A stretch of 64,000 nucleotides of DNA from Solidesulfovibrio carbinolicus (GTDB lineage: Bacteria; Desulfobacterota; Desulfovibrionia; Desulfovibrionales; Desulfovibrionaceae), in contig NZ_CP026538.1 in the NCBI RefSeq assembly GCF_004135975.1, positions 1,922,001-1,986,000 on the forward strand, written 5' to 3'. The notes beneath the pieces were generated by a model that ran no database searches, was not told the DNA's origin, and was given only the letters and a program-made list of their open reading frames with translations. Of this stretch, positions 1 to 64,000 are shown piece by piece. Position 1 is the first letter of the stretch; each line of letters begins with the position of its first letter. Made by a program: the position numbers and the translations under genes.

Positions 1-89
1 GCCACGGAAGCCAATGTCTGCCGCTCTAGTTCCACCCCTGCAATTACAAACGCAAGCCGGCCCTTTTTGATCGTCTCCACTATCAGCAT
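1..89 (-). CDS. Partial hypothetical protein (5' part only)
   Basis: A minus-strand reading frame stays open from an ATG at 89 to the window edge and begins MLIVETIKKGRLAFV. The frame is also open about 70 bases further upstream without another ATG. The amino-acid composition is coding-like, with alternating hydrophobic and charged residues, but only 29 codons are visible and no family can be recognised. A weak purine-rich stretch precedes the ATG. The rest of the gene lies outside the window, so function cannot be judged. Confidence 0.3.
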   Translation of the reverse strand, partial: MLIVETIKKGRLAFVIAGVELERQTLASV

Positions 90-445
90 TCTCTCGTAGT
101 GCCCCTTGTGCCTCTGGTGATCCGAGACATCTAAGGGGGGTGCCGAGGGGGGCATGGGGCAGCTTGTTTCAGAACCGCACGGCCAGGGCCAGGAAGTGGT
201 ACACCCTTTCAGTTGGCCAGTAAGGCGTCGGCTGCGAACTGCGTCTTGCCCTTGTCGTGCTTGGCTTGTCAGTCGCGCGGCCAGTTTGGTCAATCCCCGT
301 TCCGTCTGGTTTTGGCCGACTTCCCGGCGCGGCATCGATTGGTGTCAGGTCGTCGAAACTAGGCACTTTTTTCGACCATGGAGGATGAAATGTCGGGATA
401 GGCACGGGCTCCACAATCTTGGCCCGTTGTTGTTATCTTGCCCAG
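90..445. other. Intergenic stretch, no convincing gene
   Basis: Several short overlapping frames are open on both strands, but none has a plausible ribosome binding site or recognisable protein. I see no clear promoter, repeat or RNA gene here. It probably contains the promoter of the small gene that starts at 446. Confidence 0.4.
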
Positions 446-685
446 ATGAAAAACACCTCAAGCCCGGCCAAGAGCCGGCCCGATTTCGAGTTTGCCGCTC
501 AAGTGAAGCGGTTTTTCTCCAACCCTGAAACCCGTATGACCCAACCCCAGCTCGCCAGAAAGCTGCAAATTCCTTGCTCAACGCTGCGGTCGTATCTGCT
601 TTGTGTCACACCCTTCCCTGGTGCTGTTCGTCTTGGACTTGAGGCGATTATGAGGAGTGTAGGCGAGGAGGTGCGCCTTGGCTAA
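446..685 (+). CDS. Small HTH-like DNA-binding protein
   Basis: This 79-residue protein starts MKNTSSPAKS. Its middle (about residues 25-60) contains TQPQLARKLQIPCSTLRSYL, which has the spacing of a helix-turn-helix (Q-L-A-x-x-L-x-I-x-x-S-T-L-R). It is probably a small transcriptional regulator or excisionase-like protein, but no family is certain. I prefer the ATG at 446 over one nine codons earlier because the earlier residues look non-conserved. Its end overlaps the start of the antirepressor gene by 8 bases, so the two are probably co-transcribed and translationally coupled. The context suggests phage-type gene control. Confidence 0.5.
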   Translation: MKNTSSPAKSRPDFEFAAQVKRFFSNPETRMTQPQLARKLQIPCSTLRSYLLCVTPFPGAVRLGLEAIMRSVGEEVRLG

Positions 686-1253
686 GCGTAGCGCTACCCC
701 TGTTATTGAGGGTGAGCTTGTCCCGATTGGCGAGAGCTTTGCTGGCCCTATCGCTGATAATATTTTGTTGAACTCCGACGACGATCAAATCCGAGTTGTC
801 GTTGATGGTGCTGGCCGGCCATGGTTTGTGGCGCGGGACGTTTGTGCCGCATTTGGAGACACGCACTATCGGCGGTCATTTGGTCGATTGGATGACGATG
901 AAAAGGGCGTGACACATATTGTAACTGCCGGAGGCAAGCAGTTAATGGCGATTGTTAACGAACAGGGGCTGTTTTCCATGCTGTTGTCCATGGATCCTAA
1001 GAAATCGCCGCTGTGTCATGTTGATTATGAGAGAGTCAATCGCCGTATCGATAAACTCAAAGCATTTAAACGCTGGCTCTTTAAGGAGGTATTGCCAGCA
1101 ATCCGTAAATACGGTGCGTATATGACGCCTACTGTGGTTGAAAAGGCGTTGATTGACATAGATACGATTATTGATCTGGCCTTAAAACTTAAAGCTGAGC
1201 GCTCCACAGGCGACAGTGCATGTAAGGATGCGTCGTTTGCAATAACGTCGTAA
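678..1253 (+). CDS. Bro-N family antirepressor-like protein
   Basis: The 191-residue protein has a Bro-N domain at about residues 38-145. Visible hallmarks are PWFVARDVCAAFG, the acidic LDDDEKGV turn, the VNEQGLFSMLLS strand and the closing FKRWLFKEVLPAIRKYGAYM segment. Bro-N proteins are DNA-binding phage and mobile-element regulators, often antirepressors. The start is a TTG at 678, because GGCGAGGAGG lies at 662-671 and no in-frame ATG fits. The C-terminal 45 residues are helical and lack a second known domain. A decayed relative lies on the other strand at 2719-3203, so the region has carried more than one such regulator. Confidence 0.75.
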   Translation: MAKRSATPVIEGELVPIGESFAGPIADNILLNSDDDQIRVVVDGAGRPWFVARDVCAAFGDTHYRRSFGRLDDDEKGVTHIVTAGGKQLMAIVNEQGLFSMLLSMDPKKSPLCHVDYERVNRRIDKLKAFKRWLFKEVLPAIRKYGAYMTPTVVEKALIDIDTIIDLALKLKAERSTGDSACKDASFAITS

Positions 1254-1276
1254 CTAGGTCATCAATTTCAAGACCG

Positions 1277-1341
1277 TGGTGCGGTCGGCCGGCCTGACAA
1301 GCTAGATGCGTAATGCATTGTCTAGCTGTCCTTCCGCACCA
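1277..1341. repeat. Long imperfect hairpin after the antirepressor gene
   Basis: TGGTGCGG (1277-1284) pairs with CCGCACCA (1334-1341). Inside it, ACAAGCTAGA pairs with TCTAGCTGT with one bulge. The stem could span about 65 bases of RNA. No T-run follows, so it is not a classical intrinsic terminator. It may be a factor-independent stop for the antirepressor transcript, a structured RNA or a protein-binding site. Confidence 0.5.
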
Positions 1342-1601
1342 TAGAACACAAATATTTCCAGGTAGTTAATTGAAGATTAAGACAATATCAACGCAATATA
1401 TACGCAATAGCCGTAATTATCGATAGGTTTTATATTGTCATTGTCGTAGTTAACTGGCTTATAATTGAAATCTGCTAGTCGTCCAAAGCTCATTACGTAG
1501 GTGCAAGCGATTGCCTAGCCAATGTCATGAACGTATATTGGACAAGATGCAGCTAACCGATGGACATATGCGGCCAGGGCTAGTATTTTGCTTGATTTTA
1601 T

Positions 1602-1639
1602 GTATCAAGTTGCCTAACGTTGGCTAGGCAATTTGATAC
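1602..1639. promoter_or_regulatory. Near-perfect palindrome upstream of the resolvase (res/operator candidate)
   Basis: The arms GTATCAAGTTGCCTA (1602-1616) and TAGGCAATTTGATAC (1625-1639) match at 14 of 15 positions around an 8-base centre. The inner part ATTGCCTAGCCAA also occurs upstream at 1510-1522, and its reverse complement at 1620-1632. Such arrays of inverted sub-sites directly upstream of a serine resolvase gene are typical of res recombination sites, which also auto-repress the gene. The ribosome binding site of the resolvase (CGGAGG) begins at the right edge of the palindrome. Confidence 0.55.
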
Positions 1640-1650
1640 GGAGGCAAAGC

Positions 1651-2334
1651 ATGGCTGGCAAGTTCGTTTCGTACCTACGAGTGTCCACCAAGCGCCAAGG
1701 TGACAGCGGCCTTGGGCTTGAGGCCCAACAAAAGGCAATCCTGGACTTCCTGAATGGGGGAGCGTGGGAACTTGTCGGCGAGTTCGTGGAGGTGGAGAGC
1801 GGCAAGCGCCAGGATAACCGGCCGAAGCTTCAAGAGGCGCTTCAGCTTGCCAAAGCCACGGGGGCGAAGTTGCTTATCGCCAAGCTGGACAGGCTTTCCA
1901 GAAATGCCGCTTTCCTCCTGTCCCTTCGTGATGCCGGCGTTGACTTCGTGTGCGTGGACAATCCTCAGGCCACGCCTTTGACCATCGGCATATTGGCCGT
2001 GGTTGCCCAGGACGAGCGGGAAAGGATTAGCGCCCGGACAAAGGCCGCCCTTGCCGCAGCAAAGGCCCGTGGGGTTCGCCTAGGCTGTCCGAATGGTGCC
2101 GCCCACCTTAAGGGCCGGGGGAACGTGGAAGCCGTGGCCGCGATCCGGCAGGGCGCACAGGACCGGGCGGAAGACTTGCGGCAGATCGTGGCCGGGCTTT
2201 GGGCCGAAGGGCCAACTTTGCATAAGCTGGCCGACCAATTGAACGCCCGAAGTATTCTGACGCCAAGGGGCGGCCAATGGCATCCGGCAAGCGCTGGCAG
2301 GCTTGTGAAGCGCCTGGGGCTGGTGGAGGTGTAG
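1651..2334 (+). CDS. Serine recombinase (resolvase/invertase family)
   Basis: The 227-residue small serine recombinase resolves or inverts DNA between paired sites. The N-terminal catalytic domain shows YLRVSTKRQ with the nucleophile Ser12 and Arg10, followed by KLDRLSRN and the DERERISARTKAALAAAKARG helix (E helix), which positions the DNA-binding part. The C-terminal segment GPTLHKLADQLNARSI resembles the HTH of this family. The ATG at 1651 is chosen because CGGAGG lies 6 bases ahead; a TTG at 1633 lies inside the palindrome. The adjacent inverted-repeat array is the likely target site. Confidence 0.9.
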   Translation: MAGKFVSYLRVSTKRQGDSGLGLEAQQKAILDFLNGGAWELVGEFVEVESGKRQDNRPKLQEALQLAKATGAKLLIAKLDRLSRNAAFLLSLRDAGVDFVCVDNPQATPLTIGILAVVAQDERERISARTKAALAAAKARGVRLGCPNGAAHLKGRGNVEAVAAIRQGAQDRAEDLRQIVAGLWAEGPTLHKLADQLNARSILTPRGGQWHPASAGRLVKRLGLVEV

Positions 2335-2718
2335 GGCAGTCGCGAGTGTCACACCCTCGGAGCTAGGCCAAAGGACTTCCCCAGGGGTTGCAGCACGATC
2401 TTGTAGTCTGTCGATCCAGATTCGGCCAAGGCCGAGCTCACCCGACACACCCCGCCCATGCTGGCAAGCTCGCCATGGGACTCCCCGCCACGTAAGTTAA
2501 TCTCAAGGGTTAACGCGCGGAATTCCAAAATTCCTCCGCACAAGCTAAAGGGACTCCTGCACCGTAAAGTAATCGTTTTTTTGTTTTTCGTGAAAAAATC
2601 AAAAAAGACTCGGCGAGTTTGGTTTTTTCAATAACAAATGCGTAGTTTGAATGAGTTTAAATTCTTTCAATGGTTAAAATAGGCTTGTGAGAGGGCTTGA
2701 TAAAGGTCTTACGAAAGG
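2335..2718. other. Intergenic, partly AT-rich
   Basis: The stretch from about 2570 to 2690 is AT-rich with T- and A-runs. I see no gene, hairpin terminator or repeat that I can support. It separates the resolvase from the decayed Bro-N gene, and the two genes converge on it. Confidence 0.4.
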
Positions 2719-3203
2719 TCAATGCCGTAGAATTTGTCGTTTGTTTGGTTCATCATTCTTACGAACAAGCTTCCGCTTCGCAATCTCAAGAGCAATGTTA
2801 TCTTCCTCTATCTTGAACTTTTCAGCTTCCGGCTTCCGACTGCGGAACACAAGCTTGTAAAGGCCAGACTCGGAAAAGATGAGCATTTCTTGGGAACTAC
2901 CAAGGGTATTCAGGATTACTTAACCCCTCTCGTCATTATCTAGGCTTCTAGTGGCCTCGGTTATATTGGTGAGGTCAGGATGCTACAAACGACCCTCGCC
3001 ACGAACTAAGCCCCGCCGTTTGCGTCCACGATGGCCCGCACGGCCTTGCCTTTAAAGTCAAAAGGCATAGCCGCAGTAGATGCTCCAGAAGTCGACGCCG
3101 GCATTTCCGAGAATGAAAGCGGGGGCGTGAACCCCAGGTGATGCGCGACTTGAGCGTAAGGTAGATCGTCGCCATGGACCGAATGAGGTGCCAGGTATTC
3201 CAT
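2719..3203 (-). pseudogene. Decayed Bro-N antirepressor gene
   Basis: Read on the minus strand, the pieces reconstruct a Bro-N domain: FDFKGKAVRAIVDANGGA, FVARVVCSIL, then LTNITEATRSLDNDERG and, after another stop, QEMLIFSESGLYKLVFRSRK. The gene is broken by a TAG where the conserved Trp of WFVAxDV should be (about 3006), by a frameshift near 2970, and by a TAA after DNDERG (about 2920). After RKPEAEKF the sequence continues with an unrelated basic tail and stops at 2719. An N-terminal extension of about 45 residues starts at 3203. It is a relic of a second phage-type regulator and is not expected to be functional. Confidence 0.75.
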
Positions 3204-3382
3204 CTCGGGAGTGTTGACGTGCTCGTGACCTCAGCGGGAGGTGAAGCTTGATGTCAAGGGGTTCTTGCTAGGGAGAGAAGAAAAAGAAAGCTAGAAAGCA
3301 TAATTGAGCGTGGAAATTAGTCAATGCAACATATTATGAGATGTAAATGGAAGGGATCTAGGTAAACATTAGGGCAGGAAGA

Positions 3383-4060
3383 CTATTCAATGGAAAACAA
3401 AAGGTCAGCATTGGAAACAAATAAGTCAATAAAAGTATTATAGTCGCAGCAAGAAATTGTGACAAGGCCTGTTTCGCTGATGTCTCCTTTGGTTTCCTGG
3501 TTGCGCCAAAGGCCAGTGAATGAAAACTTATTAGGTATATTTGGAACTTTAAAACCCATATCTTTAGTATAGTTCAGTACATTGTCTTTGCTTGCGAGTG
3601 ACATTGAACATTTTAAATTATCATTTATTGAAAAAAATTTGTATGTAGACTTTGTAACTTTAAAGTCGTGAATAGACGCTTGTAAAAAATCAATAAGGTT
3701 TGGCATGTTGAGCTTGTTTTCACTGATAAAAAACCTAAAACTTGTTAGTTTCGAAAGAAAAGAAAAAAAGTTAGGGGCTCTTCTGGAAGGGCTTATAAGA
3801 CAAGTTATCTTGTTGAAGAAAAGAAACTCAGTTCTAAAGAATGTCTCTCTCGTTACATCGTAGTCACCCTGGATAGGATTGTAGAGTGTTTCAGAAAAAA
3901 CAACTTTTTCATAGAAAATCCCTTGAATTTTGTTTTTTGATACGTCTGATATGGTTATTCCCTTTGAGCTTTCATCAGTGTATTTGGCGTCCATTATTGT
4001 AGCTATAAATTCATTCCAACTCATTGCAAAAGAACATGGTATGAATTTAAGTTTCTTCAT
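3383..4060 (-). CDS. Unknown protein, third gene of AT-rich operon
   Basis: The 225-residue protein is rich in Phe, Asn, Lys and Ser, with no membrane segment, cysteine cluster or motif that I recognise. It starts MKKLKFIPCSFAMSW, and its first 14 bases overlap the end of the preceding gene, so it is translationally coupled. It is the last gene of a three-gene minus-strand operon of low GC content in a GC-rich region, which points to recent transfer. Function is unknown. The operon position suggests a partner of the two upstream proteins. I cannot exclude that it is a small binding or immunity-type protein. Confidence 0.6.
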   Translation of the reverse strand: MKKLKFIPCSFAMSWNEFIATIMDAKYTDESSKGITISDVSKNKIQGIFYEKVVFSETLYNPIQGDYDVTRETFFRTEFLFFNKITCLISPSRRAPNFFSFLSKLTSFRFFISENKLNMPNLIDFLQASIHDFKVTKSTYKFFSINDNLKCSMSLASKDNVLNYTKDMGFKVPNIPNKFSFTGLWRNQETKGDISETGLVTISCCDYNTFIDLFVSNADLLFSIE

Positions 4061-5165
4061 GAGACGCTTCCTTTTTTGACTTCCGAGCAGACTCCTCTAG
4101 TTTCGATTTGTACTTTAGTTTCTCAGGTTCTGAAAGAGGCTTTCGAGTGGTTGAATAAATAGATTCGCTCTTCTTGAAACTATAAGCCCCTTTTACGGTG
4201 TACTGAAATCCTTTGCATTCTTGATGATTGGCAAATCCAGCTTCAAACTCAACTAGCAAATTTGGTTCAATGGTTTTGTCAAGCGATTTCCAAACAATAT
4301 TAGAAATGAAAAAACCTTTGCTTACGAAGTCTTTGTATTCTGTTTGAGATAAAATGGCGCGGCCCTTGATCGCCACTTCTTTAATAAATCCCGTCAACTC
4401 TTTTGTGGCAATAGCATCTGGCTCGAGAGCTTCATCCTGTGTATCGTTAATGTCGTCTTCAGCCGACATTGATGTATTGCTCTTCGAAATTTTTACCCCT
4501 GAAACATCATCTAAATCCAAACCTGGAATTTTGCTAATTAGAGAGAAAAAAAATTGGTTGCGTCTTCCGCCGTCTGGTATGTGTGAAAGTTCAATTTCAT
4601 CAACTTGGAGCTTGTCACTGGTGAATTGTTCTATTTCTTTGATGATCTTATCTATTAAGATTTGGCATTTTTGGTTTGCAGCAAACCTTACATCAGTCGC
4701 ATGTGGTTTGTTGAGCGAAAATTCTATGCGATCGCGCATTATTGTTTCTTGAAGCATTGTAGCTTTGCCAAAGTCTATGTCTGGATATTCATATTCAAGA
4801 AATAGTATAGGCTGATTTGGGTTGCTCTTGATAGTTAGTTTTTCTCCGGAATTGGCTAATTGCGTTGAAAGATTGTCAATAGCTTCTTGAAATTGATTGT
4901 ACTCCATTTTCTTTTTTATTTGCATTGTTGAAAGTTTTTCTCTCCGCGTATCCTGTTCGATAATTTCATATAAGCTCACAATGTCATCGTAATCATAAGG
5001 TAACTGCGATATATATTCTGCTAATTTTTCTTTGTCATCATCTTTTGATACTAAAATATATTTGTTTTTTGCCATATTTATAAGTCCATGTATGCCAATT
5101 CTCCTTCCTTTGGCCATTAAGGTGTCAAAAATATCAATGGAAGTAATGTGGAATTTTCTACTCAT
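4047..5165 (-). CDS. Unknown protein, second gene of AT-rich operon
   Basis: The 372-residue soluble protein has a helical, highly charged middle (about residues 40-110), an acidic linker around residue 240 (SAEDDINDTQDEALEPD) and a basic C-terminus rich in Lys and Ser. A stretch near residues 290-330 (FISNIVWKSLDKTIEPNLL) alternates hydrophobic and polar residues like a beta-rich domain. I recognise no family. It overlaps its upstream neighbour by 8 bases and its downstream neighbour by 14, which is the packing of a single functional operon. The first gene of the operon looks like a nuclease, so this protein may be a sensor or scaffold, but that is inference only. Confidence 0.6.
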   Translation of the reverse strand: MSRKFHITSIDIFDTLMAKGRRIGIHGLINMAKNKYILVSKDDDKEKLAEYISQLPYDYDDIVSLYEIIEQDTRREKLSTMQIKKKMEYNQFQEAIDNLSTQLANSGEKLTIKSNPNQPILFLEYEYPDIDFGKATMLQETIMRDRIEFSLNKPHATDVRFAANQKCQILIDKIIKEIEQFTSDKLQVDEIELSHIPDGGRRNQFFFSLISKIPGLDLDDVSGVKISKSNTSMSAEDDINDTQDEALEPDAIATKELTGFIKEVAIKGRAILSQTEYKDFVSKGFFISNIVWKSLDKTIEPNLLVEFEAGFANHQECKGFQYTVKGAYSFKKSESIYSTTRKPLSEPEKLKYKSKLEESARKSKKEASHEET

Positions 5166-6129
5166 CGCGCATCCCTATCTCTTCGCTAAAAAATTGTGGA
5201 ATAACTTTGTTGATGTGTTCATATGAGATTACGGGTTTGATTTTGTTCGCGAAGTTTTCATCGACTTTTTCTCCGTATATCCTCAATGCTTTTTCATAGT
5301 TTGTCCTGGTACTATCTTTTGAGAATGGAGCAAACACTCGAATTTTACTAAAGCTCTGCAAGCAGTTATTTTTTCTTAGGTAGTCAAATAAATGTTGAAA
5401 ATTCTCAAACTCATTCTGCTTGTCTTCTAGGTAAACGTCTAAGCTAATGATGGTATTTGATCCATACTTTTCTGAATATCTCAATATATGAAACGATCCT
5501 CCTATTTGCTCAATTGTTAAAGGTAACCGTGATTGGTCATGAAAAATTTTTCTCACGGGCTGTTCAGGGTAAAAGAATCCGTATTCTTCATCAGGTAATT
5601 GTTTTTTTCCTCTTAGTAGTTGGATGTTTGACGCTAAATTGCTTAAATATAATATTTTTTTTGGTCCTATGACTGAAATTTTATTTCCTTTATCAATAGA
5701 AATCTTGTCGGTAGCTTTTTTAAATAATTCCATGAAATCTTTGTCGTATTCGCTGTCATGGTTATAGATAAACAACATGCCCTTTATGTTTATATTTTTT
5801 TCTGTAAATATGTATTTTTCTTGCCATGCTGTGTTTCTTCTTGCGCAACTCAATGCAATATTTAAATCTTCGATCGCTTTCTTTATCTTCGCTTCTTTGA
5901 TTGTCTCTTTTGAGTAGCTTTTTAAATCACATAATACATGTGTGATTTTGTCTTCATACGGCTCGACATATCGAAAAACTACGTCAGCTGGATGTGTTTT
6001 GCAGGCATGGGATTCATCAATGCAAGGTGTATTTTCATTGGTTGGACCTGAAACTTCCCAGTTTAAGTACGTAAATATTTCTTTGCTGACAATTTCAGCC
6101 ATCTTCGAAATATTTATTGTTTCTGCCAT
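5158..6129 (-). CDS. Putative PD-(D/E)XK-like nuclease, first gene of AT-rich operon
   Basis: The 323-residue protein has a possible PD-(D/E)XK core near its N-terminus: Glu12 or Glu17 in a first helix, Asp49 in HPADVVFRY, and Asp68-Leu-Lys70 in VLCDLKSYSK. This order and spacing are those of restriction-endonuclease-like folds. The rest (about residues 100-323) is unrecognised and could sense substrate. The start at 6129 has GAGGAG seven bases upstream. It heads an operon with two overlapping genes of unknown function; the AT-rich composition and the neighbouring phage-type genes and integrase make a defence role plausible. The nuclease call rests on motif reading only and needs structure prediction. 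Confidence 0.6.
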   Translation of the reverse strand: MAETINISKMAEIVSKEIFTYLNWEVSGPTNENTPCIDESHACKTHPADVVFRYVEPYEDKITHVLCDLKSYSKETIKEAKIKKAIEDLNIALSCARRNTAWQEKYIFTEKNINIKGMLFIYNHDSEYDKDFMELFKKATDKISIDKGNKISVIGPKKILYLSNLASNIQLLRGKKQLPDEEYGFFYPEQPVRKIFHDQSRLPLTIEQIGGSFHILRYSEKYGSNTIISLDVYLEDKQNEFENFQHLFDYLRKNNCLQSFSKIRVFAPFSKDSTRTNYEKALRIYGEKVDENFANKIKPVISYEHINKVIPQFFSEEIGMRDE

Positions 6130-6184
6130 GTTCTCCTCACGGTCTAGGTGGATTCATGTTGAGTTTTCATAGTTAAAACGCTGA

Positions 6185-6200
6185 AATTTATATATAAATT
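6185..6200. promoter_or_regulatory. Perfect 16-base AT palindrome upstream of the three-gene operon
   Basis: AATTTATATATAAATT is a perfect palindrome 56 bases upstream of the operon's ATG at 6129, on the promoter side. It could bind a repressor or serve as an AT-rich promoter element. No matching regulator gene lies in the operon. Confidence 0.4.
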
Positions 6201-6653
6201 CACGCGCAGTGGTGCATGCCTAATCCAGTTTGTCCAAACTCCTATATTCAATTTCTAAACAGAAAGGAAGGCCCGCAACAACCCATTTCTCTAGACGACG
6301 TGGGCTAATTTGGGAAACTATCCGAAAAAATTTACTAATTCTTGATCTGCAAGACGATTTTTCTTCTTTCATGTACGACGCCTTAACTCGTCGTCCTAGC
6401 TGAATCCATAGCTGCGAACAGAGAGGGTACACGAAGACCAATGTTAACGCGGTAGCGCTCTTCTAGTTGATGATATATCGACAGTTCATGGGGTAGTACT
6501 TGGATCATGGCGATTGTATCTTGATCCCACAGGTGGGAATATCGAGTGTGACAATTGAGATGGTTGAAGTTGTAGTTCGTAATTTTAGGGGCATTTTTGG
6601 GGGCATCTGTTGATTTTGTATATTTTTTATTGCTTAAATACAATGTTATAGTT
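6201..6653. other. Intergenic between divergent operon and integrase region
   Basis: I find no convincing gene. Minus-strand frames at 6220-6712 lack conserved features. The last 100 bases become AT-rich just before the tRNA-like segment. The upstream part of a tRNA is absent, which shows that the tRNA-like 3' end is a truncated attachment copy. Confidence 0.4.
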
Positions 6654-6681
6654 TGAATATTCGAGTCCCCCCTTCGCACCA
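6654..6681 (+). other. tRNA 3'-end-like attachment site (att candidate)
   Basis: TTCGAGTCCCCCCTTCGCA followed by CCA (ending at 6681) reads like the T-loop, T-stem, acceptor strand and CCA end of a tRNA. It is one base short of canonical spacing, and no 5' tRNA half precedes it. It lies directly between an AT-rich accessory segment and a tyrosine integrase gene and is followed by a strong terminator. This is the usual layout where an element has integrated into the 3' end of a tRNA gene and left a partial copy. Confidence 0.55.
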
Positions 6682-6685
6682 TCTT

Positions 6686-6726
6686 GAAGGGGTTGCAGCT
6701 AAACGGCTGCAACCCCTTCTTTTTTT
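6686..6726 (+). terminator. Strong intrinsic terminator
   Basis: A perfect 14-base-pair stem (GAAGGGGTTGCAGC at 6686-6699 with GCTGCAACCCCTTC at 6706-6719) has a 6-base loop and seven Ts at 6720-6726. It sits a few bases after the tRNA-like CCA, as expected for the original terminator of the target tRNA gene or its copy. Confidence 0.9.
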
Positions 6727-6835
6727 GTTTCAGGGTTGTGGCCAGGCTTCAAAAAACCCTGTGTTTTTCCCTTGTTTGCCAAAAGGGGTCAAAGCGCAGG
6801 GTCAAACATGCCGTACGCCGGCGTGGGCCGCAGCC

Positions 6836-8716
6836 ATGTCACAAGCCAGCGCAGCACTCCAGGGCCGAAGGGAAGCACTCTCACCCCCACGGTCCTCGTC
6901 ACGAATCCTCCCTGGCGATTCTCAGTCGGTGGTGCACTCCATCCGGCGGTCCTCGCCGACCTACCTTTACCTGAAAGGCAATCTTTACTATTTTCGGTAT
7001 GCTTTCCCAAAAGCATGCCGTGATCTATTGGGTCACGCTGAAATCCGCATCAGTTTGAAGACTGGATATGTCCGGGAGGCTCGGCATAGAGCGTCTGGGT
7101 TATATGCTCTGCTGCTAAAGCTTATTGGGGGTGGGCTGTTGGATTATCAAGAAATTCGATCACAGTTGGTTCAGTGGTTAGCCTGCTTGCTGGAAGAGCC
7201 AGATAAACAACCAATTTCTCAAAAAGAGATTCGGGAAAGGCTCAATGGGTATCTCCGTGCTCTTCTAGAGAAGGATGACATGAATGTTCATCCGCGCAAG
7301 GGGGTGAGTGGTCCTGACATTGAGTTGACGGCCGCGCAACTTTTAGCAAGTAATGCCAGCCTCCTGAGTCGTCTTGTTGAGAATCCTGATTCGTTAGTCA
7401 AGTCTGTGACAGAGTGTATCCCGGTGTTGATATCGGAAGGAGTTTTTAAGCCTGAGGAGATTTCAAATGAGAATGTTTTGCAAATAGTAAAAGCACATTT
7501 GAAAGCGCAAGTGCTTAATAATAAGATCAAAGCGGCGAGAGCAAGTGGTGATTACCTCATGGAGCAAGCTGTTTTTGCTGCTCCTTATAAACCGTATCCT
7601 CCTGTTGCTGAAGAAGCAGTTGTCCAAGGAGGCCAGTCTGATTCTGTTGGTGGGGAATTGCTGTCTGAATTTATTGAGAAGTATATCAAGACAAAAATTT
7701 CTGATGGAGCTTGGAAAGATCACGGTGTTGCGGATCATAGGGGGAGGCTCTTTAACTTGGTAGAAATCTTGGGGGATAAAGTTGTCTCTGATGTTTCTCG
7801 TGATGATATGCGCCATTTTCGTGATGTATTACGTAGATTGCCGCCCAATAGGACGAAGTTGAAAAAGTACAAAGGGAAAACAATCAACGATATTTTAGAA
7901 ATGAATCCCGCTGATGTCTTAAGTGTCAAGACAGTTAATGTGATCGTCGAGACGGCATCAAGCATGTTTGATTGGGGTGTGCGGGAAGGGCATTTGTCCC
8001 AGAATCCAGCGAAAGGGCTTTCTATTAAGGATGATAGGCAAGAGATTGGCCTGCGTGATGCTTTTTCCCCTGAAGATATTCGGAAGATTTTCGCAAGCGA
8101 TCATTATGTGAAAGGAGATTTTAAACATCCTTCTTTCTTCTGGGCTCCGCTGATAGCAGTCTATACAGGTATGCGCCTCGAAGAGGTGTGTCAGTTGAGC
8201 CTCGACGACATATATGAGTCCGAACAGGGAAACATATGGGTCATAGATGTCAACGCCAATCTGTATCGTGATGGGATAGGACGGAAGTTGCTAAAAAATA
8301 AAAACGCTGCACGCATCATTCCTATCCATCAGGACTTAATTCAAGTTGGGCTTCTTGATCATCGCGATTGCCTCAAGAAACAAGGGGTTGAAAGGCTTTT
8401 CCCAGAATTAAATAAGACAGCATTGTCGCCCAAGTTTGGAAAGCAACCTGGAAAGGTATTTGGTAAATTGGTCAGAGCATTAGACCTTGGGGGGAATAAG
8501 ACGTTTCATTCGTTACGGCATTCCTTTAGTGATTTCTTTAAGGTGAAAGGACTACATAACGATACTTTTCGACAGATCTTTGGGCATGAAATACCGGAAC
8601 TGGCTGGACGGCAGTATGGTTCAAAGTTTGATGCTAGGACGTGTTATGAGGAAATTGTGTCAAAACTTGATTATGGCATTGACATTTCTCTGGTCAACGC
8701 CAAGCCGTATCTGTGA
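6836..8716 (+). CDS. int: Tyrosine site-specific recombinase (integrase)
   Basis: This phage/island integrase catalyses integration and excision at an att site. The N-terminus carries the SAM-like motif YLYLKGNLYYFRYAFP. The C-terminal catalytic domain shows YTGMRLEEVCQLSL with the first Arg, HSLRHSFSDFF (H-x-L-R-H) and IFGHEIPELAGRQYG with the late His and the Tyr nucleophile. The frame is open from 6653, but that region contains the att sequence and terminator, so the start must lie downstream. I give the ATG at 6836; a GTG at 6929 or 6932, nearer the conserved domain, is equally possible. The gene lies immediately beside the tRNA-like att sequence, as expected. It is AT-richer than the recombination genes that follow. 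Confidence 0.85.
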   Translation: MSQASAALQGRREALSPPRSSSRILPGDSQSVVHSIRRSSPTYLYLKGNLYYFRYAFPKACRDLLGHAEIRISLKTGYVREARHRASGLYALLLKLIGGGLLDYQEIRSQLVQWLACLLEEPDKQPISQKEIRERLNGYLRALLEKDDMNVHPRKGVSGPDIELTAAQLLASNASLLSRLVENPDSLVKSVTECIPVLISEGVFKPEEISNENVLQIVKAHLKAQVLNNKIKAARASGDYLMEQAVFAAPYKPYPPVAEEAVVQGGQSDSVGGELLSEFIEKYIKTKISDGAWKDHGVADHRGRLFNLVEILGDKVVSDVSRDDMRHFRDVLRRLPPNRTKLKKYKGKTINDILEMNPADVLSVKTVNVIVETASSMFDWGVREGHLSQNPAKGLSIKDDRQEIGLRDAFSPEDIRKIFASDHYVKGDFKHPSFFWAPLIAVYTGMRLEEVCQLSLDDIYESEQGNIWVIDVNANLYRDGIGRKLLKNKNAARIIPIHQDLIQVGLLDHRDCLKKQGVERLFPELNKTALSPKFGKQPGKVFGKLVRALDLGGNKTFHSLRHSFSDFFKVKGLHNDTFRQIFGHEIPELAGRQYGSKFDARTCYEEIVSKLDYGIDISLVNAKPYL

Positions 8717-8866
8717 TTGATTCCTGTCGTATCTTTTTTTGTTTTTCATTGATTGGTGTTGTTCAAATTTGTTCAGGTATATATTATTGGTCTGAAGTAA
8801 GAGTTTGTATCCGATCTGACGCCAGTTGAGGCGACCAAGGAGAACTTCTAGACCAGTGGGTACAGT

Positions 8867-9574
8867 ATGGAGAACTATCAATCGACAGAAATTTCAGAAT
8901 TGGCCAAGGCCCTCATCAACGTGCAACGAACAATTCAGCCTGCGGTGAAGGATGCTACCAATCCCTTTGTCCAAAATCGGTACGCGACGCTCAATAGCGT
9001 CATGGATTCCTGCCGCGAAGCCTTACTCGGCAACAGCATTTGGATGACGCAGTTCCCGGTTCCGGCCGAACCTGGGTACCTGGGACTGGTCACGAAGTTG
9101 ACCCATGCCGAATCCGGCCAATGGCAATCCTCACTGGCGGTGGTGCCGTTACCCAAAGCTGACCCTCAGGGCATGGGAAGCGCCATGACCTATGCCCGGC
9201 GATATGCGTTGAGCGCCATGCTGGGTATCGTCACGGACGACGATGATGGCGAAGACGCAAAAATGCCCACGAAAACGACCAGTCCTTCGAGAAGGCCGCA
9301 GAATGCCCCTCTGGCGCACAAAGGCACACCTTCCGACGAACGCCCTGGCCAAGTCGATAAAAACGCCTCAGACTCGAAGCATGGCGTTCAGAATTTTTTA
9401 GCGCTCTTGCCTCGAATCGACGGCATCACCTACCAAACGGTTCCTGCCGACGGCGGACAAACCTGCATTATCGCCACGGGCAACACGGCGGCGAAAAAAG
9501 CGCTGCTCTCGGAAGCGGGCTTCCGCTGGAACCCGCAGCGCAAGGTGTGGTGGCGGTACGCCCATGCTTCCTGA
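8867..9574 (+). CDS. erf: ERF family single-strand annealing protein
   Basis: The 235-residue protein matches the ERF superfamily of phage recombinases, which anneal complementary single strands during recombination. The N-terminal domain shows NPFVQNRYATLNSVMDSCR and the signature GMGSAMTYARRYALSAMLGI, followed by the acidic DDDDGEDA segment. A Pro/Lys-rich linker (residues 130-170) leads to a C-terminal motif AGFRWNPQRKVWWRYA, seen in other mobile-element recombination proteins. It opens a plus-strand module with a RecB/Cas4-like nuclease, CobS-like and CobT-like proteins, comparable to the bet/exo/cobS region of SXT-type integrative elements. An intrinsic-type hairpin follows the gene. Confidence 0.88.
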   Translation: MENYQSTEISELAKALINVQRTIQPAVKDATNPFVQNRYATLNSVMDSCREALLGNSIWMTQFPVPAEPGYLGLVTKLTHAESGQWQSSLAVVPLPKADPQGMGSAMTYARRYALSAMLGIVTDDDDGEDAKMPTKTTSPSRRPQNAPLAHKGTPSDERPGQVDKNASDSKHGVQNFLALLPRIDGITYQTVPADGGQTCIIATGNTAAKKALLSEAGFRWNPQRKVWWRYAHAS

Positions 9575-9670
9575 CGCCCATCACGCCAATCCCCCAAATC
9601 TTCCCACCCATTCCCAACATCCCCATCTTCTCAATCCTCTCGACCAACCACCAACGCCATCAAGGCCATG

Positions 9671-9698
9671 AAAGGGCTGTCCGCAAGGGCAGCCCTTT
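9671..9698 (+). terminator. Hairpin between erf and the nuclease gene
   Basis: AAAGGGCTG (9671-9679) pairs perfectly with CAGCCCTTT (9690-9698), and the descending arm ends in a short T-run. It may terminate or attenuate transcription after erf. The next gene starts only 19 bases later, so attenuation is as likely as termination. Confidence 0.5.
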
Positions 9699-9716
9699 TC
9701 ATTTGGGAGTGCCGTC

Positions 9717-11000
9717 ATGACCGGGAAATTAATGAAATCAACCTCTATACACGACCAAGCTTCGGTTCTGCTGGCGCTGCTGGCCAGCGGCCTCAAACGC
9801 CATGGAGAACTGTCCTCCGACAAGCGCCTAGGCGACCGGAGCCGATACGTGGGGCTCAGCGACGTGGGCAGGGCCATGGACTGCTTGCGGGCCACGGTTG
9901 CGGACAAGCTGCTGCGGCCTGCTCAGCCCTCTTTGCCTGCTTCGCCCTGCATCGATGCGTTTTCGGACAACACGCTGACCATGCTGCGCCGCCACCTTAC
10001 CCTCCAGCGCGGGCACTGCTTCGAAGAGCTGGTGGGGCACGCCTTGGACGCCCAGGCGCTGCTCGTGCTGCGCCAACTGGAAATCGAGCTTCTCCATCAG
10101 GACACGCCCATTCGGGCGCACCTGGATTTCGTGCTTGTCAGTGCCACGCCGGTCCCAACGGTGCGCATCCTGGAGTGCAAAAGCGCTCGACGTTTGCCGG
10201 ACGCGCTCTACACCTCTCATGAAACCCAGGTCTACGGACAGGTCGGGCTGCTTCACGCCGCTTGGAACACCAAGGCTTTCACGCTGCGGGACGCCACGGG
10301 TCAAGTTCTCGCTTCCCGGGTGACCTTTCCGGAACTCTGCCAAACCTGCCTGGGCGTCTCCCTGCCACGCTCCCCGGATGCCGTCGACTTACAAGCCTGG
10401 GTGCTGTGCCTGTCCATGACCGACGGCAAAGCCTTTGGACCCTACATGCCGCACCCAGCCATGCTGCGCCTGTGCCTGAAAACCGCGTCCGACCTGTGGG
10501 AACGGCTCCAGGCCTGCCGGAAAGGGCAAATCGGCCTCGACGCGTTGCCCACCGCCAGCGGCTGCCATGCGCTGTGCGGATACTGCAGCTGGAATGCGGA
10601 TTGTCCCAAATTCCAAGGAGAAAACCAGCCGGATTGGGAGGACGACTTGCAGACCCTGGTCGCCTTGAGAACCCAAAAGCAAACCCTTGAGATGACGATC
10701 CAGGAAAAGGAAGCGGCCATTCGAACGGCCTGCCGGCTTGCCCAACCCCAGGACGCCTGGATCCAGGCCGGCGGCTACCGATGCCGGATCACGAGGCAAA
10801 GCGGTCGACGCAGTCTCGACAAGGACAGGCTGCGCCAAGAGCTCGTCGCGCTGACCGGCTCGGCGACCATGACCGAAGCGCTCCTTTCCCGATGCGAAAC
10901 GCGCGGGCAACCAAGCGCACGACTCCAGGTGCAGGCAATCCACGCCAGACCTGAGGCCGCCGGACTGCCGGCGGCCTCTTCTTTTGCCAACGCTTCATGA
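9717..11000 (+). CDS. RecB/Cas4-like PD-(D/E)XK exonuclease with cysteine cluster
   Basis: The 427-residue protein has a nuclease core: helix motif RGHCFEELVGH (about 99-108), Asp137 in AHLDFVL, Glu153-Cys-Lys155 in ILECKSAR, then a Q-x-x-x-Y-like helix ETQVYGQVGLLHAA. Four cysteines (Cys56, Cys287, Cys290 and Cys296, the last three in CGYCSWNADC) could hold an iron-sulphur cluster, as in Cas4 and AddB-type nucleases. It probably degrades one DNA strand so that the ERF protein can load on the other. The C-terminal 120 residues contain a coiled coil (about 310-340). Upstream lies erf; downstream an AAA ATPase gene begins 12 bases later. Confidence 0.78.
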   Translation: MTGKLMKSTSIHDQASVLLALLASGLKRHGELSSDKRLGDRSRYVGLSDVGRAMDCLRATVADKLLRPAQPSLPASPCIDAFSDNTLTMLRRHLTLQRGHCFEELVGHALDAQALLVLRQLEIELLHQDTPIRAHLDFVLVSATPVPTVRILECKSARRLPDALYTSHETQVYGQVGLLHAAWNTKAFTLRDATGQVLASRVTFPELCQTCLGVSLPRSPDAVDLQAWVLCLSMTDGKAFGPYMPHPAMLRLCLKTASDLWERLQACRKGQIGLDALPTASGCHALCGYCSWNADCPKFQGENQPDWEDDLQTLVALRTQKQTLEMTIQEKEAAIRTACRLAQPQDAWIQAGGYRCRITRQSGRRSLDKDRLRQELVALTGSATMTEALLSRCETRGQPSARLQVQAIHARPEAAGLPAASSFANAS

Positions 11001-11011
11001 TGGAGGATGAC

Positions 11012-11989
11012 ATGGACAAGACTCTGTTTGACCTGAGTGGCTTGCAGGCCACGGAACTGGACGCCGGCCAGGTGTTTAGCGGCACGCCGTCGGGAAAAGC
11101 CGTCCAGGGCTTTGACGCGCCGTGCCGTTACACGCCCACGCCGTCGCCGGACTACCTCTTCCACGAATCCAGCCGGGACATCATCGTCTGGTTCTTGGAA
11201 CGCAGCGATCCGCTGTACGTGTTTGGCCCGACCGGCTCCGGCAAGACCTCGCTGGTCAAGGAGCTGGCCGCCAGACTCCACTATCCGGTGTTCGAGGTGA
11301 CGGCCCACGGTCGGCTGGAATTTGCCGATCTGGTCGGCCACCTGGCCGTGCGTGACGGCTCCATGGACTATGCCTACGGCCCCCTGACCCTGGCCATGCG
11401 GCACGGCGGCCTGTTTTTGCTCAACGAAATCGATCTGGTCAGCCCGGACGTGGCGGCCGGCTGCAACGGTGTTCTGGACGGACAGCCCCTTTGTTTGGCC
11501 GAAAACGGCGGCGAACTTGTTTCCCCGCATCCCCTGTTTCGGTTCGTGGCCACGGCCAACACCAATGGCGCCTTTGACGAGACCGGGCTCTACCAAGGCA
11601 CGCTTCAACAGAACCTGGCCTTCATGGACCGGTTTTGGCTGTGCGAAGTGGGCTATCCGGAGGAACAAGCTGAAATGGCGCTGCTTGCCGGCCGGACGGC
11701 CATGCTGCCGGAGGATGTCCGTGCCCGCATGGTGCACTTCGCCAATGAAGTCCGCCGGCTTTTCGTCGGCGAAGCGGCCGGCGAGATCACCAAGACCATC
11801 GAAGTGACGTTTTCTACCCGCACCTTGCTACGCTGGGCTGATCTGACCGTGCGGTTCCAGCCGTTGGCTCACCAAGGCATCCAGCCGGTGACCTACGCCC
11901 TGGACCGCGCCTTGGGCTACCGGGCCAGCCGGGAAACCCGAGCCTTGCTGCATGAACTGGCCCAGCGAATCTTTCCCGTTGCCGGGTAA
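11012..11989 (+). CDS. CobS-like MoxR-type AAA+ ATPase
   Basis: The 325-residue AAA+ protein resembles the cobaltochelatase subunit CobS, but the context is recombination, not cobalamin synthesis. Visible are Walker A GPTGSGKTS (residues 72-80), the Walker B region GGLFLLNEIDL, sensor 1 with ATANTNG, and a downstream arginine segment STRTLLRWADL. I choose the ATG at 11012 because GGAGG lies at 11002-11006; an ATG at 10997 overlaps the previous stop. With the downstream DUF3150 and VWA/metal-site proteins it forms the MoxR-VWA type pair found on SXT-like elements. Such pairs remodel or insert metal into a partner; the target here is unknown. Confidence 0.82.
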   Translation: MDKTLFDLSGLQATELDAGQVFSGTPSGKAVQGFDAPCRYTPTPSPDYLFHESSRDIIVWFLERSDPLYVFGPTGSGKTSLVKELAARLHYPVFEVTAHGRLEFADLVGHLAVRDGSMDYAYGPLTLAMRHGGLFLLNEIDLVSPDVAAGCNGVLDGQPLCLAENGGELVSPHPLFRFVATANTNGAFDETGLYQGTLQQNLAFMDRFWLCEVGYPEEQAEMALLAGRTAMLPEDVRARMVHFANEVRRLFVGEAAGEITKTIEVTFSTRTLLRWADLTVRFQPLAHQGIQPVTYALDRALGYRASRETRALLHELAQRIFPVAG

Positions 11990-12015
11990 CTTCAGACACC
12001 AAATTGGAGATAGCG

Positions 12016-13062
12016 ATGGATACCCCGATTCTCTCCGACATCCGCGTTCTGGACAACCTCTTGGCCGTCAACCTCAACATCACGCTTTGGTCGGCTCGCA
12101 AAAAGCTGACCCTTGAAGACTTCGGTCCGGTGGATCTGCCGCCGGAAGATCTGGCGACCCTTGGCAGCAAGCGCATCGCGCCGCCGGAGAGCCTGCGCAT
12201 CTTCGCCACCCTCAAGGCCCGGGCCTTTGCCTTTCTGGATCGGCACGGCATCCGCTTCCTGGGCGGTTGGGCCATCCCGGAAGCCAAGGCAACCGAAATC
12301 GTTCGTGAACTGTGCGCCATCCGCGACGAATTCACGGCCCAAAAGGAAGCGTTCCTCACGGAGTATGACACCCTGGTGCAGGACTGGATCGCCAAGCATG
12401 CGGATTGGGCCAACCTGATCGCCAATTCCACGGTGGGAAGCGAATATGTCCGCGCCCGCCTGGGATTTGCCTGGCAGCTCTACAAGGTGGCTCCACTTAT
12501 GGAGCATCCCGAGGCCGAGACCATGGTCGAATCCGGCTTGTATGAGGAAGTGGAGGGGTTGGCCGGCACGCTTTTCACCGAGATCGCCAAGTTTGCCGAT
12601 GAGACTTGGCGCAAGGTGTATGCCGGCAGGACCGAAGTGACCCACAAGGCGCTGTCGCCGCTGCGCACGATGTACCACAAGCTCATGGGCCTGACCTTTG
12701 TCGAGCCCCATGTGGCTCCGGTGACGGAGATCCTGCACATGGCGCTTTCGCGTCTGCCTAAGAAGGGTACCATCGCCGGGACCGACCTCCTCATGCTCCA
12801 AGGTCTGGTCTGCCTTCTGCGTGATCCTGACGCCCTGATTGAGCATAGCCAGAAGGTCATCGAGGGCTACGGCCCGGCCACGGTGCTCGATTCGATCCTG
12901 CGTGCGCCCCTGGTCCCCGTGCTTGCGGAGAACAGCCCGGTTGAGATCACCGGATTCCTGGACGCGCCGGAAGGTGATGAGGAGCAGGCGGATATGGAGG
13001 ATCCCGCGCCGCGTCCATGCCCTGGGCCGCACGTGCAGATTCCCAGCATGGGGCTGTGGTGA
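12016..13062 (+). CDS. DUF3150 family protein
   Basis: The 348-residue protein matches DUF3150, a family that usually lies between CobS-like ATPases and CobT-like VWA proteins on integrative elements. It begins MDTPILSDIRVLDNLLAVNL and has long amphipathic helices throughout (residues 70-130 include QKEAFLTEYDTLVQDWI). The C-terminal 30 residues are acidic. The ATG at 12016 is preceded by GGAG, and a TTG at 12004 is less likely. Its role is unknown; the constant gene order suggests that it bridges the ATPase and VWA proteins. Its stop codon overlaps the GTG start proposed for the next gene. Confidence 0.78.
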   Translation: MDTPILSDIRVLDNLLAVNLNITLWSARKKLTLEDFGPVDLPPEDLATLGSKRIAPPESLRIFATLKARAFAFLDRHGIRFLGGWAIPEAKATEIVRELCAIRDEFTAQKEAFLTEYDTLVQDWIAKHADWANLIANSTVGSEYVRARLGFAWQLYKVAPLMEHPEAETMVESGLYEEVEGLAGTLFTEIAKFADETWRKVYAGRTEVTHKALSPLRTMYHKLMGLTFVEPHVAPVTEILHMALSRLPKKGTIAGTDLLMLQGLVCLLRDPDALIEHSQKVIEGYGPATVLDSILRAPLVPVLAENSPVEITGFLDAPEGDEEQADMEDPAPRPCPGPHVQIPSMGLW

Positions 13063-14795
13063 GCGCCATGGTGCCCATCCGCCATGTCATGCGGTCGTTG
13101 CCGCTCTTAGCTGCTGTGCTCGGTGACGCGTATGGCGTCGAAGTCGTCATCGGCGGCGATTCGGCCCACACCGACGGGAAAACCATCCATCTGCCGTCCC
13201 TGCCTCTGGAAGGGGACGCGACGGCCCTGGCCTTGGCCCGGGGGCTCCTGGATCATGAGGCCGCCCACATTCGGGAGACGGATTTTGCAGCGTTGCGCCA
13301 TTGGTCGCCCACGCCGTTGGCGCACCATATCTGGAATTCGCTGGAGGATTGGCGGGTGGAAAAACGGCTGGCCGAGCTCTTTCCAGGCTGCCGCCAGAAT
13401 TTCCAGTGGCTCATCGAGCATTATTTCGCAGGCACGGAGACAGCAGTCAGGGCCGGGGACACAAACCCGGCCCTGTCCATTTTAAACGCCATCCTGCTCA
13501 CGGTACGCGCCTGGGACGTCCCTGGCGTTCAGGCCAATCGGGATGCGCACATCAAGGAGGTGAACCGATCCTTTCCAGGTCTTTGGCCGCGCATCCAGGC
13601 CGTTTTGGATAAGGCTGGGGCTCAGTGTCGCAGCACTCAGGATGCTATCCGGTTGGCAGAGGCAATAGTGGCCCTGATCGAGGAAGAAAAGAGCCGTGGG
13701 CAGCCTCAGGACGGTGGCCAGGAGCATGGCAAGGCGGCAGCCGGGGAGCTCCAATCGGAACCACAAGAAGAAGAGCCGGCAGCGGCACAAGAGGATCGCG
13801 GCCAAACGGCCGGGGCCGTTCAACCGAAACCGGACGCCGTCTCCGGCGCAGCCGCAAGCGACCCCATAAGCGATCTTCCTGAAAAAGGCTGCTTCCCGAC
13901 AATGGCGAATGATTGGCTGGGGGAGTTGGTGGAAGCGGCTGCGCCAACGGATTGGCCGCAGCATTTGGGGGAAAGGTTGGCGCAAGCCCTGGGCGAGCAT
14001 CCCGTCGAGTCTGCGGACCAGGGCCTGGCCGTGGCGCGTCTTGGCAGCAAACCCTCCAAGACGCTGGAGGCGGCGGCGCGAGAAGCCTGTCTCCAGGCTT
14101 CAGTTGCCCTGCGTGCGCGCTTGTACCGGTTGCTCCAAGCCAGCCGTTTGGTGCGCAGCCAGCCCGGCCGTCACGGCAAGCTGGACCCTAAGCGACTTTA
14201 CGGTCTGGCCGTGGGCGATGCCAGGGTCTTTCGCACGCTTGGCCAGAAACCGGCCATGAGCACGGCGGTGCACATTCTCGTTGATAGTAGCGGCTCGATG
14301 TCGGGAGCGCCTATCAAGCTGGCGTCCCAGGCTTGCTACGCCGTGGCGACAGCCCTGGAGCGGATCAAAGGAGTAAACGTGGCGGTCTCGGTCTTTCCGG
14401 CGGGGAGCGCCCATGACGGCGTCACCGTGGCACCGCTGATCGAGCATGGGGCAAAGGTGCATGCCGAGCTCGACATCCCGGCGGAAGGCTACACGCCCTT
14501 GGCCCAGGCCTTGTGGTGGGTGCTGCAGCGGATGGTGTTGCTCAAGGAGGACCGAAAGCTGGTCCTCATCGTGACGGACGGCGAGCTGGATTCAGCTCCG
14601 GCCGCCCGCAAGGTGCTGCGGACAGCCGAGACGCTGGGTTTTGAGGTCTACGGGATCGGCATCCAGTCGGAAAGCGTCCGGAGCCTGCTGCCGCGCTCCA
14701 GCGTGAGCGTGAAATCGATGTCGGAATTGCCGGAAGCGCTGTTTTCGGTGTTGCAGCAGGCCTTGGCCCAAAGGCCGGCAGGAGGACGGCCATGA
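13059..14795 (+). CDS. CobT-like VWA protein with HExxH site
   Basis: The 578-residue protein has an N-terminal metallopeptidase-like motif HEAAHIRETDF, a Gln/Glu/Ala-rich low-complexity linker in the middle (about 215-275) and a C-terminal von Willebrand A domain with MIDAS residues in ILVDSSGSMSG. This is the layout of CobT-like partners of MoxR/CobS ATPases. I propose the GTG at 13059, which overlaps the preceding stop codon; an ATG at 13068 is possible, and the frame is open from 13017. The last bases overlap the ATG of a tiny downstream gene. Together with the CobS-like and DUF3150 proteins it probably forms a chaperone-like complex acting on the element's DNA machinery. Confidence 0.8.
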   Translation: MSAMVPIRHVMRSLPLLAAVLGDAYGVEVVIGGDSAHTDGKTIHLPSLPLEGDATALALARGLLDHEAAHIRETDFAALRHWSPTPLAHHIWNSLEDWRVEKRLAELFPGCRQNFQWLIEHYFAGTETAVRAGDTNPALSILNAILLTVRAWDVPGVQANRDAHIKEVNRSFPGLWPRIQAVLDKAGAQCRSTQDAIRLAEAIVALIEEEKSRGQPQDGGQEHGKAAAGELQSEPQEEEPAAAQEDRGQTAGAVQPKPDAVSGAAASDPISDLPEKGCFPTMANDWLGELVEAAAPTDWPQHLGERLAQALGEHPVESADQGLAVARLGSKPSKTLEAAAREACLQASVALRARLYRLLQASRLVRSQPGRHGKLDPKRLYGLAVGDARVFRTLGQKPAMSTAVHILVDSSGSMSGAPIKLASQACYAVATALERIKGVNVAVSVFPAGSAHDGVTVAPLIEHGAKVHAELDIPAEGYTPLAQALWWVLQRMVLLKEDRKLVLIVTDGELDSAPAARKVLRTAETLGFEVYGIGIQSESVRSLLPRSSVSVKSMSELPEALFSVLQQALAQRPAGGRP

Positions 14796-14923
14796 ACGGA
14801 GGGAATGGAGGGCAAAAGCTGTGTGAGCCAGGTTGGCGTCGTGAGGTGACAGTGCCCAACTGGTTTATTGGGTTGGGACGGGAGTCGTATTTACAACAAT
14901 ATGAAAAAGGGGGTATGCGATGA
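14792..14923 (+). CDS. 43-residue coupled small protein
   Basis: A 43-codon frame begins at the ATG that overlaps the stop codon of the VWA gene (ATGA at 14792) and ends in TGA at 14921-14923, which itself overlaps the next small gene's ATG. The peptide is MNGGNGGQKLCEPGWRREVT followed by a hydrophobic WFIGLG segment. It is too short for family recognition, but chained four-base overlaps on both sides argue that it is translated. Confidence 0.45.
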   Translation: MNGGNGGQKLCEPGWRREVTVPNWFIGLGRESYLQQYEKGGMR

Positions 14924-14991
14924 ATGGATTTCCATGGGTGCCGGTGATTGTGGCTGTGCTGGAATTTATCAAGGAGAAGATGGAGGAGTGA
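14920..14991 (+). CDS. 23-residue hydrophobic micropeptide, coupled
   Basis: The frame starts at the ATG overlapping the preceding stop (ATGA at 14920) and encodes a peptide beginning MNGFPWVPVIVAVLEFI and ending in KEKMEE. The first half could form a short membrane helix and the tail is charged. It is the third gene in a chain of start-stop overlaps beginning at the VWA gene. Function is unknown; it may be a membrane anchor, a holin-like peptide or chance. Confidence 0.4.
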   Translation: MNGFPWVPVIVAVLEFIKEKMEE

Positions 14992-15223
14992 GCCGTGTCG
15001 TAAGAAACGAACTCGGAATTGCTGGTCATTTTTTGTAGTGACAGTAGGTCTTGTCTCGCGTATTTTATTTCAATAGAAAATCGTGAGCTCATTTTTGGGG
15101 CAGAAAGCCTTTGATGCTGTAGGCAGCGTTTTTTGTGGTCTATAGGTGAGAAAAAAAGACACTGGCGTTTGACCATGCGTTAGACGCCAGTGGAAAAATG
15201 TGTAATCTGTTGAAAAGGCCTAG
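14992..15223. other. Intergenic region with inverted repeat before the primase-like gene
   Basis: CACTGGCGT (15160-15168) and ACGCCAGTG (15184-15192) form a perfect 9-base inverted repeat around 15 bases, 32 bases upstream of the next start codon. It may be an operator or mRNA hairpin controlling the replication genes. No coding sequence is visible on either strand. Confidence 0.45.
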
Positions 15224-15787
15224 TTGATGAAAAAGATATTTTCTCCCGAATTTTATGATTACATTGGGAAAAGTAATATTTTTTTAGACGAAGTTTTGAG
15301 CGACGAGCAACGCCGTTGTGTAGCGAGGTCAAATCTAGAGACTTTACTTAGCTATAGCTGTCGACAGATGAATGTCAGCATGGTAAGCGAAATTAATTTC
15401 GTTAGAAGTGTATGTCAAGAATATTTCAAAGTGGTGAATAATAGTTTGAATTTTGGATATTATGCTGCAGGTCAATTCCCGCTGATTGGAGATCCGAGGA
15501 AGGAGTATTTTCAGTGGAGAGTTAGTTCAGGACCCAAGAGTTTTCCTTCGCTTTATGCGGACGGGAAAGTGGGCAAAGGGTTTGTCGATCTGTATGCAAC
15601 GATTTACGGCAAATCTATGGCGGATGCATTTCGCGCTCTTTCAGAAGAACATGGATTGACTGAAAACGACTTGTTTAATTTTTTTAATTTTAAGAACTTG
15701 GTGTTCGAGTCAGACGCAAGCAAGATCGAGACAGTTCTGTTGCCAAAAAGTATTATTTGTGAAAGTGATCTCTATTTTTTTGAATGA
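15224..15787 (+). CDS. Primase-N-terminal-like protein of the replication pair
   Basis: The 187-residue protein starts MMKKIFSPEFYDYI. Its C-terminal half, with GKGFVDLYATIYGKSMADAF and then RALSEEHG, resembles the end of a CHC2-type primase zinc domain (GDVIDFYALLYG-like), but the zinc-binding cysteines are missing. It may be a degenerate primase accessory domain separated from the downstream helicase. The next gene overlaps its last 29 bases, so both are expressed together. AT-rich composition sets it apart from the preceding CobT module. The function is inferred from this weak similarity and the neighbour only. Confidence 0.5.
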   Translation: MMKKIFSPEFYDYIGKSNIFLDEVLSDEQRRCVARSNLETLLSYSCRQMNVSMVSEINFVRSVCQEYFKVVNNSLNFGYYAAGQFPLIGDPRKEYFQWRVSSGPKSFPSLYADGKVGKGFVDLYATIYGKSMADAFRALSEEHGLTENDLFNFFNFKNLVFESDASKIETVLLPKSIICESDLYFFE

Positions 15788-17675
15788 AATATATACTAAT
15801 CGCTGTACGACAAAGGGAATATTCGGCGGCATGGCAGTGTACGCAACAAATGATTCGCTTAAAAATGAAATGATATTGCCGTGTTATATTAGTGGCTTGT
15901 CGAATGAGTATAAGGCACCTTGCAATGTTTGTGGGAATGATACTGTCAAACAGTTTTCTTTGGATAGCTACCTCTCAAGGAGTTGCTTGACTATAGGAGT
16001 GAAGAATATACCTTTTCTTGCTGATTCTGACAGGCTTTTAGATGTTCCGTCCGAAAAAGTTGTCATTTTGTGCGAGTCAGCTATGGTTAGTATAAAGCTG
16101 AGTAAGCATATAAAAGACAATTTTTCAAATGTATTTGATAAATTTTTGGTAACTACATGGTGGGGTGGAAACAAAATGATAGAAAATATTGATTTTAGCT
16201 ACCTAGAAAGTAAAAATGTAGTGTTTATTCCTGCGTTGAATATGAATAGCTATGTCAATGCAGAAAGATGTTATAATAAATGCAAAGATAACCGCGTTAA
16301 AAGCTTTTTGATTGTACCGGAACCTCTTGTAGGAAGCTTGGTTCCAAGGTGTGGTGAACTTGAAAAACTGAAGTCATGTGAGAATTATCTCGCAAAAACA
16401 TGTACTTGTGTATCAGAGTTGAATGAATTTTTGTTCGAAGATTTTATTAGCAAAGCCATGTCTTTTGAAGAATTTGTGGCTGTTCTAAAGCATCACGAAT
16501 TTGTCGATGGCAAGAAAAGTGAAGCTGCAGATTCGGTTTGTTTGCCAGAGCCAATTCAGTTCCTTAAGTTCGGCAAAGCTCATTCGAACCAGCTTTGTTT
16601 TGATGATATAATTAATAATAATAAAATTTGCCTTGTATTGGGTCCGAATGATTCAGGTAAATCTATTTTCGTGCTTTCAATGGTGTATGCTATTAGCCAT
16701 GGTGTCTCGATGTTTGGCGTTGATGTAGTTAAACCTAGAAATGTATTGTTGATTGATGGTGAAACCTCCGAAGGAAGCCTTGCTGAGAGATATAATAGGA
16801 TTAATTCTGCCTACGGTGCTAGTTCTGACAATAGTCATCCGACTAATTTAATTGTTGATGGATTCCCCAAGGGCAAGTTGTATGATTTTTCTAAAGAAGG
16901 TCCGAAAAATACGGTCGAGTCTTATCTTAAGTCAGGGAAGATAGATGTTCTTGCTTTCGACAACCTAAACACTCTTCTTCCTGGCAATGTGCAAAATCCG
17001 AAGAAGACCAGCGATTTTTTTGTGTGGATAAGGAAATTAGAAGCAGAGTACAATGTTTCAATAATATTAGTCCATCATACAAAGAAAGAAGATTCTGAAG
17101 CTAAGAGCGCTTCTGGAACAAAAGAGCTTGAAGAAAAAAGTCAAACTATTATTACAGTCACACACCGAGACGAGCTTGAAACAAAAAATAAAGACAAAAT
17201 TGACAGTCAGTTGCGCCAGTGTCTGGATACGCCTGGGGCCCTGTTTAAGGTGTATGTAAAAAAATGTAAACATGTCCATTGTTTCGACAGGTTGACTTTG
17301 GGCTGCTTATTAGAGCTAAACAAAGAACAGCCGCAGGTTGGGCCAAGATGGAAAACTTTTAATATAGACAACGATGGGAATTGGAAACTTGACTGTGACC
17401 AGCACTTGGATGATCTTGACGATGATCTTGTGATCTGTGAAGGATTGACTGGGCGTGAAAAATTAGTCATAAAAGCATTCTCAAAGCGGAACCAATGTTT
17501 TTCTAGAGAAGACATCGATAAGTTGCTTGGCTGCTCTAAAGAGACATCTAGAAAAGTCCTGAATTCGCTTATTTCCAAGGGGTTGCTCGAAAAAGAAAGC
17601 ACAAGCCCTAGCGATAAAGGTACTTGCTACTTTTTTAAAAATAATCAACACCATGCCGGCACTACCCAGGAGTAA
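15759..17675 (+). CDS. RepA-like AAA_25 helicase with TOPRIM-like N-terminus
   Basis: The 638-residue protein has a CNVCG zinc-like pair (about 55-58), a TOPRIM-like region (KVVILCESAMVSIKLSKHI, VVFIPALN) whose acidic DxD residues appear lost, then a RecA-type ATPase with Walker A GPNDSGKSIF, NVLLIDGET and Walker B VLAFDNLNTL, followed by VSIILVHHTKKE. A winged-helix-like tail (FSREDIDKLLGCSKETSRKV) closes it. This is the layout of RepA/AAA_25 replicative helicases of plasmids and integrative elements. The start is a GTG at 15759, inside the upstream gene; an ATG at 15831 is the alternative. Iteron-like repeats begin about 90 bases after its stop, suggesting a replication module. Confidence 0.72.
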   Translation: MKVISIFLNEIYTNRCTTKGIFGGMAVYATNDSLKNEMILPCYISGLSNEYKAPCNVCGNDTVKQFSLDSYLSRSCLTIGVKNIPFLADSDRLLDVPSEKVVILCESAMVSIKLSKHIKDNFSNVFDKFLVTTWWGGNKMIENIDFSYLESKNVVFIPALNMNSYVNAERCYNKCKDNRVKSFLIVPEPLVGSLVPRCGELEKLKSCENYLAKTCTCVSELNEFLFEDFISKAMSFEEFVAVLKHHEFVDGKKSEAADSVCLPEPIQFLKFGKAHSNQLCFDDIINNNKICLVLGPNDSGKSIFVLSMVYAISHGVSMFGVDVVKPRNVLLIDGETSEGSLAERYNRINSAYGASSDNSHPTNLIVDGFPKGKLYDFSKEGPKNTVESYLKSGKIDVLAFDNLNTLLPGNVQNPKKTSDFFVWIRKLEAEYNVSIILVHHTKKEDSEAKSASGTKELEEKSQTIITVTHRDELETKNKDKIDSQLRQCLDTPGALFKVYVKKCKHVHCFDRLTLGCLLELNKEQPQVGPRWKTFNIDNDGNWKLDCDQHLDDLDDDLVICEGLTGREKLVIKAFSKRNQCFSREDIDKLLGCSKETSRKVLNSLISKGLLEKESTSPSDKGTCYFFKNNQHHAGTTQE

Positions 17676-17766
17676 TTGAAGTCGAGTAGTCTGCCCGAAC
17701 TTTGATGGGATCATCTCGCTTTGTCTGCTGTTGGGGCAGTGGGACTGCAGCGCCATTTGCAGCGAT

Positions 17767-17811
17767 ATTTCCGCCAAGATTCCTCCAAATTTCCGCCAAA
17801 AAGAGCTCCAA
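17767..17811. repeat. Phased 11-base iteron-like repeats (origin candidate)
   Basis: TTCCGCCAA (17769), TTCCTCCAA (17780), TTCCGCCAA (17791) and AGCTCCAA (17804) recur about every 11 bases, one helical turn. An AT-rich stretch with TATAATAAATTATTT follows at about 17840-17860. Phased iterons next to an AT-rich segment and just downstream of a RepA-like helicase gene are the usual make-up of a replication origin. Confidence 0.5.
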
Positions 17812-18038
17812 ATTGGTGCTTTTGGGCGCTTGTTCTGAAACTATAATAAATTATTTCAGTAAGTTATGACTAGCTGTCGATTTCGATGCTGAAGTGGCTG
17901 GACCCGCCTGACAGTGGATGGGCGGGAGGTCGTCACCGAATATCTTGCGGGACATTCGAGCACGCGCTCGAATCGAGGCCAGACTCGACCGGCTCAAGGC
18001 TGGCAACCTAGTGTCACGTCCTCGAAATTGATCGATAT

Positions 18039-19425
18039 TTAAGTAACCTGCGGTTTTTCGATGTAAGTCCACTTTAACCGGCCGATGCAAAAAGCTGTTT
18101 CCGGCAATTCTCCCCCGCAGATGACGGCGATGAGCATGGTCCCGCAGCATCGTCCTTCGACCACCATGACGACGGACAAATAGGCCATTGAGGGATGCTG
18201 TTCGGGCCAAATAAGCGCAAGCTGCCAGGCACTGGCCCAGCCCCTGGGGGTGCCATGGCCGGTCTTGACCCGCATCAGCAGGCCGAGATTGAAACCGGCC
18301 CCGGAGTCAGACCAGGTGCATACCGCCAGCCCGGTCCAGCGTATGCACGAAGCTTCTTTCGACCAGTTCCGTTCGCTGTTTTCCCATGGCCTTCCCGGCC
18401 ATCGACGATATCCGAGTGTGGTTGTTGTACATGGCGCGCCGCGTCTCATGATCGCCACGCCAGGATTTCAGGCCGTTGCGCTTGGGTTCGGCGATTCTCG
18501 TCCGCCATGGCCCGCCGTCCAGGTCTTTGAGGACATCCCGGGAGAAATAGCCCTTGTCCGCGACCAGTTCCGCAGGATCGTCCGGGCATGGCGGTGTGGA
18601 AGTGACCCGTCGCAAACTATCTTGAGCGGCTTTCAGCGTCTTTTGCAGAGTCGAAGTGTCCCCCTTGTCCGCTTCATGCACCTCGACCGCCACGACCGCG
18701 CCGGTGTCCAGGTCCACCGCGTGCTCCGGCTTGTACGCCAGATGCGTTCGGCCATCCTTCATCTTGGCGATCTTCGCCTCGGGATCGACCTGCGACTGCC
18801 AGTCCTTGTACGAAAGAGTCTTGCCGACGCGCTTGCGGTCCATGCGAGCCAGATCCTCATCCGTCGGAGAGTCGATGCCGCTCTCCTTAGCCATGCGCAG
18901 GAGCGTCTTGCGGTAGCTCTCACCCGTGTCCCGGCGCACGATGGTTTTGAGCGCCGCGTTGGCCTCCATGGTCGAAGCGTCCACGCCAATGTGGCCTCCA
19001 AGGACCAAGCCATCCTTGCTGAGCACCTTGAGAACCCAGGTGAAAACCTCTTGGTGGGTCGCCAGCGGCAGACGGGACCGTGTCCGGCTGAGCGAGGAAT
19101 GATCCGGCACAGACTCCTTGGGCGAAAGCTGGAGAAAATCCCGGAGGGAAAGCGAATCGGCGCAGCGCCACTCAATGCCGCGCTCGCTGTCGATGCCCTC
19201 GAAATACCCCACGAGGTGCATCCGAAAATATCGGCCAGGCGGAATGGAGGGACGCCCCTTGTCGGAATAGAAGGGCTTGCACAGCTTCTCGGCGAAACCA
19301 TCGAAGCCGGCTTTTCGGAGAATGTGCTGGAGACGATCGTAAAAAGCGTGCCCACTAGACCGAGGAATCTCATCCCAGGCCAGATACATCGTCCCCTGCT
19401 GATCACCCTGACGGCCAAGCCCCAT
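18039..19425 (-). pseudogene. IS1182/IS5-like DDE transposase, frameshifted
   Basis: The main part (19425 down to 18307) carries the DUF772-like N-terminus RYFRMHLVGYFEG and the DDE core with VDASTMEANAALK and LVADKGYF, ending at RSFVHTLDRAGGMHLV. The expected continuation GFNLGLLMRVKTGHGTPRGW is found in another frame (18458-18039), with about ten residues missing at the joint, so the gene is broken near 18306. The true start may be MYLAWDEIP at 19389. Terminal inverted repeats were not identified. The element is most likely inactive. Confidence 0.8.
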
Positions 19426-19484
19426 GAGATCACCTCCGGAACCGCGATGGCTGGATTATCAGTCACTTGGCGGAGTTTTTCAAC

Positions 19485-20110
19485 ACGCTGCTATGGATCC
19501 ACTGGGTGCTCAGCTAAGTGCTCGGGACCTGGGTCTTCGTCATGACGATGGCCTGGAGTTGGCACCAGTCCACCGAGGTGGTCTGGGACCAGAAGGTCGA
19601 GACCTGGCTTGGCTGCCACCGCCGCGCTTTCGAGTTCTACGGCGGCGTCCCGGCGCGGATCGTCTTCGATAATCCCAATGCGCCATCACCAAGGCTACTA
19701 CCATGAGCCAGGGGTGCCAGGGGGCCTATCCGTTGCGGGACTTCCGGGACATCGCCGACGCCAACCGCCAGTAATTGTAGTGGATCGTGGGCACGGCCGG
19801 CAACCATGACACGGCACCACCCATGAAGGCCGCTGACGCGTTTTGCCGAGTCGTGACGCGATTTCCTCAGGTCGGTTCGGTGCCCGACGTGGCTCCAGAA
19901 GTCGTGACCTGGGCCGGGGTCAAGCTCCATGGCGGCGACCGCCCCTATGGCTGTCAACTGCCATGTCCAGTTCGAGAAGGCATTCTGTTCCGCTCCGTTT
20001 CAGCAGGAGCACCAGAGCATCTGTCGCTGCACACCGGAGAAAAGACCATGCATTTCAATGGCCAGACCCTGGTGGCCGTCCATTTGCGCCGGAAATTCGT
20101 GACCATCTAT
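19485..20110 (+). pseudogene. istA: IS21-type istA transposase remnant
   Basis: Fragments in shifting frames match the IstA transposase: VWDQKVETWLGCHRRAFEFY then GGVPARIVFDNPNA at 19578-19690, LRDFRDIADANRQ near 19740, WIVGTAGN and LPDVAPE-like PDVAPEVVTWAGVK near 19880, and pieces of the C-terminal domain to about 20100. Several frameshifts and stops separate them, and no istB follows. The remnant lies head to tail against the decayed IS1182-like gene, marking a graveyard of insertions between the replication module and the HUH-protein region. Confidence 0.7.
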
Positions 20111-20729
20111 TTCTTAGCAGCCTTCATAGAGAAACTAAAATCGGCATAAGCGATATGGTCTTTGTAGTCGTGTTATTGTGATGTTAATTCAAAATTAATT
20201 CATGAGTACTATAATATGAAACCATAATCAAATTCACCCTAATTATCTTGGTTTGCAAAGCCACAATTATGAATATTTAAGTAGGTGGGATGTAATGCAT
20301 ATATAGATTGACATTATGCAATAGCATTATGCAAGAGAGCTATGTATAAGCAGTATGCATAGACAGTAAAAACAGACACTATAGATAGAGAATATGCACA
20401 GACGCTATTCATATACATTGCACACATATAGTTACACACGGGTACACCCATAACAATGCGATAGGTACACGCGTCAATGAACATAGCTACAGACATTAAT
20501 GAACATATTTACGATCATATCGATACATTTACACTATATTTACTGAATTGACTCATACAAAGTCAATAGTGTTAAAATGAAACATATACTGTTGAGGTTG
20601 AAGCGATTAAGTTAACGATTGAATCGTTATTCTTAAACTATATTTATGAAATAGAAAACAAGCAAGCAACCAACCAGCCAGCAAACAAAGAATTCTACAC
20701 AAACCTTTAAAAGACAATGAGGGACAGTT
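20111..20729. other. AT-rich non-coding region with short repeats upstream of the HUH protein
   Basis: About 600 bases without a credible gene, rich in alternating AT/CA runs (for example 20280-20560). AATGAACATA occurs at 20476-20485 and 20498-20507, and ACAGAC recurs at irregular spacing. The composition and position, directly ahead of a replication-initiator-like gene, suggest an origin or control region, but the repeats are too irregular for iterons. Confidence 0.45.
20613..20629. promoter_or_regulatory. 17-base palindrome, operator candidate
   Basis: TAACGATT (20613-20620) and AATCGTTA (20622-20629) are perfect inverted arms around one base, 100 bases upstream of the HUH protein gene. 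This is a typical dimeric regulator site. The cognate regulator is not evident. Confidence 0.45.
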
Positions 20730-21317
20730 ATGTTCACGGGCAACCATGTCCTCGACGAGTTGAAGAGCGACTACCAGTATACAGACAATATACTTCAAAG
20801 ATTGATAGAGCTGTTAGAGTTTTATACCAGTATCCATGGTAAAGCATTGGTAGTCAGATTTGACTTGAAATATCCAGAGAGCTACAGGTATGTGTACTCC
20901 AATGATGACATCATGAAATTCTCAGCATATATTGTTCAGTTTTACAAACACCAAGGGTACGATCCGTTTTACATGTGGGTAAGAGAACAAGAGACTGGTC
21001 TTCATCCTCACTACCATTTCTTGATCTTGCTCAATGGAAACAATGTTCGATCCTATCACTATGTGTTTGAGACTGCCAAGTCCATTTGGGGCAATATATT
21101 GGGGGTGTCTCCTCTGGGACTAGTTGATCACTGTACCAAGGGAAAAAATGGTACTCATCATGAAAATGGTATCTTGCTTGTCAGAGCTAGTGGCAACTAC
21201 TATCAAAGATGTTCTGATGTTTTGAGACAGGTCTCGTATATGGCTAAGATTGAGGGTAAGGGAGACTACCTAGATGGAGTGAGGGATTTTGGTATGTCAC
21301 GGTTGTACCGTCGTTGA
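20730..21317 (+). CDS. Inovirus Gp2 / YagK-YfjJ-like HUH protein
   Basis: The 195-residue protein resembles the inovirus Gp2 and YagK/YfjJ family found in filamentous phages and satellite islands. The RFDLKYPES strand and the metal-binding HUH signature in LHPHYHFLILLNGNN are visible, followed by a helix QRCSDVLRQVSYMAKIEGKG. HUH proteins nick DNA to start rolling-circle replication, but Gp2-like members are often short and their activity is less certain. The start MFTGNHVLDEL at 20730 has GAGGGACAG ahead. A long AT-rich control region precedes it. It indicates a second, phage- or plasmid-derived replicon joined to the integrase element. Confidence 0.75.
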   Translation: MFTGNHVLDELKSDYQYTDNILQRLIELLEFYTSIHGKALVVRFDLKYPESYRYVYSNDDIMKFSAYIVQFYKHQGYDPFYMWVREQETGLHPHYHFLILLNGNNVRSYHYVFETAKSIWGNILGVSPLGLVDHCTKGKNGTHHENGILLVRASGNYYQRCSDVLRQVSYMAKIEGKGDYLDGVRDFGMSRLYRR

Positions 21318-21429
21318 TGGTCTAGGGTCTATAGCGAAATGAGATAGCTTCGTGTTTAGATGATGTTCCAAGGCATCTGTTGGCGACCGCAGTCACAATC
21401 TCGCCATTTGCCAATGAAGGAGAGCTCTC

Positions 21430-22044
21430 ATGGACACCAACAAGAATCTCCCAAGATCAAGCCGTCAGGCGTGATTAAGATCAGAGGAAAAGATGTGACC
21501 ACCTATGAAGGCCAAATTAGACTATGCTCATCAGTTTGGTATAAAAAGCTTAAAAGTAGTCATAACGCAGTATCCCACTGAACAAAATGGTCAAATATTT
21601 ATTTGTCAAGCTGAGTTATTCACGGCGGATGATCGAGTCTTTTCAGACAGGGGTGATGCCTCGCCACTCAATGTCCCAAGAGGATGTGCTGACAGTTTCC
21701 ATCGGATAGCTTCTACGAGAGCAAAGTCTAGAGTGCTCTCAGATGCTTTCAATATCAAGGGTGCAGTCATCGATGATGCGGATATGTCTCCAGAGGGTGA
21801 GGGAGGGGAGTACATCACAGATGCTGAATTTAGTCCTATAGAGCCCATGCAAAGACCAGCTTTACCGAGTAGTTTTGATGGTGGTGGAGCTAAACCAGCT
21901 TCTGATAAACAATTGCACTTGATCAGTTCATTGGCATCCCAAGGGCAAGTGTCATCTGAAGATATGGCTGCCAGCATGTTTGGCAAGACGTTAGATCAGT
22001 TGCAGGGTAGTGAAGCCAATCAATTGATCAAGCAATTGAAATAG
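21430..22044 (+). pseudogene. Recombination-associated hypothetical protein, frame-disrupted at its 5' end
   Basis: A good ribosome site (AAGGAGAG at 21417-21424) precedes an ATG at 21430 giving MDTNKNLP. The natural continuation KIKPSGVIKIRGKDVTTYEG is in the next frame (about 21452-21511), and KLDYAHQFGIKSLKVV returns to the first frame. One base lost near 21452 and one gained near 21513 would explain it, so the intact protein would have about 204 residues. From 21505 to 22044 a 179-residue frame is open and could be translated from an internal ATG. The C-terminus (SDKQLHLISSLA, EANQLIKQLK) resembles a small helical domain seen at the ends of phage recombination proteins. Sequencing error is an alternative explanation. 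Confidence 0.5.
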
Positions 22045-22055
22045 ATTTTGTAATG

Positions 22056-25000
22056 CTAGTGTGTTTCAACGTGTATAGGGATAACGCCTTTCGTGAGGTG
22101 TTCAGCTTCATGTCCATCCTCGGGAGGTAATAAAATATCTTTGCTTGTCTTCCGTTTGTGTTCAAGGAGTTCATGTAGTCTGAGGTCGAAGCTAAAATCT
22201 CTCAGGTGTGGCTGGCTGTGAATGGCCATGGGGTAATAGACATGCACGTCTTTGTCTTGTCCGATACGGTAAATGCGGTCTGTGCATTGATCTTCGATGG
22301 CCGGGTTCCACCATCGTGAGAGGTGGATAACATGATTGGCCGCCGTTAACGTCAATCCTACCCCTCCGGCCCGGGGAGACAAGATCATCACGTCGAACAC
22401 GCCCCGATTCTCCTGAAAGGCCTGGACGTACTGTTGTCGCACAGCACCGGGTACCTTGCCGTTAATGACAAAAGGTAGGCAGCCCAGGCGGTAGCGTTCT
22501 TTGAGTTTGACGGCCAGGACTGCTTGCAGTTCAAGTGACTCCAGAAAAATCAGCGCCTTTTCCCGTTGGCTGTAAATCGTATCCAGCAGATCCATGGTCC
22601 GAGTCAGACGGGCCGACCAGCCGATGTATGCATCCCCGGCTTGGATCCAGGCATCCGGAGCTTCTGGGTGAAGGCTGACCAAGCGTAGTGCAAGTAGGAG
22701 TTGCAGCCCGGACCCGGCTCCACCCTGGCCATGTTTCCGCAGAGCGTTCTCATAGGCCTGGGCTTGACGTGGGGGCATAGTCGAGTGTTCCACATGTTCT
22801 GTTTTTGTGGGGAGGCCCTGGAGTGTGTCATTTTTCATGCGACGCAGCATGGGGCGAAACACCGTTTGCCCAGCCCCCTCAAGCTTTGCCTTGAGCTGGC
22901 GTAGCGTCTCCATGTCTGCCTCGGCGTACGAAGCCATGAACTCCTTAAGAACCACCAGGAATCCTGGCAGCAGGACATCCATGATCGACCAGAGGTCAGC
23001 CAGGGAATTTTCTATGGGCGTACCTGTCAGGCCCAGGCTGAAATCCGCGCGTAGCGTCTTGACCGCCCTGGTGATTTGGGACGCTGGATTCTTGGCTTTT
23101 TGCATTTCGTCAAAGACCACCGCGCTCCAGGGAATGACCGCAAAACTGTGATGGTAGTCGCGGAGGGTCTCGTAAGTGGTTAACACCCAGTCGGCCTCTT
23201 GCAGGCGCGGGACATCAAGGCGAGCGGAGCCGCTGTCAACATCGCGTCCCTCAAGCAGTCGCAGGCGGCGGATTTGCGGGCCATGCGCCTCAATGCAGTT
23301 GCCAAGACCCCGCTCGTCGAGATGGATGCTCACCTCTTGCTGCCAGTTGCCGATGAGACTTGTGGGAGCCACGATTAGAATTGGCTTGCGACTGCACCCA
23401 AGATCCAGGCGACGCTCTTGAAGCCAGGCCAGAAAGGCCAGGGAGGCCAGGGTCTTGCCCAGGCCCATGTCGTCAGCCAATAGCGCTCCACTTGTTCCGC
23501 TCGACCACATCCCGATCAACCAGTCCAGGGCTTCCTGTTGATGGGGCTTAAGTGGCGTGTGTAGGGCGTGGGGTAGGCGGTAGTGTGGTTCCACGGGTAC
23601 ACGCGTGCGGAAGGAGCAGTACTGATTCTCCTCCACATTCTCGGCTACTTCGATAAAAATTGGGCCTGCCCCCGCCTTTGTCTCGACTGCCGGCTCAAGT
23701 GGCGCGGCAGGGACTTCCGGTTCAGTAACCGGGTTGAGCAGATTGGCGATGCTGTTTAGGGCGTCCAGTGTCGGCTGCGCAGCGGGAATGGCCACGTCCT
23801 GTATGTCCACACTCGGCTGGCCTCGTTCCATGGCGGCCTTCATCTCCCTGATGGCGGCGGCGACAGCTTCGGGACTGCCAAAGGTCACGCTCTTGTCTTC
23901 AACCTGTAATCCATAGGACTCAGGACGCCAGGTATTCGGTGATCGTTTAACCCAGGGCAGGATGGTGGGAATCCACAGGCCAAGGCCCACCACGCGCTGT
24001 GAGTATTCTTGGGTGACCACGAACATGGCCTCCACCACTGTTTCACCGAAACGTTCGCCCAGACGTTCCTGGAAATACCGTTGTGGGTTCCGGGCAAAGT
24101 CACGCCGCATCTCGGGCGAGGCTTGTTGTACGTCCTTGACCAGCGCCAGGGCCTCGCGGACCACCGGCTCAATGAAAACGTAGCGGTTGTCGCCTAGCAC
24201 GTAGGATGAACGAACTTGGGGATAGGTAGTCATGAAATCTTTGGCAAAGTGGTCATGGAGGGCTGGCGGCAGGAGCGCCTCGCTCTCCAGGGGAAGGGTG
24301 GTCGCTATTTCCTGAATAGCTTCCTCGTCCTGCAGGGAATCCCACAAATCCTTGGCTCCATGACGTCTGCTGCCAAAGAGCACGGGTTCAACATCGAACG
24401 CCGCCCTGGACGTCTTGAGCCGCAGGGACAGGGCCGCAGCATGGTAGACTCTCAGGCTGTCCAGATAGCCGTCGCGCTCCACCTTATCCTTGGCCTGCTG
24501 CGGTAGGGAGGCGGTCAGGCGGGCCAGTTGACGGCGGCGTTCGTCCTGGTCCCCCGGGGGCACTTCATTGCAGGCGTCGATGGCTGAGGCTAGGTCATAT
24601 AGTGTCTTTGGCAGGCGCTGCCAAACGCCCTTGTGCTGGATCATAGAGCCGACACGGAGCGCCCCGATGGCCCGTTGTCCCTGGGGGTTGAGCCAAGCTG
24701 CGTCCAGATTGAAGTCATCCTGGCTTATGATGCCGCGACTTTGGATGGACAAGCACAGTGGGGTGCACGGCGGCAGGCCGAGCAGGTGGGCTTGGGCCTG
24801 CCCCAGGCTGGCAACATGTTGATGGGTAAACTGGATGCCTGTCCCCTCGAGCGTGGCCGCCGGGGCTTGGCGTCCTTCCTCATCGCCGGGCAACGTGGCT
24901 GGATCGATCTCGTCCAGGGCGCGCCAAAGCATGGACACGGGAGAGGACAGCGATCCCAGTTCAGTGCTCTTCCATTCGTGCGGTGAAAGGATCGTACGCC

Positions 25001-25076
25001 GCCCAAGCAGGCTGGTCTTGAGCACCTGAAACAAGACGCCTGCAGCATTGGGGGTATGGATCAGTGCGAGTGACAT
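22056..25076 (-). CDS. zorD: ZorD, SNF2-type helicase of Zorya type I
   Basis: The 1006-residue protein has a long N-terminal part (about 1-500) and a C-terminal SNF2 helicase: ALLADDMGLGKTLASLAFL (motif I), VVFDEMQKAKN (motif II, DEMQ), SLGLTGTPIENSLADLWSIM (motif III), and WNPAIEDQCTDRIYRIGQ (motif VI). In Zorya, ZorD is the nuclease/translocase effector that acts on invading DNA after the membrane motor ZorAB signals. I choose MSLALIHTPNAAGV at 25076, 16 bases after zorC ends; the frame is open further upstream inside zorC. It is last in the order zorA-zorB-zorC-zorD, and the full set is present, so the system is likely functional. Confidence 0.93.
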   Translation of the reverse strand: MSLALIHTPNAAGVLFQVLKTSLLGRRTILSPHEWKSTELGSLSSPVSMLWRALDEIDPATLPGDEEGRQAPAATLEGTGIQFTHQHVASLGQAQAHLLGLPPCTPLCLSIQSRGIISQDDFNLDAAWLNPQGQRAIGALRVGSMIQHKGVWQRLPKTLYDLASAIDACNEVPPGDQDERRRQLARLTASLPQQAKDKVERDGYLDSLRVYHAAALSLRLKTSRAAFDVEPVLFGSRRHGAKDLWDSLQDEEAIQEIATTLPLESEALLPPALHDHFAKDFMTTYPQVRSSYVLGDNRYVFIEPVVREALALVKDVQQASPEMRRDFARNPQRYFQERLGERFGETVVEAMFVVTQEYSQRVVGLGLWIPTILPWVKRSPNTWRPESYGLQVEDKSVTFGSPEAVAAAIREMKAAMERGQPSVDIQDVAIPAAQPTLDALNSIANLLNPVTEPEVPAAPLEPAVETKAGAGPIFIEVAENVEENQYCSFRTRVPVEPHYRLPHALHTPLKPHQQEALDWLIGMWSSGTSGALLADDMGLGKTLASLAFLAWLQERRLDLGCSRKPILIVAPTSLIGNWQQEVSIHLDERGLGNCIEAHGPQIRRLRLLEGRDVDSGSARLDVPRLQEADWVLTTYETLRDYHHSFAVIPWSAVVFDEMQKAKNPASQITRAVKTLRADFSLGLTGTPIENSLADLWSIMDVLLPGFLVVLKEFMASYAEADMETLRQLKAKLEGAGQTVFRPMLRRMKNDTLQGLPTKTEHVEHSTMPPRQAQAYENALRKHGQGGAGSGLQLLLALRLVSLHPEAPDAWIQAGDAYIGWSARLTRTMDLLDTIYSQREKALIFLESLELQAVLAVKLKERYRLGCLPFVINGKVPGAVRQQYVQAFQENRGVFDVMILSPRAGGVGLTLTAANHVIHLSRWWNPAIEDQCTDRIYRIGQDKDVHVYYPMAIHSQPHLRDFSFDLRLHELLEHKRKTSKDILLPPEDGHEAEHLTKGVIPIHVETH

Positions 25077-25092
25077 AGCTGGTGAAAGCCCT

Positions 25093-26511
25093 TTAGGAAT
25101 AGTCGTTAGGAGAAATGGAGCGGCCGGTTTGCTCACGGATATGGTTGGCGACGCTTTCTCGCCATGAACCATGAGCATAGTGCGTATACGGGCCAGGTTT
25201 TTCTGAAGCGGACTCAAGATCATCTTTGCGATAAAATCGTTTGTATAAGGCTGGGGCAGCGCTATTTCGTTCATGCCAAATATGGCAGCGTCCGTTGTGG
25301 CTCCAATCCACCACAATCAGGGAGTCAATTTTCATGATTAACGCAATGTGGTTGGCAATGTTGGTTGATTGTGTAAGCTCGGCATAGCTTAGTGCCTTTC
25401 CCGGAGAAGCATCCGTGCGTGCGATGATCCTCTTGACCTCGCGCACGCCGTTCAATCCAAGCACTACCCAGGCTTGGTCAATGTAGCCCTTTCTATGGAA
25501 GGCTCGCCAGAATTTTCCACGCATCAGCCACATTCGACGGGCATTCTCATCCTGGTCGGCTACCTTGTCCACAATGCCCAGAAACAACTCCAAAGACTGC
25601 TCCGTCAGCCAGCCATGCATCACTGCTAGGGCCTCGGCTTGAACGGGATGCCATAGAGCCGCGTCCAGACGGGGGTCGCGCAACTGACGCAGGAGAAATG
25701 TCTCCACCAGATCGCGGACAGGTTCCGGAGCTGTAATCGTCCGAAAAGGCAGGAGTAAGGCATCAGTAATTGCCTGGACTACGGAGGATATCCCCTGGAG
25801 AAACAGGCCGCCTTGATCGGTGGTGGACAAGTCGACGATGCGTTGGGCAATTGCCAGGGATCGCAACCTGCCGCCGTTTTCCGAGGCTCGCGTCAGGGCC
25901 ACCTGGAAGGCCCTAACACCAAGTTCAGAAGCAGCTAGGCCCGGCGGCAGGCCGGCTTGGTCGAAGACGGCAGCAACACCCCCGGTTGCAACACTATCCA
26001 GACGCAGCAGGCAGTCTGCTAAGCGGTCCACAACGATGGTCGGATCGAATAGGCGAAAGCGTGCTGCGGGTTCAGTCCACCGTCGGCCCAGAGCGTCGGC
26101 GCGGGGGACCAAAAAAGAGGCCAGCAGGGTTGCGGCCTGGGGGAACGTCGTGAAGACATTGATATAAACTCTGGCCAACCCCCGCAACAGTCGACTTCGG
26201 ACCCGTTGGGCCAGGGCCTCCAGATAGGCCCGCAACAACGAGAGATCTGCCAATAGAGCACTCTTCTCCAGACAAAGCGTGGAGTAGCGCCAATCAAGCA
26301 CGTCCAAACCGGAAAAGTCTCGGCTGCGGGCGGCCTGAGTCAGGCGAGCCTGTAGGGCCTGGAGATCAATGAGCGACCGGGTGGGCTGGTCCCTTCCCTC
26401 CCCGACGTCCTTGGCAGCCTTCACCGTTCTTGAAGGATCAAAAGTCAGTGGGCGAATTCGTTGTCCTGATTGCTGCCAGGTCCGCAGCAGCTCATTGAGT
26501 CCAGGGGTCAT
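25093..26511 (-). CDS. zorC: ZorC, EH-signature protein of Zorya type I
   Basis: The 472-residue protein fits ZorC, the DNA-binding EH-signature subunit specific to type I Zorya. The EH-like core is seen at RMWLMRGKFWRAFHRKGYID and, about 60 residues later, SLIVVDWSHNGRCHIWHER. The N-terminal two thirds are helical without a known motif. Its start overlaps the end of zorB by four bases, and zorD follows closely. Together with ZorD it is thought to engage invading DNA near the ZorAB motor. Length and order agree with the type I system. The call depends on the neighbours more than on a single motif. Confidence 0.9.
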   Translation of the reverse strand: MTPGLNELLRTWQQSGQRIRPLTFDPSRTVKAAKDVGEGRDQPTRSLIDLQALQARLTQAARSRDFSGLDVLDWRYSTLCLEKSALLADLSLLRAYLEALAQRVRSRLLRGLARVYINVFTTFPQAATLLASFLVPRADALGRRWTEPAARFRLFDPTIVVDRLADCLLRLDSVATGGVAAVFDQAGLPPGLAASELGVRAFQVALTRASENGGRLRSLAIAQRIVDLSTTDQGGLFLQGISSVVQAITDALLLPFRTITAPEPVRDLVETFLLRQLRDPRLDAALWHPVQAEALAVMHGWLTEQSLELFLGIVDKVADQDENARRMWLMRGKFWRAFHRKGYIDQAWVVLGLNGVREVKRIIARTDASPGKALSYAELTQSTNIANHIALIMKIDSLIVVDWSHNGRCHIWHERNSAAPALYKRFYRKDDLESASEKPGPYTHYAHGSWRESVANHIREQTGRSISPNDYS

Positions 26512-27347
26512 TCAAGCAGCCTCTTGGCGGCGTTGACCTCTTTCTCGCTGGGCGGGGTCATGATGAAGCGGATGTCTATTCGGCGGTTGCGCCGTTTGTT
26601 TTCCGGGCTAGTGTTGGGCGCTACCGGCCGCTTGAGTCCGTAGCCTGCCACGGACATAAGCGGATAGCCTGCTCCCCCGATCCCATCCTGGCTGGCCCGG
26701 ATCTGACGGCTGCGAAGGGCTCCCAGCGCGGGCTGTTCGTGGGTCATGACTTGGTAAGTATGCAAGGCCCTCTCCATGGATAACCGCCAGTTCATGTCCT
26801 CAGCCCCGTCGGAGTCCGTGTGTCCCTCAATCAGCAGAGCCTCCAGTCCGAAGGCCGTTGGTGGGCAATCGGCTGGCGGTGCGTCGTTCGGGAGGGTGGC
26901 GTAGCAGGGCAGGACCTGGGCCAAGGCCCGGGCCAACTTGGTCACCGCTTCCTTGCCCTCTGGAAGTAGTTCTGCCTTGCTCACCGGAAATAGGATAGAC
27001 TCAGGCAAGCGCAGAATGCCATTGTCGCGGTCAATGAGCACCGTCACGCCCTGGTCTTTGAGAGACTGGTACACCTGTTCCACGACAGCCTGGCGTGCCT
27101 GCTGAGCTCCCTGGATCAGATCCAGCTGAGCACGCAGTCGATTTTTTTCATCTTCTGCGGCCTTGCGTTGTGCTTCTAATAGCACGTTCTGCTCGCGCAG
27201 ATCAACGGAATCATCGCTAAACTTCATAGCAAAAAACATGAGCATGATGATGAACAGGAATAGCATGCCGACCATCATGTCAGTCATGGACACGAAAAAA
27301 TTTTGCTCGTGATCGTCGTCACCGCTTTGATATTCGTTGATGGCCAT
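26508..27347 (-). CDS. zorB: ZorB, MotB/OmpA-like stator protein
   Basis: The 279-residue protein has one N-terminal membrane helix, FFVSMTDMMVGMLFLFIIML (residues 17-36), with Asp23 in MTDMM in the position of the proton-channel aspartate of MotB-like proteins. A coiled-coil linker (50-95) follows. The C-terminal OmpA-type peptidoglycan-binding domain shows LLIEGHTDSDG and the NKRRNRRIDIRF ending. With ZorA it forms a 5:2 membrane motor anchored to the cell wall. The gene overlaps zorC by four bases and lies 21 bases after zorA. Confidence 0.95.
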   Translation of the reverse strand: MAINEYQSGDDDHEQNFFVSMTDMMVGMLFLFIIMLMFFAMKFSDDSVDLREQNVLLEAQRKAAEDEKNRLRAQLDLIQGAQQARQAVVEQVYQSLKDQGVTVLIDRDNGILRLPESILFPVSKAELLPEGKEAVTKLARALAQVLPCYATLPNDAPPADCPPTAFGLEALLIEGHTDSDGAEDMNWRLSMERALHTYQVMTHEQPALGALRSRQIRASQDGIGGAGYPLMSVAGYGLKRPVAPNTSPENKRRNRRIDIRFIMTPPSEKEVNAAKRLLE

Positions 27348-27368
27348 GCTATCTCCAATTCATCGTGA

Positions 27369-29642
27369 CTATCTGCTTTTCATTGCGACCAAAGTATTTT
27401 CAAAAATTTCGTTAAGTTCTTCTATAGCTTCGGAAAAACGTTCGACAGCCCTCCCGATATGCGTGTCGATACTTTGCACATATTGGTTCAACTTGGCAGC
27501 ATTACTGTCCATTGCGGACAGCATGTCTCGCAATACGATGGCCAGACTTGCATCAACTCCCTGGAAACGCCCTACATGTTGCTGCCAGGAGTTCTCCAAA
27601 CTGTGGGATGCCTGCTGGATGGCCGTTTGCGCGGCGGAAGCGGTCCGGCCCATGGCTGTGGCTCCATCGACCAAGCTGCGCAGCGATTGTTCCATGCCGC
27701 GCACACTGGCAGCCAAGGCGTTTTGGGTGGACACTATGGGGCTGGAGGCAGCTCCGATACTGCCGGCAGCCGCTTCCAGCGCCTTGGCCGCAACCTGGGA
27801 ACTGCTGGCTGCTTCGCGAACATTGCGCCCGTGGAGGTTCAAGGCCTGATCCACCTCCGTCAGCGAGGTCGAAAGCTTTAGGACGTGGGTTCCCATGTTC
27901 CCCAGCGAGTCATTGAGTGAGGCAAGGACCGTAGTGGTCCCATCGGTCAACCGGGCGGCGGCAGCCTGTCCCTGGGCCGCAACCTCCTCTCCGACCTTGG
28001 CCAGGGCGACGCTCATGTTTTCCCGGGCTGTGGTGCTGACCTGCAGCAGACGCTCCATGGACTGCTGGTTGGTTTGGGCCACGCGGGCTGATTCGTCGCG
28101 CATCTCCTGCAAGACGCTGGCGATTGATTCGCTCATGGACTGGGCGTTGCGAGCGGTTTGATCCCCGGTTTCTGCGGCGGTGCGGCGCATGGTCTCGGCC
28201 ATGTCTTCGACAGCCTTGCCCAGAACGGCCACGGCCTGAGCGCTTTGGCCGGTCACTGAACCAGCCGCACCATCCATGGCCTCGCGCATTTGGGTCAAGG
28301 CCTGAGCCATCTCGTCGCCGATGCCCCGCAGACGTTCCTGGAGCACAGCCTGGGTTTGGCTGACGTCATGAGCCACATGCTGACTGATGCCTCGGGTGGC
28401 CTCGGCCAGACCGGCCACGCCTTCGTGCAATTCGCGAGCAGCCGCTTCCAACGTTGCGGCAAAAGCCCCGCCGCCACTGTCCAGCGAATCTTTCATCTGG
28501 GCCAGGGAATGGGTCAGGGTTTCCAGAGTATTTGCCATGGTGGTCAGTTCAGCTCCGGCCTGCTGATCAACGACTTGATTCAATCGGCTGGCCAGGACGT
28601 TGAGGGTCTCCTCTTGCATAACCTTGATGTTTTCCCCGATAGAACGCCCGATAGTCTGTTCCATGGCTCCAATATTCTGGCCAACTTGGTCCAAACCTTG
28701 ACGGACAGGATCCACCGCTTCAATCATCGCTCGGGACATCGCAGCTGAGGTCGTAGAGAAACCTTCGCATAGTTCTCGGTGTACCGGAGTAACGGCCTCT
28801 TGCATGGCTGTTGCTACAGCTCCTGACATGCGGATCAATCCTTCGCTTATGTCGGTATTAAACTTTTTGATCTGAGTGGTCGTTTCTCTGGCCTCGTGGA
28901 GTTGTTCGTAAAGGAGTTGCTCCGGGCTCTGAATAGGAAGTAATCGCTCAAGCTGTTTTCGAAATGATCGAAGTGCGCCTTCAAGCTCTCGACGAAACCA
29001 TTTTTCCGCATAGCTAACCGTCAGCGAGGCAAGTAGCCCAAATATTGAAGTGTAGAATTTAAAGGTGGCTGCATGCAAGAGGTCCTTGAGCGCACCTTGC
29101 ATGGCGTCCTGTCCCTGTCCGCTGTTTGCGGTGGCCGCCTGGATTGCCTGGCTGGCCGAACTTAGAGCGGCTACCAGTCCGAGAAATGTGAAGAGTAGGC
29201 CGATGCCGACGAATAGGCCAGACCATTTTGCCAGTCGGCGAAGTTGCACTACCCCCTCAAAACGCTCCACCGAGAAGTAGGTAGCCGGGGAGATCGTTAA
29301 AAAGAGCCTCCCGCCATCTTTCTGAACCAGGGTCTGGGCAAACTTGGACCAAGTCTCCTCAAGGGTTGGGCATTTGGCCGTCAGTGTGGACAGGAAATTT
29401 TGGTACTGCACTCCTGCTAAGCCAGTATCCGGCATAGCCGCAAGATTTTTATTGCAAGTCTTTACTTGCCGCATCAGCGGACGCCATGTCCACCACCCAC
29501 GGGTGATGACGAAACACATTCCCGCAACGATTATCAAGGAAAGAGACTCTGGTACGCCTTTGATGCGCAGCAACCCCAGTAGTGGTGACATAATTAGCGT
29601 CAGCGGGTAACTTAACCACGAGAGTAATTCAGTATAGTCCAT
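27369..29642 (-). CDS. zorA: ZorA, MotA-like motor protein with long tail
   Basis: The 757-residue protein has N-terminal membrane helices (about 8-50) and a MotA/TolQ/ExbB-like pair of helices around 140-215 (GLFVGIGLLFTFLGLVAAL and FKFYTSIFGLLASLTVSYAE). The remaining 500 residues are a long, repetitive helical tail rich in Ala, Gln, Glu and Ser, resembling the signalling region of methyl-accepting proteins. In type I Zorya the tail projects into the cytoplasm and transmits the phage-sensing signal to ZorC and ZorD. It is the first gene of the operon, with a well-formed promoter upstream. Confidence 0.95.
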   Translation of the reverse strand: MDYTELLSWLSYPLTLIMSPLLGLLRIKGVPESLSLIIVAGMCFVITRGWWTWRPLMRQVKTCNKNLAAMPDTGLAGVQYQNFLSTLTAKCPTLEETWSKFAQTLVQKDGGRLFLTISPATYFSVERFEGVVQLRRLAKWSGLFVGIGLLFTFLGLVAALSSASQAIQAATANSGQGQDAMQGALKDLLHAATFKFYTSIFGLLASLTVSYAEKWFRRELEGALRSFRKQLERLLPIQSPEQLLYEQLHEARETTTQIKKFNTDISEGLIRMSGAVATAMQEAVTPVHRELCEGFSTTSAAMSRAMIEAVDPVRQGLDQVGQNIGAMEQTIGRSIGENIKVMQEETLNVLASRLNQVVDQQAGAELTTMANTLETLTHSLAQMKDSLDSGGGAFAATLEAAARELHEGVAGLAEATRGISQHVAHDVSQTQAVLQERLRGIGDEMAQALTQMREAMDGAAGSVTGQSAQAVAVLGKAVEDMAETMRRTAAETGDQTARNAQSMSESIASVLQEMRDESARVAQTNQQSMERLLQVSTTARENMSVALAKVGEEVAAQGQAAAARLTDGTTTVLASLNDSLGNMGTHVLKLSTSLTEVDQALNLHGRNVREAASSSQVAAKALEAAAGSIGAASSPIVSTQNALAASVRGMEQSLRSLVDGATAMGRTASAAQTAIQQASHSLENSWQQHVGRFQGVDASLAIVLRDMLSAMDSNAAKLNQYVQSIDTHIGRAVERFSEAIEELNEIFENTLVAMKSR

Positions 29643-29704
29643 CGGAATAGTCCATTCAATACGTGAGAGATTGATCGACAGGCGAGTTTCCCTGTGGCCA
29701 TTGT

Positions 29705-29751
29705 CTCAGATTTAAGGGATATTTATACTTTATCTGAGGATATAACGTCAA
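29705..29751 (-). promoter_or_regulatory. zorA promoter with overlapping inverted repeat
   Basis: On the minus strand TTGACG (29751-29746) and TATAAA (29727-29722) are 18 bases apart. The inverted repeat CTCAGAT (29705-29711) and ATCTGAG (29732-29738) flanks the -10 box, so a bound dimer would block RNA polymerase. The start codon of zorA is about 80 bases downstream. Confidence 0.6.
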
Positions 29752-29851
29752 TTTGTTTATTATGGAAAGCTATTTATTGCAAATCATATGCTTTTAGTGT
29801 GCAATTTCGCTTTGTAGTACCTCTTGAGGAGTTGAGAAACTATCGGGTTTG

Positions 29852-30544
29852 CTAGATCTCCATCATCGCCCCGTTATCCCTCAGCCAATCCCTGCGTTCC
29901 CGATAGTCGGGCAATATCCTGTCGACTGAGCTCCAGAAATCTGCCGTATGCCTGGGATGTATCAGGTGGGCGAGTTCGTGGACCACGATGTAGTCGAGGA
30001 CTTTGAGCGGAGCCATCATGCATTTCCAGTGGAAATTGAGCACGGCGTCAGTCGAGCATGAGGCCCAGCGATGGCCGAGTTCCATGACTCGTACGGCCTT
30101 GGATATAACGCCGAGCTTGGGTTCATAGAACGCCGTTCGCTGGCCGATGCGGTCCCGGCCTTTGGTGCGGTAAAATTCCTTGAACGCTTCGGCGGGATCA
30201 GGGGCCGGCTTGCCTGCTGCGGGGCGGCGCAGCAGGAACCGGCCGTCTTTGAGCAGGAGGGGCTCCTTTTGCTCGTCCACCCAACGCAGGCGGTAGGAGC
30301 GGCCGAGGTAGAGGAAGCCTTCACCGTTGACGAACTCGCGATTCACCCGGGCGGCGTTGCGCTCGCGCCAATCGGCCAGGCCTCGGTAAATCCACAGGCG
30401 TTTGGCTTCCAGGATTTCCTCGATTTTTTCCTGGGAGAGGGACTCGGGGACAATGAGCGAGACGGAGCCGTCGCGTTCAATATGGAGGCTGGCGGTTTTG
30501 CGGTTGCTGCGGGTCAGCGAATACTCGATGTCTTTGTAGCGCAT
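29852..30544 (-). CDS. YgjP/DUF45-type zinc metallopeptidase
   Basis: The 230-residue protein belongs to the YgjP/WLM-type M48-like metallohydrolases, with the zinc motif VHELAHLIHPRHTADFW near residue 190 and an upstream RWASCSTDAVLNFHW segment. These proteins are commonly encoded at the end of type I restriction operons, where their role is unknown; a part in processing or control of the HsdR protein has been suggested. Its start codon overlaps the stop of hsdR by one base, showing tight coupling. It ends the hsd operon, 100 bases before the zorA promoter. Confidence 0.85.
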   Translation of the reverse strand: MRYKDIEYSLTRSNRKTASLHIERDGSVSLIVPESLSQEKIEEILEAKRLWIYRGLADWRERNAARVNREFVNGEGFLYLGRSYRLRWVDEQKEPLLLKDGRFLLRRPAAGKPAPDPAEAFKEFYRTKGRDRIGQRTAFYEPKLGVISKAVRVMELGHRWASCSTDAVLNFHWKCMMAPLKVLDYIVVHELAHLIHPRHTADFWSSVDRILPDYRERRDWLRDNGAMMEI

Positions 30545-33500
30545 TATTTGACGAGATCCCGGTGCCGGGCCTTGGCCAGCTCCACGATGTCTGCGACGAG
30601 CTTTTCGCTGGCGTCGATGATCTCACCGATGCCCGTAAAGAGCATCAGGTCGGAAAGTCGGCCCTTGAGCGCGCTTATGTCGGAGGGGCGCGACCAGAAA
30701 TTGATGATGTTGATGGTTTGTTGCAAGGCTTCGACGATGTCGGCCACAAGCTGTTTGACGGTCTGGGCATGGGCCTTGGGCACGCCATCTCTGCCAAAGG
30801 CAATCATGCCGATAAGTTCGTAAAAAGGCGCTTCCTGGGGCTTGATGCCGTCATCAGGCTCTGGGCGACCATTTTTCGCTTCCAGGCGGATTTCCAGCAT
30901 GCCCTGGCACAGTTTATCCCAGTCCTCTTTGTGCTTCTGGATCAGGGCTTCGAGCTTTTCGCTTAAGCGCGCGTAGAAGGCCGGGTCTTCCCCGAAATGG
31001 ATTTTGCAGTGTTTGCGGATGGCGTGTTCCATCTCGCTGGCCTTGGCTTTGTCGCTTACGTGCTTTTCGACCTGCTCGATGAAGCGCGGGGACATGAGCT
31101 CGACGGGCGGAATTTTGGGGTCGATGCCGAGGCTTATCAGATGCTCGTTGATGAGCTTTTTGACCTTCTCGCCGGCTCCGGCGATGTCGATGGAATCGTC
31201 CTTGTACCGCTCCCTAACCATGGCCAGCAGGTAGCCGAAACGTTTGGCCGGAATCTTGTACGGATTGGCGGCGGCGTGGGGCAGGACGATGTCCAGGCTT
31301 TGCAGAAACTTTTGCAGATAGACCTCGAAGTCGGCCCGCAGCTTGATGTCGCGGAGCATCTCCACGGCCTGCTCGACGATCTCCAGCGAGGCGGCGCGCT
31401 CGGTGATCTCCTGGGTGACGAAGGCTTCCATGTCCTCCACGCCGTTGCCGGCGAAGAACTGGATGAGGCGGCGGTAGCGGCTTTCGAGGATGGGGATTTC
31501 CGAGGAAATGTCTTGCAGCGCCCCGGCCGCGTCGTCGTAGTCTTCGCCGGCATAGATGGACAGGGCTTTGCGCAGATGGTTGGCGAGGCCGATGTAATCG
31601 ACGATGTAGCCGCGCTGCTTGCCTTTCTTGACCCGGTTTACCCGGGCGATGGTCTGGAGCAGGTTGTGATCCTTGATTTTCTTGTCGATGTACATGACCT
31701 GTTCGATGGGAGCGTCGAAGCCGGTGAGCAGGCGGTCGCAGACGATGAGGAAGGCGATGCCAGTATGCGGTTCTTTGGAATCAATGGCCCGCTTGAAATT
31801 CTGGATGGCGTTGCGTTCCTTGGCCGATTTGACGGCGTGGAGCACGTCGGCGCGCTCGTTGACGCCGTCTATGGACAGGATGACGGCCGTTTTCAGAAAG
31901 GCGATGGCGGCGATGCGTTCCGAGTCCGGCTGCGGTTTGGCCGTTTCCGCCTCTAGAGCGGCGGCCAGGGCCTTGTCGATGGCCCGCTGGTATCGCACGG
32001 CGGCGAGCTTGGAGCTGGTGACGACTTGGGCCTTGAAGCCGTTGGGCAGGATGTTGTCGATATAATGCCGGACCAGATCGACGGCGATGGCGTCGATGCG
32101 TTTTTCGGCTTCGAGCAGATCGCCTGTTGTGCCGTATTTTTTCTTTATGGCCAGGATTTCCTCGTCGGTGCGCTCCTTGAAGAGATCCTCGAATTTCTGA
32201 TCGAACTCGTGCCGCTCGTTGATGGCCGTCTCGGCCGTTTTGCCTTCGTAGAGAATCTGGACCGTGGCCCCGTCTTTCACGGCGTCTTCGAGCTTGTATT
32301 TGTCGATGTAGTCCCCGAAGCGGCGGATGGTCGGTTCCCGGCTTGCGCCGCTTAAAAGCGGGGTGCCGGTGAAGGCGATGCGGGTGGCATTGGGGAAGGC
32401 CTCGAAAAGGTTGTCGGCCATGTCGCCGGACTGGCTGCGGTGGGCTTCGTCCACCATGATGAGCACGCGCTCGGAGGCGTTGACCAGCCCGAAGGCCTCG
32501 AAAACCGGCGGCGTATCCAGGGCCTGGGACAGGTAGCCGGGCATGTGGCGGTGGCCGTTTTCCTGGAACTTGTGGACCATGACCATGTTGAGATTGGAAG
32601 CGGTGGAGGCGAGCTTGTGCTTGAGGGCAGCCGTGGATTGGATGGTGGTCACGGTCTCGCCGGTGAGCGTGGCGGTCTTGCCGAGTTGTTCTTCCAGGTC
32701 GATGCGGTCGTTGACGAGCAGGATCTTGTAGTCCTTGAGATCGTCGCAGCGGCGCATTTTGCGTATGGCAAAGACCATGGTCAGGGATTTGCCCGAGCCT
32801 TGGGTGTGCCAGACCACGCCCGAGCGTTCGCGCGGGGTCCGGCCCTGGCGCAGGCGTTCGATCATCTTTTGAACGGCCCGGTATTGCTGGTAGCGGCCGA
32901 CCACTTTGATGGTGCGGCTGTCGGTGTCCATGAAGACGGCGAAGCTGCGCACGATGTCGAGAAGCGTGGCCGGAGCGAGCATCCCGGCAACGAGGATTTC
33001 CTGTTCGCGGGCGTGGCCGTCCGGTTGGCAGGGAATGGGGCGGCCGTCGGGGACGTAGCGCCAGGCGAAATAGTGTTCGTCCGAGGAGGTGATGGTCCCG
33101 AAGTCGGCCTTTTCGCCGCAGGTGCGGATCATAAGCTGGTTGGCGTGAAACAGGCGCGGTTCGCCTTCGCGCAGGCCGGCCGCCGCTGTTTCCTCGCGCT
33201 GTTCGCTGTAGCGGCGCAGTTGGCGGTAGGCCTCATACATGGAGTCGGCGGCGTTGGCGTCGGCCTCCTTGCACTCGATGACGACCAGCGGCAGGCCGTT
33301 TACGAACAGGACGACGTCCGGCAGGATGAACTGTTTGACGCCGCCCGGCGTGTCGAGGCGAAACTGGTTGATGGCCAGGAAGTGGTTTTTCTCCGGGGCC
33401 TCGAAGTTGATGATGTGCACTTCTGGCGAGGCTTCGTCGGTCAGCTCGTTGCAATCGACGGTGGCCTTGTTCAGTAGCCGCAAGACTTCCCGATTGGCTT

Positions 33501-33789
33501 CGACGAGGCTTTTGCCGGGATGGTTGGTCAGTTCTTCGTGGAGATCGTCGAGTTGCTTGTCGGTCAGCCACTCCCGGCCGTCGGGCAGGGCGTTGGCGGC
33601 GCGCACGCTTTGCCGGAAGACGTCCTTGAGGGTGACCTCGCGGAAGGAGGCGCGGCAGGATTTGGCGGGATCGGACGGTATCTCGGCAAAGCCCTGGTCG
33701 ATGACCTCCCAGCCCAGCCCAGTCAACTGATCGAGGAGGGGCTTTTCGACGTTGCGGTATTCGGGCATGGCGGCTCGCTTGTCCGTCAC
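30544..33789 (-). CDS. hsdR: Type I restriction endonuclease subunit R
   Basis: The 1081-residue protein is HsdR, the translocating and cutting subunit. The N-terminal nuclease shows LPDVVLFVNGLPLVVIECKE (Asp, then Glu-x-Lys). The helicase motor shows GVVWHTQGSGKSLTMVF (motif I) and VLIMVDEAHRSQSGDM (DEAH box), with RIAFTGTPLL (motif III) and a C-terminal helical region for complex assembly. The start at 33789 is GTG; ATG at 33768 (MPEYRNVEKP) is the likely alternative. Order in the transcript is hsdM, hsdS, a GIY-YIG gene, hsdR and the metallopeptidase gene. All motor motifs are intact. Confidence 0.93.
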   Translation of the reverse strand: MTDKRAAMPEYRNVEKPLLDQLTGLGWEVIDQGFAEIPSDPAKSCRASFREVTLKDVFRQSVRAANALPDGREWLTDKQLDDLHEELTNHPGKSLVEANREVLRLLNKATVDCNELTDEASPEVHIINFEAPEKNHFLAINQFRLDTPGGVKQFILPDVVLFVNGLPLVVIECKEADANAADSMYEAYRQLRRYSEQREETAAAGLREGEPRLFHANQLMIRTCGEKADFGTITSSDEHYFAWRYVPDGRPIPCQPDGHAREQEILVAGMLAPATLLDIVRSFAVFMDTDSRTIKVVGRYQQYRAVQKMIERLRQGRTPRERSGVVWHTQGSGKSLTMVFAIRKMRRCDDLKDYKILLVNDRIDLEEQLGKTATLTGETVTTIQSTAALKHKLASTASNLNMVMVHKFQENGHRHMPGYLSQALDTPPVFEAFGLVNASERVLIMVDEAHRSQSGDMADNLFEAFPNATRIAFTGTPLLSGASREPTIRRFGDYIDKYKLEDAVKDGATVQILYEGKTAETAINERHEFDQKFEDLFKERTDEEILAIKKKYGTTGDLLEAEKRIDAIAVDLVRHYIDNILPNGFKAQVVTSSKLAAVRYQRAIDKALAAALEAETAKPQPDSERIAAIAFLKTAVILSIDGVNERADVLHAVKSAKERNAIQNFKRAIDSKEPHTGIAFLIVCDRLLTGFDAPIEQVMYIDKKIKDHNLLQTIARVNRVKKGKQRGYIVDYIGLANHLRKALSIYAGEDYDDAAGALQDISSEIPILESRYRRLIQFFAGNGVEDMEAFVTQEITERAASLEIVEQAVEMLRDIKLRADFEVYLQKFLQSLDIVLPHAAANPYKIPAKRFGYLLAMVRERYKDDSIDIAGAGEKVKKLINEHLISLGIDPKIPPVELMSPRFIEQVEKHVSDKAKASEMEHAIRKHCKIHFGEDPAFYARLSEKLEALIQKHKEDWDKLCQGMLEIRLEAKNGRPEPDDGIKPQEAPFYELIGMIAFGRDGVPKAHAQTVKQLVADIVEALQQTINIINFWSRPSDISALKGRLSDLMLFTGIGEIIDASEKLVADIVELAKARHRDLVK

Positions 33790-33807
33790 ATCGACGCAGC
33801 AAGCGGC

Positions 33808-34683
33808 CTAGGGCGTCGCCTCCTGGTTCGCTTCAGACGTTTGCAGTTCCTTCAGCGTCTTCCCGCTCTTGTCCTTCCACTTTGTCCGCCCATTGGTATT
33901 GCGACCAAGGACAATGCTGGCCGCTAGGCTCGGAGAATTAAAAACATAATCTTGCGAGAAGGCATATGTGTCGTTCTGTTTAATTAGAACTTCCTGTCTT
34001 ATCAAGTCATTTCTTAAATTGGCGGTGCCATCTGGGTACGAGGGGACAGTCTGCTTTTTTGCTTGAGAGCCTTTTCGTACTACAAAACCTCGGCTGCTTT
34101 CATACCCTTGAGCTTCTATGTCCGTACCTTTCAGAAAAAGCATGGTCTTGCCGCGCGCCGTGGCGGCCCGTGCCTCGAACACCGACAGGCCGAGCAGTGG
34201 GAAGATGCCGAGCATGTCGGCCAGGAAGCTTTCGGTGTCGGCCAGCTCGGCCTCGGCCAGGGTGGGCGGCTGGGGCGTTTGCACATTGTCGAGGTTGGCC
34301 TGCTTGGCCGCCTTGGCCAGCTCCACCAGCCGGCATTCCAGGTGTTTGACGTGCGCCTTGTTGAGGCTGCCGTCGGCGGCGGTGAAGAATACGGCCCAGG
34401 TCCAGAAATCTTTGCCTGCGTAATGGCTGTCCAGGCGCGGCTTTATGGGGTCGCCCTCGCCGATGTAGACGGTGGGCAGGCTGCTGTCCTCGGACGGACC
34501 GACCAGGATGTAGACGCCGGTCTTGGTGATTTCCGGCCGTTTGGCCGCTTCCTGGTAGGCGGTGCGGTTAAAGACCACGCCTGTGCCGGTCCAGTTGGAT
34601 TTGCCGATGACGCGCAGCCCGTCCGGGTCGCCGTGCGGCAGAAAGATTTTGATGGAGTAGGGCCGGCTGGCGCTAGGGGGCAT
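33808..34683 (-). CDS. GIY-YIG / DUF4357 protein in the hsd operon
   Basis: The 291-residue protein starts [20 protein letters not shown], and its first 11 bases overlap hsdS. Residues about 40-110 carry a GIY-YIG-like core: GVYILVGPSED, VYIGEGDPIKPRLDSHY, then KAHVKHLECRL. The C-terminal part (about 220-290) matches DUF4357, with RQEVLIKQNDTYAFSQDYVF. Such proteins occur between hsdS and hsdR in many type I loci; whether they cut DNA is not established. The frame is open upstream into hsdS, but the proline-rich upstream segment is antisense-like and I exclude it. Confidence 0.8.
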   Translation of the reverse strand: MPPSASRPYSIKIFLPHGDPDGLRVIGKSNWTGTGVVFNRTAYQEAAKRPEITKTGVYILVGPSEDSSLPTVYIGEGDPIKPRLDSHYAGKDFWTWAVFFTAADGSLNKAHVKHLECRLVELAKAAKQANLDNVQTPQPPTLAEAELADTESFLADMLGIFPLLGLSVFEARAATARGKTMLFLKGTDIEAQGYESSRGFVVRKGSQAKKQTVPSYPDGTANLRNDLIRQEVLIKQNDTYAFSQDYVFNSPSLAASIVLGRNTNGRTKWKDKSGKTLKELQTSEANQEATP

Positions 34684-35915
34684 GGTGTGGCTCCTGGGTG
34701 GTGGAGGGGTCTGCGGTGGGGACGCGGACGCGGCCGGAGAGGAGGTCTTGCATGAGGCCGGATTTAAGTACTTGCAGTTTATCCTTAGTCTGTCTGGTAT
34801 TCTGGATTTTTGACTCAACTGTGTCGAGCCGCAATGAAATACGCATCTGTTCTTCGCGAGTTGGTCGCGCAAATGGGAATTTTGCAAATCGGTCCGCGCC
34901 TAAGTGGGCCACTGATGTTGTTTGTCTGGCGATAGTCATGAATAATTCAGTGTCTAGCCAATTTTTGAACACCAACCAGCAGAACCTATGGTCGTTTTCT
35001 GGGAAGGCCCTAAATCGAATAAGTGTATTTTGAAAACAATATCTATTAGGTTCTCCTTCGTAAATTGCACTTCTTCCGACAAGCTCCAGGCTCTGTCCTT
35101 CATTTAGAAATATATCTCCGGGAAGTACATTGTAGGTTAACTTCTCTTCTGGAGTAAAGTCCATCGCTAAAATATCTGAATAGTCTATCCAGCCATCGAA
35201 TACATTTGCGACACGAAGGTATGGAGTGGTGTGTTTTCCAGTAGTATGCTTGGGGGATCGCTGTCGACCTAATCGCACAGAACCAATCTCATGGACTTGT
35301 TTAACCTCCCACTCCTTCGGAATCCACCCCAACTCCGATTCCTTATACAGCTCCGGCGCTTCCTCGCGCGGCGGCCGCAAATGGCCGTTTGCATCCACGC
35401 CCCGCGTAAACAGGTCGTGCATCATGCCCTGCTTGATGGACTGATACTTGGCAATGGCGGCTTCGGTTTGTTCGATGAGGTTGTCGACGGTTGATAGAAT
35501 GTTCGCGATATCGCTCTGGATTTTTTTGTCAGCTGGAATCGAGAAAGGAAAGTCTTTTAAGTGTTTTAAATGTCTGTCGTAGCCATAGTTTCCAATTGAT
35601 GATGCTGCTTGGCATACTTTGTAATATAAAAATTTTGGATGGATTTTATCGTTTGATTTTATGAGTTGTGTGCCGTCGGCTCCAGCTGCAAATGGAAAGT
35701 CTATGTATTTTACTTGTCGAGTGTGGTCTCCAAATATTATTGCAGGTAAAATATTAGTATGTGCATGCTGTATGTTGTCGGTGTATCCGGCAATTTTACT
35801 TGAACTTTGGTCAATGATGGGGATTGTTCCAATTGGCAAGTATTCAGTTGATTTAACTTGTTTTGATTTGTCATTGCATACAGTGATAAAGTCGCATAGT
35901 TTTCCTTCCAGTGTA

Positions 35916-35923
<8 letters not shown>
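34673..35923 (-). CDS. hsdS: Type I restriction specificity subunit S
   Basis: The 416-residue HsdS determines the DNA recognition sequence. It has two target-recognition domains (about 1-130 and 205-350), each followed by a conserved helix: [20 protein letters not shown] with the [20 protein letters not shown] spacer, and the C-terminal [20 protein letters not shown]. The central [14 protein letters not shown] marks the second domain start. It overlaps hsdM by 8 bases and the GIY-YIG gene by 11. The first domain is more AT-rich than its surroundings, as is usual for exchanged recognition domains. Confidence 0.93.
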
Positions 35924-38570
<2,647 letters not shown>

Positions 38571-38909
38571 GGGCAGCGGCAATCCTTGATAACGTCGTTC
38601 GAGGCGCAAGAAACGGGCATCATCCCATTGAAAACAAAGGATTGCTTATAACAGGGCGGAGCTGCTGGCAAGCATATCCCCCAGAGAGATTTGCTGATGG
38701 CCGAATGATGATCACTAGGTCGGCATTGCAAAAAACATTGGATTTCAGGGTTACTTTTGGTTATTAACACAATAATCCCATTTGATTGAATTTTTGTGTG
38801 CTTCGATGGAATCGCTTGTAGGGAGATATCTCGCTCGGGCTCTAGCCGTTGAGGCGATTACCGGGGTCACTGTCCGGGGTTTGGTAGCGGTTGTAGCCGA
38901 TACGGGGGC
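38571..38909. other. Intergenic upstream of hsdM
   Basis: This 339-base region should contain the hsdM promoter (minus strand). I cannot pick a single -35/-10 pair. The plus-strand frame at 38782-38973 has no recognisable product. A broken WYL fragment begins at its right edge. Confidence 0.35.
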
Positions 38910-39041
38910 GATGATAAATTTGAACTTTTATTTACAGCTAGTGATGAAGATGAGTTTTTTTCTTGGGTGTTGAGTTTTGGTCAGTTTGCTGAAATTGTAT
39001 CACTAATTCCAACAGTTAAACCACCGCCTCTGGCGGTGTGA
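38910..39041 (+). pseudogene. 3' remnant of a WYL regulator gene
   Basis: A 43-codon plus-strand frame reads FELLFTASDEDEFFSWVLSF then GQFAEIV. It closely parallels the end of the intact WYL regulator at 43078-44058 (VLEFTAANEEEVVSWALSFG). Only the last WYL-domain strand and helix remain, and the final residues run into a hairpin, so the 3' end was probably replaced by another insertion. It marks the left side of the cassette at 39301-42953. Confidence 0.65.
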
Positions 39042-39185
39042 CCCGAATCGGTTCGACCGTTCCGGGAATCTGGCCTTCGGTAATCAATCCAACAAGTGAT
39101 TCATAATGGCAGGATATCGGAAGTTTCTTATTCTTGAGTCGTTAGCCCCCTTCGAGGGGGCATCGTCATACCAACGGCTATGCCG
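39022..39185. repeat. Hairpin-rich block, possible IS200/IS605-type end
   Basis: Three hairpins follow each other: CACCGCC/GGCGGTG (39022-39038), GCCCCCT/AGGGGGC (39145-39161) and CGGC/GCCG (39175-39185). Sub-terminal imperfect hairpins of this kind are typical of IS200/IS605 ends or of the RNA encoded at a tnpB 3' end. No transposase or tnpB gene is present, so only an end may be left. Confidence 0.4.
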
Positions 39186-39300
39186 GTGGTCGCGGATTGA
39201 CTTGTGTAATGAGTTTGTAGGTAAAATCAAAACAATCTCACTTATATAATTTTGATATTTTTCAATAGTTAGTGCAATTTTTGACGCTAGGTTTGATTTG

Positions 39301-39990
39301 ATGGAAAAATACCAATTTATATGTCAAAGATGTGGAGGTTGTTGTTCGCAACTGACTCTGTTTGGAGGATTGTATGATGACCTCGATAGAGGAGATGGTG
39401 TCTGTTTGTATTACAATATGCGGTTAAAGTCTTGTAATATTTACAATAATAGGCCTATGAAGTGTCAGGTTGAGAGGCAATTTGTTGATTTCGCTAGTGA
39501 AATGAGTTTCGAGTCTTATGTTGAACTGTGCAAAAAAGGATGTTCTTTTTTGCAAAATAAACAGATCCTGTCCGATAGATGGGGTAAACCAGTGGAGGCG
39601 AGTGTGTTTATTCAAAATCTTTCCGCTGAGCAGCAATCTGTTTTTTTGCATCTTATTCATGAAATTGCTTCTGTAGATGGTGTTGTTGCTTTGGAAGAGC
39701 AGCACATGATGGATATTTTTCAGTCACAAATGCCTGGAATTGTCCCTATAAAGTGTTCACATGAAGAATTATCGAAGGTTTTTAACTCAAAACGTGTGCG
39801 CGTATCGGCGTTTCTTGAGATCGCTGCCATTGCACAAGCTGAAAGTGGGATAAATATCGAAGAAAGACAGTATCTTGACAGTTTGGCTGCCGCTTTTGAT
39901 TTGAAGGATTTCGAAGTAGATGACATGATCTCATGGGTGGTTCGTCAATTTAATCTCATAAGCGAAGCTCAAGCTTTTATGGAGGATTAA
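39301..39990 (+). CDS. YkgJ-type cysteine cluster fused to TerB-like domain
   Basis: The 229-residue protein starts MEKYQFICQRCGGCCSQLTL. Its N-terminal 60 residues hold cysteines at 8, 11, 14, 15, 35, 45 and 55, in the CxxCGGCC-C-C-C pattern of YkgJ-like metal-binding proteins. The C-terminal half resembles TerB: VFLHLIHEIASVDGVVALEE and AQAESGINIEERQYLDSLAA, two acidic metal-binding-like repeats. TerB-type proteins occur in tellurite resistance and phage-defence loci. The ATG at 39301 is preferred over a TTG one codon earlier. It heads a three-gene plus-strand cassette, two bases ahead of the next gene. I know no standard system with this fusion. Confidence 0.65.
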   Translation: MEKYQFICQRCGGCCSQLTLFGGLYDDLDRGDGVCLYYNMRLKSCNIYNNRPMKCQVERQFVDFASEMSFESYVELCKKGCSFLQNKQILSDRWGKPVEASVFIQNLSAEQQSVFLHLIHEIASVDGVVALEEQHMMDIFQSQMPGIVPIKCSHEELSKVFNSKRVRVSAFLEIAAIAQAESGINIEERQYLDSLAAAFDLKDFEVDDMISWVVRQFNLISEAQAFMED

Positions 39991-39992
39991 TC

Positions 39993-41012
39993 ATGCCACT
40001 GCCCCTTATTCCCATTGTCTTGGGTGGAATAGCTCTGCTTTCTGGTGGTTACGGCGTCAAAAAGGGTTTCGACGCTAAAGAAGATTATGATCGAGCTGAT
40101 GTGCTTAACAACGAGGCAACTACTATTTACGACGACGCGTGTGAGAAGCTTAAAGTTGCGCGTGATGGAGCTAAATATGCTTTAAAAAATTTGGGCGAAA
40201 CAAAGTTTCAAGTTTATAAAAACAGCATCATTCCGTTTGTTGAGTTTTTTTCAAAGATTAAGGCTATCGATTTTCAGGATAAAATGATTGCTGACGAGTT
40301 GAAGGAGATGGCCATATCGAGTGACGATTTACGGGAAATCACCAGAGTTGCATTAAAAATGCAGGAGGTTGTCGGAGGTGGCATAGCTGCTTTAGGCGCA
40401 GGTGGTCTAGCAGGGTTGGCGGCTTACGGTGGTGTCGGTACATTAGCCACGGCAAGCACTGGAACTGCTATCGCTTCTTTGGGTGGAGTCGCTGCGACCA
40501 ATGCCACTCTAGCTTGGCTTGGTGGTGGCGCGCTCAGCGCTGGGGGACTGGGCGTAGCAGGCGGAACGGCTGTTCTCGGAGGTATAGTGGCCGGTCCCGT
40601 CCTTGCTATTGGTGGGATGATGCTCGCTGCTAAGGCAGAGGAGGCTAAACACAATGCCTACGCTAACCGGGACAAAGCGCGTATGGCTGCGCAGCAGATG
40701 AAGACAGCTGAGGTTGCTACCAACGGAATACAGAAGCGCTTGGCAGAAATTGACCAACTATTGCTGAAATTGGATCGGATTTTTCAGCCCTTGCTGGGTG
40801 GGCTTCGATGGCTAGTTGCCTCTGGACGTTGCGACTATAGCGAGTACTCTCTTCCGGATAGGAAAGGAGTGATGATGGCAGCCCTTCTAGCTAAGACGCT
40901 AAAAGTTGTTTTGGAAACACCAATCTTAGACAAAGACGGTGCACTGACCAGTGCATCCAGAAGAGTTCTTGCTGATACTGATCGAGAAATCAATAAAATT
41001 AATCAGATGTAA
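39993..41012 (+). CDS. Glycine-zipper, membrane-active-like protein
   Basis: The 339-residue protein starts with a hydrophobic segment, LIPIVLGGIALLSGGYG (4-20), and has a long glycine/alanine-rich hydrophobic centre (about 128-210) with repeated G-x-x-x-G spacing, for example GGGIAALGAGGLAGLAAYGG. Helical charged segments lie on either side. Such glycine-zipper hydrophobic stretches occur in pore-forming and membrane-inserting proteins. It starts two bases after the YkgJ-TerB gene stops and ends 19 bases before the next gene, so the three are one operon. Function is unknown; a membrane effector is my inference. Confidence 0.6.
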   Translation: MPLPLIPIVLGGIALLSGGYGVKKGFDAKEDYDRADVLNNEATTIYDDACEKLKVARDGAKYALKNLGETKFQVYKNSIIPFVEFFSKIKAIDFQDKMIADELKEMAISSDDLREITRVALKMQEVVGGGIAALGAGGLAGLAAYGGVGTLATASTGTAIASLGGVAATNATLAWLGGGALSAGGLGVAGGTAVLGGIVAGPVLAIGGMMLAAKAEEAKHNAYANRDKARMAAQQMKTAEVATNGIQKRLAEIDQLLLKLDRIFQPLLGGLRWLVASGRCDYSEYSLPDRKGVMMAALLAKTLKVVLETPILDKDGALTSASRRVLADTDREINKINQM

Positions 41013-41031
41013 GTCGCAGGTAGAGCTCAAA

Positions 41032-42498
41032 ATGTCAGACCTAGACCAAATAGTCGACAAGGTTTCTATAGACCGGAAACTACTTGAGTATGCCTCGACT
41101 ATCGTTTCCGATCATAGGACACAGCACTTGACGGAACACACTAGGCGCATCTTCGCTGATTCTGACCGCCTCATGGATCTGGCGTCAAAATGGCAGAACT
41201 GCGCTGAAGTCCTCACTCAAGGACGCATGTTCGAGCAACTTGAGGTTATCAAATATAATCTCGACAGTCTAGGCAAGGGAGCTACCACCCATGCCGTTAC
41301 TACTGACGCCCTCGGAGATCCGCATGCCTTGGAAGATATCCTAATCCGCAAGGGCAAGAAGGTGTTACGAGAGGTTCAAGCCAAATCGTGTGACAACGCT
41401 GCTCAAAGTGTTTTTGCCCTTTCTGACCCCAAATATAAGGAGATGGACCGGCTTTTACCTAAAGACCAGCACGTGAAAGCAGAAGATCTGCTTGATCAGC
41501 GCCTTGGTAAAGGTACTTTGAAGTCCGAGGACTATGCCCAAACTAAGCGGCACCTCAAGGGCGAGCTTAGTCACGGCGACGTCTCCTCTGGTGGCACCAC
41601 TCGTCAGGAAGCCTTGGACGCGACAAAGATTGAAACTGCCACCGATATGGCTTCGGACTTCAAGCGTAAAGGAGTCCTGGGCGACATGCACCACTCAGGG
41701 ATGGAGGCCGCCAGGATTAGTGGCTCGGTGGCTGGTGGCGTTTCGGCCGTTGGTGGTCTATTCAGGATCGCGCGTGGGGAAGCCACCGTTGGGGAAACAT
41801 TGGCCAAAGTTACTATGGACGCAGCTTCTGGCGCGGTCGTGGGCTACGTCACCACCGCCGCGAGCAAGGGATTTCTTCATGGAGCGGGCAAGTGTCTGAG
41901 CGAGTGCAGCGTAAATGTCATAGCTAAGTCGAACGCTCATATTGCCATAGCAACTGGGTTTGTCCAGTCATGCAAGTCGGTGGCGTCTTATTTAAAAGGT
42001 GATATTGACGAGGAAGTAATGCTTTCAGAAATTAGCCATGTCGCGATTACTGGTGCGACAGCTTTTTATTACGGAGCATTAGGGCAGGTTGTAATACCTA
42101 TTCCAGTTGTTGGTGCTTTAGTCGGCTCTACAGTAGGGTATTATATTGGTAATATGCTACACCAATCCGGCTTAGTCAGTCTTGGAGAGTGTGCGAAAGT
42201 CAAGACAGCCCGAGTGAGGCGGGAAAGAATTCATGATATGACTTTAACGGCAATTCCCCTCATGCGGGCTAAAAGGCTCGAACTTGAACAACTCATTAAT
42301 AATAATATTGCCGAGAGAAAGGCGATCTTGCTCTCTTCCATGGACACTCTAGAAGCATCGGTGCTGCAGTGGGATCCTTTGCGATTTATACACGGTTTGG
42401 AGAATATATGCCAGATTTTCTCTACACACCTGCCCTTTATGAATTTTGAGGAATTTGACTCCTTTATGCAGGACAGCGACTCCGTCTTTATTCTTTAA
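41032..42498 (+). CDS. Nuclease-like/glycine-rich protein, third gene of cassette
   Basis: The 488-residue protein starts MSDLDQIVDKVSIDRK. Residues about 95-200 contain DPHALEDILIRKGKKVLREV followed by QAKSCDN, and then DPKYKEMDRLLPKDQHVKAE, a pattern of D...E-x-Q/K and LxPxDQ that I have seen in predicted nucleases of toxins and prophages; active-site assignment is uncertain. A hydrophobic, glycine/alanine-rich middle (about 225-390) includes SGSVAGGVSAVGG and GALVGSTVGYYIG, suggesting membrane insertion. The ATG at 41032 follows AGGTAGAG. With the preceding gene it could form a two-part membrane toxin or abortive-infection effector. Confidence 0.6.
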   Translation: MSDLDQIVDKVSIDRKLLEYASTIVSDHRTQHLTEHTRRIFADSDRLMDLASKWQNCAEVLTQGRMFEQLEVIKYNLDSLGKGATTHAVTTDALGDPHALEDILIRKGKKVLREVQAKSCDNAAQSVFALSDPKYKEMDRLLPKDQHVKAEDLLDQRLGKGTLKSEDYAQTKRHLKGELSHGDVSSGGTTRQEALDATKIETATDMASDFKRKGVLGDMHHSGMEAARISGSVAGGVSAVGGLFRIARGEATVGETLAKVTMDAASGAVVGYVTTAASKGFLHGAGKCLSECSVNVIAKSNAHIAIATGFVQSCKSVASYLKGDIDEEVMLSEISHVAITGATAFYYGALGQVVIPIPVVGALVGSTVGYYIGNMLHQSGLVSLGECAKVKTARVRRERIHDMTLTAIPLMRAKRLELEQLINNNIAERKAILLSSMDTLEASVLQWDPLRFIHGLENICQIFSTHLPFMNFEEFDSFMQDSDSVFIL

Positions 42499-42662
42499 TA
42501 TTGATACGATACAGTTCGCAGCCAGCTTGCGCTCGTGCTCATGCGAGTAAAAAGGTTTGGATTGGCCCAGTGTTTTGGGAAAACTATCTTTGGCGAACTG
42601 CTGGTCTGATTCTATGGTACTGGTCTTAAGAATTATATTCTTAAAACATCATTCTTTTAGTA

Positions 42663-42953
42663 TTACCATAGTCCAAGATCTACAAAGTGGGCCTCGTCAC
42701 AAGGGAAGGGATCTCCGTCTCTCCAGCCTTCCATCCGCAAGTCCATCAGTATGTGAATACGGGCTGCCTTGGCAGCTTCCAGGCCGAATAATCTCTCCAC
42801 TTCACGGATGCCTGCTTCATGGTGACGGAGTCGGCGGTGGCGTGTTCCATAAGGGGGGACGAGGAAGAACTCGTCGAGCCATTTATGGACGGCTTCGTAC
42901 CGTTTTCCTAAAATATTTTGAGTTTCCTGGCAGTGCTGCTCGAAACTTGCCAT
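42663..42953 (-). CDS. DUF6915 family small protein
   Basis: The 96-residue protein begins MASFEQHCQETQNILGKRYE. It has HKWLDEFF, the central TRHRRLRHHEAGIREVERLF and the C-terminal AKAARIHILMDLRMEGWRDG followed by DPFP, which match the DUF6915 family of small acidic/basic proteins. GGAGGA precedes the ATG on the minus strand. The role is unknown. It is often found as a lone accessory gene on mobile elements. Here it is convergent with the cassette at 39301-42498 and divergent from the WYL regulator. Confidence 0.7.
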   Translation of the reverse strand: MASFEQHCQETQNILGKRYEAVHKWLDEFFLVPPYGTRHRRLRHHEAGIREVERLFGLEAAKAARIHILMDLRMEGWRDGDPFPCDEAHFVDLGLW

Positions 42954-43077
42954 TGAATCGTCCTCCGCTTGGAGAATCCGAGGTGTTCCGAGGAGATATT
43001 AATTGACAGGCATTCCAGTTTTCGGAATCCTGTTTTTTACATTTGACGGAAGATGTTTCTTCTTCTGGAGGTGAAAA

Positions 43078-44058
43078 ATGCCGGCCGAGGAGTCTACCCC
43101 GTCTGAAAAGACAATTTCTCTCTTTGTTCTTTTATTGTTTACAGGGGAATCTTATTCTCTGACGAAACTTAGTGAAAAGTTTAATTGCTCCAAAAGCACT
43201 ATTCTTCGGAGGATTGAAGCTATTGAGAGATGGGCTGGTGAATGTTTAGTTCGTCAAAAAATTGGTAATGAAATAAAATTTAAACTGAATACCCCCAAGC
43301 GCCCGCTAGTCTTTCTCAGTCCAGATCAAATCCGCCATCTGATAATGTGCAGGGATATGGTCTCTCATCTCATGCCAGAATCTATTAAAGACGAGATTGG
43401 TAATACTATTAACACTGCGGCATCATTAGTTGAAGACTTAAGCCAACGTGCTCAAAGTTTTGAGACCATTTGCAGGTCAGAAGTCAAAGGAAGAATTGAT
43501 TATTCTCCATTTGGTGGCGTAATTCTTGAATTGGAATCAGCCATACGTGATCATAGCGTCTGTCTACTCAAATATCAGGCTGTAGCAAAAGATGAACCAC
43601 GAGAACACATGTTCGTTCCCGTTACTCTCTCTTCTTATCGTGAGTCTATTTATGCGTGTGGTGTAAAATTGAACAGTCAACGTCCACATGACGAAGTCGG
43701 ACCAATGGTCCTCGCGGTCCATCGCATCAAGGAGTTGGCCAGGACGCCACTTACGCGGGAGGTTTCCTACCCAGCTGAAATGGATAACTACTTCGGGATC
43801 ATTAAGCATGAGCCCATTCGTATCAAGGTTCTTTTCGACACCTTCGCGGCTACCTATGTTCGGGAACGCGAATGGAGCACTGATCAATGCATAACGCCTC
43901 AAGACAACGGGGACATTGTCCTTGAATTTACGGCTGCCAATGAAGAGGAAGTTGTCTCCTGGGCACTCAGTTTCGGGAAACGTGCGACGGTCCTTGAACC
44001 GAAACAGGTTCGGGAGAGGATCAAGAGCGAACTGAGCGTCATGATCAACGCCTATTGA
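43078..44058 (+). CDS. WYL-domain transcriptional regulator
   Basis: The 326-residue protein has an N-terminal winged helix-turn-helix (SLTKLSEKFNCSKSTILRRI, about 27-46) and a C-terminal WYL domain (about 150-235, with LLKYQAVAKDEPREHMFVPV) followed by the WCX-type end VLEFTAANEEEVVSWALSFG. WYL proteins sense nucleic-acid ligands and repress defence operons. It lies between the three-gene cassette and recD. The preceding GGAGG is well spaced. A decayed copy of its 3' end lies at 38910-39041, so the cassette is framed by WYL sequences. Its targets could be the cassette, the zor promoter or the rec operon. Confidence 0.88.
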   Translation: MPAEESTPSEKTISLFVLLLFTGESYSLTKLSEKFNCSKSTILRRIEAIERWAGECLVRQKIGNEIKFKLNTPKRPLVFLSPDQIRHLIMCRDMVSHLMPESIKDEIGNTINTAASLVEDLSQRAQSFETICRSEVKGRIDYSPFGGVILELESAIRDHSVCLLKYQAVAKDEPREHMFVPVTLSSYRESIYACGVKLNSQRPHDEVGPMVLAVHRIKELARTPLTREVSYPAEMDNYFGIIKHEPIRIKVLFDTFAATYVREREWSTDQCITPQDNGDIVLEFTAANEEEVVSWALSFGKRATVLEPKQVRERIKSELSVMINAY

Positions 44059-44081
44059 TTTACCTCACGAAGTCCCTGACC

Positions 44082-45953
44082 CTAATTTCCTTTGACGGCT
44101 TGGTCCCCTTTGCCGTTGGCATCACTGTGTGTCCAGTCCTGCGCAACCAGCAGATTTCGCAGGTTTGAATGCCTGGATATCACCTTCGTGACGCAGTCCC
44201 TGATCAACTTGCTACCGCCAATGACCATTGCCTGTTTTTTGGCCCGCGTGATGGCGGTATAAAGCAGTTCTCGCGTCAAGACAGGACTCTCCCGGTCCGG
44301 CAACAGGAAATAGACCACATCAAACTCCGATCCCTGGGACTTGTGGACCGTCATGGCGTAAACTTCCTCCACAGCTGTCAAGCGTGTCGGAGAGAAGTGC
44401 CTCCAGCCGCCGTGGGTTCCGGGAAACCATACTCGCAGGGATCCCGTCTCGTCCTCGAGGGCCACGCCCATATCGCCGTTGAAGAGACCCAGCGATGGGT
44501 CGTTGCGCGTGATCAGAACCGGCTTGCCCGGATGCCAGAATCCCGAGCGCACTATGGCTCCCCGTTCCCTGAGCAAGCCATCGATGTGTCGGTTCAGACC
44601 TTCTACGCCATAGGCCCCCTGCCGCAGTGGCGTCAGCAACCGCAGACTACCCCAGGCCCTGAAGGCCTCATCCGGCGAGTGTGCATTCAGGGCCGCCGTA
44701 TATCCATGGATGAGCGGTTCGAGGGCGGTCCAGACTTCCTCATTCGTTTTCGGTTGCACCCAGGTCAGGTCTATATGTGGCTCAGCCAGGACGGCGAGCG
44801 TCGCATCCGCATCCCCCGTTCGCACGGCTCGACTGACGGCTGCGATGCCGCTCGTGTCATCGAAACGCCATGTCCGGTTTAGGTGGACCACGGCGTCGGC
44901 GAGGGGGGGCGTTGGTTCCGGTGCCGACGGCAGGTCCTGGGCCTTTGGGAAAACCCTTGCCAGGGACTCCCGGAATTTTCCTGAAAACCCTGTGACCCAG
45001 CCGTCGCCGCAGATGTCTGCCAGGGCCGCTCCGGCTTCCACCGAGGCCAATTGATCGCGATCGCCGAGCAGGATGAGTCGCGCCTCATTGGGGAGCGCGC
45101 GAACCAGTTTGGCCATGACCGGCAAAGAGGCCATGGAGGCTTCATCTACGAACACCAAGGAGTAGGGCAGGGGGTTGTCCCGGTCATGGCGTGTCTTGGG
45201 CGAGTTCGGGCGCAGGCCGAGTAGTCGGTGCAGGGTGGTCGCTTCGGTGGGCAGGTCATTGGCTCTTGCGGTGAGGGCGGGTATTGCAAACGCTTGGCGC
45301 AAGGATTCGTAAAGTCGTGCGGCCGCCTTGCCCGTTGGCGCAGCAAGGGCGATGCGGTGGCCGGGGATTCCCTCGAGGTCCTGGAGCATGGCCACAATGC
45401 GGGCGGCGGTAAAGGTCTTGCCCGTGCCAGGGCCGCCGGTAATCACGGCAAGATGCGAACGACAGGCGGAGAACGTCGAGGCCATCTGCATGTCCAGTTC
45501 GCTTGCACCGTCTGGAAAGAGTCGGCGCAAGGCTTCCCGGGCGGCGTGTTCATCGGTTGCGGCAGGCTTTGTGGCAAGCTTCAGGAGGCCTTCGGCCAGA
45601 TCCCGTTCGTATTGGTGATAGCGTCTCAGATAGAGCCGGGTGCCGTCGAGCACGAGGGGGGTGAAATCCTCCGGTCCGCCGAGACAGGGGAGACCGGACA
45701 AAGCGGACAGTAGGCGTGTCGCGTCGGGTAGTGGAAAAGAGATCTCCGGAAAGATCGTTTCGAGTGGCAAGGAGAGATCGATGCAGATATGCCCGAGGCC
45801 CGTGCCCCGGCTGGTCAGCGCGGCGGCCAGGGCCAGGTCATCCGCATGACAATCGCCTAGGTGGCAGAGGCAGTTCGCGAAATGCAGGTCCATAGGTTCG
45901 AACATCGGCATCTCGCGAAGCTTGGTGACAGCCGGGGACTCAGTGCGAAGCAT
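44082..45953 (-). CDS. recD: RecD, exonuclease V alpha subunit
   Basis: The 623-residue protein is the 5'-3' helicase subunit of RecBCD. Motifs: ITGGPGTGKTFTAARIVAML (motif I, about 168-187), VFVDEASMASLPVMAKLVRA (motif II), LILLGDRDQLASVEAG (motif III) and LYTAITRAKKQAMVIGG (motif VI). Length is close to E. coli RecD. Its start overlaps the end of recB by 14 bases. It is the last gene of recC-recB-recD. The WYL regulator gene converges on it, with 23 bases between the two stops. Confidence 0.92.
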   Translation of the reverse strand: MLRTESPAVTKLREMPMFEPMDLHFANCLCHLGDCHADDLALAAALTSRGTGLGHICIDLSLPLETIFPEISFPLPDATRLLSALSGLPCLGGPEDFTPLVLDGTRLYLRRYHQYERDLAEGLLKLATKPAATDEHAAREALRRLFPDGASELDMQMASTFSACRSHLAVITGGPGTGKTFTAARIVAMLQDLEGIPGHRIALAAPTGKAAARLYESLRQAFAIPALTARANDLPTEATTLHRLLGLRPNSPKTRHDRDNPLPYSLVFVDEASMASLPVMAKLVRALPNEARLILLGDRDQLASVEAGAALADICGDGWVTGFSGKFRESLARVFPKAQDLPSAPEPTPPLADAVVHLNRTWRFDDTSGIAAVSRAVRTGDADATLAVLAEPHIDLTWVQPKTNEEVWTALEPLIHGYTAALNAHSPDEAFRAWGSLRLLTPLRQGAYGVEGLNRHIDGLLRERGAIVRSGFWHPGKPVLITRNDPSLGLFNGDMGVALEDETGSLRVWFPGTHGGWRHFSPTRLTAVEEVYAMTVHKSQGSEFDVVYFLLPDRESPVLTRELLYTAITRAKKQAMVIGGSKLIRDCVTKVISRHSNLRNLLVAQDWTHSDANGKGDQAVKGN

Positions 45954-48900
45954 GGGTCGCCTCCCTTGCGTGCGGCGTCAGGATCGCTTGTTCCAGGTCC
46001 ATCAGGAACCCCTGGGCCGGGCGGTCGTGGAAGATTCCCTGGCCGACGGCGTCCGGGCTGGCGCCGCGCAGGAAGATATACAAAACCCCGCCGAAGTGGA
46101 GATCGTAGTCGTAGCCGGGGCAGGTGGCGCGTAGGTGGCGATCGAGGGCCAGGCAGTAGAGGTGGTACTGGAGGAAATAGCGGTTTTCCGCCATGACCAC
46201 AGGCAGGCGTTCCGGGGCATGGTCCTGCGGCGGGAGGCGGTTCGACTTCCAGTCGAGCAGGTAATAGCGGCCGCCGTGGCAAAAGACGAGGTCCATGGAG
46301 CCGGTCAGAAAGCCCTGGCGGACGGACGGGCGCAATTTGGCGGCCCATGGGCTCCAGTCGTACGGGAAACTGTTCGCCCACTGGGCATAAATTCGGGCGA
46401 GGGTGGGGCCGTCCAGCCGGTCCAGGGGAAGCAGGAACTCCATCTCGGCAGCCGTATGGTCCCTGACGACATCAGCCAGGGTAAAGCCGTCCGGCAACGG
46501 TGCAAGGACCACCCGCTGGGCCAAGTCGGCCAGTTCCCCGGACAGGTCCCTGGACAGACCGTGACGGATCAGACAGTGGGCAGCCCAACGCTCGATGCCG
46601 AGACGCGCGTCAGGATCGGATGAGGCCGCAGCCTGAAAATCAAGCCGCTCGAAAAAGGTATGGAACATGATGCCGGGCACGGCTCCGGCCGGAAGCCGGT
46701 CGCGCCGGGCTGTGGCGAGGGTGGCGACGGTGGGGGTATTGGTCTCATCCCGCTCGAAAAGGGGCAGCCTTGACGCATCGGACGCGTTCCTGGACAGCGC
46801 AGTGAAGCTCGTGGTGCCGAACGATGGGTCGAGATGGCGGGTGAATTGTCTCGCTTCCAACGTGACAGGGTCTGGATTGTCGGCCGGGAGGCGTGTGTCC
46901 GAAGGTCGGGGCAGGGGCGCGATCTCTATGGAAGGGCAGTTCGAAGCCAGATCTTTCAACGCTCTGTCTACTGTCTCGGCTGTGGGTATTTTGCCTTCAT
47001 GGACAAGACGTCCAAGAGGTGTTCGCTTCACACTGCCAAACGCCCCCCAGGCAAGGTAACAACGGCATTTAGCCCGAGTCAGGGCCACATAGAAAAGGCG
47101 CATCCGCTCGGCCTCGAGTTCTTGCTCTATTCTCGCCCTCGTCGGTTCAGGAAGTTCCTTGGAAAGGTCCAGGGTAGGTATGTGACCCTTCATCGGATCG
47201 TGGTAGACGCTGCGATCGATCTCCTTTGGATCGCTCCAGGCGACGTAGGGGAGAAAGACGATCTCGAATTCGAGCCCCTTGCTCTTGTGCACGGTCATGA
47301 TCCGCACGGCCGGCGCGTCGGTCTCCAGGCGGATGAGCATCTCCCCCGCCTCGTCCTCGGCGTCGTTTGAACCGGATCGGATTGCCTCCAGCCAGGCGGC
47401 TAGATCCAGGACGCCAAGTCCCGTCTCGATCTCGCGTTGATGGAGCAGTTCGACGCACTGCAGGAGGTTGGTCATCCGCCGTTCCCCATCGGGTAGGCCA
47501 AGTAGGCGCTCTCGAACCTTTCCCCTGGAAAAAAGCACAGCGACGAAGGCCATGACGCCCTGTCCGGCCCAGATAGAATGGTACTCCGCAAACTGTTCGA
47601 GTAGTTCCTCACGCAGTGCGTCGTCGATGTCGAGCCGGTCCAGATCGGCGGCGGTCCACCCCAGAATGGCTGTGGACAGAGCCGCACGTCGCAGTCCCTC
47701 CCTGTCGTATGCGGCCACTGCGCGAAGCACGATGGCCAGTTCGTCGGCCTCAACGGACTCAAAGATTTTGTCGGTCTGTTGTCGAACACTTGGGATGCCT
47801 CGTGCCGCCAAGGCCTCCCTGATGATGCCCGCCTCCTTGTGGCTTTTGACTAATACGGCGAAATCTGAGGCAGCCAGGGGACGTTTTTGTCCGCTAGTGG
47901 CATCAGTAATGGTGGCTTTCCCCTGACTGGACAGGATGAGGAGTCGGACGATCTCTTCGGCCACAGCCAAGGCCACCGGCTGTTCAGCTTTCCCCTTGGC
48001 GACGTTTCCGCCGGGTTCGTCCCCAATATCTTCCGAGCGTATATGCCAGACGCGCAGGCACGCCGGACCTTCGTCGGCGACGGTCAACCGCTGTTTCGCA
48101 CCGGGGCGCGGACTGACGGGTTCAAAGGCGATTTCCCGGAAGACAAAGGGCTCCTTGGCGCCGAAGATCGCCTTCACGGCTGCAAGCATGCCGGGATCGC
48201 TGCGCCAGTTGACGTTCTGGGTCAGGATTTGGTCAGCGTTGTGGATAGCTTCCAGGTAGGCGAAGACGTCGGCTCCGCGAAAAGCGTAGATCGCCTGTTT
48301 GGGATCGCCGATGCAGTACAGGGCGTGCGGCGGTTCGGCAAAAAGCGTGTGAAAGATCTCGTATTGGAGCAGGTCCGTGTCCTGGAACTCGTCGATGAGG
48401 GCCGCCTTGAGGCCGGCACGGACTCTGTCGCGCAGGAGGCGGCCGCCGGGGCCGTGGAGGGCGGCGTGGGTTTCGTTTAAGAGATCGGAAAAGCCGAGTT
48501 GTCGACGTTCCGCCTTGTACCGTCGCAACGCATTGCCGAAACCGAGCCCGAATGCCCGCAGGAGCGCCACGCGTCGCAAGTCCAGGTGGCTGAGCAGGTT
48601 TTCCAGATGTGTAAAGAAGGGATGTGCGGGAGGGGGCGCCTTTTTTTTCAGGTTGGCGACCAGACTCGAGGCACAAAGACGGTCGATGTCCGCTGGAAGA
48701 AACAGTGGCGAAGTTCCATTTTCAAAGAACCTGTCCAGGGCCTCCTTCATGCCCGGCAGATCCTCCTCTCGTAAGTGATTTTTGAGCATGGTCCTGTTGT
48801 CCAGGCAGGAGCAGAATTCTTCCCGCAGGTCCTTCCACGCATCCCCGGCCTTAAAAAGCATCACTTCAAGATCTCGCGAAAAGCAGTCCCTGTCCGTGCA

Positions 48901-49533
48901 GTTTTCCGGAAGGTCGTCGGGCAGGATCCGCAGGCGGGGGTTCCGGATTCCCTTATCGAGCAGGCCGTGGAGTTTTTCCGTGAATGTTCCAGCCAGGCGC
49001 GCGGCCACGACGGCTTCACCTTCCTGGACATGGGCACGGTAAAAATCCTGGACAGCCTGCCGATGGCAGAGGGTCTCATCGGTAAGCATGGTGAAGCGAA
49101 AAAGTCCGCCGCACTCGAAGGCGCAGTCAGTGAGGATCCTTTTGCAGAAGGCGTGAATGGTGTGGATAGCGGCGAGATCGAAATCGAGCAACGCCTTTGA
49201 TGCACGCTCTCCGGCTAAACGGTGGCCTACGGAGCCAAGGAGTTGAGTCAGGAAGGGATCGCCGGGGGGAGCCGCCTTCGGATCGCAGGCCGCCAGCGCC
49301 TCCATAAGGCGGGCGCGGATGCGGGTCTTGAGTTCGGCGGTCGCGGCCTCAGTGAAGGTGACCACGAGCACCTCGTCCACGCCGAGTCCCTGTTCGAGGA
49401 CCAAGCGCAGAAATAGAGCCGCCAGGGCGTAGGTCTTTCCCGTACCCGCGCTGGCCTCGACCACGGTACGACACCCGGACAGGGGAACGCTCCCGAGATC
49501 AAGGGGTTTTCGAACCGGACCGGGGGATGTCAT
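45940..49533 (-). CDS. recB: RecB, exonuclease V beta subunit
   Basis: The 1197-residue RecB has an N-terminal UvrD-type helicase, with VEASAGTGKTYALAALFLRL (motif I), ALIDEFQDTDLLQYEIFHTL (motif II) and AEDEAGEMLIRLETDAPAVR then MTVHKSKGLEF (motif V). The C-terminal nuclease shows GSMDLVFCHGGRYYLLDWKS, with the catalytic Asp-Asp-x-Lys set, and the QYHLYCLALDRHLR helix. The ATG at 49533 overlaps the recC stop by four bases; the frame is open further upstream but that region is recC antisense. All catalytic residues appear intact. Confidence 0.93.
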   Translation of the reverse strand: MTSPGPVRKPLDLGSVPLSGCRTVVEASAGTGKTYALAALFLRLVLEQGLGVDEVLVVTFTEAATAELKTRIRARLMEALAACDPKAAPPGDPFLTQLLGSVGHRLAGERASKALLDFDLAAIHTIHAFCKRILTDCAFECGGLFRFTMLTDETLCHRQAVQDFYRAHVQEGEAVVAARLAGTFTEKLHGLLDKGIRNPRLRILPDDLPENCTDRDCFSRDLEVMLFKAGDAWKDLREEFCSCLDNRTMLKNHLREEDLPGMKEALDRFFENGTSPLFLPADIDRLCASSLVANLKKKAPPPAHPFFTHLENLLSHLDLRRVALLRAFGLGFGNALRRYKAERRQLGFSDLLNETHAALHGPGGRLLRDRVRAGLKAALIDEFQDTDLLQYEIFHTLFAEPPHALYCIGDPKQAIYAFRGADVFAYLEAIHNADQILTQNVNWRSDPGMLAAVKAIFGAKEPFVFREIAFEPVSPRPGAKQRLTVADEGPACLRVWHIRSEDIGDEPGGNVAKGKAEQPVALAVAEEIVRLLILSSQGKATITDATSGQKRPLAASDFAVLVKSHKEAGIIREALAARGIPSVRQQTDKIFESVEADELAIVLRAVAAYDREGLRRAALSTAILGWTAADLDRLDIDDALREELLEQFAEYHSIWAGQGVMAFVAVLFSRGKVRERLLGLPDGERRMTNLLQCVELLHQREIETGLGVLDLAAWLEAIRSGSNDAEDEAGEMLIRLETDAPAVRIMTVHKSKGLEFEIVFLPYVAWSDPKEIDRSVYHDPMKGHIPTLDLSKELPEPTRARIEQELEAERMRLFYVALTRAKCRCYLAWGAFGSVKRTPLGRLVHEGKIPTAETVDRALKDLASNCPSIEIAPLPRPSDTRLPADNPDPVTLEARQFTRHLDPSFGTTSFTALSRNASDASRLPLFERDETNTPTVATLATARRDRLPAGAVPGIMFHTFFERLDFQAAASSDPDARLGIERWAAHCLIRHGLSRDLSGELADLAQRVVLAPLPDGFTLADVVRDHTAAEMEFLLPLDRLDGPTLARIYAQWANSFPYDWSPWAAKLRPSVRQGFLTGSMDLVFCHGGRYYLLDWKSNRLPPQDHAPERLPVVMAENRYFLQYHLYCLALDRHLRATCPGYDYDLHFGGVLYIFLRGASPDAVGQGIFHDRPAQGFLMDLEQAILTPHAREATHASH

Positions 49534-52500
49534 TCTATTTTCTCCAGTTGGTTGAGGAGAGGGTCGAAGACCGCGCAGGCGATTTTCTGAAATTCCTTTT
49601 GCCGCAGGTGGGTCGCATCGGGAAAGCATTTGGCGAAATGGCGATCTGCTCCATCCCCCTCGATGTGCCGATATTCGTTGCCGTACCAAGCCTCTTCGGC
49701 CTTTTTCAAAGCCACTGCCGTGTCTTTCTTTTCCCGGTATGACTTGGCGAAGGCCTCGGAGGTCTTGGGGAAAAACGGCACCGGCTCCCGAGTCCCCCGC
49801 AGGAGAAGCGCGAGCAGGGTTTTGAGGACGCCTTCGGGATCCGTCGGGGAGGTGAGGCGGCATTGGCCCTTTGTACCAATCAAAAGCGTTTCGGGACGTC
49901 CGCAGGCGGAGGCATGGAGAAAGACATGGTCCAGCCATCCGCTCAGTTGATCCCGGGGGCGAATCGTTCCCGGACGCCACCGCAGGAGCCTGTCCGGGAG
50001 GACCCCCTGGACGGAGCCTTTAATCAGTATCGGTCCGGAAGGGAGTGTCACCTTGGTGGATGCGGTGAGGTTGGTGATAGCCATGCCGTCGCATGCGGCA
50101 TTGACGCACTCCATCAGGCCATGCGTCGTGTCCTGGATGTCGTGGAGCGTGAAGAGACCGGGCGCGCCGGGTGGAAGCCGGTTTGCCCTTTGCAGGTGGG
50201 CGCTGATGTCCTGGATTGGCGTTCCTGCGAAAAGGTCGTTCAGGACATCCTGGCAGCACAGGTAACGCTCCAGGCGGTTTAGACCGTCGAGGGGCTCCGT
50301 GGTCTCAAGCGTTCCGCCATCCTTTGGGAAACGAACTCCAAGGCGATTTTCGAGAAAGAACCTGCAAGGGTTTTCCAGGAAGCGACGCAGCAGATCGAGC
50401 CCGAGGGGGGCGGGCAGAAGGCCTGGCCGTTCATCGAGCGCGGCCGTGACAAAGGGTGTCCCCCCTTTGCCGCGTTCCCGGGCGCACTGGCAGTTCTCCG
50501 AGGAGTAGCTGAAAAAGCGCGGGTCACCATGGGGCCTGAAATAATCGCTGTGAAAGGATTGCAGTCGGTGAATCCGCAACAGTCGTTCGGACGGCCTGGG
50601 TTCGTCAGCGCTACGGCTGCGGCTGTCAATGCAATCCAGAAGTTCGCTGATTGCCACGCTCGGAGGAAGGGCGGCGTTCTCTTCCTGGGTACGGCCCCGG
50701 TAGGTCATGATGAAAATTTCCCGGGCGGAGAGGATGGCTTCGAGGAGGAGTCTGCGGTCGTCAGCCCGTTGCTCGGGGTCTCCGGGTTGCGGGCGGGCCT
50801 GCATGAGGTCAAAGCCCGGCCGACGATTGCGACCCGGAAAGGCACCGTCATCAAGTCCAATAACGGCCACGACCTTGAACGGTACCCCTCGCAAAGCCTG
50901 CATGTCGGAAAAGGTGACCGCCCCGGAAAAGAGTCCGGTGGAAGAGCCACCTTCATCCAGGCGCTCCCGCAACGCTTCCGTCACCGTCTGCAGGTCCAGA
51001 CGCGTGGCACAGCCGGCGCGTTCGGCCTCGTAGGCCATGGCGGCCAGTGTCTGTTCCACGAGCTGGCCGGACTCGGCTTCCGGCCCGGCGAACATGTTCT
51101 CTAGAAGCGAGCAGAGGCGGATGTGCCACTGTGTCATGGAGGCCGGCTCGTCGAGAGGCGCGAGCACCGCGACCAGAGTGGAGAAAAATTCCAGAAAACG
51201 CCCCAGGATGGCGGCCCCGGTTCCCTCGGCCATCTCCAGCGGCGCCACCCCCTGGCAAAGACGGTGACCGTCCTCCGGCAAGGCATGGCCGAGGATCAGG
51301 CGGGCGGCGGCGGAAGACCAAGTGAAATCATCCAGGGACGGCAGGCCGAGTTCCGTTTTGTGGGCGGCGTCGATGGCCCAGCGCGCGCCGGCCTCGGTAA
51401 ACCAGTCGCTCACTAAGGTCCGGTCGCGTGCCGCAAGCCCGAACCGGGCTCGGATGGCTTCACATTCGAGAAGGGACAAGACGCTCGCTAGGCTGAACCG
51501 TTCGAGTGGGATGGCAAGGAGACGGAACAGGGTTTCGATGACCGGTTCCGGCTCGGACCTGCCCGGGGCGACAATCCGAAACGGCACCCGACGGTCGCGG
51601 GGCGTTGCGGATTCAAACACGGCGCGTACGTAGCCGCTTCGGGACGCAGGGTCAGGCATCATCACCACGATGTCCCGTGGATCGATGTCCGGACGGCGCT
51701 GCAGGATGTCCAGAAGGACATCCTGCAGGACTTCCAGTTCACGTACCGGACCATGGCAGCAGTGGACCTGGACCGAATGCGCATCGCTTCGAAGAGCTTC
51801 CCGCCACTTGTCGGACGGGGCGACGGTCCCAAAAAGGTCTTGGTGCAGGAGGTCGAGGATCCGGTCGCCGGTGGGAGGGCTGTAACACGTCTCACGGTGC
51901 GTGGCGGACGCGACGAGACGGGCCCGGTAATTCGCTCCCGCCTCATTCCAGGCGAGGGAGGTCTCACGTGAGGTGTCACCGGAAGCCTCATCGGGCAGGT
52001 CGGCGGAAGGGGCGGGCTCCAAGAGATAAAAGGTGATGGGCACGTGGCGGGCGATTTCTGTGAAGATGTCGGTGTAGAAACGCGGCAGCGAGGCCACGGC
52101 GAAAAAGGCGATCGTCTCGGGAAGGGCCTTTGCCGCTTCGTTGCCAGCAAGGGACTGGAAAAACCGCTCGCGCGCCCGGACGCGGTGGCAGTTCCCTTCC
52201 CGCCAGATGACCTGCCATAGCAGGGCCTGCCAGGCTTCATGGGGAACGGTGTTGTCCGGGTGTCCATCTTCCCAGGCCTGGACCATGTCCGGCCGGAAGA
52301 TGAGGTACCGGTCAAAGGTCCGGGCGATCTCCCGGGCAAGTTGCCAAGCCTTGAGCGGCGAGCCGTCCCCGAGATAGCGGCGGACCGGTTCGAAGGCTGC
52401 GACGGAAGGATCGCGCACGGCCGGCGTTTCAAGCGCCGCAAGGATGCGCCAGGTCATGGCCGCCTGGGAGGAGTCGTCCTCCTTGGGAAGATCCGGAACA

Positions 52501-52730
52501 AGCCTGGAAAAGAGACGGTAGGCCAGGGTAACCGGAAAGGGGAATTCCATGCCGCAGCAGACGCCGTGACGGCGGGCCATCTCCATGCGGAGATGCCGTT
52601 CCATGCCTCGGTTTTGCACCACGACCAGCCGCTTGGCGAAAGGGTCGGCCGGGGGCGGCGTATCGCGCAGGAACGTATCGACCAGGGTTTCCAGTCTATT
52701 GCCGGCGATGACGGTCAGGTTCACAGGCAT
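49530..52730 (-). CDS. recC: RecC, exonuclease V gamma subunit
   Basis: The 1066-residue RecC is the inactive-helicase, Chi-recognition subunit. It starts MPVNLTVIAGNRLETLVDTF and shows VVVQNRGMERHLRMEMARRH and FPFPVTLAYRLFSRL, the usual N-terminal signature. Later VHCCHGPVRELEVLQDVLLD, then GVPFKVVAVIGLDDGAFPGR and the C-terminal ENPCRFFLENRLGV segments match RecC. It is the first gene of the operon; the start at 52730 replaces a longer frame to 52814. The 230 bases upstream hold only a doubtful 27-codon frame, so the promoter lies there. Confidence 0.9.
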   Translation of the reverse strand: MPVNLTVIAGNRLETLVDTFLRDTPPPADPFAKRLVVVQNRGMERHLRMEMARRHGVCCGMEFPFPVTLAYRLFSRLVPDLPKEDDSSQAAMTWRILAALETPAVRDPSVAAFEPVRRYLGDGSPLKAWQLAREIARTFDRYLIFRPDMVQAWEDGHPDNTVPHEAWQALLWQVIWREGNCHRVRARERFFQSLAGNEAAKALPETIAFFAVASLPRFYTDIFTEIARHVPITFYLLEPAPSADLPDEASGDTSRETSLAWNEAGANYRARLVASATHRETCYSPPTGDRILDLLHQDLFGTVAPSDKWREALRSDAHSVQVHCCHGPVRELEVLQDVLLDILQRRPDIDPRDIVVMMPDPASRSGYVRAVFESATPRDRRVPFRIVAPGRSEPEPVIETLFRLLAIPLERFSLASVLSLLECEAIRARFGLAARDRTLVSDWFTEAGARWAIDAAHKTELGLPSLDDFTWSSAAARLILGHALPEDGHRLCQGVAPLEMAEGTGAAILGRFLEFFSTLVAVLAPLDEPASMTQWHIRLCSLLENMFAGPEAESGQLVEQTLAAMAYEAERAGCATRLDLQTVTEALRERLDEGGSSTGLFSGAVTFSDMQALRGVPFKVVAVIGLDDGAFPGRNRRPGFDLMQARPQPGDPEQRADDRRLLLEAILSAREIFIMTYRGRTQEENAALPPSVAISELLDCIDSRSRSADEPRPSERLLRIHRLQSFHSDYFRPHGDPRFFSYSSENCQCARERGKGGTPFVTAALDERPGLLPAPLGLDLLRRFLENPCRFFLENRLGVRFPKDGGTLETTEPLDGLNRLERYLCCQDVLNDLFAGTPIQDISAHLQRANRLPPGAPGLFTLHDIQDTTHGLMECVNAACDGMAITNLTASTKVTLPSGPILIKGSVQGVLPDRLLRWRPGTIRPRDQLSGWLDHVFLHASACGRPETLLIGTKGQCRLTSPTDPEGVLKTLLALLLRGTREPVPFFPKTSEAFAKSYREKKDTAVALKKAEEAWYGNEYRHIEGDGADRHFAKCFPDATHLRQKEFQKIACAVFDPLLNQLEKIE

Positions 52731-52957
52731 CTCCACGGTATTTAGGGACAAGAGGTCCTTGATCCGGACAGACCCTTTTGGGATGCAAGGCCGACGGCGC
52801 GGGCGAACCATCACATGTGGCCGAAGCAGCCCGTGAGGCGAGCGTCAGTCCTTGATTTTCTTGATCTTAAGCCGCTTGTTTTTCCATGACAAGCCTTGAC
52901 CAGGGTATACTTGGCCTTGCTGATGCATGCTTTTTCATTTTCCCTTCCCGGCGAACC

Positions 52958-54217
52958 TCACGGAAGGAAAGGCCTATGAAAGTCCGTTGGTGGCGTGGCT
53001 AGGGATTGACTCTCTTGTATCTTGTCTTTCATTCGCATATTGGACGCATTTTTCATCCAGAACCGAACTCTGGCCGCCGTTTCAACGGAAGGTTTTGCAT
53101 TACAGGCCAATTTGAGTTGATTGATACGGCATTTTCCGTCAGGCAAAATCTTGATCTCCAGGGTCGCCCGCTCTGGGGAAAGAACTTTATAAATATAACA
53201 AGTGCCACTGAAAATCATATCCATGTAGCTCGCTACGCAGTGATGCATGGAGGATCCTTCGTCGAGAAGTTCCCCAACGCTGGTAATGGGCTGGATGTCG
53301 AGGTCGCCCGATAGGGGAGGACAGGGAAATGGCTTCTGGTATCGGGCCTCGACCGCGACAGTCCGCTGGCGATTCAACCTAGCGGTCAAAACATCATGCA
53401 GTCGACGCAGTTCCGTATTATTGCGAAGCCGTTTCAGACGTTCGCTCGGATCTGGCAGTCCCAACGCGTTTGCAAGACGATTCACATCCGCAGTCAGCCG
53501 ATTCCACTCCTGGAGCCGGTGGCGGGCCACCGAGACTTCCGAGGTCTGCACGAGAGATCTGAGGCTTTGGTACTCAAGCCAGTTGCTCCGTCGAGTCAGG
53601 ATCTTGAGGATCTGCCAGTTCAAGGCATTGAAGTGCCTGAGTTCGAACCATCCCCTGTCACCGAACAGAAGACGCAGGCACTCGAGGTCAAACAAGCTGA
53701 ATTCCAGATGATCCAGCTTTCCAAGGCAGTGCAGCAGGGATTTCGAAGAATCTCCGAGGGCACGTCCCAAGATTTTACTACGCTGCATTCCTGTCAGTTC
53801 GAAAACCAGTTCCGGAGTGGAACAGTCGCCCATGCATTCAGGTAAGAGCCAGAAGACGACAGGAGAGCTTGCGGCCAGTTCTTGGGCTTTCGGATTGATG
53901 CTCAGGATACGCAGCAGGCGGAGTTGGTTAACCGAAAATGGTCGGACCACGTCTTTGGCCCACTGCGGAATTTTTTCGCAAAAGTGCTGCATCGGGTGAT
54001 CGTGAGGCAGGGAGTCCATCGCATCAGAAACAAAGGAATAATCTAGGGCCGTGTCATCTTGGACCCAGCCATGCCCCTCCATTCGTTCGAGGCGCAGGTG
54101 TCCTTCCCAGGACGCGAGACGGATCAGGCCGTAATCGAAGCCGTAAATCTCGCGCAGGTCTATGAGCAGGGAGCCAGTCTCTCGCTCCAAGGAACAAAAC
54201 TCTTGTCCGATGATCAT
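52958..54217 (-). CDS. PcfJ-like protein
   Basis: The 419-residue protein has a C-terminal PcfJ-like domain: SVGELLDEGSSMHHCVASYM, then SGTCYIYKVLSPERATLEIK and CRINQLKLACNAKPS. PcfJ-like proteins are found on conjugative elements and in defence neighbourhoods; their reaction is unknown. The N-terminal 250 residues are helical and specific. The ATG at 54217 follows GGGAGA. The frame continues upstream into the IS256 element, but that part is antisense to the transposase. The IS256 end lies 43 bases before the start, so the original promoter has probably been displaced. Confidence 0.75.
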   Translation of the reverse strand: MIIGQEFCSLERETGSLLIDLREIYGFDYGLIRLASWEGHLRLERMEGHGWVQDDTALDYSFVSDAMDSLPHDHPMQHFCEKIPQWAKDVVRPFSVNQLRLLRILSINPKAQELAASSPVVFWLLPECMGDCSTPELVFELTGMQRSKILGRALGDSSKSLLHCLGKLDHLEFSLFDLECLRLLFGDRGWFELRHFNALNWQILKILTRRSNWLEYQSLRSLVQTSEVSVARHRLQEWNRLTADVNRLANALGLPDPSERLKRLRNNTELRRLHDVLTARLNRQRTVAVEARYQKPFPCPPLSGDLDIQPITSVGELLDEGSSMHHCVASYMDMIFSGTCYIYKVLSPERATLEIKILPDGKCRINQLKLACNAKPSVETAARVRFWMKNASNMRMKDKIQESQSLATPPTDFHRPFLP

Positions 54218-54260
54218 TGGTTTCTCCCAGGGCAAAGAAGATGGGGTCACGTCCGTCAAC

Positions 54261-55636
54261 GTGGTGTAAATTCCGGTGTGCTTGAGGTGGCAATCGGTCA
54301 GGCTGCCCTGGGTGGAATTTGGGCTGGCTGCGCCTCGTTGTGTTGGGTGTTGAGTTCGGCCATGGCCTCGACCTGCATGTAGCGGCTTTGCAGCTGCCAC
54401 TCGTCGTTTTGCTCCAGCAAGATGGCCCCGATGAGCCGGATGATGGACTGCTCGTTGGGGAAGATGCCGACCACGTCCGCTCGCCGCTTCACCTCTTTGT
54501 TCAGCCTTTCCAGCGGATTGGTGCTGTGCAGCTTGACCCGGTGCTGTGCCGGGAAGGTCATGTAGGCCAGCACGTCGTGCTCGGTTTCGTCCATGAAACT
54601 GGCGAGTTTTGGCCATTTGCCGCGAAGCTGGTCAGCGACATGCCGCCAGGTCTGACTGGCGCTGGCCGCGTCTGGCTGCAAAAAGGCCTGCCGGAGGGCG
54701 GCGGAAACCATGGCGTGCTGCGATTTAGGGACGCGAGCCAAAGCGTTTCGCATCCAGTGAACCCGGCAGTGCTGCCATGTGGCCCCGAATGTCTTGGCGA
54801 TGGCGGCCTTGAGGCCTTCATGAGCGTCGGAGACGACAAGCTTCACGCCGGCAAGTCCCCGACGAAGAAGGCCTTTGAGGAAAAAAGACCAAAACGGCTC
54901 GGCTTCGCTGGGGCCGATGTGCAGCCCCACGATTTCCCGGCGGCCTTCGGTGTTCGCCGCCACGGCGATTATGGCGGCGACGCTGACCACCCGGCCGCCC
55001 TCGCGCTGCTTGAGGTAGGTCGCTTCCAGCCACAAGTAGGGCCACTCTCCCGTAAGCGGCCGAGAAAGAAAGGCATGGACCCGTTCATCGATGTCCTTGC
55101 ACAGCTTGGACACCTGGGACTTTGAGATGCCGGAAAGGCCCATGGCTTGGACAAGATCATCCACGCGCCGCGTCGATATGCCGCCGATCCAGGCCTCCTG
55201 GATGACGGCCACCAAGGCGCGCTCACTGGTCTTGCGCGGCTCCAGGAAGGGCGGAAAGTAGCTGCCCTGGCGCAGCTTGGGGATGCGTAGCTGCAGGGAG
55301 CCGACGCGGGTATCAAGGCTGCGGTCCCGGTAGCCGTTGCGGTAACTGACCCGCTCGGCGCTTCGTTCGTGGCGGCTGGCCCCGATGAGGCCATCCACAT
55401 CGGCCTCCATGAGAAGTTGCTGGACCGCTTCCGCCAGGGAACGGAGAAAATCGCCGCCGTCGGCCTTTTGCATCAGCTCGATTAATGCCATGCTGTCCTC
55501 GGCCATCGTGGTCTCCTTTGGTTGCAGGTGCGGCTTCGCAACTTCACCTTACAGCCAATTGACCCGATGGCCACCTCGCCCATCCCGTCCAGGCTGGAGC
55601 TACCACCGGCCTGGACGACTCCAGAATTTACACCAC
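54261..55636. mobile_element. IS256-family insertion sequence
   Basis: The ends GTGGTGTAAATTC at 54261 and its complement GAATTTACACCAC at 55636 are inverted repeats; further positions match imperfectly, for example CCGG/CTGG. The element of about 1376 bases carries one transposase gene on the minus strand. I could not find matching 8-base target duplications next to the ends, so deletion or recombination at one side is possible. It separates the PcfJ-like gene from its former upstream region. Confidence 0.8.
54298..55506 (-). CDS. IS256-family transposase
   Basis: The 402-residue mutator-type transposase shows SYRNGYRDRSLDTRVGSLQL, LRIPKLRQGSYFPPFLEPR, then WPYLWLEATYLKQREGGRVV (first Asp position replaced by Glu in LEATY), the middle VVSDAHEGLKAAIAKTFGAT with a catalytic Asp, and the C-terminal STNPLERLNKEVKRRADVVG. 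Usually the first motif is LDATY; the Glu in place of Asp may lower activity. The gene is full length. The start MAEDSMALIELMQKADGGDF at 55506 is preceded by GGAGACC. Confidence 0.88.
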   Translation of the reverse strand: MAEDSMALIELMQKADGGDFLRSLAEAVQQLLMEADVDGLIGASRHERSAERVSYRNGYRDRSLDTRVGSLQLRIPKLRQGSYFPPFLEPRKTSERALVAVIQEAWIGGISTRRVDDLVQAMGLSGISKSQVSKLCKDIDERVHAFLSRPLTGEWPYLWLEATYLKQREGGRVVSVAAIIAVAANTEGRREIVGLHIGPSEAEPFWSFFLKGLLRRGLAGVKLVVSDAHEGLKAAIAKTFGATWQHCRVHWMRNALARVPKSQHAMVSAALRQAFLQPDAASASQTWRHVADQLRGKWPKLASFMDETEHDVLAYMTFPAQHRVKLHSTNPLERLNKEVKRRADVVGIFPNEQSIIRLIGAILLEQNDEWQLQSRYMQVEAMAELNTQHNEAQPAQIPPRAA

Positions 55637-56498
55637 CTCCGTGGACTCTAACGAAGATGGTTCCTCCTCTCTCCGGTGCGTTCCAGTTATTGGAATTCTC
55701 AGCCAAGCTTTTCTAGGCAGGCTAGAGGAGTGAGTCTTCCTCCTTTTTCGGGGTGGTTTCATGCCATCTAGTTCGCTGGTGCCCAAGCTTTCTTGACCAC
55801 ATCTCCCTGATCTATCCCGGCAGGTCGATCCACCTATTTCGCCTCGGAGTCCCCGTTTCACTTCGTCTCCGCTTCCTTGGAAAATATTTGCCATCAAAAC
55901 TAACAGGCCATTTAAAAGAGACTGCCGTTCGACTTTTTGGAACGATCGCGACGTATCCACCCATGAAATCGAGAGGTCGAGGAAACAGGACGCGAGGGAT
56001 ACGGGGATGGACACCATGAAGTACTGTAAAGACTGCATGATATGGAAGTTGAGTTTGATCTCGGTGAGGGTGAGTCAATCTGAGCTCCGGTTTTGTCGGG
56101 AAAAGCGGGAGCTGCGGTTCGCCTATGAGTATCAATGTGACGGACGGATGGAGCACGAGGCGGCCCAGGATGCGACGGTCGTGGTTTGATTGCATCGCAG
56201 GGCAAGGGGCGATGAGGCGTCTGAAGGCCGACGGGACGGTAGTTCGGGCGAGAGAATACACGGAAGGTTTGGGAAAAGGCTGAAATGAGGCGGCTCTTGC
56301 GTCAGGACTAGTGTCGAGGGTGGTGTTCACCTGGGGGTAGGAAAGGGCGGTGTCTTGGTTTCGGGGGGGGGGGCTTGCGGTCGCCGAAGTCTGTTCATGG
56401 GGTTGGAGAGTGGCCTTGGGAGTTTTGGTATCCAGAGTGGGGTGAAAGTTCGCAGGTCCAGCCAGGGGTTCCCGTGCAGACCTGCGCAGGGGGGGCGT
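55637..56498. other. Intergenic, including an 11-G homopolymer
   Basis: I see no supported gene in these 860 bases. A 286-codon minus-strand frame (56672-55812) is low in conserved features and overlaps the AAA gene start, so I reject it. A plus-strand 60-codon frame at 56007 is also doubtful. A run of 11 G at 56363-56373 lies 125 bases upstream of the AAA gene start and could vary in length. Confidence 0.4.
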
Positions 56499-58514
56499 AT
56501 GAGTGAGCGCTACATTAAGGGCGTCACCTTGGTGATGATCCGCAATCTGCTGAAACGGTTTGGACCGACCACTGAACTGGCGGGCGATCTGGTCAATTGG
56601 CTCGAGGACAAGGGCTGGCAGTTGGGTGTCCATTTCGATCGTGGCAGAGAGATGAAGCGACGGTGGAGACACTCGGACAAACTCTCCAAAGGTGACTGGA
56701 AGAGTCTAAGAGACAAGTTCGCTACAGCCGAGCTCCCAAGGAGCCCGTCCACCCTCAGGAAAAATCTCGAGTCGCTTGGCCACACATTTCATCTGGACAA
56801 CCTCGAAATTGATATCCTTGAATTGGGTGTGCTCTATCGTTTGAGCAATCTCGTGGAAAGCCTGCTTGATGTTGGCTTCGAATGCGCTGATTTTGTGCAT
56901 GTCATCGCCGCTGTGCTGCTAAAAACACGCGACGAAGTCCATCGCCGGCTTTCACCTGGCTCCAAGCTCCGTTCGTCAGGCCTCCTCTGTGACGATATGC
57001 CCTATGCACGTGAATTCGCTATCAAGACATCCCACAAGACCATGGCCGCTGTCTGTCCCCCCAGGAAACTTGAGAAGGAAATGCGTCGCATTTTCCTGGG
57101 CCCCCCCTGCACCCCAAACCTTCTTTGGCAGGATTTCGATCATATCGGCAGGGAACGTGATTTAGCCCTGCGCATCCTTCAAGGTGCCTTGAACAGCGCC
57201 GAGCGGGGGGTCAATCTCCTCGTGTACGGTCCCCCTGGCACGGGGAAGACTGAGTTCTGCAAGGTCCTGGCCCACAAGGCCGGAGTGGCCCTTCATGTGG
57301 TCGGCGAGGCCGACGAGGATGGGGAGGAGATGGAACGCCGGGAGCGTATCTCGGCCCTGCGTATGTCTCAGACTCTTCTGGCGGAGAAGGATGACGCGGT
57401 GCTTTTGGCGGAGGAGATGGAGGATTTTTTTTGGGGGGGTGAATCCAGGGTGTATGCGCACAGGATTCTGGAGGACAACTCGCGGCCGGTTCTGTGGACC
57501 TGCAACCATATTGAGTCCTTCGAGCCCTCAATTCTTCGACGTTTGACCATGGCTCTTGAAATCCGGACCCCGGACGTGGCCGTTCGAGGTCGGGTATGGC
57601 GACGAATCCTGGCCAGGGAGGGCATTAAACTGCCGCAAGAGGATGTTTCCGCCCTCGCGTCCGAGTTTCAGGCGCCGCCATCCATGGCCGTCAGCGCCGT
57701 ACGCGGGGCCAAACTCGCCGGGGGCGGTGGGGAAGAGATCCGCCAACTGGTTAGAGGACTGGCCAAGATCGTGCCGGGCAACGAGGAGCGGCTCATTGAG
57801 GTGGCGCCGGATCCCTTTGATGCAACGCTGGCAGCAGCCGACCAGGATCTGGAGGTTCTGGTCAAAAGGCTCGCTGCGAGCCAATCCCGTGCCTTTTCTT
57901 TATGCTTGAGTGGACCTCCGGGCACGGGCAAGAGCGCTTTCGCCCGCCATTTGGCCAAATGCCTGGGACTCGAGGTCCGCCAGCAGCGGACCTCCGATCT
58001 CCTCTCCATGTGGGTAGGGGGAAGCGAAAAGCAGATCGCCAAGGCCTTTGCCGAGGCCCGCGAATCCGGCGTCATGCTCGTCTTCGACGAGGCCGATTCG
58101 CTTCTGCGGGACCGCCGTTCAGCCCAGCAAAGCTGGGAGATCACGCAAGTCAACGAGATGCTGACCTGGATGGAACGCCATCCGTTACCCTTTGCCTGCA
58201 CCACGAATCTGATGGAGCACCTTGATCAGGCCTCCCTGCGGCGCTTTACCTTCAAAGTCCACTTCAATTATTTGGGCAAGGTGCAAGCCGAGAGAACCTT
58301 TGCCGCGTTTTTTGGTTATGAGGCGATTGGAGGGGTATCGTCATTGGCAATGCTCACTCCAGGCGATTTCGCAGTGGTCCGTCGCAAGGCGGAGATTCTC
58401 GGCCTGCTCGGAGACGTTCCGGCCTTGGTGCGGATGCTGCGAGAGGAAAGCAGAGTCAAGGGTCTTCGTTCAAACCGGATCGGGTTCATTGGACCGTGTG
58501 GAGGAGGGGCCTGA
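56499..58514 (+). CDS. Tandem AAA ATPase
   Basis: The 671-residue protein has a helical N-terminal domain (1-210) and two AAA modules. Module one: Walker A VYGPPGTGKTEFCKVLAHKA, Walker B region DAVLLAEEMEDFFWG, where the usual hh-D-E is changed to LAEEMED, and an RRLTMALEI arginine segment. Module two: Walker A LSGPPGTGKSAFARHLAKCL, Walker B VMLVFDEADSLL, RRFTFKVHFN. The N-terminal start is MSERYIKGVTLVMIRN with GGGGGGCG ahead. The tail TPGDFAVVRRKAEILGLLGD exists in two further partial copies downstream. It lies divergent from the IS256/PcfJ pair. It may be a defence regulator or chaperone; no known system is identified. Confidence 0.7.
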   Translation: MSERYIKGVTLVMIRNLLKRFGPTTELAGDLVNWLEDKGWQLGVHFDRGREMKRRWRHSDKLSKGDWKSLRDKFATAELPRSPSTLRKNLESLGHTFHLDNLEIDILELGVLYRLSNLVESLLDVGFECADFVHVIAAVLLKTRDEVHRRLSPGSKLRSSGLLCDDMPYAREFAIKTSHKTMAAVCPPRKLEKEMRRIFLGPPCTPNLLWQDFDHIGRERDLALRILQGALNSAERGVNLLVYGPPGTGKTEFCKVLAHKAGVALHVVGEADEDGEEMERRERISALRMSQTLLAEKDDAVLLAEEMEDFFWGGESRVYAHRILEDNSRPVLWTCNHIESFEPSILRRLTMALEIRTPDVAVRGRVWRRILAREGIKLPQEDVSALASEFQAPPSMAVSAVRGAKLAGGGGEEIRQLVRGLAKIVPGNEERLIEVAPDPFDATLAAADQDLEVLVKRLAASQSRAFSLCLSGPPGTGKSAFARHLAKCLGLEVRQQRTSDLLSMWVGGSEKQIAKAFAEARESGVMLVFDEADSLLRDRRSAQQSWEITQVNEMLTWMERHPLPFACTTNLMEHLDQASLRRFTFKVHFNYLGKVQAERTFAAFFGYEAIGGVSSLAMLTPGDFAVVRRKAEILGLLGDVPALVRMLREESRVKGLRSNRIGFIGPCGGGA

Positions 58515-58612
58515 TTGCGATGGCGGGGGCAACTATTTCAAGTTCAAGAGTCAGGGATCCTAGGGGAAAGTCTTCACTTTATATCGGGAATTATTTATTC
58601 TTCGCTCATCCA
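58345..58612. repeat. 3'-end repeat, copy 1
   Basis: This unit contains the last part of the AAA gene and about 100 bases beyond it, ending in GGGGAAAGTCTTCACTTTAT. It resembles the unit at 58673-58934 along its length, with a period of about 330 bases, and a third, shorter copy at 63600-63761. Confidence 0.6.
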
Positions 58613-58672
58613 GAAGCTTAGTGGGACAGGGACATGGCCCGGCCCTCTCCGGCTGAGGTCTCGGGAAATGTT

Positions 58673-58864
58673 TCCTCCCTTGCGACGCTCACGCCTGGCG
58701 CTTTCGCGATAGTCCGCCGCGAGGCAGAGATACTCGGCATGCTCGGGGACGTGTCGGCGCTGGAGAGGATGCTGCGAGAGTAAAACCGGGCAAAAAGCTT
58801 CGCCCGAGCCGGATCGATTTCGCCTGAATTTGTGGAGGAGGGGGATTTGATTGCGATAGGCTGA
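58673..58864 (+). pseudogene. 3'-end repeat, copy 2 (AAA gene remnant)
   Basis: It encodes SSLATLTPGAFAIVRREAEI, LGMLGDVSALERMLRE and a stop, matching the AAA gene tail SSLAMLTPGDFAVVRRKAEI, LGLLGDVPALVRMLREE. Beyond the stop at 58781 the similarity continues as untranslated sequence (PEFVEEGDLIAIG in frame) and through GGGAAATGCTTCACTTTATG near 58901. Only the 3' end of a second AAA gene is present, so this is a remnant of duplication or exchange. Confidence 0.75.
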
Positions 58865-58974
58865 GTCACCCATGCCAATCTCAGCAATCCGAGAATCTAT
58901 GGGAAATGCTTCACTTTATGTCAGGGAACGCCTATGCTTTGCCCTATCTAAATACATATAGGGGAGCAGAGGGC

Positions 58975-60750
58975 ATGGCACAGTTCTTTCCGGCTTGCAC
59001 GAACGACTTCCGCACGGATGGAGAGGAGCGGTTTTACCGTTTCCTGGATGATGCCACCGGGAAGGGGAATCGCTTCTTGGTCTGGTACGGTCCGAATGTC
59101 GGTGGCTTCGAACCTGATTTCATTGTCTTTCACCCCGACATTGGCCTCGTGGTTTTTGAGGTGAAGGATTGGGCCGTGTCACAGCTCCTCGAAGCCGACC
59201 CCCATGGTGTCCGCCTGCGGATGGGTGGCACGGTCGAACGGCGCGACAATCCGTTGCGTCAGGCCAGGGATTATGCCCTGGCCATCATGGACGCCCTCCA
59301 CAAGGATGGGCGTCTTCTCTCCCGTGACCCGTTTCACGCTGGAAAGGTCGCCCTCCCCGTTCAACATGGCGCAGTTTTCGCCAACATCTTCAAAAGCGAA
59401 GCCCAGGAGGTCGGTCTTCTCAAAATCTTTCCAGCCGATAAGGTCCTGTACCTCGATGATATCCATCACTGCTCCGATTTGAGTATGGACGCATCAGGAC
59501 AAGCCTTGACCAGTCGGCTGCTGTACATGTTCAGGCCACCTTTCCCCTTTGCTGCCGGCCGAAGGGAAATTGATATTCTTTGTGATGTCCTCTTCCCGGT
59601 GGCTCGGATCCGTTTGCCGCAGCGCGGCAACCAGGAGTCGCGCGAAAATGACCAGATTCGATTAGCCCTCTTGGACCGTGCCCAGGAAGCGGTGGCGCAG
59701 CGTATCGCTCCCGGCCGTACCCTGGTCACCGGTCCCGCCGGTAGCGGTAAGACGCTTGTGCTTGTGCATCAAGCTGCCTTGCTGCGGCGCTCGCGCCCGG
59801 ACATCGGCCCTATCTTGATGGTCTGTTACAATATCTGCCTAGTCGGCTATCTTAAGCGCCTGCTGGTTGAGCAAGGCCTTCCCCTGGGGCCGGCCGGGGT
59901 TGAGGTGCGTCATTTCTACGAGCTCTGCCAGGAGCTTACCGACATCGGAATCGAGTATGAGGGCCATGAGGCTGATTATTATACAAGTGTCGTCGAAATG
60001 GCCTTGGAATCGGCGCAAATGTCCGGTCCTCGGTATAGTGCAATTCTGGTGGATGAGGGGCAGGACTTCACGGCTGAGATGCTCAAGGTGCTATTAGCGC
60101 TTCTTAATGAGAAGTCGGGCATCCTGACAATCACATTGGATGAAGCCCAATCTATCTATCAGGCACATCGAACCTGGGAAGGGTCGGGATTAGACGTTAA
60201 TTTTCAAAAGTTTGAATTGAAGTCAGTTTATCGAAATACAATTGAAATTATTGATTTTGTCAACAAATGGTTGAAAAAAGATGGCAAAGCCAAAACTGAA
60301 GTGGCGGGACAGCTAAGGGGTGTGCATGGTCCGATCCCACTGGTATTCAAGGTAGAATCATCACAAGAAGCCGTTGAAAAGACATCGCAGATACTGCAAA
60401 GTTATGTCAAAGAGGGGGTGTCTCTCTCGGAAATGGCTGTGCTTTTCGCAGCAACGCGCGACAGGGAGGGGCATTATCTGCCTTCGTTGATGGTGCGGTC
60501 CCTGGAAGAAAAAGCCCTTTTGGCAGGCGTAATTTCTCGTGACGCTTATTCAAAAGCAGATTTTGACATAACTTCTAAAAGGGTGGCTGTTTCAACCGTT
60601 CATAGTGCGAAGGGACTAGATTGGTTAGTTGTGGTTGTCATTGGATTAGAGTATCTAGATTCAATCCGAATGGGTTTGCGATTACCAGCATTATCTTTAG
60701 TGGGCTTAACTCGGGCGAGAGAGAGGCTGGTGGTAATTGATCCTGGGTAG
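58975..60750 (+). CDS. NERD nuclease-domain superfamily I helicase
   Basis: The 591-residue protein (start MAQFFPACTNDFRTDGEERF) has an N-terminal NERD domain with EPDFIVFHPDIGLVVFEVKD, the PD-(D/E)XK-like set Asp, Glu and Lys, and a UvrD-type helicase: VTGPAGSGKTLVLVHQAALL (motif I), AILVDEGQDFTAEM (motif II, DEGQ), TLDEAQSIYQ, and VSTVHSAKGLDWLVVVVIGL with the GLTRARERLVV ending (motif VI). NERD helicases are found in defence islands, where they may process invading DNA. The ATG at 58975 follows GGGGAG; an upstream ATG at 58906 adds residues from the repeat region. The region 60150-60600 is AT-richer. Confidence 0.85.
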   Translation: MAQFFPACTNDFRTDGEERFYRFLDDATGKGNRFLVWYGPNVGGFEPDFIVFHPDIGLVVFEVKDWAVSQLLEADPHGVRLRMGGTVERRDNPLRQARDYALAIMDALHKDGRLLSRDPFHAGKVALPVQHGAVFANIFKSEAQEVGLLKIFPADKVLYLDDIHHCSDLSMDASGQALTSRLLYMFRPPFPFAAGRREIDILCDVLFPVARIRLPQRGNQESRENDQIRLALLDRAQEAVAQRIAPGRTLVTGPAGSGKTLVLVHQAALLRRSRPDIGPILMVCYNICLVGYLKRLLVEQGLPLGPAGVEVRHFYELCQELTDIGIEYEGHEADYYTSVVEMALESAQMSGPRYSAILVDEGQDFTAEMLKVLLALLNEKSGILTITLDEAQSIYQAHRTWEGSGLDVNFQKFELKSVYRNTIEIIDFVNKWLKKDGKAKTEVAGQLRGVHGPIPLVFKVESSQEAVEKTSQILQSYVKEGVSLSEMAVLFAATRDREGHYLPSLMVRSLEEKALLAGVISRDAYSKADFDITSKRVAVSTVHSAKGLDWLVVVVIGLEYLDSIRMGLRLPALSLVGLTRARERLVVIDPG

Positions 60751-60916
60751 GTGATGTGTAAAGTAAATTAGATCAAATAATTGATAGGAGTCGATATTCG
60801 TCTTGAGGAGGATGATTCATGGAAGGTTGTCTTTTTTAGGAGTATTGTTTTTTGAGTTGTGGGTTAGATCCTTTTGAATAATTCCCTGTTATTTAGGCAT
60901 GATTTAAGGAGGGGGT

Positions 60917-61567
60917 GTGGCCTTTAACAATGTTAGCCTTTTGACCATAAAAGTTGAGGATGGTGGATTCGTTTACAATGAGGCTCTTCAGGAGTATGTG
61001 CATCTTAGGCAGGGTGATGCAGATGGTGCTTGCGGAGCATACTGTTTGTTTATGGCTCTTTTAGTTGGAAACCTTATTGATAGGAATATTGTTCTTAATT
61101 TAGAAACAGTAGATGGCCGGACAAGGATTGGGAGGCTTGTAAATGCTCTTGGTTCCAATGGGGACTTTTTGATTTGCACAGGTCTGGGTGTCGAGGATAT
61201 CGTAAGGGCTGTTCAGGAATCTTTTCGAGCGTGTATTGCACTAGATGTAAGAGATGCAAGGGGGGGAAGCGATGTACATATAATACTTGCTGAAGTAATA
61301 AACAATGGGTCACCTTTTCTATTGGCGTTGACCTTCGTAGGTGGTGATAGGCATTGGGTACTTGTAATCGGTTACGAAGCTGATTGTGATGGAAAAATAG
61401 CTAAGTTTCTTGTTTTAGATCCAAGTTGTGATCCATCTAAAATATCCCCATGGAACGGTATTATCGATTTGAGAGATCCTGCCGGACCACTTCCGTATAA
61501 ATATTGTACAGGTCATGAAGTTGATAAGGTTGCGATAGGCGAAGTGTTAGTGGTTAATCCTAATTGA
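60917..61567 (+). CDS. Papain-like cysteine protease
   Basis: The 216-residue protein shows a papain/C39-like catalytic layout: Gln and Cys in LRQGDADGACGAYCLFMALL (about residues 31-50), His in HWVLVIGYE (about 146) and Asp in LVLDPSCDPS (about 168). It starts with GTG at 60917, with AAGGAGG six bases ahead. No secretion signal is visible, so it may act inside the cell. It lies between the NERD helicase and mobile-element debris. The two genes may be a functional pair (nuclease-helicase sensor plus protease effector), but the 166-base gap weakens this. Other options are an isolated bacteriocin-type peptidase. Confidence 0.65.
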   Translation: MAFNNVSLLTIKVEDGGFVYNEALQEYVHLRQGDADGACGAYCLFMALLVGNLIDRNIVLNLETVDGRTRIGRLVNALGSNGDFLICTGLGVEDIVRAVQESFRACIALDVRDARGGSDVHIILAEVINNGSPFLLALTFVGGDRHWVLVIGYEADCDGKIAKFLVLDPSCDPSKISPWNGIIDLRDPAGPLPYKYCTGHEVDKVAIGEVLVVNPN

Positions 61568-61643
61568 AGGCTTCAATGGAAGCTGTCTTTTTGGACCTGT
61601 CTAGAGGGTGTAATGAACCTGCGGGAGTGATTATAGAGAGGGG

Positions 61644-62237
61644 ATGACTCACCGTGAGCCGTACCCGACGGACGTCAGCGACGAGGAGTGGTACTTCGTC
61701 GCCCCTTATCTTGCCTTACTTCCTGGAGATGCTGGACAGCGTAAACATGAACTGCGCGAAGTTTTCAACGCCTTTCGTTGGATCGTGCGGGCGGGAGCGC
61801 CCTGGCGGATGCTGCCAAACGATTTTCCGCCCTGGCAGGCGGTGCATCAGCAAACTCTAAGGTGGATTGACGCCGGCTGCTTTGACCTTCTCACTCAGGA
61901 CCTGCGACAGGTTTTACGCCTGGCGGCAGGCAAGAGGGAGCAGCCTTCGGCGACGATTCTGGGTAGTCGCACCTTGCGAAGCACTCCCGAGGGCGGACAT
62001 AGGGCTGGCTACGACGGGCATAAAAGGAAGCGCGGCAGCAAGTCGCACATGGCCGTCGATACCTTGGGCAACCTTTTGTCGGCGCACGTGACGTCGGCCA
62101 GTAAACAGGATCGAACCCAGGTGGGCCAATTGGCCGCGAAGGTCCAGGAAGCGACCGGCGACACGGTCAACGTAGCCTTTGTGGATCAGGGCTACACGGG
62201 AGAAAAGTCGGCTGCCCAGGCGTCGGAGAATGAAATG
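61644..62237 (+). pseudogene. IS5-family transposase, truncated
   Basis: The N-terminal IS5/IS1031-type domain is clear (YPTDVSDEEWYFVAPYL, then ELREVFNAFRWIVRAGAPWR and TLRWIDAGCFDLL). In ILGSRTLRSTPEGGHR the usual catalytic Asp (I-D-S-R-T) has become Gly, so the first acidic residue is lost. The gene is cut after GYTGEKSAAQASE by the left end of an ISL3 element at 62238, and its 3' half is missing to the right of that element. It is inactive. Confidence 0.8.
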
Positions 62238-63564
62238 GGTCCTTCCGGGTTTCCCGTGGGTAGATGACCGGATATGGTCAGCCCTGGAGGGTGACCATGA
62301 AGGACACGGACCTGTATTCTCGGATTCTGGGGCTGAGCGCCCCGTGGTTTGTTGCTGACGTCGAGTTGGACACGGCGGGAGGCCGGGTGGATGTCCATGT
62401 TGATCATGCTGCCGGTGTCCGCTGGCGCTGTCCGACCTGTGGTCGCGAGCTGGCTTGTCGGGATCATGCCGAGCCCCGGGTGTGGCGTCACCTCGACACC
62501 TGCCAGTTCAAGACCTTCCTTCATGCCCGGGTTCCGCGCGTGGAGTGCCCTGAGCACGGAGTGCTTCAGGTCAAGGTGCCTTGGGCCGAGGCCAAGGGAC
62601 GCTTCACCATGCTCATGGAGCGCTTGATCATTGACGTGTTACGCGAGTGCGCCACCGTGTCCGGTACCTGCCAGCTCATGCGGATCAGCTGGGATGAGGC
62701 CTGGAACGTCATGGATCGAGCCGTCCGGCGAGGGCAAGCCAGGAAGAAATCAACCCCCGCTCGGTATCTTGGCATCGATGAAAAGGCCTTCCGCAAAGGT
62801 CATGACTACATGACCGTGGTCTGCGATCTGCTCGGCGGAACGGTGGAATTTGTGGCCCAGGATCGCAAGACTGAGAGCCTCGGGGACTATTATCGGCAGT
62901 TCACGGCGCAGCAACTCGAGCGCATCCGAGCCGTGGCCATGGACATGTGGGAACCATACTTCAAGGCCACGATCAAACACGTACCCGATGCGGCGCACAA
63001 GATCGTCCACGACCGCTTCCACATCATGCAGCACGTGGGCCAGGCGGTGGACAAAGTCCGCCGGCAGGAACATCGCGAACTGCTCCGCCAGGAAGACGAA
63101 CGCCTCAAGGACACCAAGTACATCTGGCTTTATCGGGAAGAGAATCTGCCGGACAAGCACCGACCGACCTTGGAAGCCCTGGAGGCCACGAACCTGAAGG
63201 TGGCCAAGGCCTGGGCGATGAAAGAAAGCCTGGCCGGGTTGTGGAACTACCTCAGCGTCGGCTGGGCAAAACGGTTCTTGAAACGCTGGCTGACCTGGGT
63301 GAGGAAGTCAGACTTACCCCCAATGTGCAAAGTCGGGGAGATGCTCTCTTGGCCTCTGGACAACATCCTGACCTTTTGCCGGCATCGGATCACCAACGGC
63401 GCGGCCGAGGGACTCAACAGCAAGATCATGGCCATCAAGCGCAGGGCGTGCGGTTACCGCAACCGGGAGCACTTCAAGACCGCTATCTACTTTTTCTGCG
63501 GCGGCTTGGACCTCTATCCCAGACAGGCCTGAACCCGGGTACCCACGGAAAATCCAGAAGGACC
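62238..63564. mobile_element. ISL3-family insertion sequence
   Basis: The left end GGTCCTTCCGGGTTTCCCGT at 62238 and the right end (reverse complement GGTCCTTCTGGATTTTCCGT, ending at 63564) are inverted repeats with only a few mismatches. One transposase gene lies between them. Target duplications are not evident, and the 3' part of the IS5 gene is missing on the right, so the insertion was followed or accompanied by a deletion. Confidence 0.82.
62297..63532 (+). CDS. ISL3-family transposase
   Basis: The 411-residue transposase has the N-terminal zinc-ribbon-like cysteines (CPTCGRELACRDHAEPRVWR), the motif RVPRVECPEHGVLQVKVPWA, and the catalytic DDE domain with RYLGIDEKAFRKGHDYMTVV and VAMDMWEPYFKATIKHVPDA, ending in AEGLNSKIMAIKRRACGYRN. 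It is full length with no stops. MKDTDLYSRILGL at 62297 is preferred because GGAGGG lies ahead of it; the frame is open 11 codons upstream. Confidence 0.9.
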   Translation: MKDTDLYSRILGLSAPWFVADVELDTAGGRVDVHVDHAAGVRWRCPTCGRELACRDHAEPRVWRHLDTCQFKTFLHARVPRVECPEHGVLQVKVPWAEAKGRFTMLMERLIIDVLRECATVSGTCQLMRISWDEAWNVMDRAVRRGQARKKSTPARYLGIDEKAFRKGHDYMTVVCDLLGGTVEFVAQDRKTESLGDYYRQFTAQQLERIRAVAMDMWEPYFKATIKHVPDAAHKIVHDRFHIMQHVGQAVDKVRRQEHRELLRQEDERLKDTKYIWLYREENLPDKHRPTLEALEATNLKVAKAWAMKESLAGLWNYLSVGWAKRFLKRWLTWVRKSDLPPMCKVGEMLSWPLDNILTFCRHRITNGAAEGLNSKIMAIKRRACGYRNREHFKTAIYFFCGGLDLYPRQA

Positions 63565-63599
63565 AATGTTTTTTCGGTATTAAAGTTTCAGGTGACCTG

Positions 63600-63761
63600 G
63601 TGACACTTACTACGCTCAATTCAGAGGATTTTGCCGTTGTCCACCGCAGAGCCTAGATCCTTAACCTGCTCAGCGATGCACATTCACTGGTCCGAATGTT
63701 ACGGGAGAAATGTGTTGTCAAGGGGCTGCCCGGAACGTATTTGATTTGTGACTTCGATTAA
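63600..63761 (+). pseudogene. 3'-end repeat, copy 3 (AAA gene remnant)
   Basis: The frame reads VTLTTLNSEDFAVVHRRA, a TAG stop, then ILNLLSDAHSLVRMLREKCV and VKGLPGTYLICDFD, ending TAA at 63759. It matches the AAA gene tail TPGDFAVVRRKAEILGLLGD and VPALVRMLREESRVKGL. It is more diverged than copy 2 and starts just after the ISL3 element, which may have removed the rest. Confidence 0.7.
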
Positions 63762-63962
63762 TACACACGATAAATTATAAAATTGGTGGAGTACCTCTTG
63801 GCGCGCTAGCCTCATTGAGGAACGGAGAGCGATTATAATATATGCTTTTCAGTTAATTGGGAATTGCCTATGCTCGGCAGTAAGCTGGCGTTAGGCTAGG
63901 TGCAGGACATGGACTAGCTTACTTTTTTTGCGTTTCGTTCAGCGTTCTGTACAGGAGAATCT

Positions 63963-64000
63963 ATGACTAAAACCGAACAGATTGAAAAATGGCGAATATT
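63963..64000 (+). CDS. Start of a gene cut by the window edge
   Basis: An ATG at 63963 follows AGGAG at good spacing and opens MTKTEQIEKWRI to the window end. The 200 bases before it contain a TATAAT-like box at 63834 but no certain -35. Only 12 codons are visible, so the product cannot be named. Confidence 0.45.
   Translation, partial: MTKTEQIEKWRI

What the first reader, a model, noticed from the sequence alone, without database searches (positions are those of the whole stretch)
39301..42498. YkgJ-TerB fusion, glycine-zipper protein and nuclease-like/glycine-rich protein as a possible new defence cassette
The three plus-strand genes are 2 and 19 bases apart. A metal-cluster sensor-like protein is fused to a TerB-like domain and followed by two proteins with long hydrophobic glycine-rich regions, one with a nuclease-like segment. 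I know no named system with this set. It sits between a type I restriction operon and a WYL regulator.
Basis: partly seen in the sequence, partly recalled or inferred. Interest (0 to 1): 0.78.

Follow-up and report, generated by a model that had tools for sequence, protein, structure and literature searches.

The report
Candidate membrane-nuclease phage-defence gene cassette
Three neighbouring bacterial genes form one version of a widespread, mix-and-match gene set that probably defends cells against viruses with a membrane-anchored DNA-cutting protein; two of the genes were already listed as an untested defence candidate, but the sensor-like partners and the swappable cutting parts look new.

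Summary
The three genes are real and exactly where stated (gaps of 2 and 19 bases). B and C are not unknown: they match PADLOC's unvalidated candidate PDC-M09A (E 1.3e-30) and PDC-M09B (E 4.4e-10). Gene A (YkgJ cysteine cluster fused to TerB) has no PADLOC match. In 93 loci, B is accompanied on its own strand by C (86), TerB (47) and YkgJ (39), all four parts in 19, neither TerB nor YkgJ in 26; order is shuffled and fusions occur. C is polymorphic: a ~105-residue C-terminal domain is nearly universal, while the front carries a PD-(D/E)xK-like nuclease (54 of 88), an M48 peptidase (3 of 3 long forms scanned) or is missing. Between two same-genus genomes C looks exchanged while A and B are synonymously saturated. 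Relatives sit beside the ter operon on one lineage of Klebsiella plasmids and in E. coli islands. The WYL gene next door belongs here to a DUF6915-WYL-recBCD block found without the cassette. Best reading: a membrane-bound B-C complex with a swappable effector, gated by metal/stress-sensing YkgJ and TerB modules. Anti-phage activity is inferred, not shown; the nuclease assignment is likely, not proven.

The parts
39301..39990 (+). Gene A: YkgJ (8-Cys CxxCxxCC) domain fused to a TerB-like domain, 229 aa
   Evidence: no PADLOC match
39322..39543 (+). YkgJ cysteine-cluster domain of A (residues 8-81): C8, C11, C14, C15, C35, C45, C55, C81 conserved in the family
   Evidence: 31 rows; C14, C15, C35, C45, C55, C81 invariant, C8 and C11 in at least 90%
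39586..39987 (+). TerB-like domain of A (residues 96-229)
39993..41012 (+). Gene B: long-helix protein with N-terminal hydrophobic segment and Gly-rich hydrophobic core; PADLOC PDC-M09A
   Evidence: (E 1.3e-30)
40368..40640 (+). Gly-rich hydrophobic core of B (residues 126-216), the most conserved part of the family
   Evidence: residues 141-208 have low model confidence
41032..42498 (+). Gene C: polymorphic effector-type protein, 488 aa; PADLOC PDC-M09B
   Evidence: (E 4.4e-10)
41194..41481 (+). PD-(D/E)xK-like nuclease module of C (residues 55-150; E68, D102, Q116, K118)
41614..42171 (+). Membrane-type module of C (residues 195-380), helical with hydrophobic stretches
42172..42495 (+). C-terminal domain of C (residues 381-488), the part nearly always present
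   Evidence: found in 87 of 88 C proteins
42663..42953 (-). Small DUF6915 gene between C and WYL; with WYL and recDB it forms a block that exists without the cassette
43078..44058 (+). WYL/WCX regulator; WYL genes often flank this system elsewhere, but this copy goes with the recBCD block
30544..38609 (-). Neighbouring type I restriction operon (HsdR 30544-33789, PDC-S14/DUF4357 33808-34887, HsdS 34673-35923, HsdM 35916-38609)

Best explanation
The cassette is a YkgJ/TerB-bearing form of the candidate system PDC-M09. B and C probably assemble at the inner membrane through their hydrophobic Gly-rich segments and their helical C-terminal domains. C carries an exchangeable effector, here a PD-(D/E)xK-like nuclease on a membrane-type module. 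A (8-Cys metal or Fe-S cluster plus TerB) is a sensor or adaptor that keeps the complex off and releases it when phage entry disturbs the envelope or the metal/redox state. The nuclease then cuts DNA at the membrane, most likely entering phage DNA, or host DNA in an abortive response. Shown: gene set, linkage, domain families, variety of C's front part, unequal divergence of C against A and B. Inferred: membrane location, complex formation, sensing, DNA cleavage, anti-phage role.
Against: No functional data; PDCs are described as largely unvalidated. Nuclease assignment rests on motif, topology and one middling structural match at rank 36 of the list; Foldseek gave no hit at E<=0.001 in PDB for either model, phmmer of the module against PDB sequences gave nothing credible and hhalign to two nuclease-domain proteins gave nothing. 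TerB and YkgJ are each absent from about half of the loci and both from 26 of 93 (some contigs are short), so they are not obligatory. C relatives without a detected B exist (Deinococcus AJ005 and Butyrivibrio plasmids). From the ter side the link is rare: 2,402 plasmid records match some part of the B-C-ter segment, 45 hold at least 80% of it. My PADLOC neighbourhood comparison gave only family tallies (138 families hit in 140 neighbour proteins, 38 in 126 control proteins), and homologues of the window's HsdM lie near 3 of 88 loci, the window being one, so defence-island enrichment outside the window is not firmly measured.
Confidence: 0.5

Rival explanations
1. Abortive pore system: B (and the membrane-type module of C) opens the inner membrane when triggered, killing the infected cell; the nuclease or peptidase of C is a secondary or alternative toxin.
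For: B is nearly all long helices around a Gly-rich hydrophobic core and has a weak match to an alpha-pore toxin subunit family (E 0.052); forms with only the C-terminal part of C exist, so effector domains are dispensable.
Against: No fold match to a pore-forming toxin among the 50 rows seen; the hydrophobic core is the low-confidence part of the model; nuclease residues conserved in 38-39 of 39 nuclease-type C proteins argue that the enzyme matters.
Confidence: 0.25
2. A metal or envelope stress-response module allied to Ter systems, with phage protection absent or incidental.
For: TerB domain in 47 of 93 loci; adjacency to the ter operon on Klebsiella plasmids (45 plasmid records hold at least 80% of the contiguous B-C-ter segment) and TerD genes on two Deinococcus plasmids; cysteine cluster.
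Against: Conserved nuclease module and switching to a peptidase fit conflict systems better than homeostasis; patchy distribution and mobile or defence contexts; the Klebsiella adjacency is one lineage of similar plasmids, and most ter-matching plasmids lack B-C.
Confidence: 0.15
3. A plasmid or mobile-element competition or addiction system rather than phage defence.
For: Found on plasmids and integrative elements; C seems to move independently.
Against: Also chromosomal, as in the window's 4.5 Mb contig and E. coli; no single obligate antitoxin partner is apparent; no hit in 50,697 phage records with a relative's B as query and one relative in viral contigs.
Confidence: 0.1

Closest known systems
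PDC-M09 (PADLOC-DB 2.0.0 candidate, M09A + M09B)
   Same: B and C match M09A and M09B models; adjacent on one strand. The E. coli PSJ-29 pair matches at 2.4e-120 and 2.9e-214.
   Different: A (YkgJ-TerB) matches no PADLOC model; C matches only over part of the profile; I found no activity data for the candidate in the library. I saw the models' names and matches, not PADLOC's written system definition.
Shango (TerB-like, helicase, ATPase; PMC10250203, passages seen)
   Same: A TerB-like protein in a defence gene set.
   Different: No helicase or ATPase in A, B or C; has B, C and YkgJ instead.
ter operon with phage-inhibition phenotype (PMC12054061, abstract and passages seen)
   Same: TerB domain; B-C relatives stand next to it on Klebsiella plasmids.
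   Different: No TerC or TerD in the window cassette; nuclease-like and YkgJ parts.
SNIPE membrane-bound nuclease (PMC13190303, abstract and section 9 seen)
   Same: Possible working principle: nuclease held at the membrane; variable N-terminal regions.
   Different: SNIPE has DUF4041 and GIY-YIG in one protein; here a PD-(D/E)xK-like module, a multi-gene set and no such Pfam match.

Membership tests
PDC-M09 | M09A protein | tested here: met
   B, E 1.3e-30, profile positions 10-263 of 282
PDC-M09 | M09B protein next to M09A | tested here: met
   C, E 4.4e-10, best stretch 304-378 only; 19 bases after B
PDC-M09 | anti-phage activity | not testable with these tools
   no experiment; 0 papers hold 'PDC-M09' in the library
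Shango | TerB-like protein with helicase and ATPase | tested here: not met
   no helicase or ATPase domain in A, B, C; family description from passages
ter operon | TerC and TerD family proteins with TerB | tested here: not met
   A, B, C and WYL show no TerC or TerD match
SNIPE | GIY-YIG nuclease with DUF4041 | tested here: not met
   no such Pfam match in C or in 53 C relatives
PD-(D/E)xK nuclease superfamily | E..D..(E/Q)xK active site on the alpha-beta-beta-beta-alpha-beta core (definition recalled) | tested here: inconclusive
YkgJ cysteine-cluster family (PF03692) | CxxCxxCC with further spaced Cys | tested here: met
   A below cut-off alone (17.6 against 23 bits) but 31 of 31 rows at E<=0.01 and Cys pattern conserved
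TerB family (PF05099) | TerB domain | tested here: met
   A below cut-off alone; 42 of 44 rows at E<=0.01; profile finds 2ou3, 2jxu

The most novel reading that the evidence does not exclude
A widespread modular membrane immune platform: a constant core (B plus the C-terminal domain of C) takes interchangeable effectors (PD-(D/E)xK nuclease, M48 peptidase, or none) and interchangeable metal/stress sensors (YkgJ, TerB), so that a disturbance of the envelope or metal state during phage entry fires a membrane-bound nuclease or protease. It would also offer an effector for the long-known phage inhibition linked to ter genes.
Probability: 0.35. Interest if true: 0.85.

Novelty: new variant of a known kind. 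Interest (0 to 1): 0.62.

Why it matters
It turns an anonymous two-gene defence candidate into a testable design with sensors, scaffold and swappable effector, names the likely catalytic residues, shows what looks like natural effector exchange, and ties the system to TerB and, in one plasmid lineage, to the ter operon, whose link to phage inhibition has been reported since 1995 (cited in PMC12054061, passages). A natural E. coli version (WYL regulator, M09A, M09B) makes the first test easy in a laboratory strain.

Tried and rejected

Rows dropped: L095, L138 and L100 (duplicates or near-copies) from counts; L039, L057 and L058 of the 20 regions were not used in the 96-locus set; in 3 of 96 loci my gene caller or profile gave no B, leaving 93; the tree has 92 rows. 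The partner profiles were built iteratively from these same loci, so their independent support is the Pfam scans and the empty controls. Only 39 of the 53 C rows (nuclease-type, picked by eye) went into the alignment used for motif counts and the C model. Of the 47 Klebsiella-type plasmid records I looked at the annotation of 3, and of the 5 E. coli genomes at 2.

Full report
Observation. The three plus-strand genes exist at the given places: A 39301-39990 (229 aa), B 39993-41012 (339 aa), C 41032-42498 (488 aa), 2 and 19 bases apart. Alone, A scores below the curated cut-offs for YkgJ-type CxxCxxCC (E 0.0066) and TerB (E 0.013), B has no Pfam match and C only weak ones. PADLOC changes the picture: B is PDC-M09A (E 1.3e-30), C is PDC-M09B (E 4.4e-10), A matches nothing there. 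A 2026 survey calls PDCs putative candidates found by guilt-by-embedding, with validation pending for most (PMC12988326, passages). No paper in the library holds 'PDC-M09'.

Relatives. A family search in 348 genomes of the class found PDC-M09A in 26 at E<=0.001, some of them weak. With the window and 17 further regions, after dropping 3 duplicates, 96 loci were read; B was called in 93. Within 4.5 kb of B, C occurs in 86, TerB in 47, YkgJ in 39 and a WYL protein of this type in 22; all four of B, C, TerB and YkgJ in 19, neither TerB nor YkgJ in 26. C (87 of 87 copies), TerB (47 of 47) and YkgJ (39 of 39) always lie on B's strand, WYL in 20 of 23. Orders differ (C-TerB-B, B-C, TerB-YkgJ-B-C, W-C-TerB-B-YKGJ and more). 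Fused forms are the YkgJ-TerB protein of the window and of G325 and a YkgJ-B protein in G157. Base rates are small: 1 TerB and 8 YkgJ matches in the own genome, 0 hits of any partner profile in 469 control genes. TerB and YkgJ identities are carried by the families: 42 of 44 and 31 of 31 rows match Pfam at E<=0.01. A quick tree of 92 B proteins, of which 75 have an NCBI rank and fall in 13 phylum-level groups, needs 15 changes of YkgJ presence (77 rows scored), 14 of TerB (77), 15 of the type of C (86) but 3 of B-C order (86); 37 of its 89 inner branches are poorly supported, so these numbers are rough. Partners come and go, the core stays.

Protein B. The model (mean pLDDT 75.5) is long helices around a poorly predicted Gly-rich core, residues 134-208, the most conserved part of the family. 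The C-terminal halves of B and C are distantly alike (E 1.7e-4, probability 49%), and two C proteins also match the B profile, which suggests, no more, that they pack together.

Effector exchange. Between the window and same-genus genome G325, A and B are saturated at synonymous sites (pS about 0.75) while C is 89% identical in DNA with dS 0.44 and dN/dS 0.10. Third-position identity is 0.30-0.55 in blocks of B and 0.65-0.88 in blocks of C, except its last 8 codons (0.38). The simplest reading is a recent exchange of C alone. In all three genes non-synonymous change is well below synonymous change.

Surroundings. The window also holds a type I restriction operon with a PDC-S14 gene, PADLOC Hp1/Hp2 matches and a NERD-UvrD helicase. 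Relatives lie near type I restriction genes (Vitreoscilla), a phosphorothioation-associated gene (Massilia), SIR2 and toxin-antitoxin genes (Acinetobacter); the B-less Deinococcus C relative lies near DISARM DrmD and MmeI. In E. coli the pair (at least 80% of the query) is in 5 of 5,426 genomes; in PSJ-29 it sits in an island by a tRNA-Thr with SIR2, directly after a WYL regulator, and matches PDC-M09A/B at 2.4e-120 and 2.9e-214, keeping the E, D and QxK positions; in ET729 it lies among insertion sequences and toxin-antitoxin genes. On Klebsiella plasmids the pair adjoins the ter operon (3 looked at); 47 records hold at least 80% of the pair and 45 at least 80% of the pair-plus-ter segment, but these are one lineage of similar plasmids, and 2,402 records match some part of that segment, so most ter plasmids lack the pair. 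Two Deinococcus plasmids have TerD genes close by. Measured broadly, defence enrichment is not proven here: PADLOC tallies are uneven and homologues of the window's HsdM are near 3 of 88 loci, one of them the window, against 0 of 19 control regions.

The WYL gene. In G330, same genus, a 62.6% identical WYL, a small gene that resembles the window's DUF6915 gene by eye, and the recD-recB genes stand in the same arrangement, with unrelated cargo upstream; no B was found in that genome. So in the window WYL most likely goes with the recBCD block. WYL genes still flank the system elsewhere, and WYL proteins are predicted to be ligand-sensing defence regulators (PMC4012209, passages).

Mechanism. 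I commit to a membrane-held B-C complex with a nuclease effector gated by the YkgJ-TerB protein, acting on DNA near the membrane during infection, at 0.5. A membrane-bound nuclease that cuts phage DNA at injection has been shown for the unrelated SNIPE (PMC13190303, abstract and section 9); a TerB-containing defence system for Shango (PMC10250203, passages); a terC deletion gave larger phage plaques in Klebsiella (PMC12054061, passages). Rivals are a pore-type abortive system, a metal-stress module and an element-competition system.

Novelty. B and C are a known candidate. The YkgJ and TerB partners, the variable front of C with a nuclease or M48 peptidase, the exchange of C and the ter link did not turn up in the listings, several of which were capped. 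The two most relevant texts were not held, so this stays open.

Noticed in passing
window 44082-49980 (recD, recB): A close RecD relative is present in only 2 of 14 genomes of the genus, the own one included (the others have only weaker, RecD2-like matches), so recBCD here looks accessory and forms a block with WYL and DUF6915 whose upstream cargo differs (restriction genes plus cassette here; in G330 other genes that look like type III CRISPR by eye)..
   Followed up: partly
window 4047-6129: Two minus-strand genes match PADLOC Hp2 (E 2e-29) and Hp1 (E 3e-43) in an A+T-rich stretch (35% G+C); probably another defence system..
   Followed up: no
window 33808-34887: The type I restriction operon holds a PDC-S14 gene with a DUF4357 domain (E 4.5e-102 and 1e-22)..
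   Followed up: no
window 58906-60750: NERD-UvrD helicase protein, PADLOC C3a187 (E 4.6e-66)..
   Followed up: no
L203 8680-11202 (E. coli PSJ-29): A third gene after the M09A-M09B pair, 840 aa, weakly matches M09B (E 5.8e-5) and has a QxK segment like the nuclease motif..
   Followed up: partly
window 39010-39200: Short G+C-rich hairpins upstream of gene A by eye, perhaps remains of a mobile element; no Rfam match..
   Followed up: no
L057 (G326): A same-genus genome holds only a fragment matching gene B (149-aa frame), so the cassette may be decaying there..
   Followed up: no
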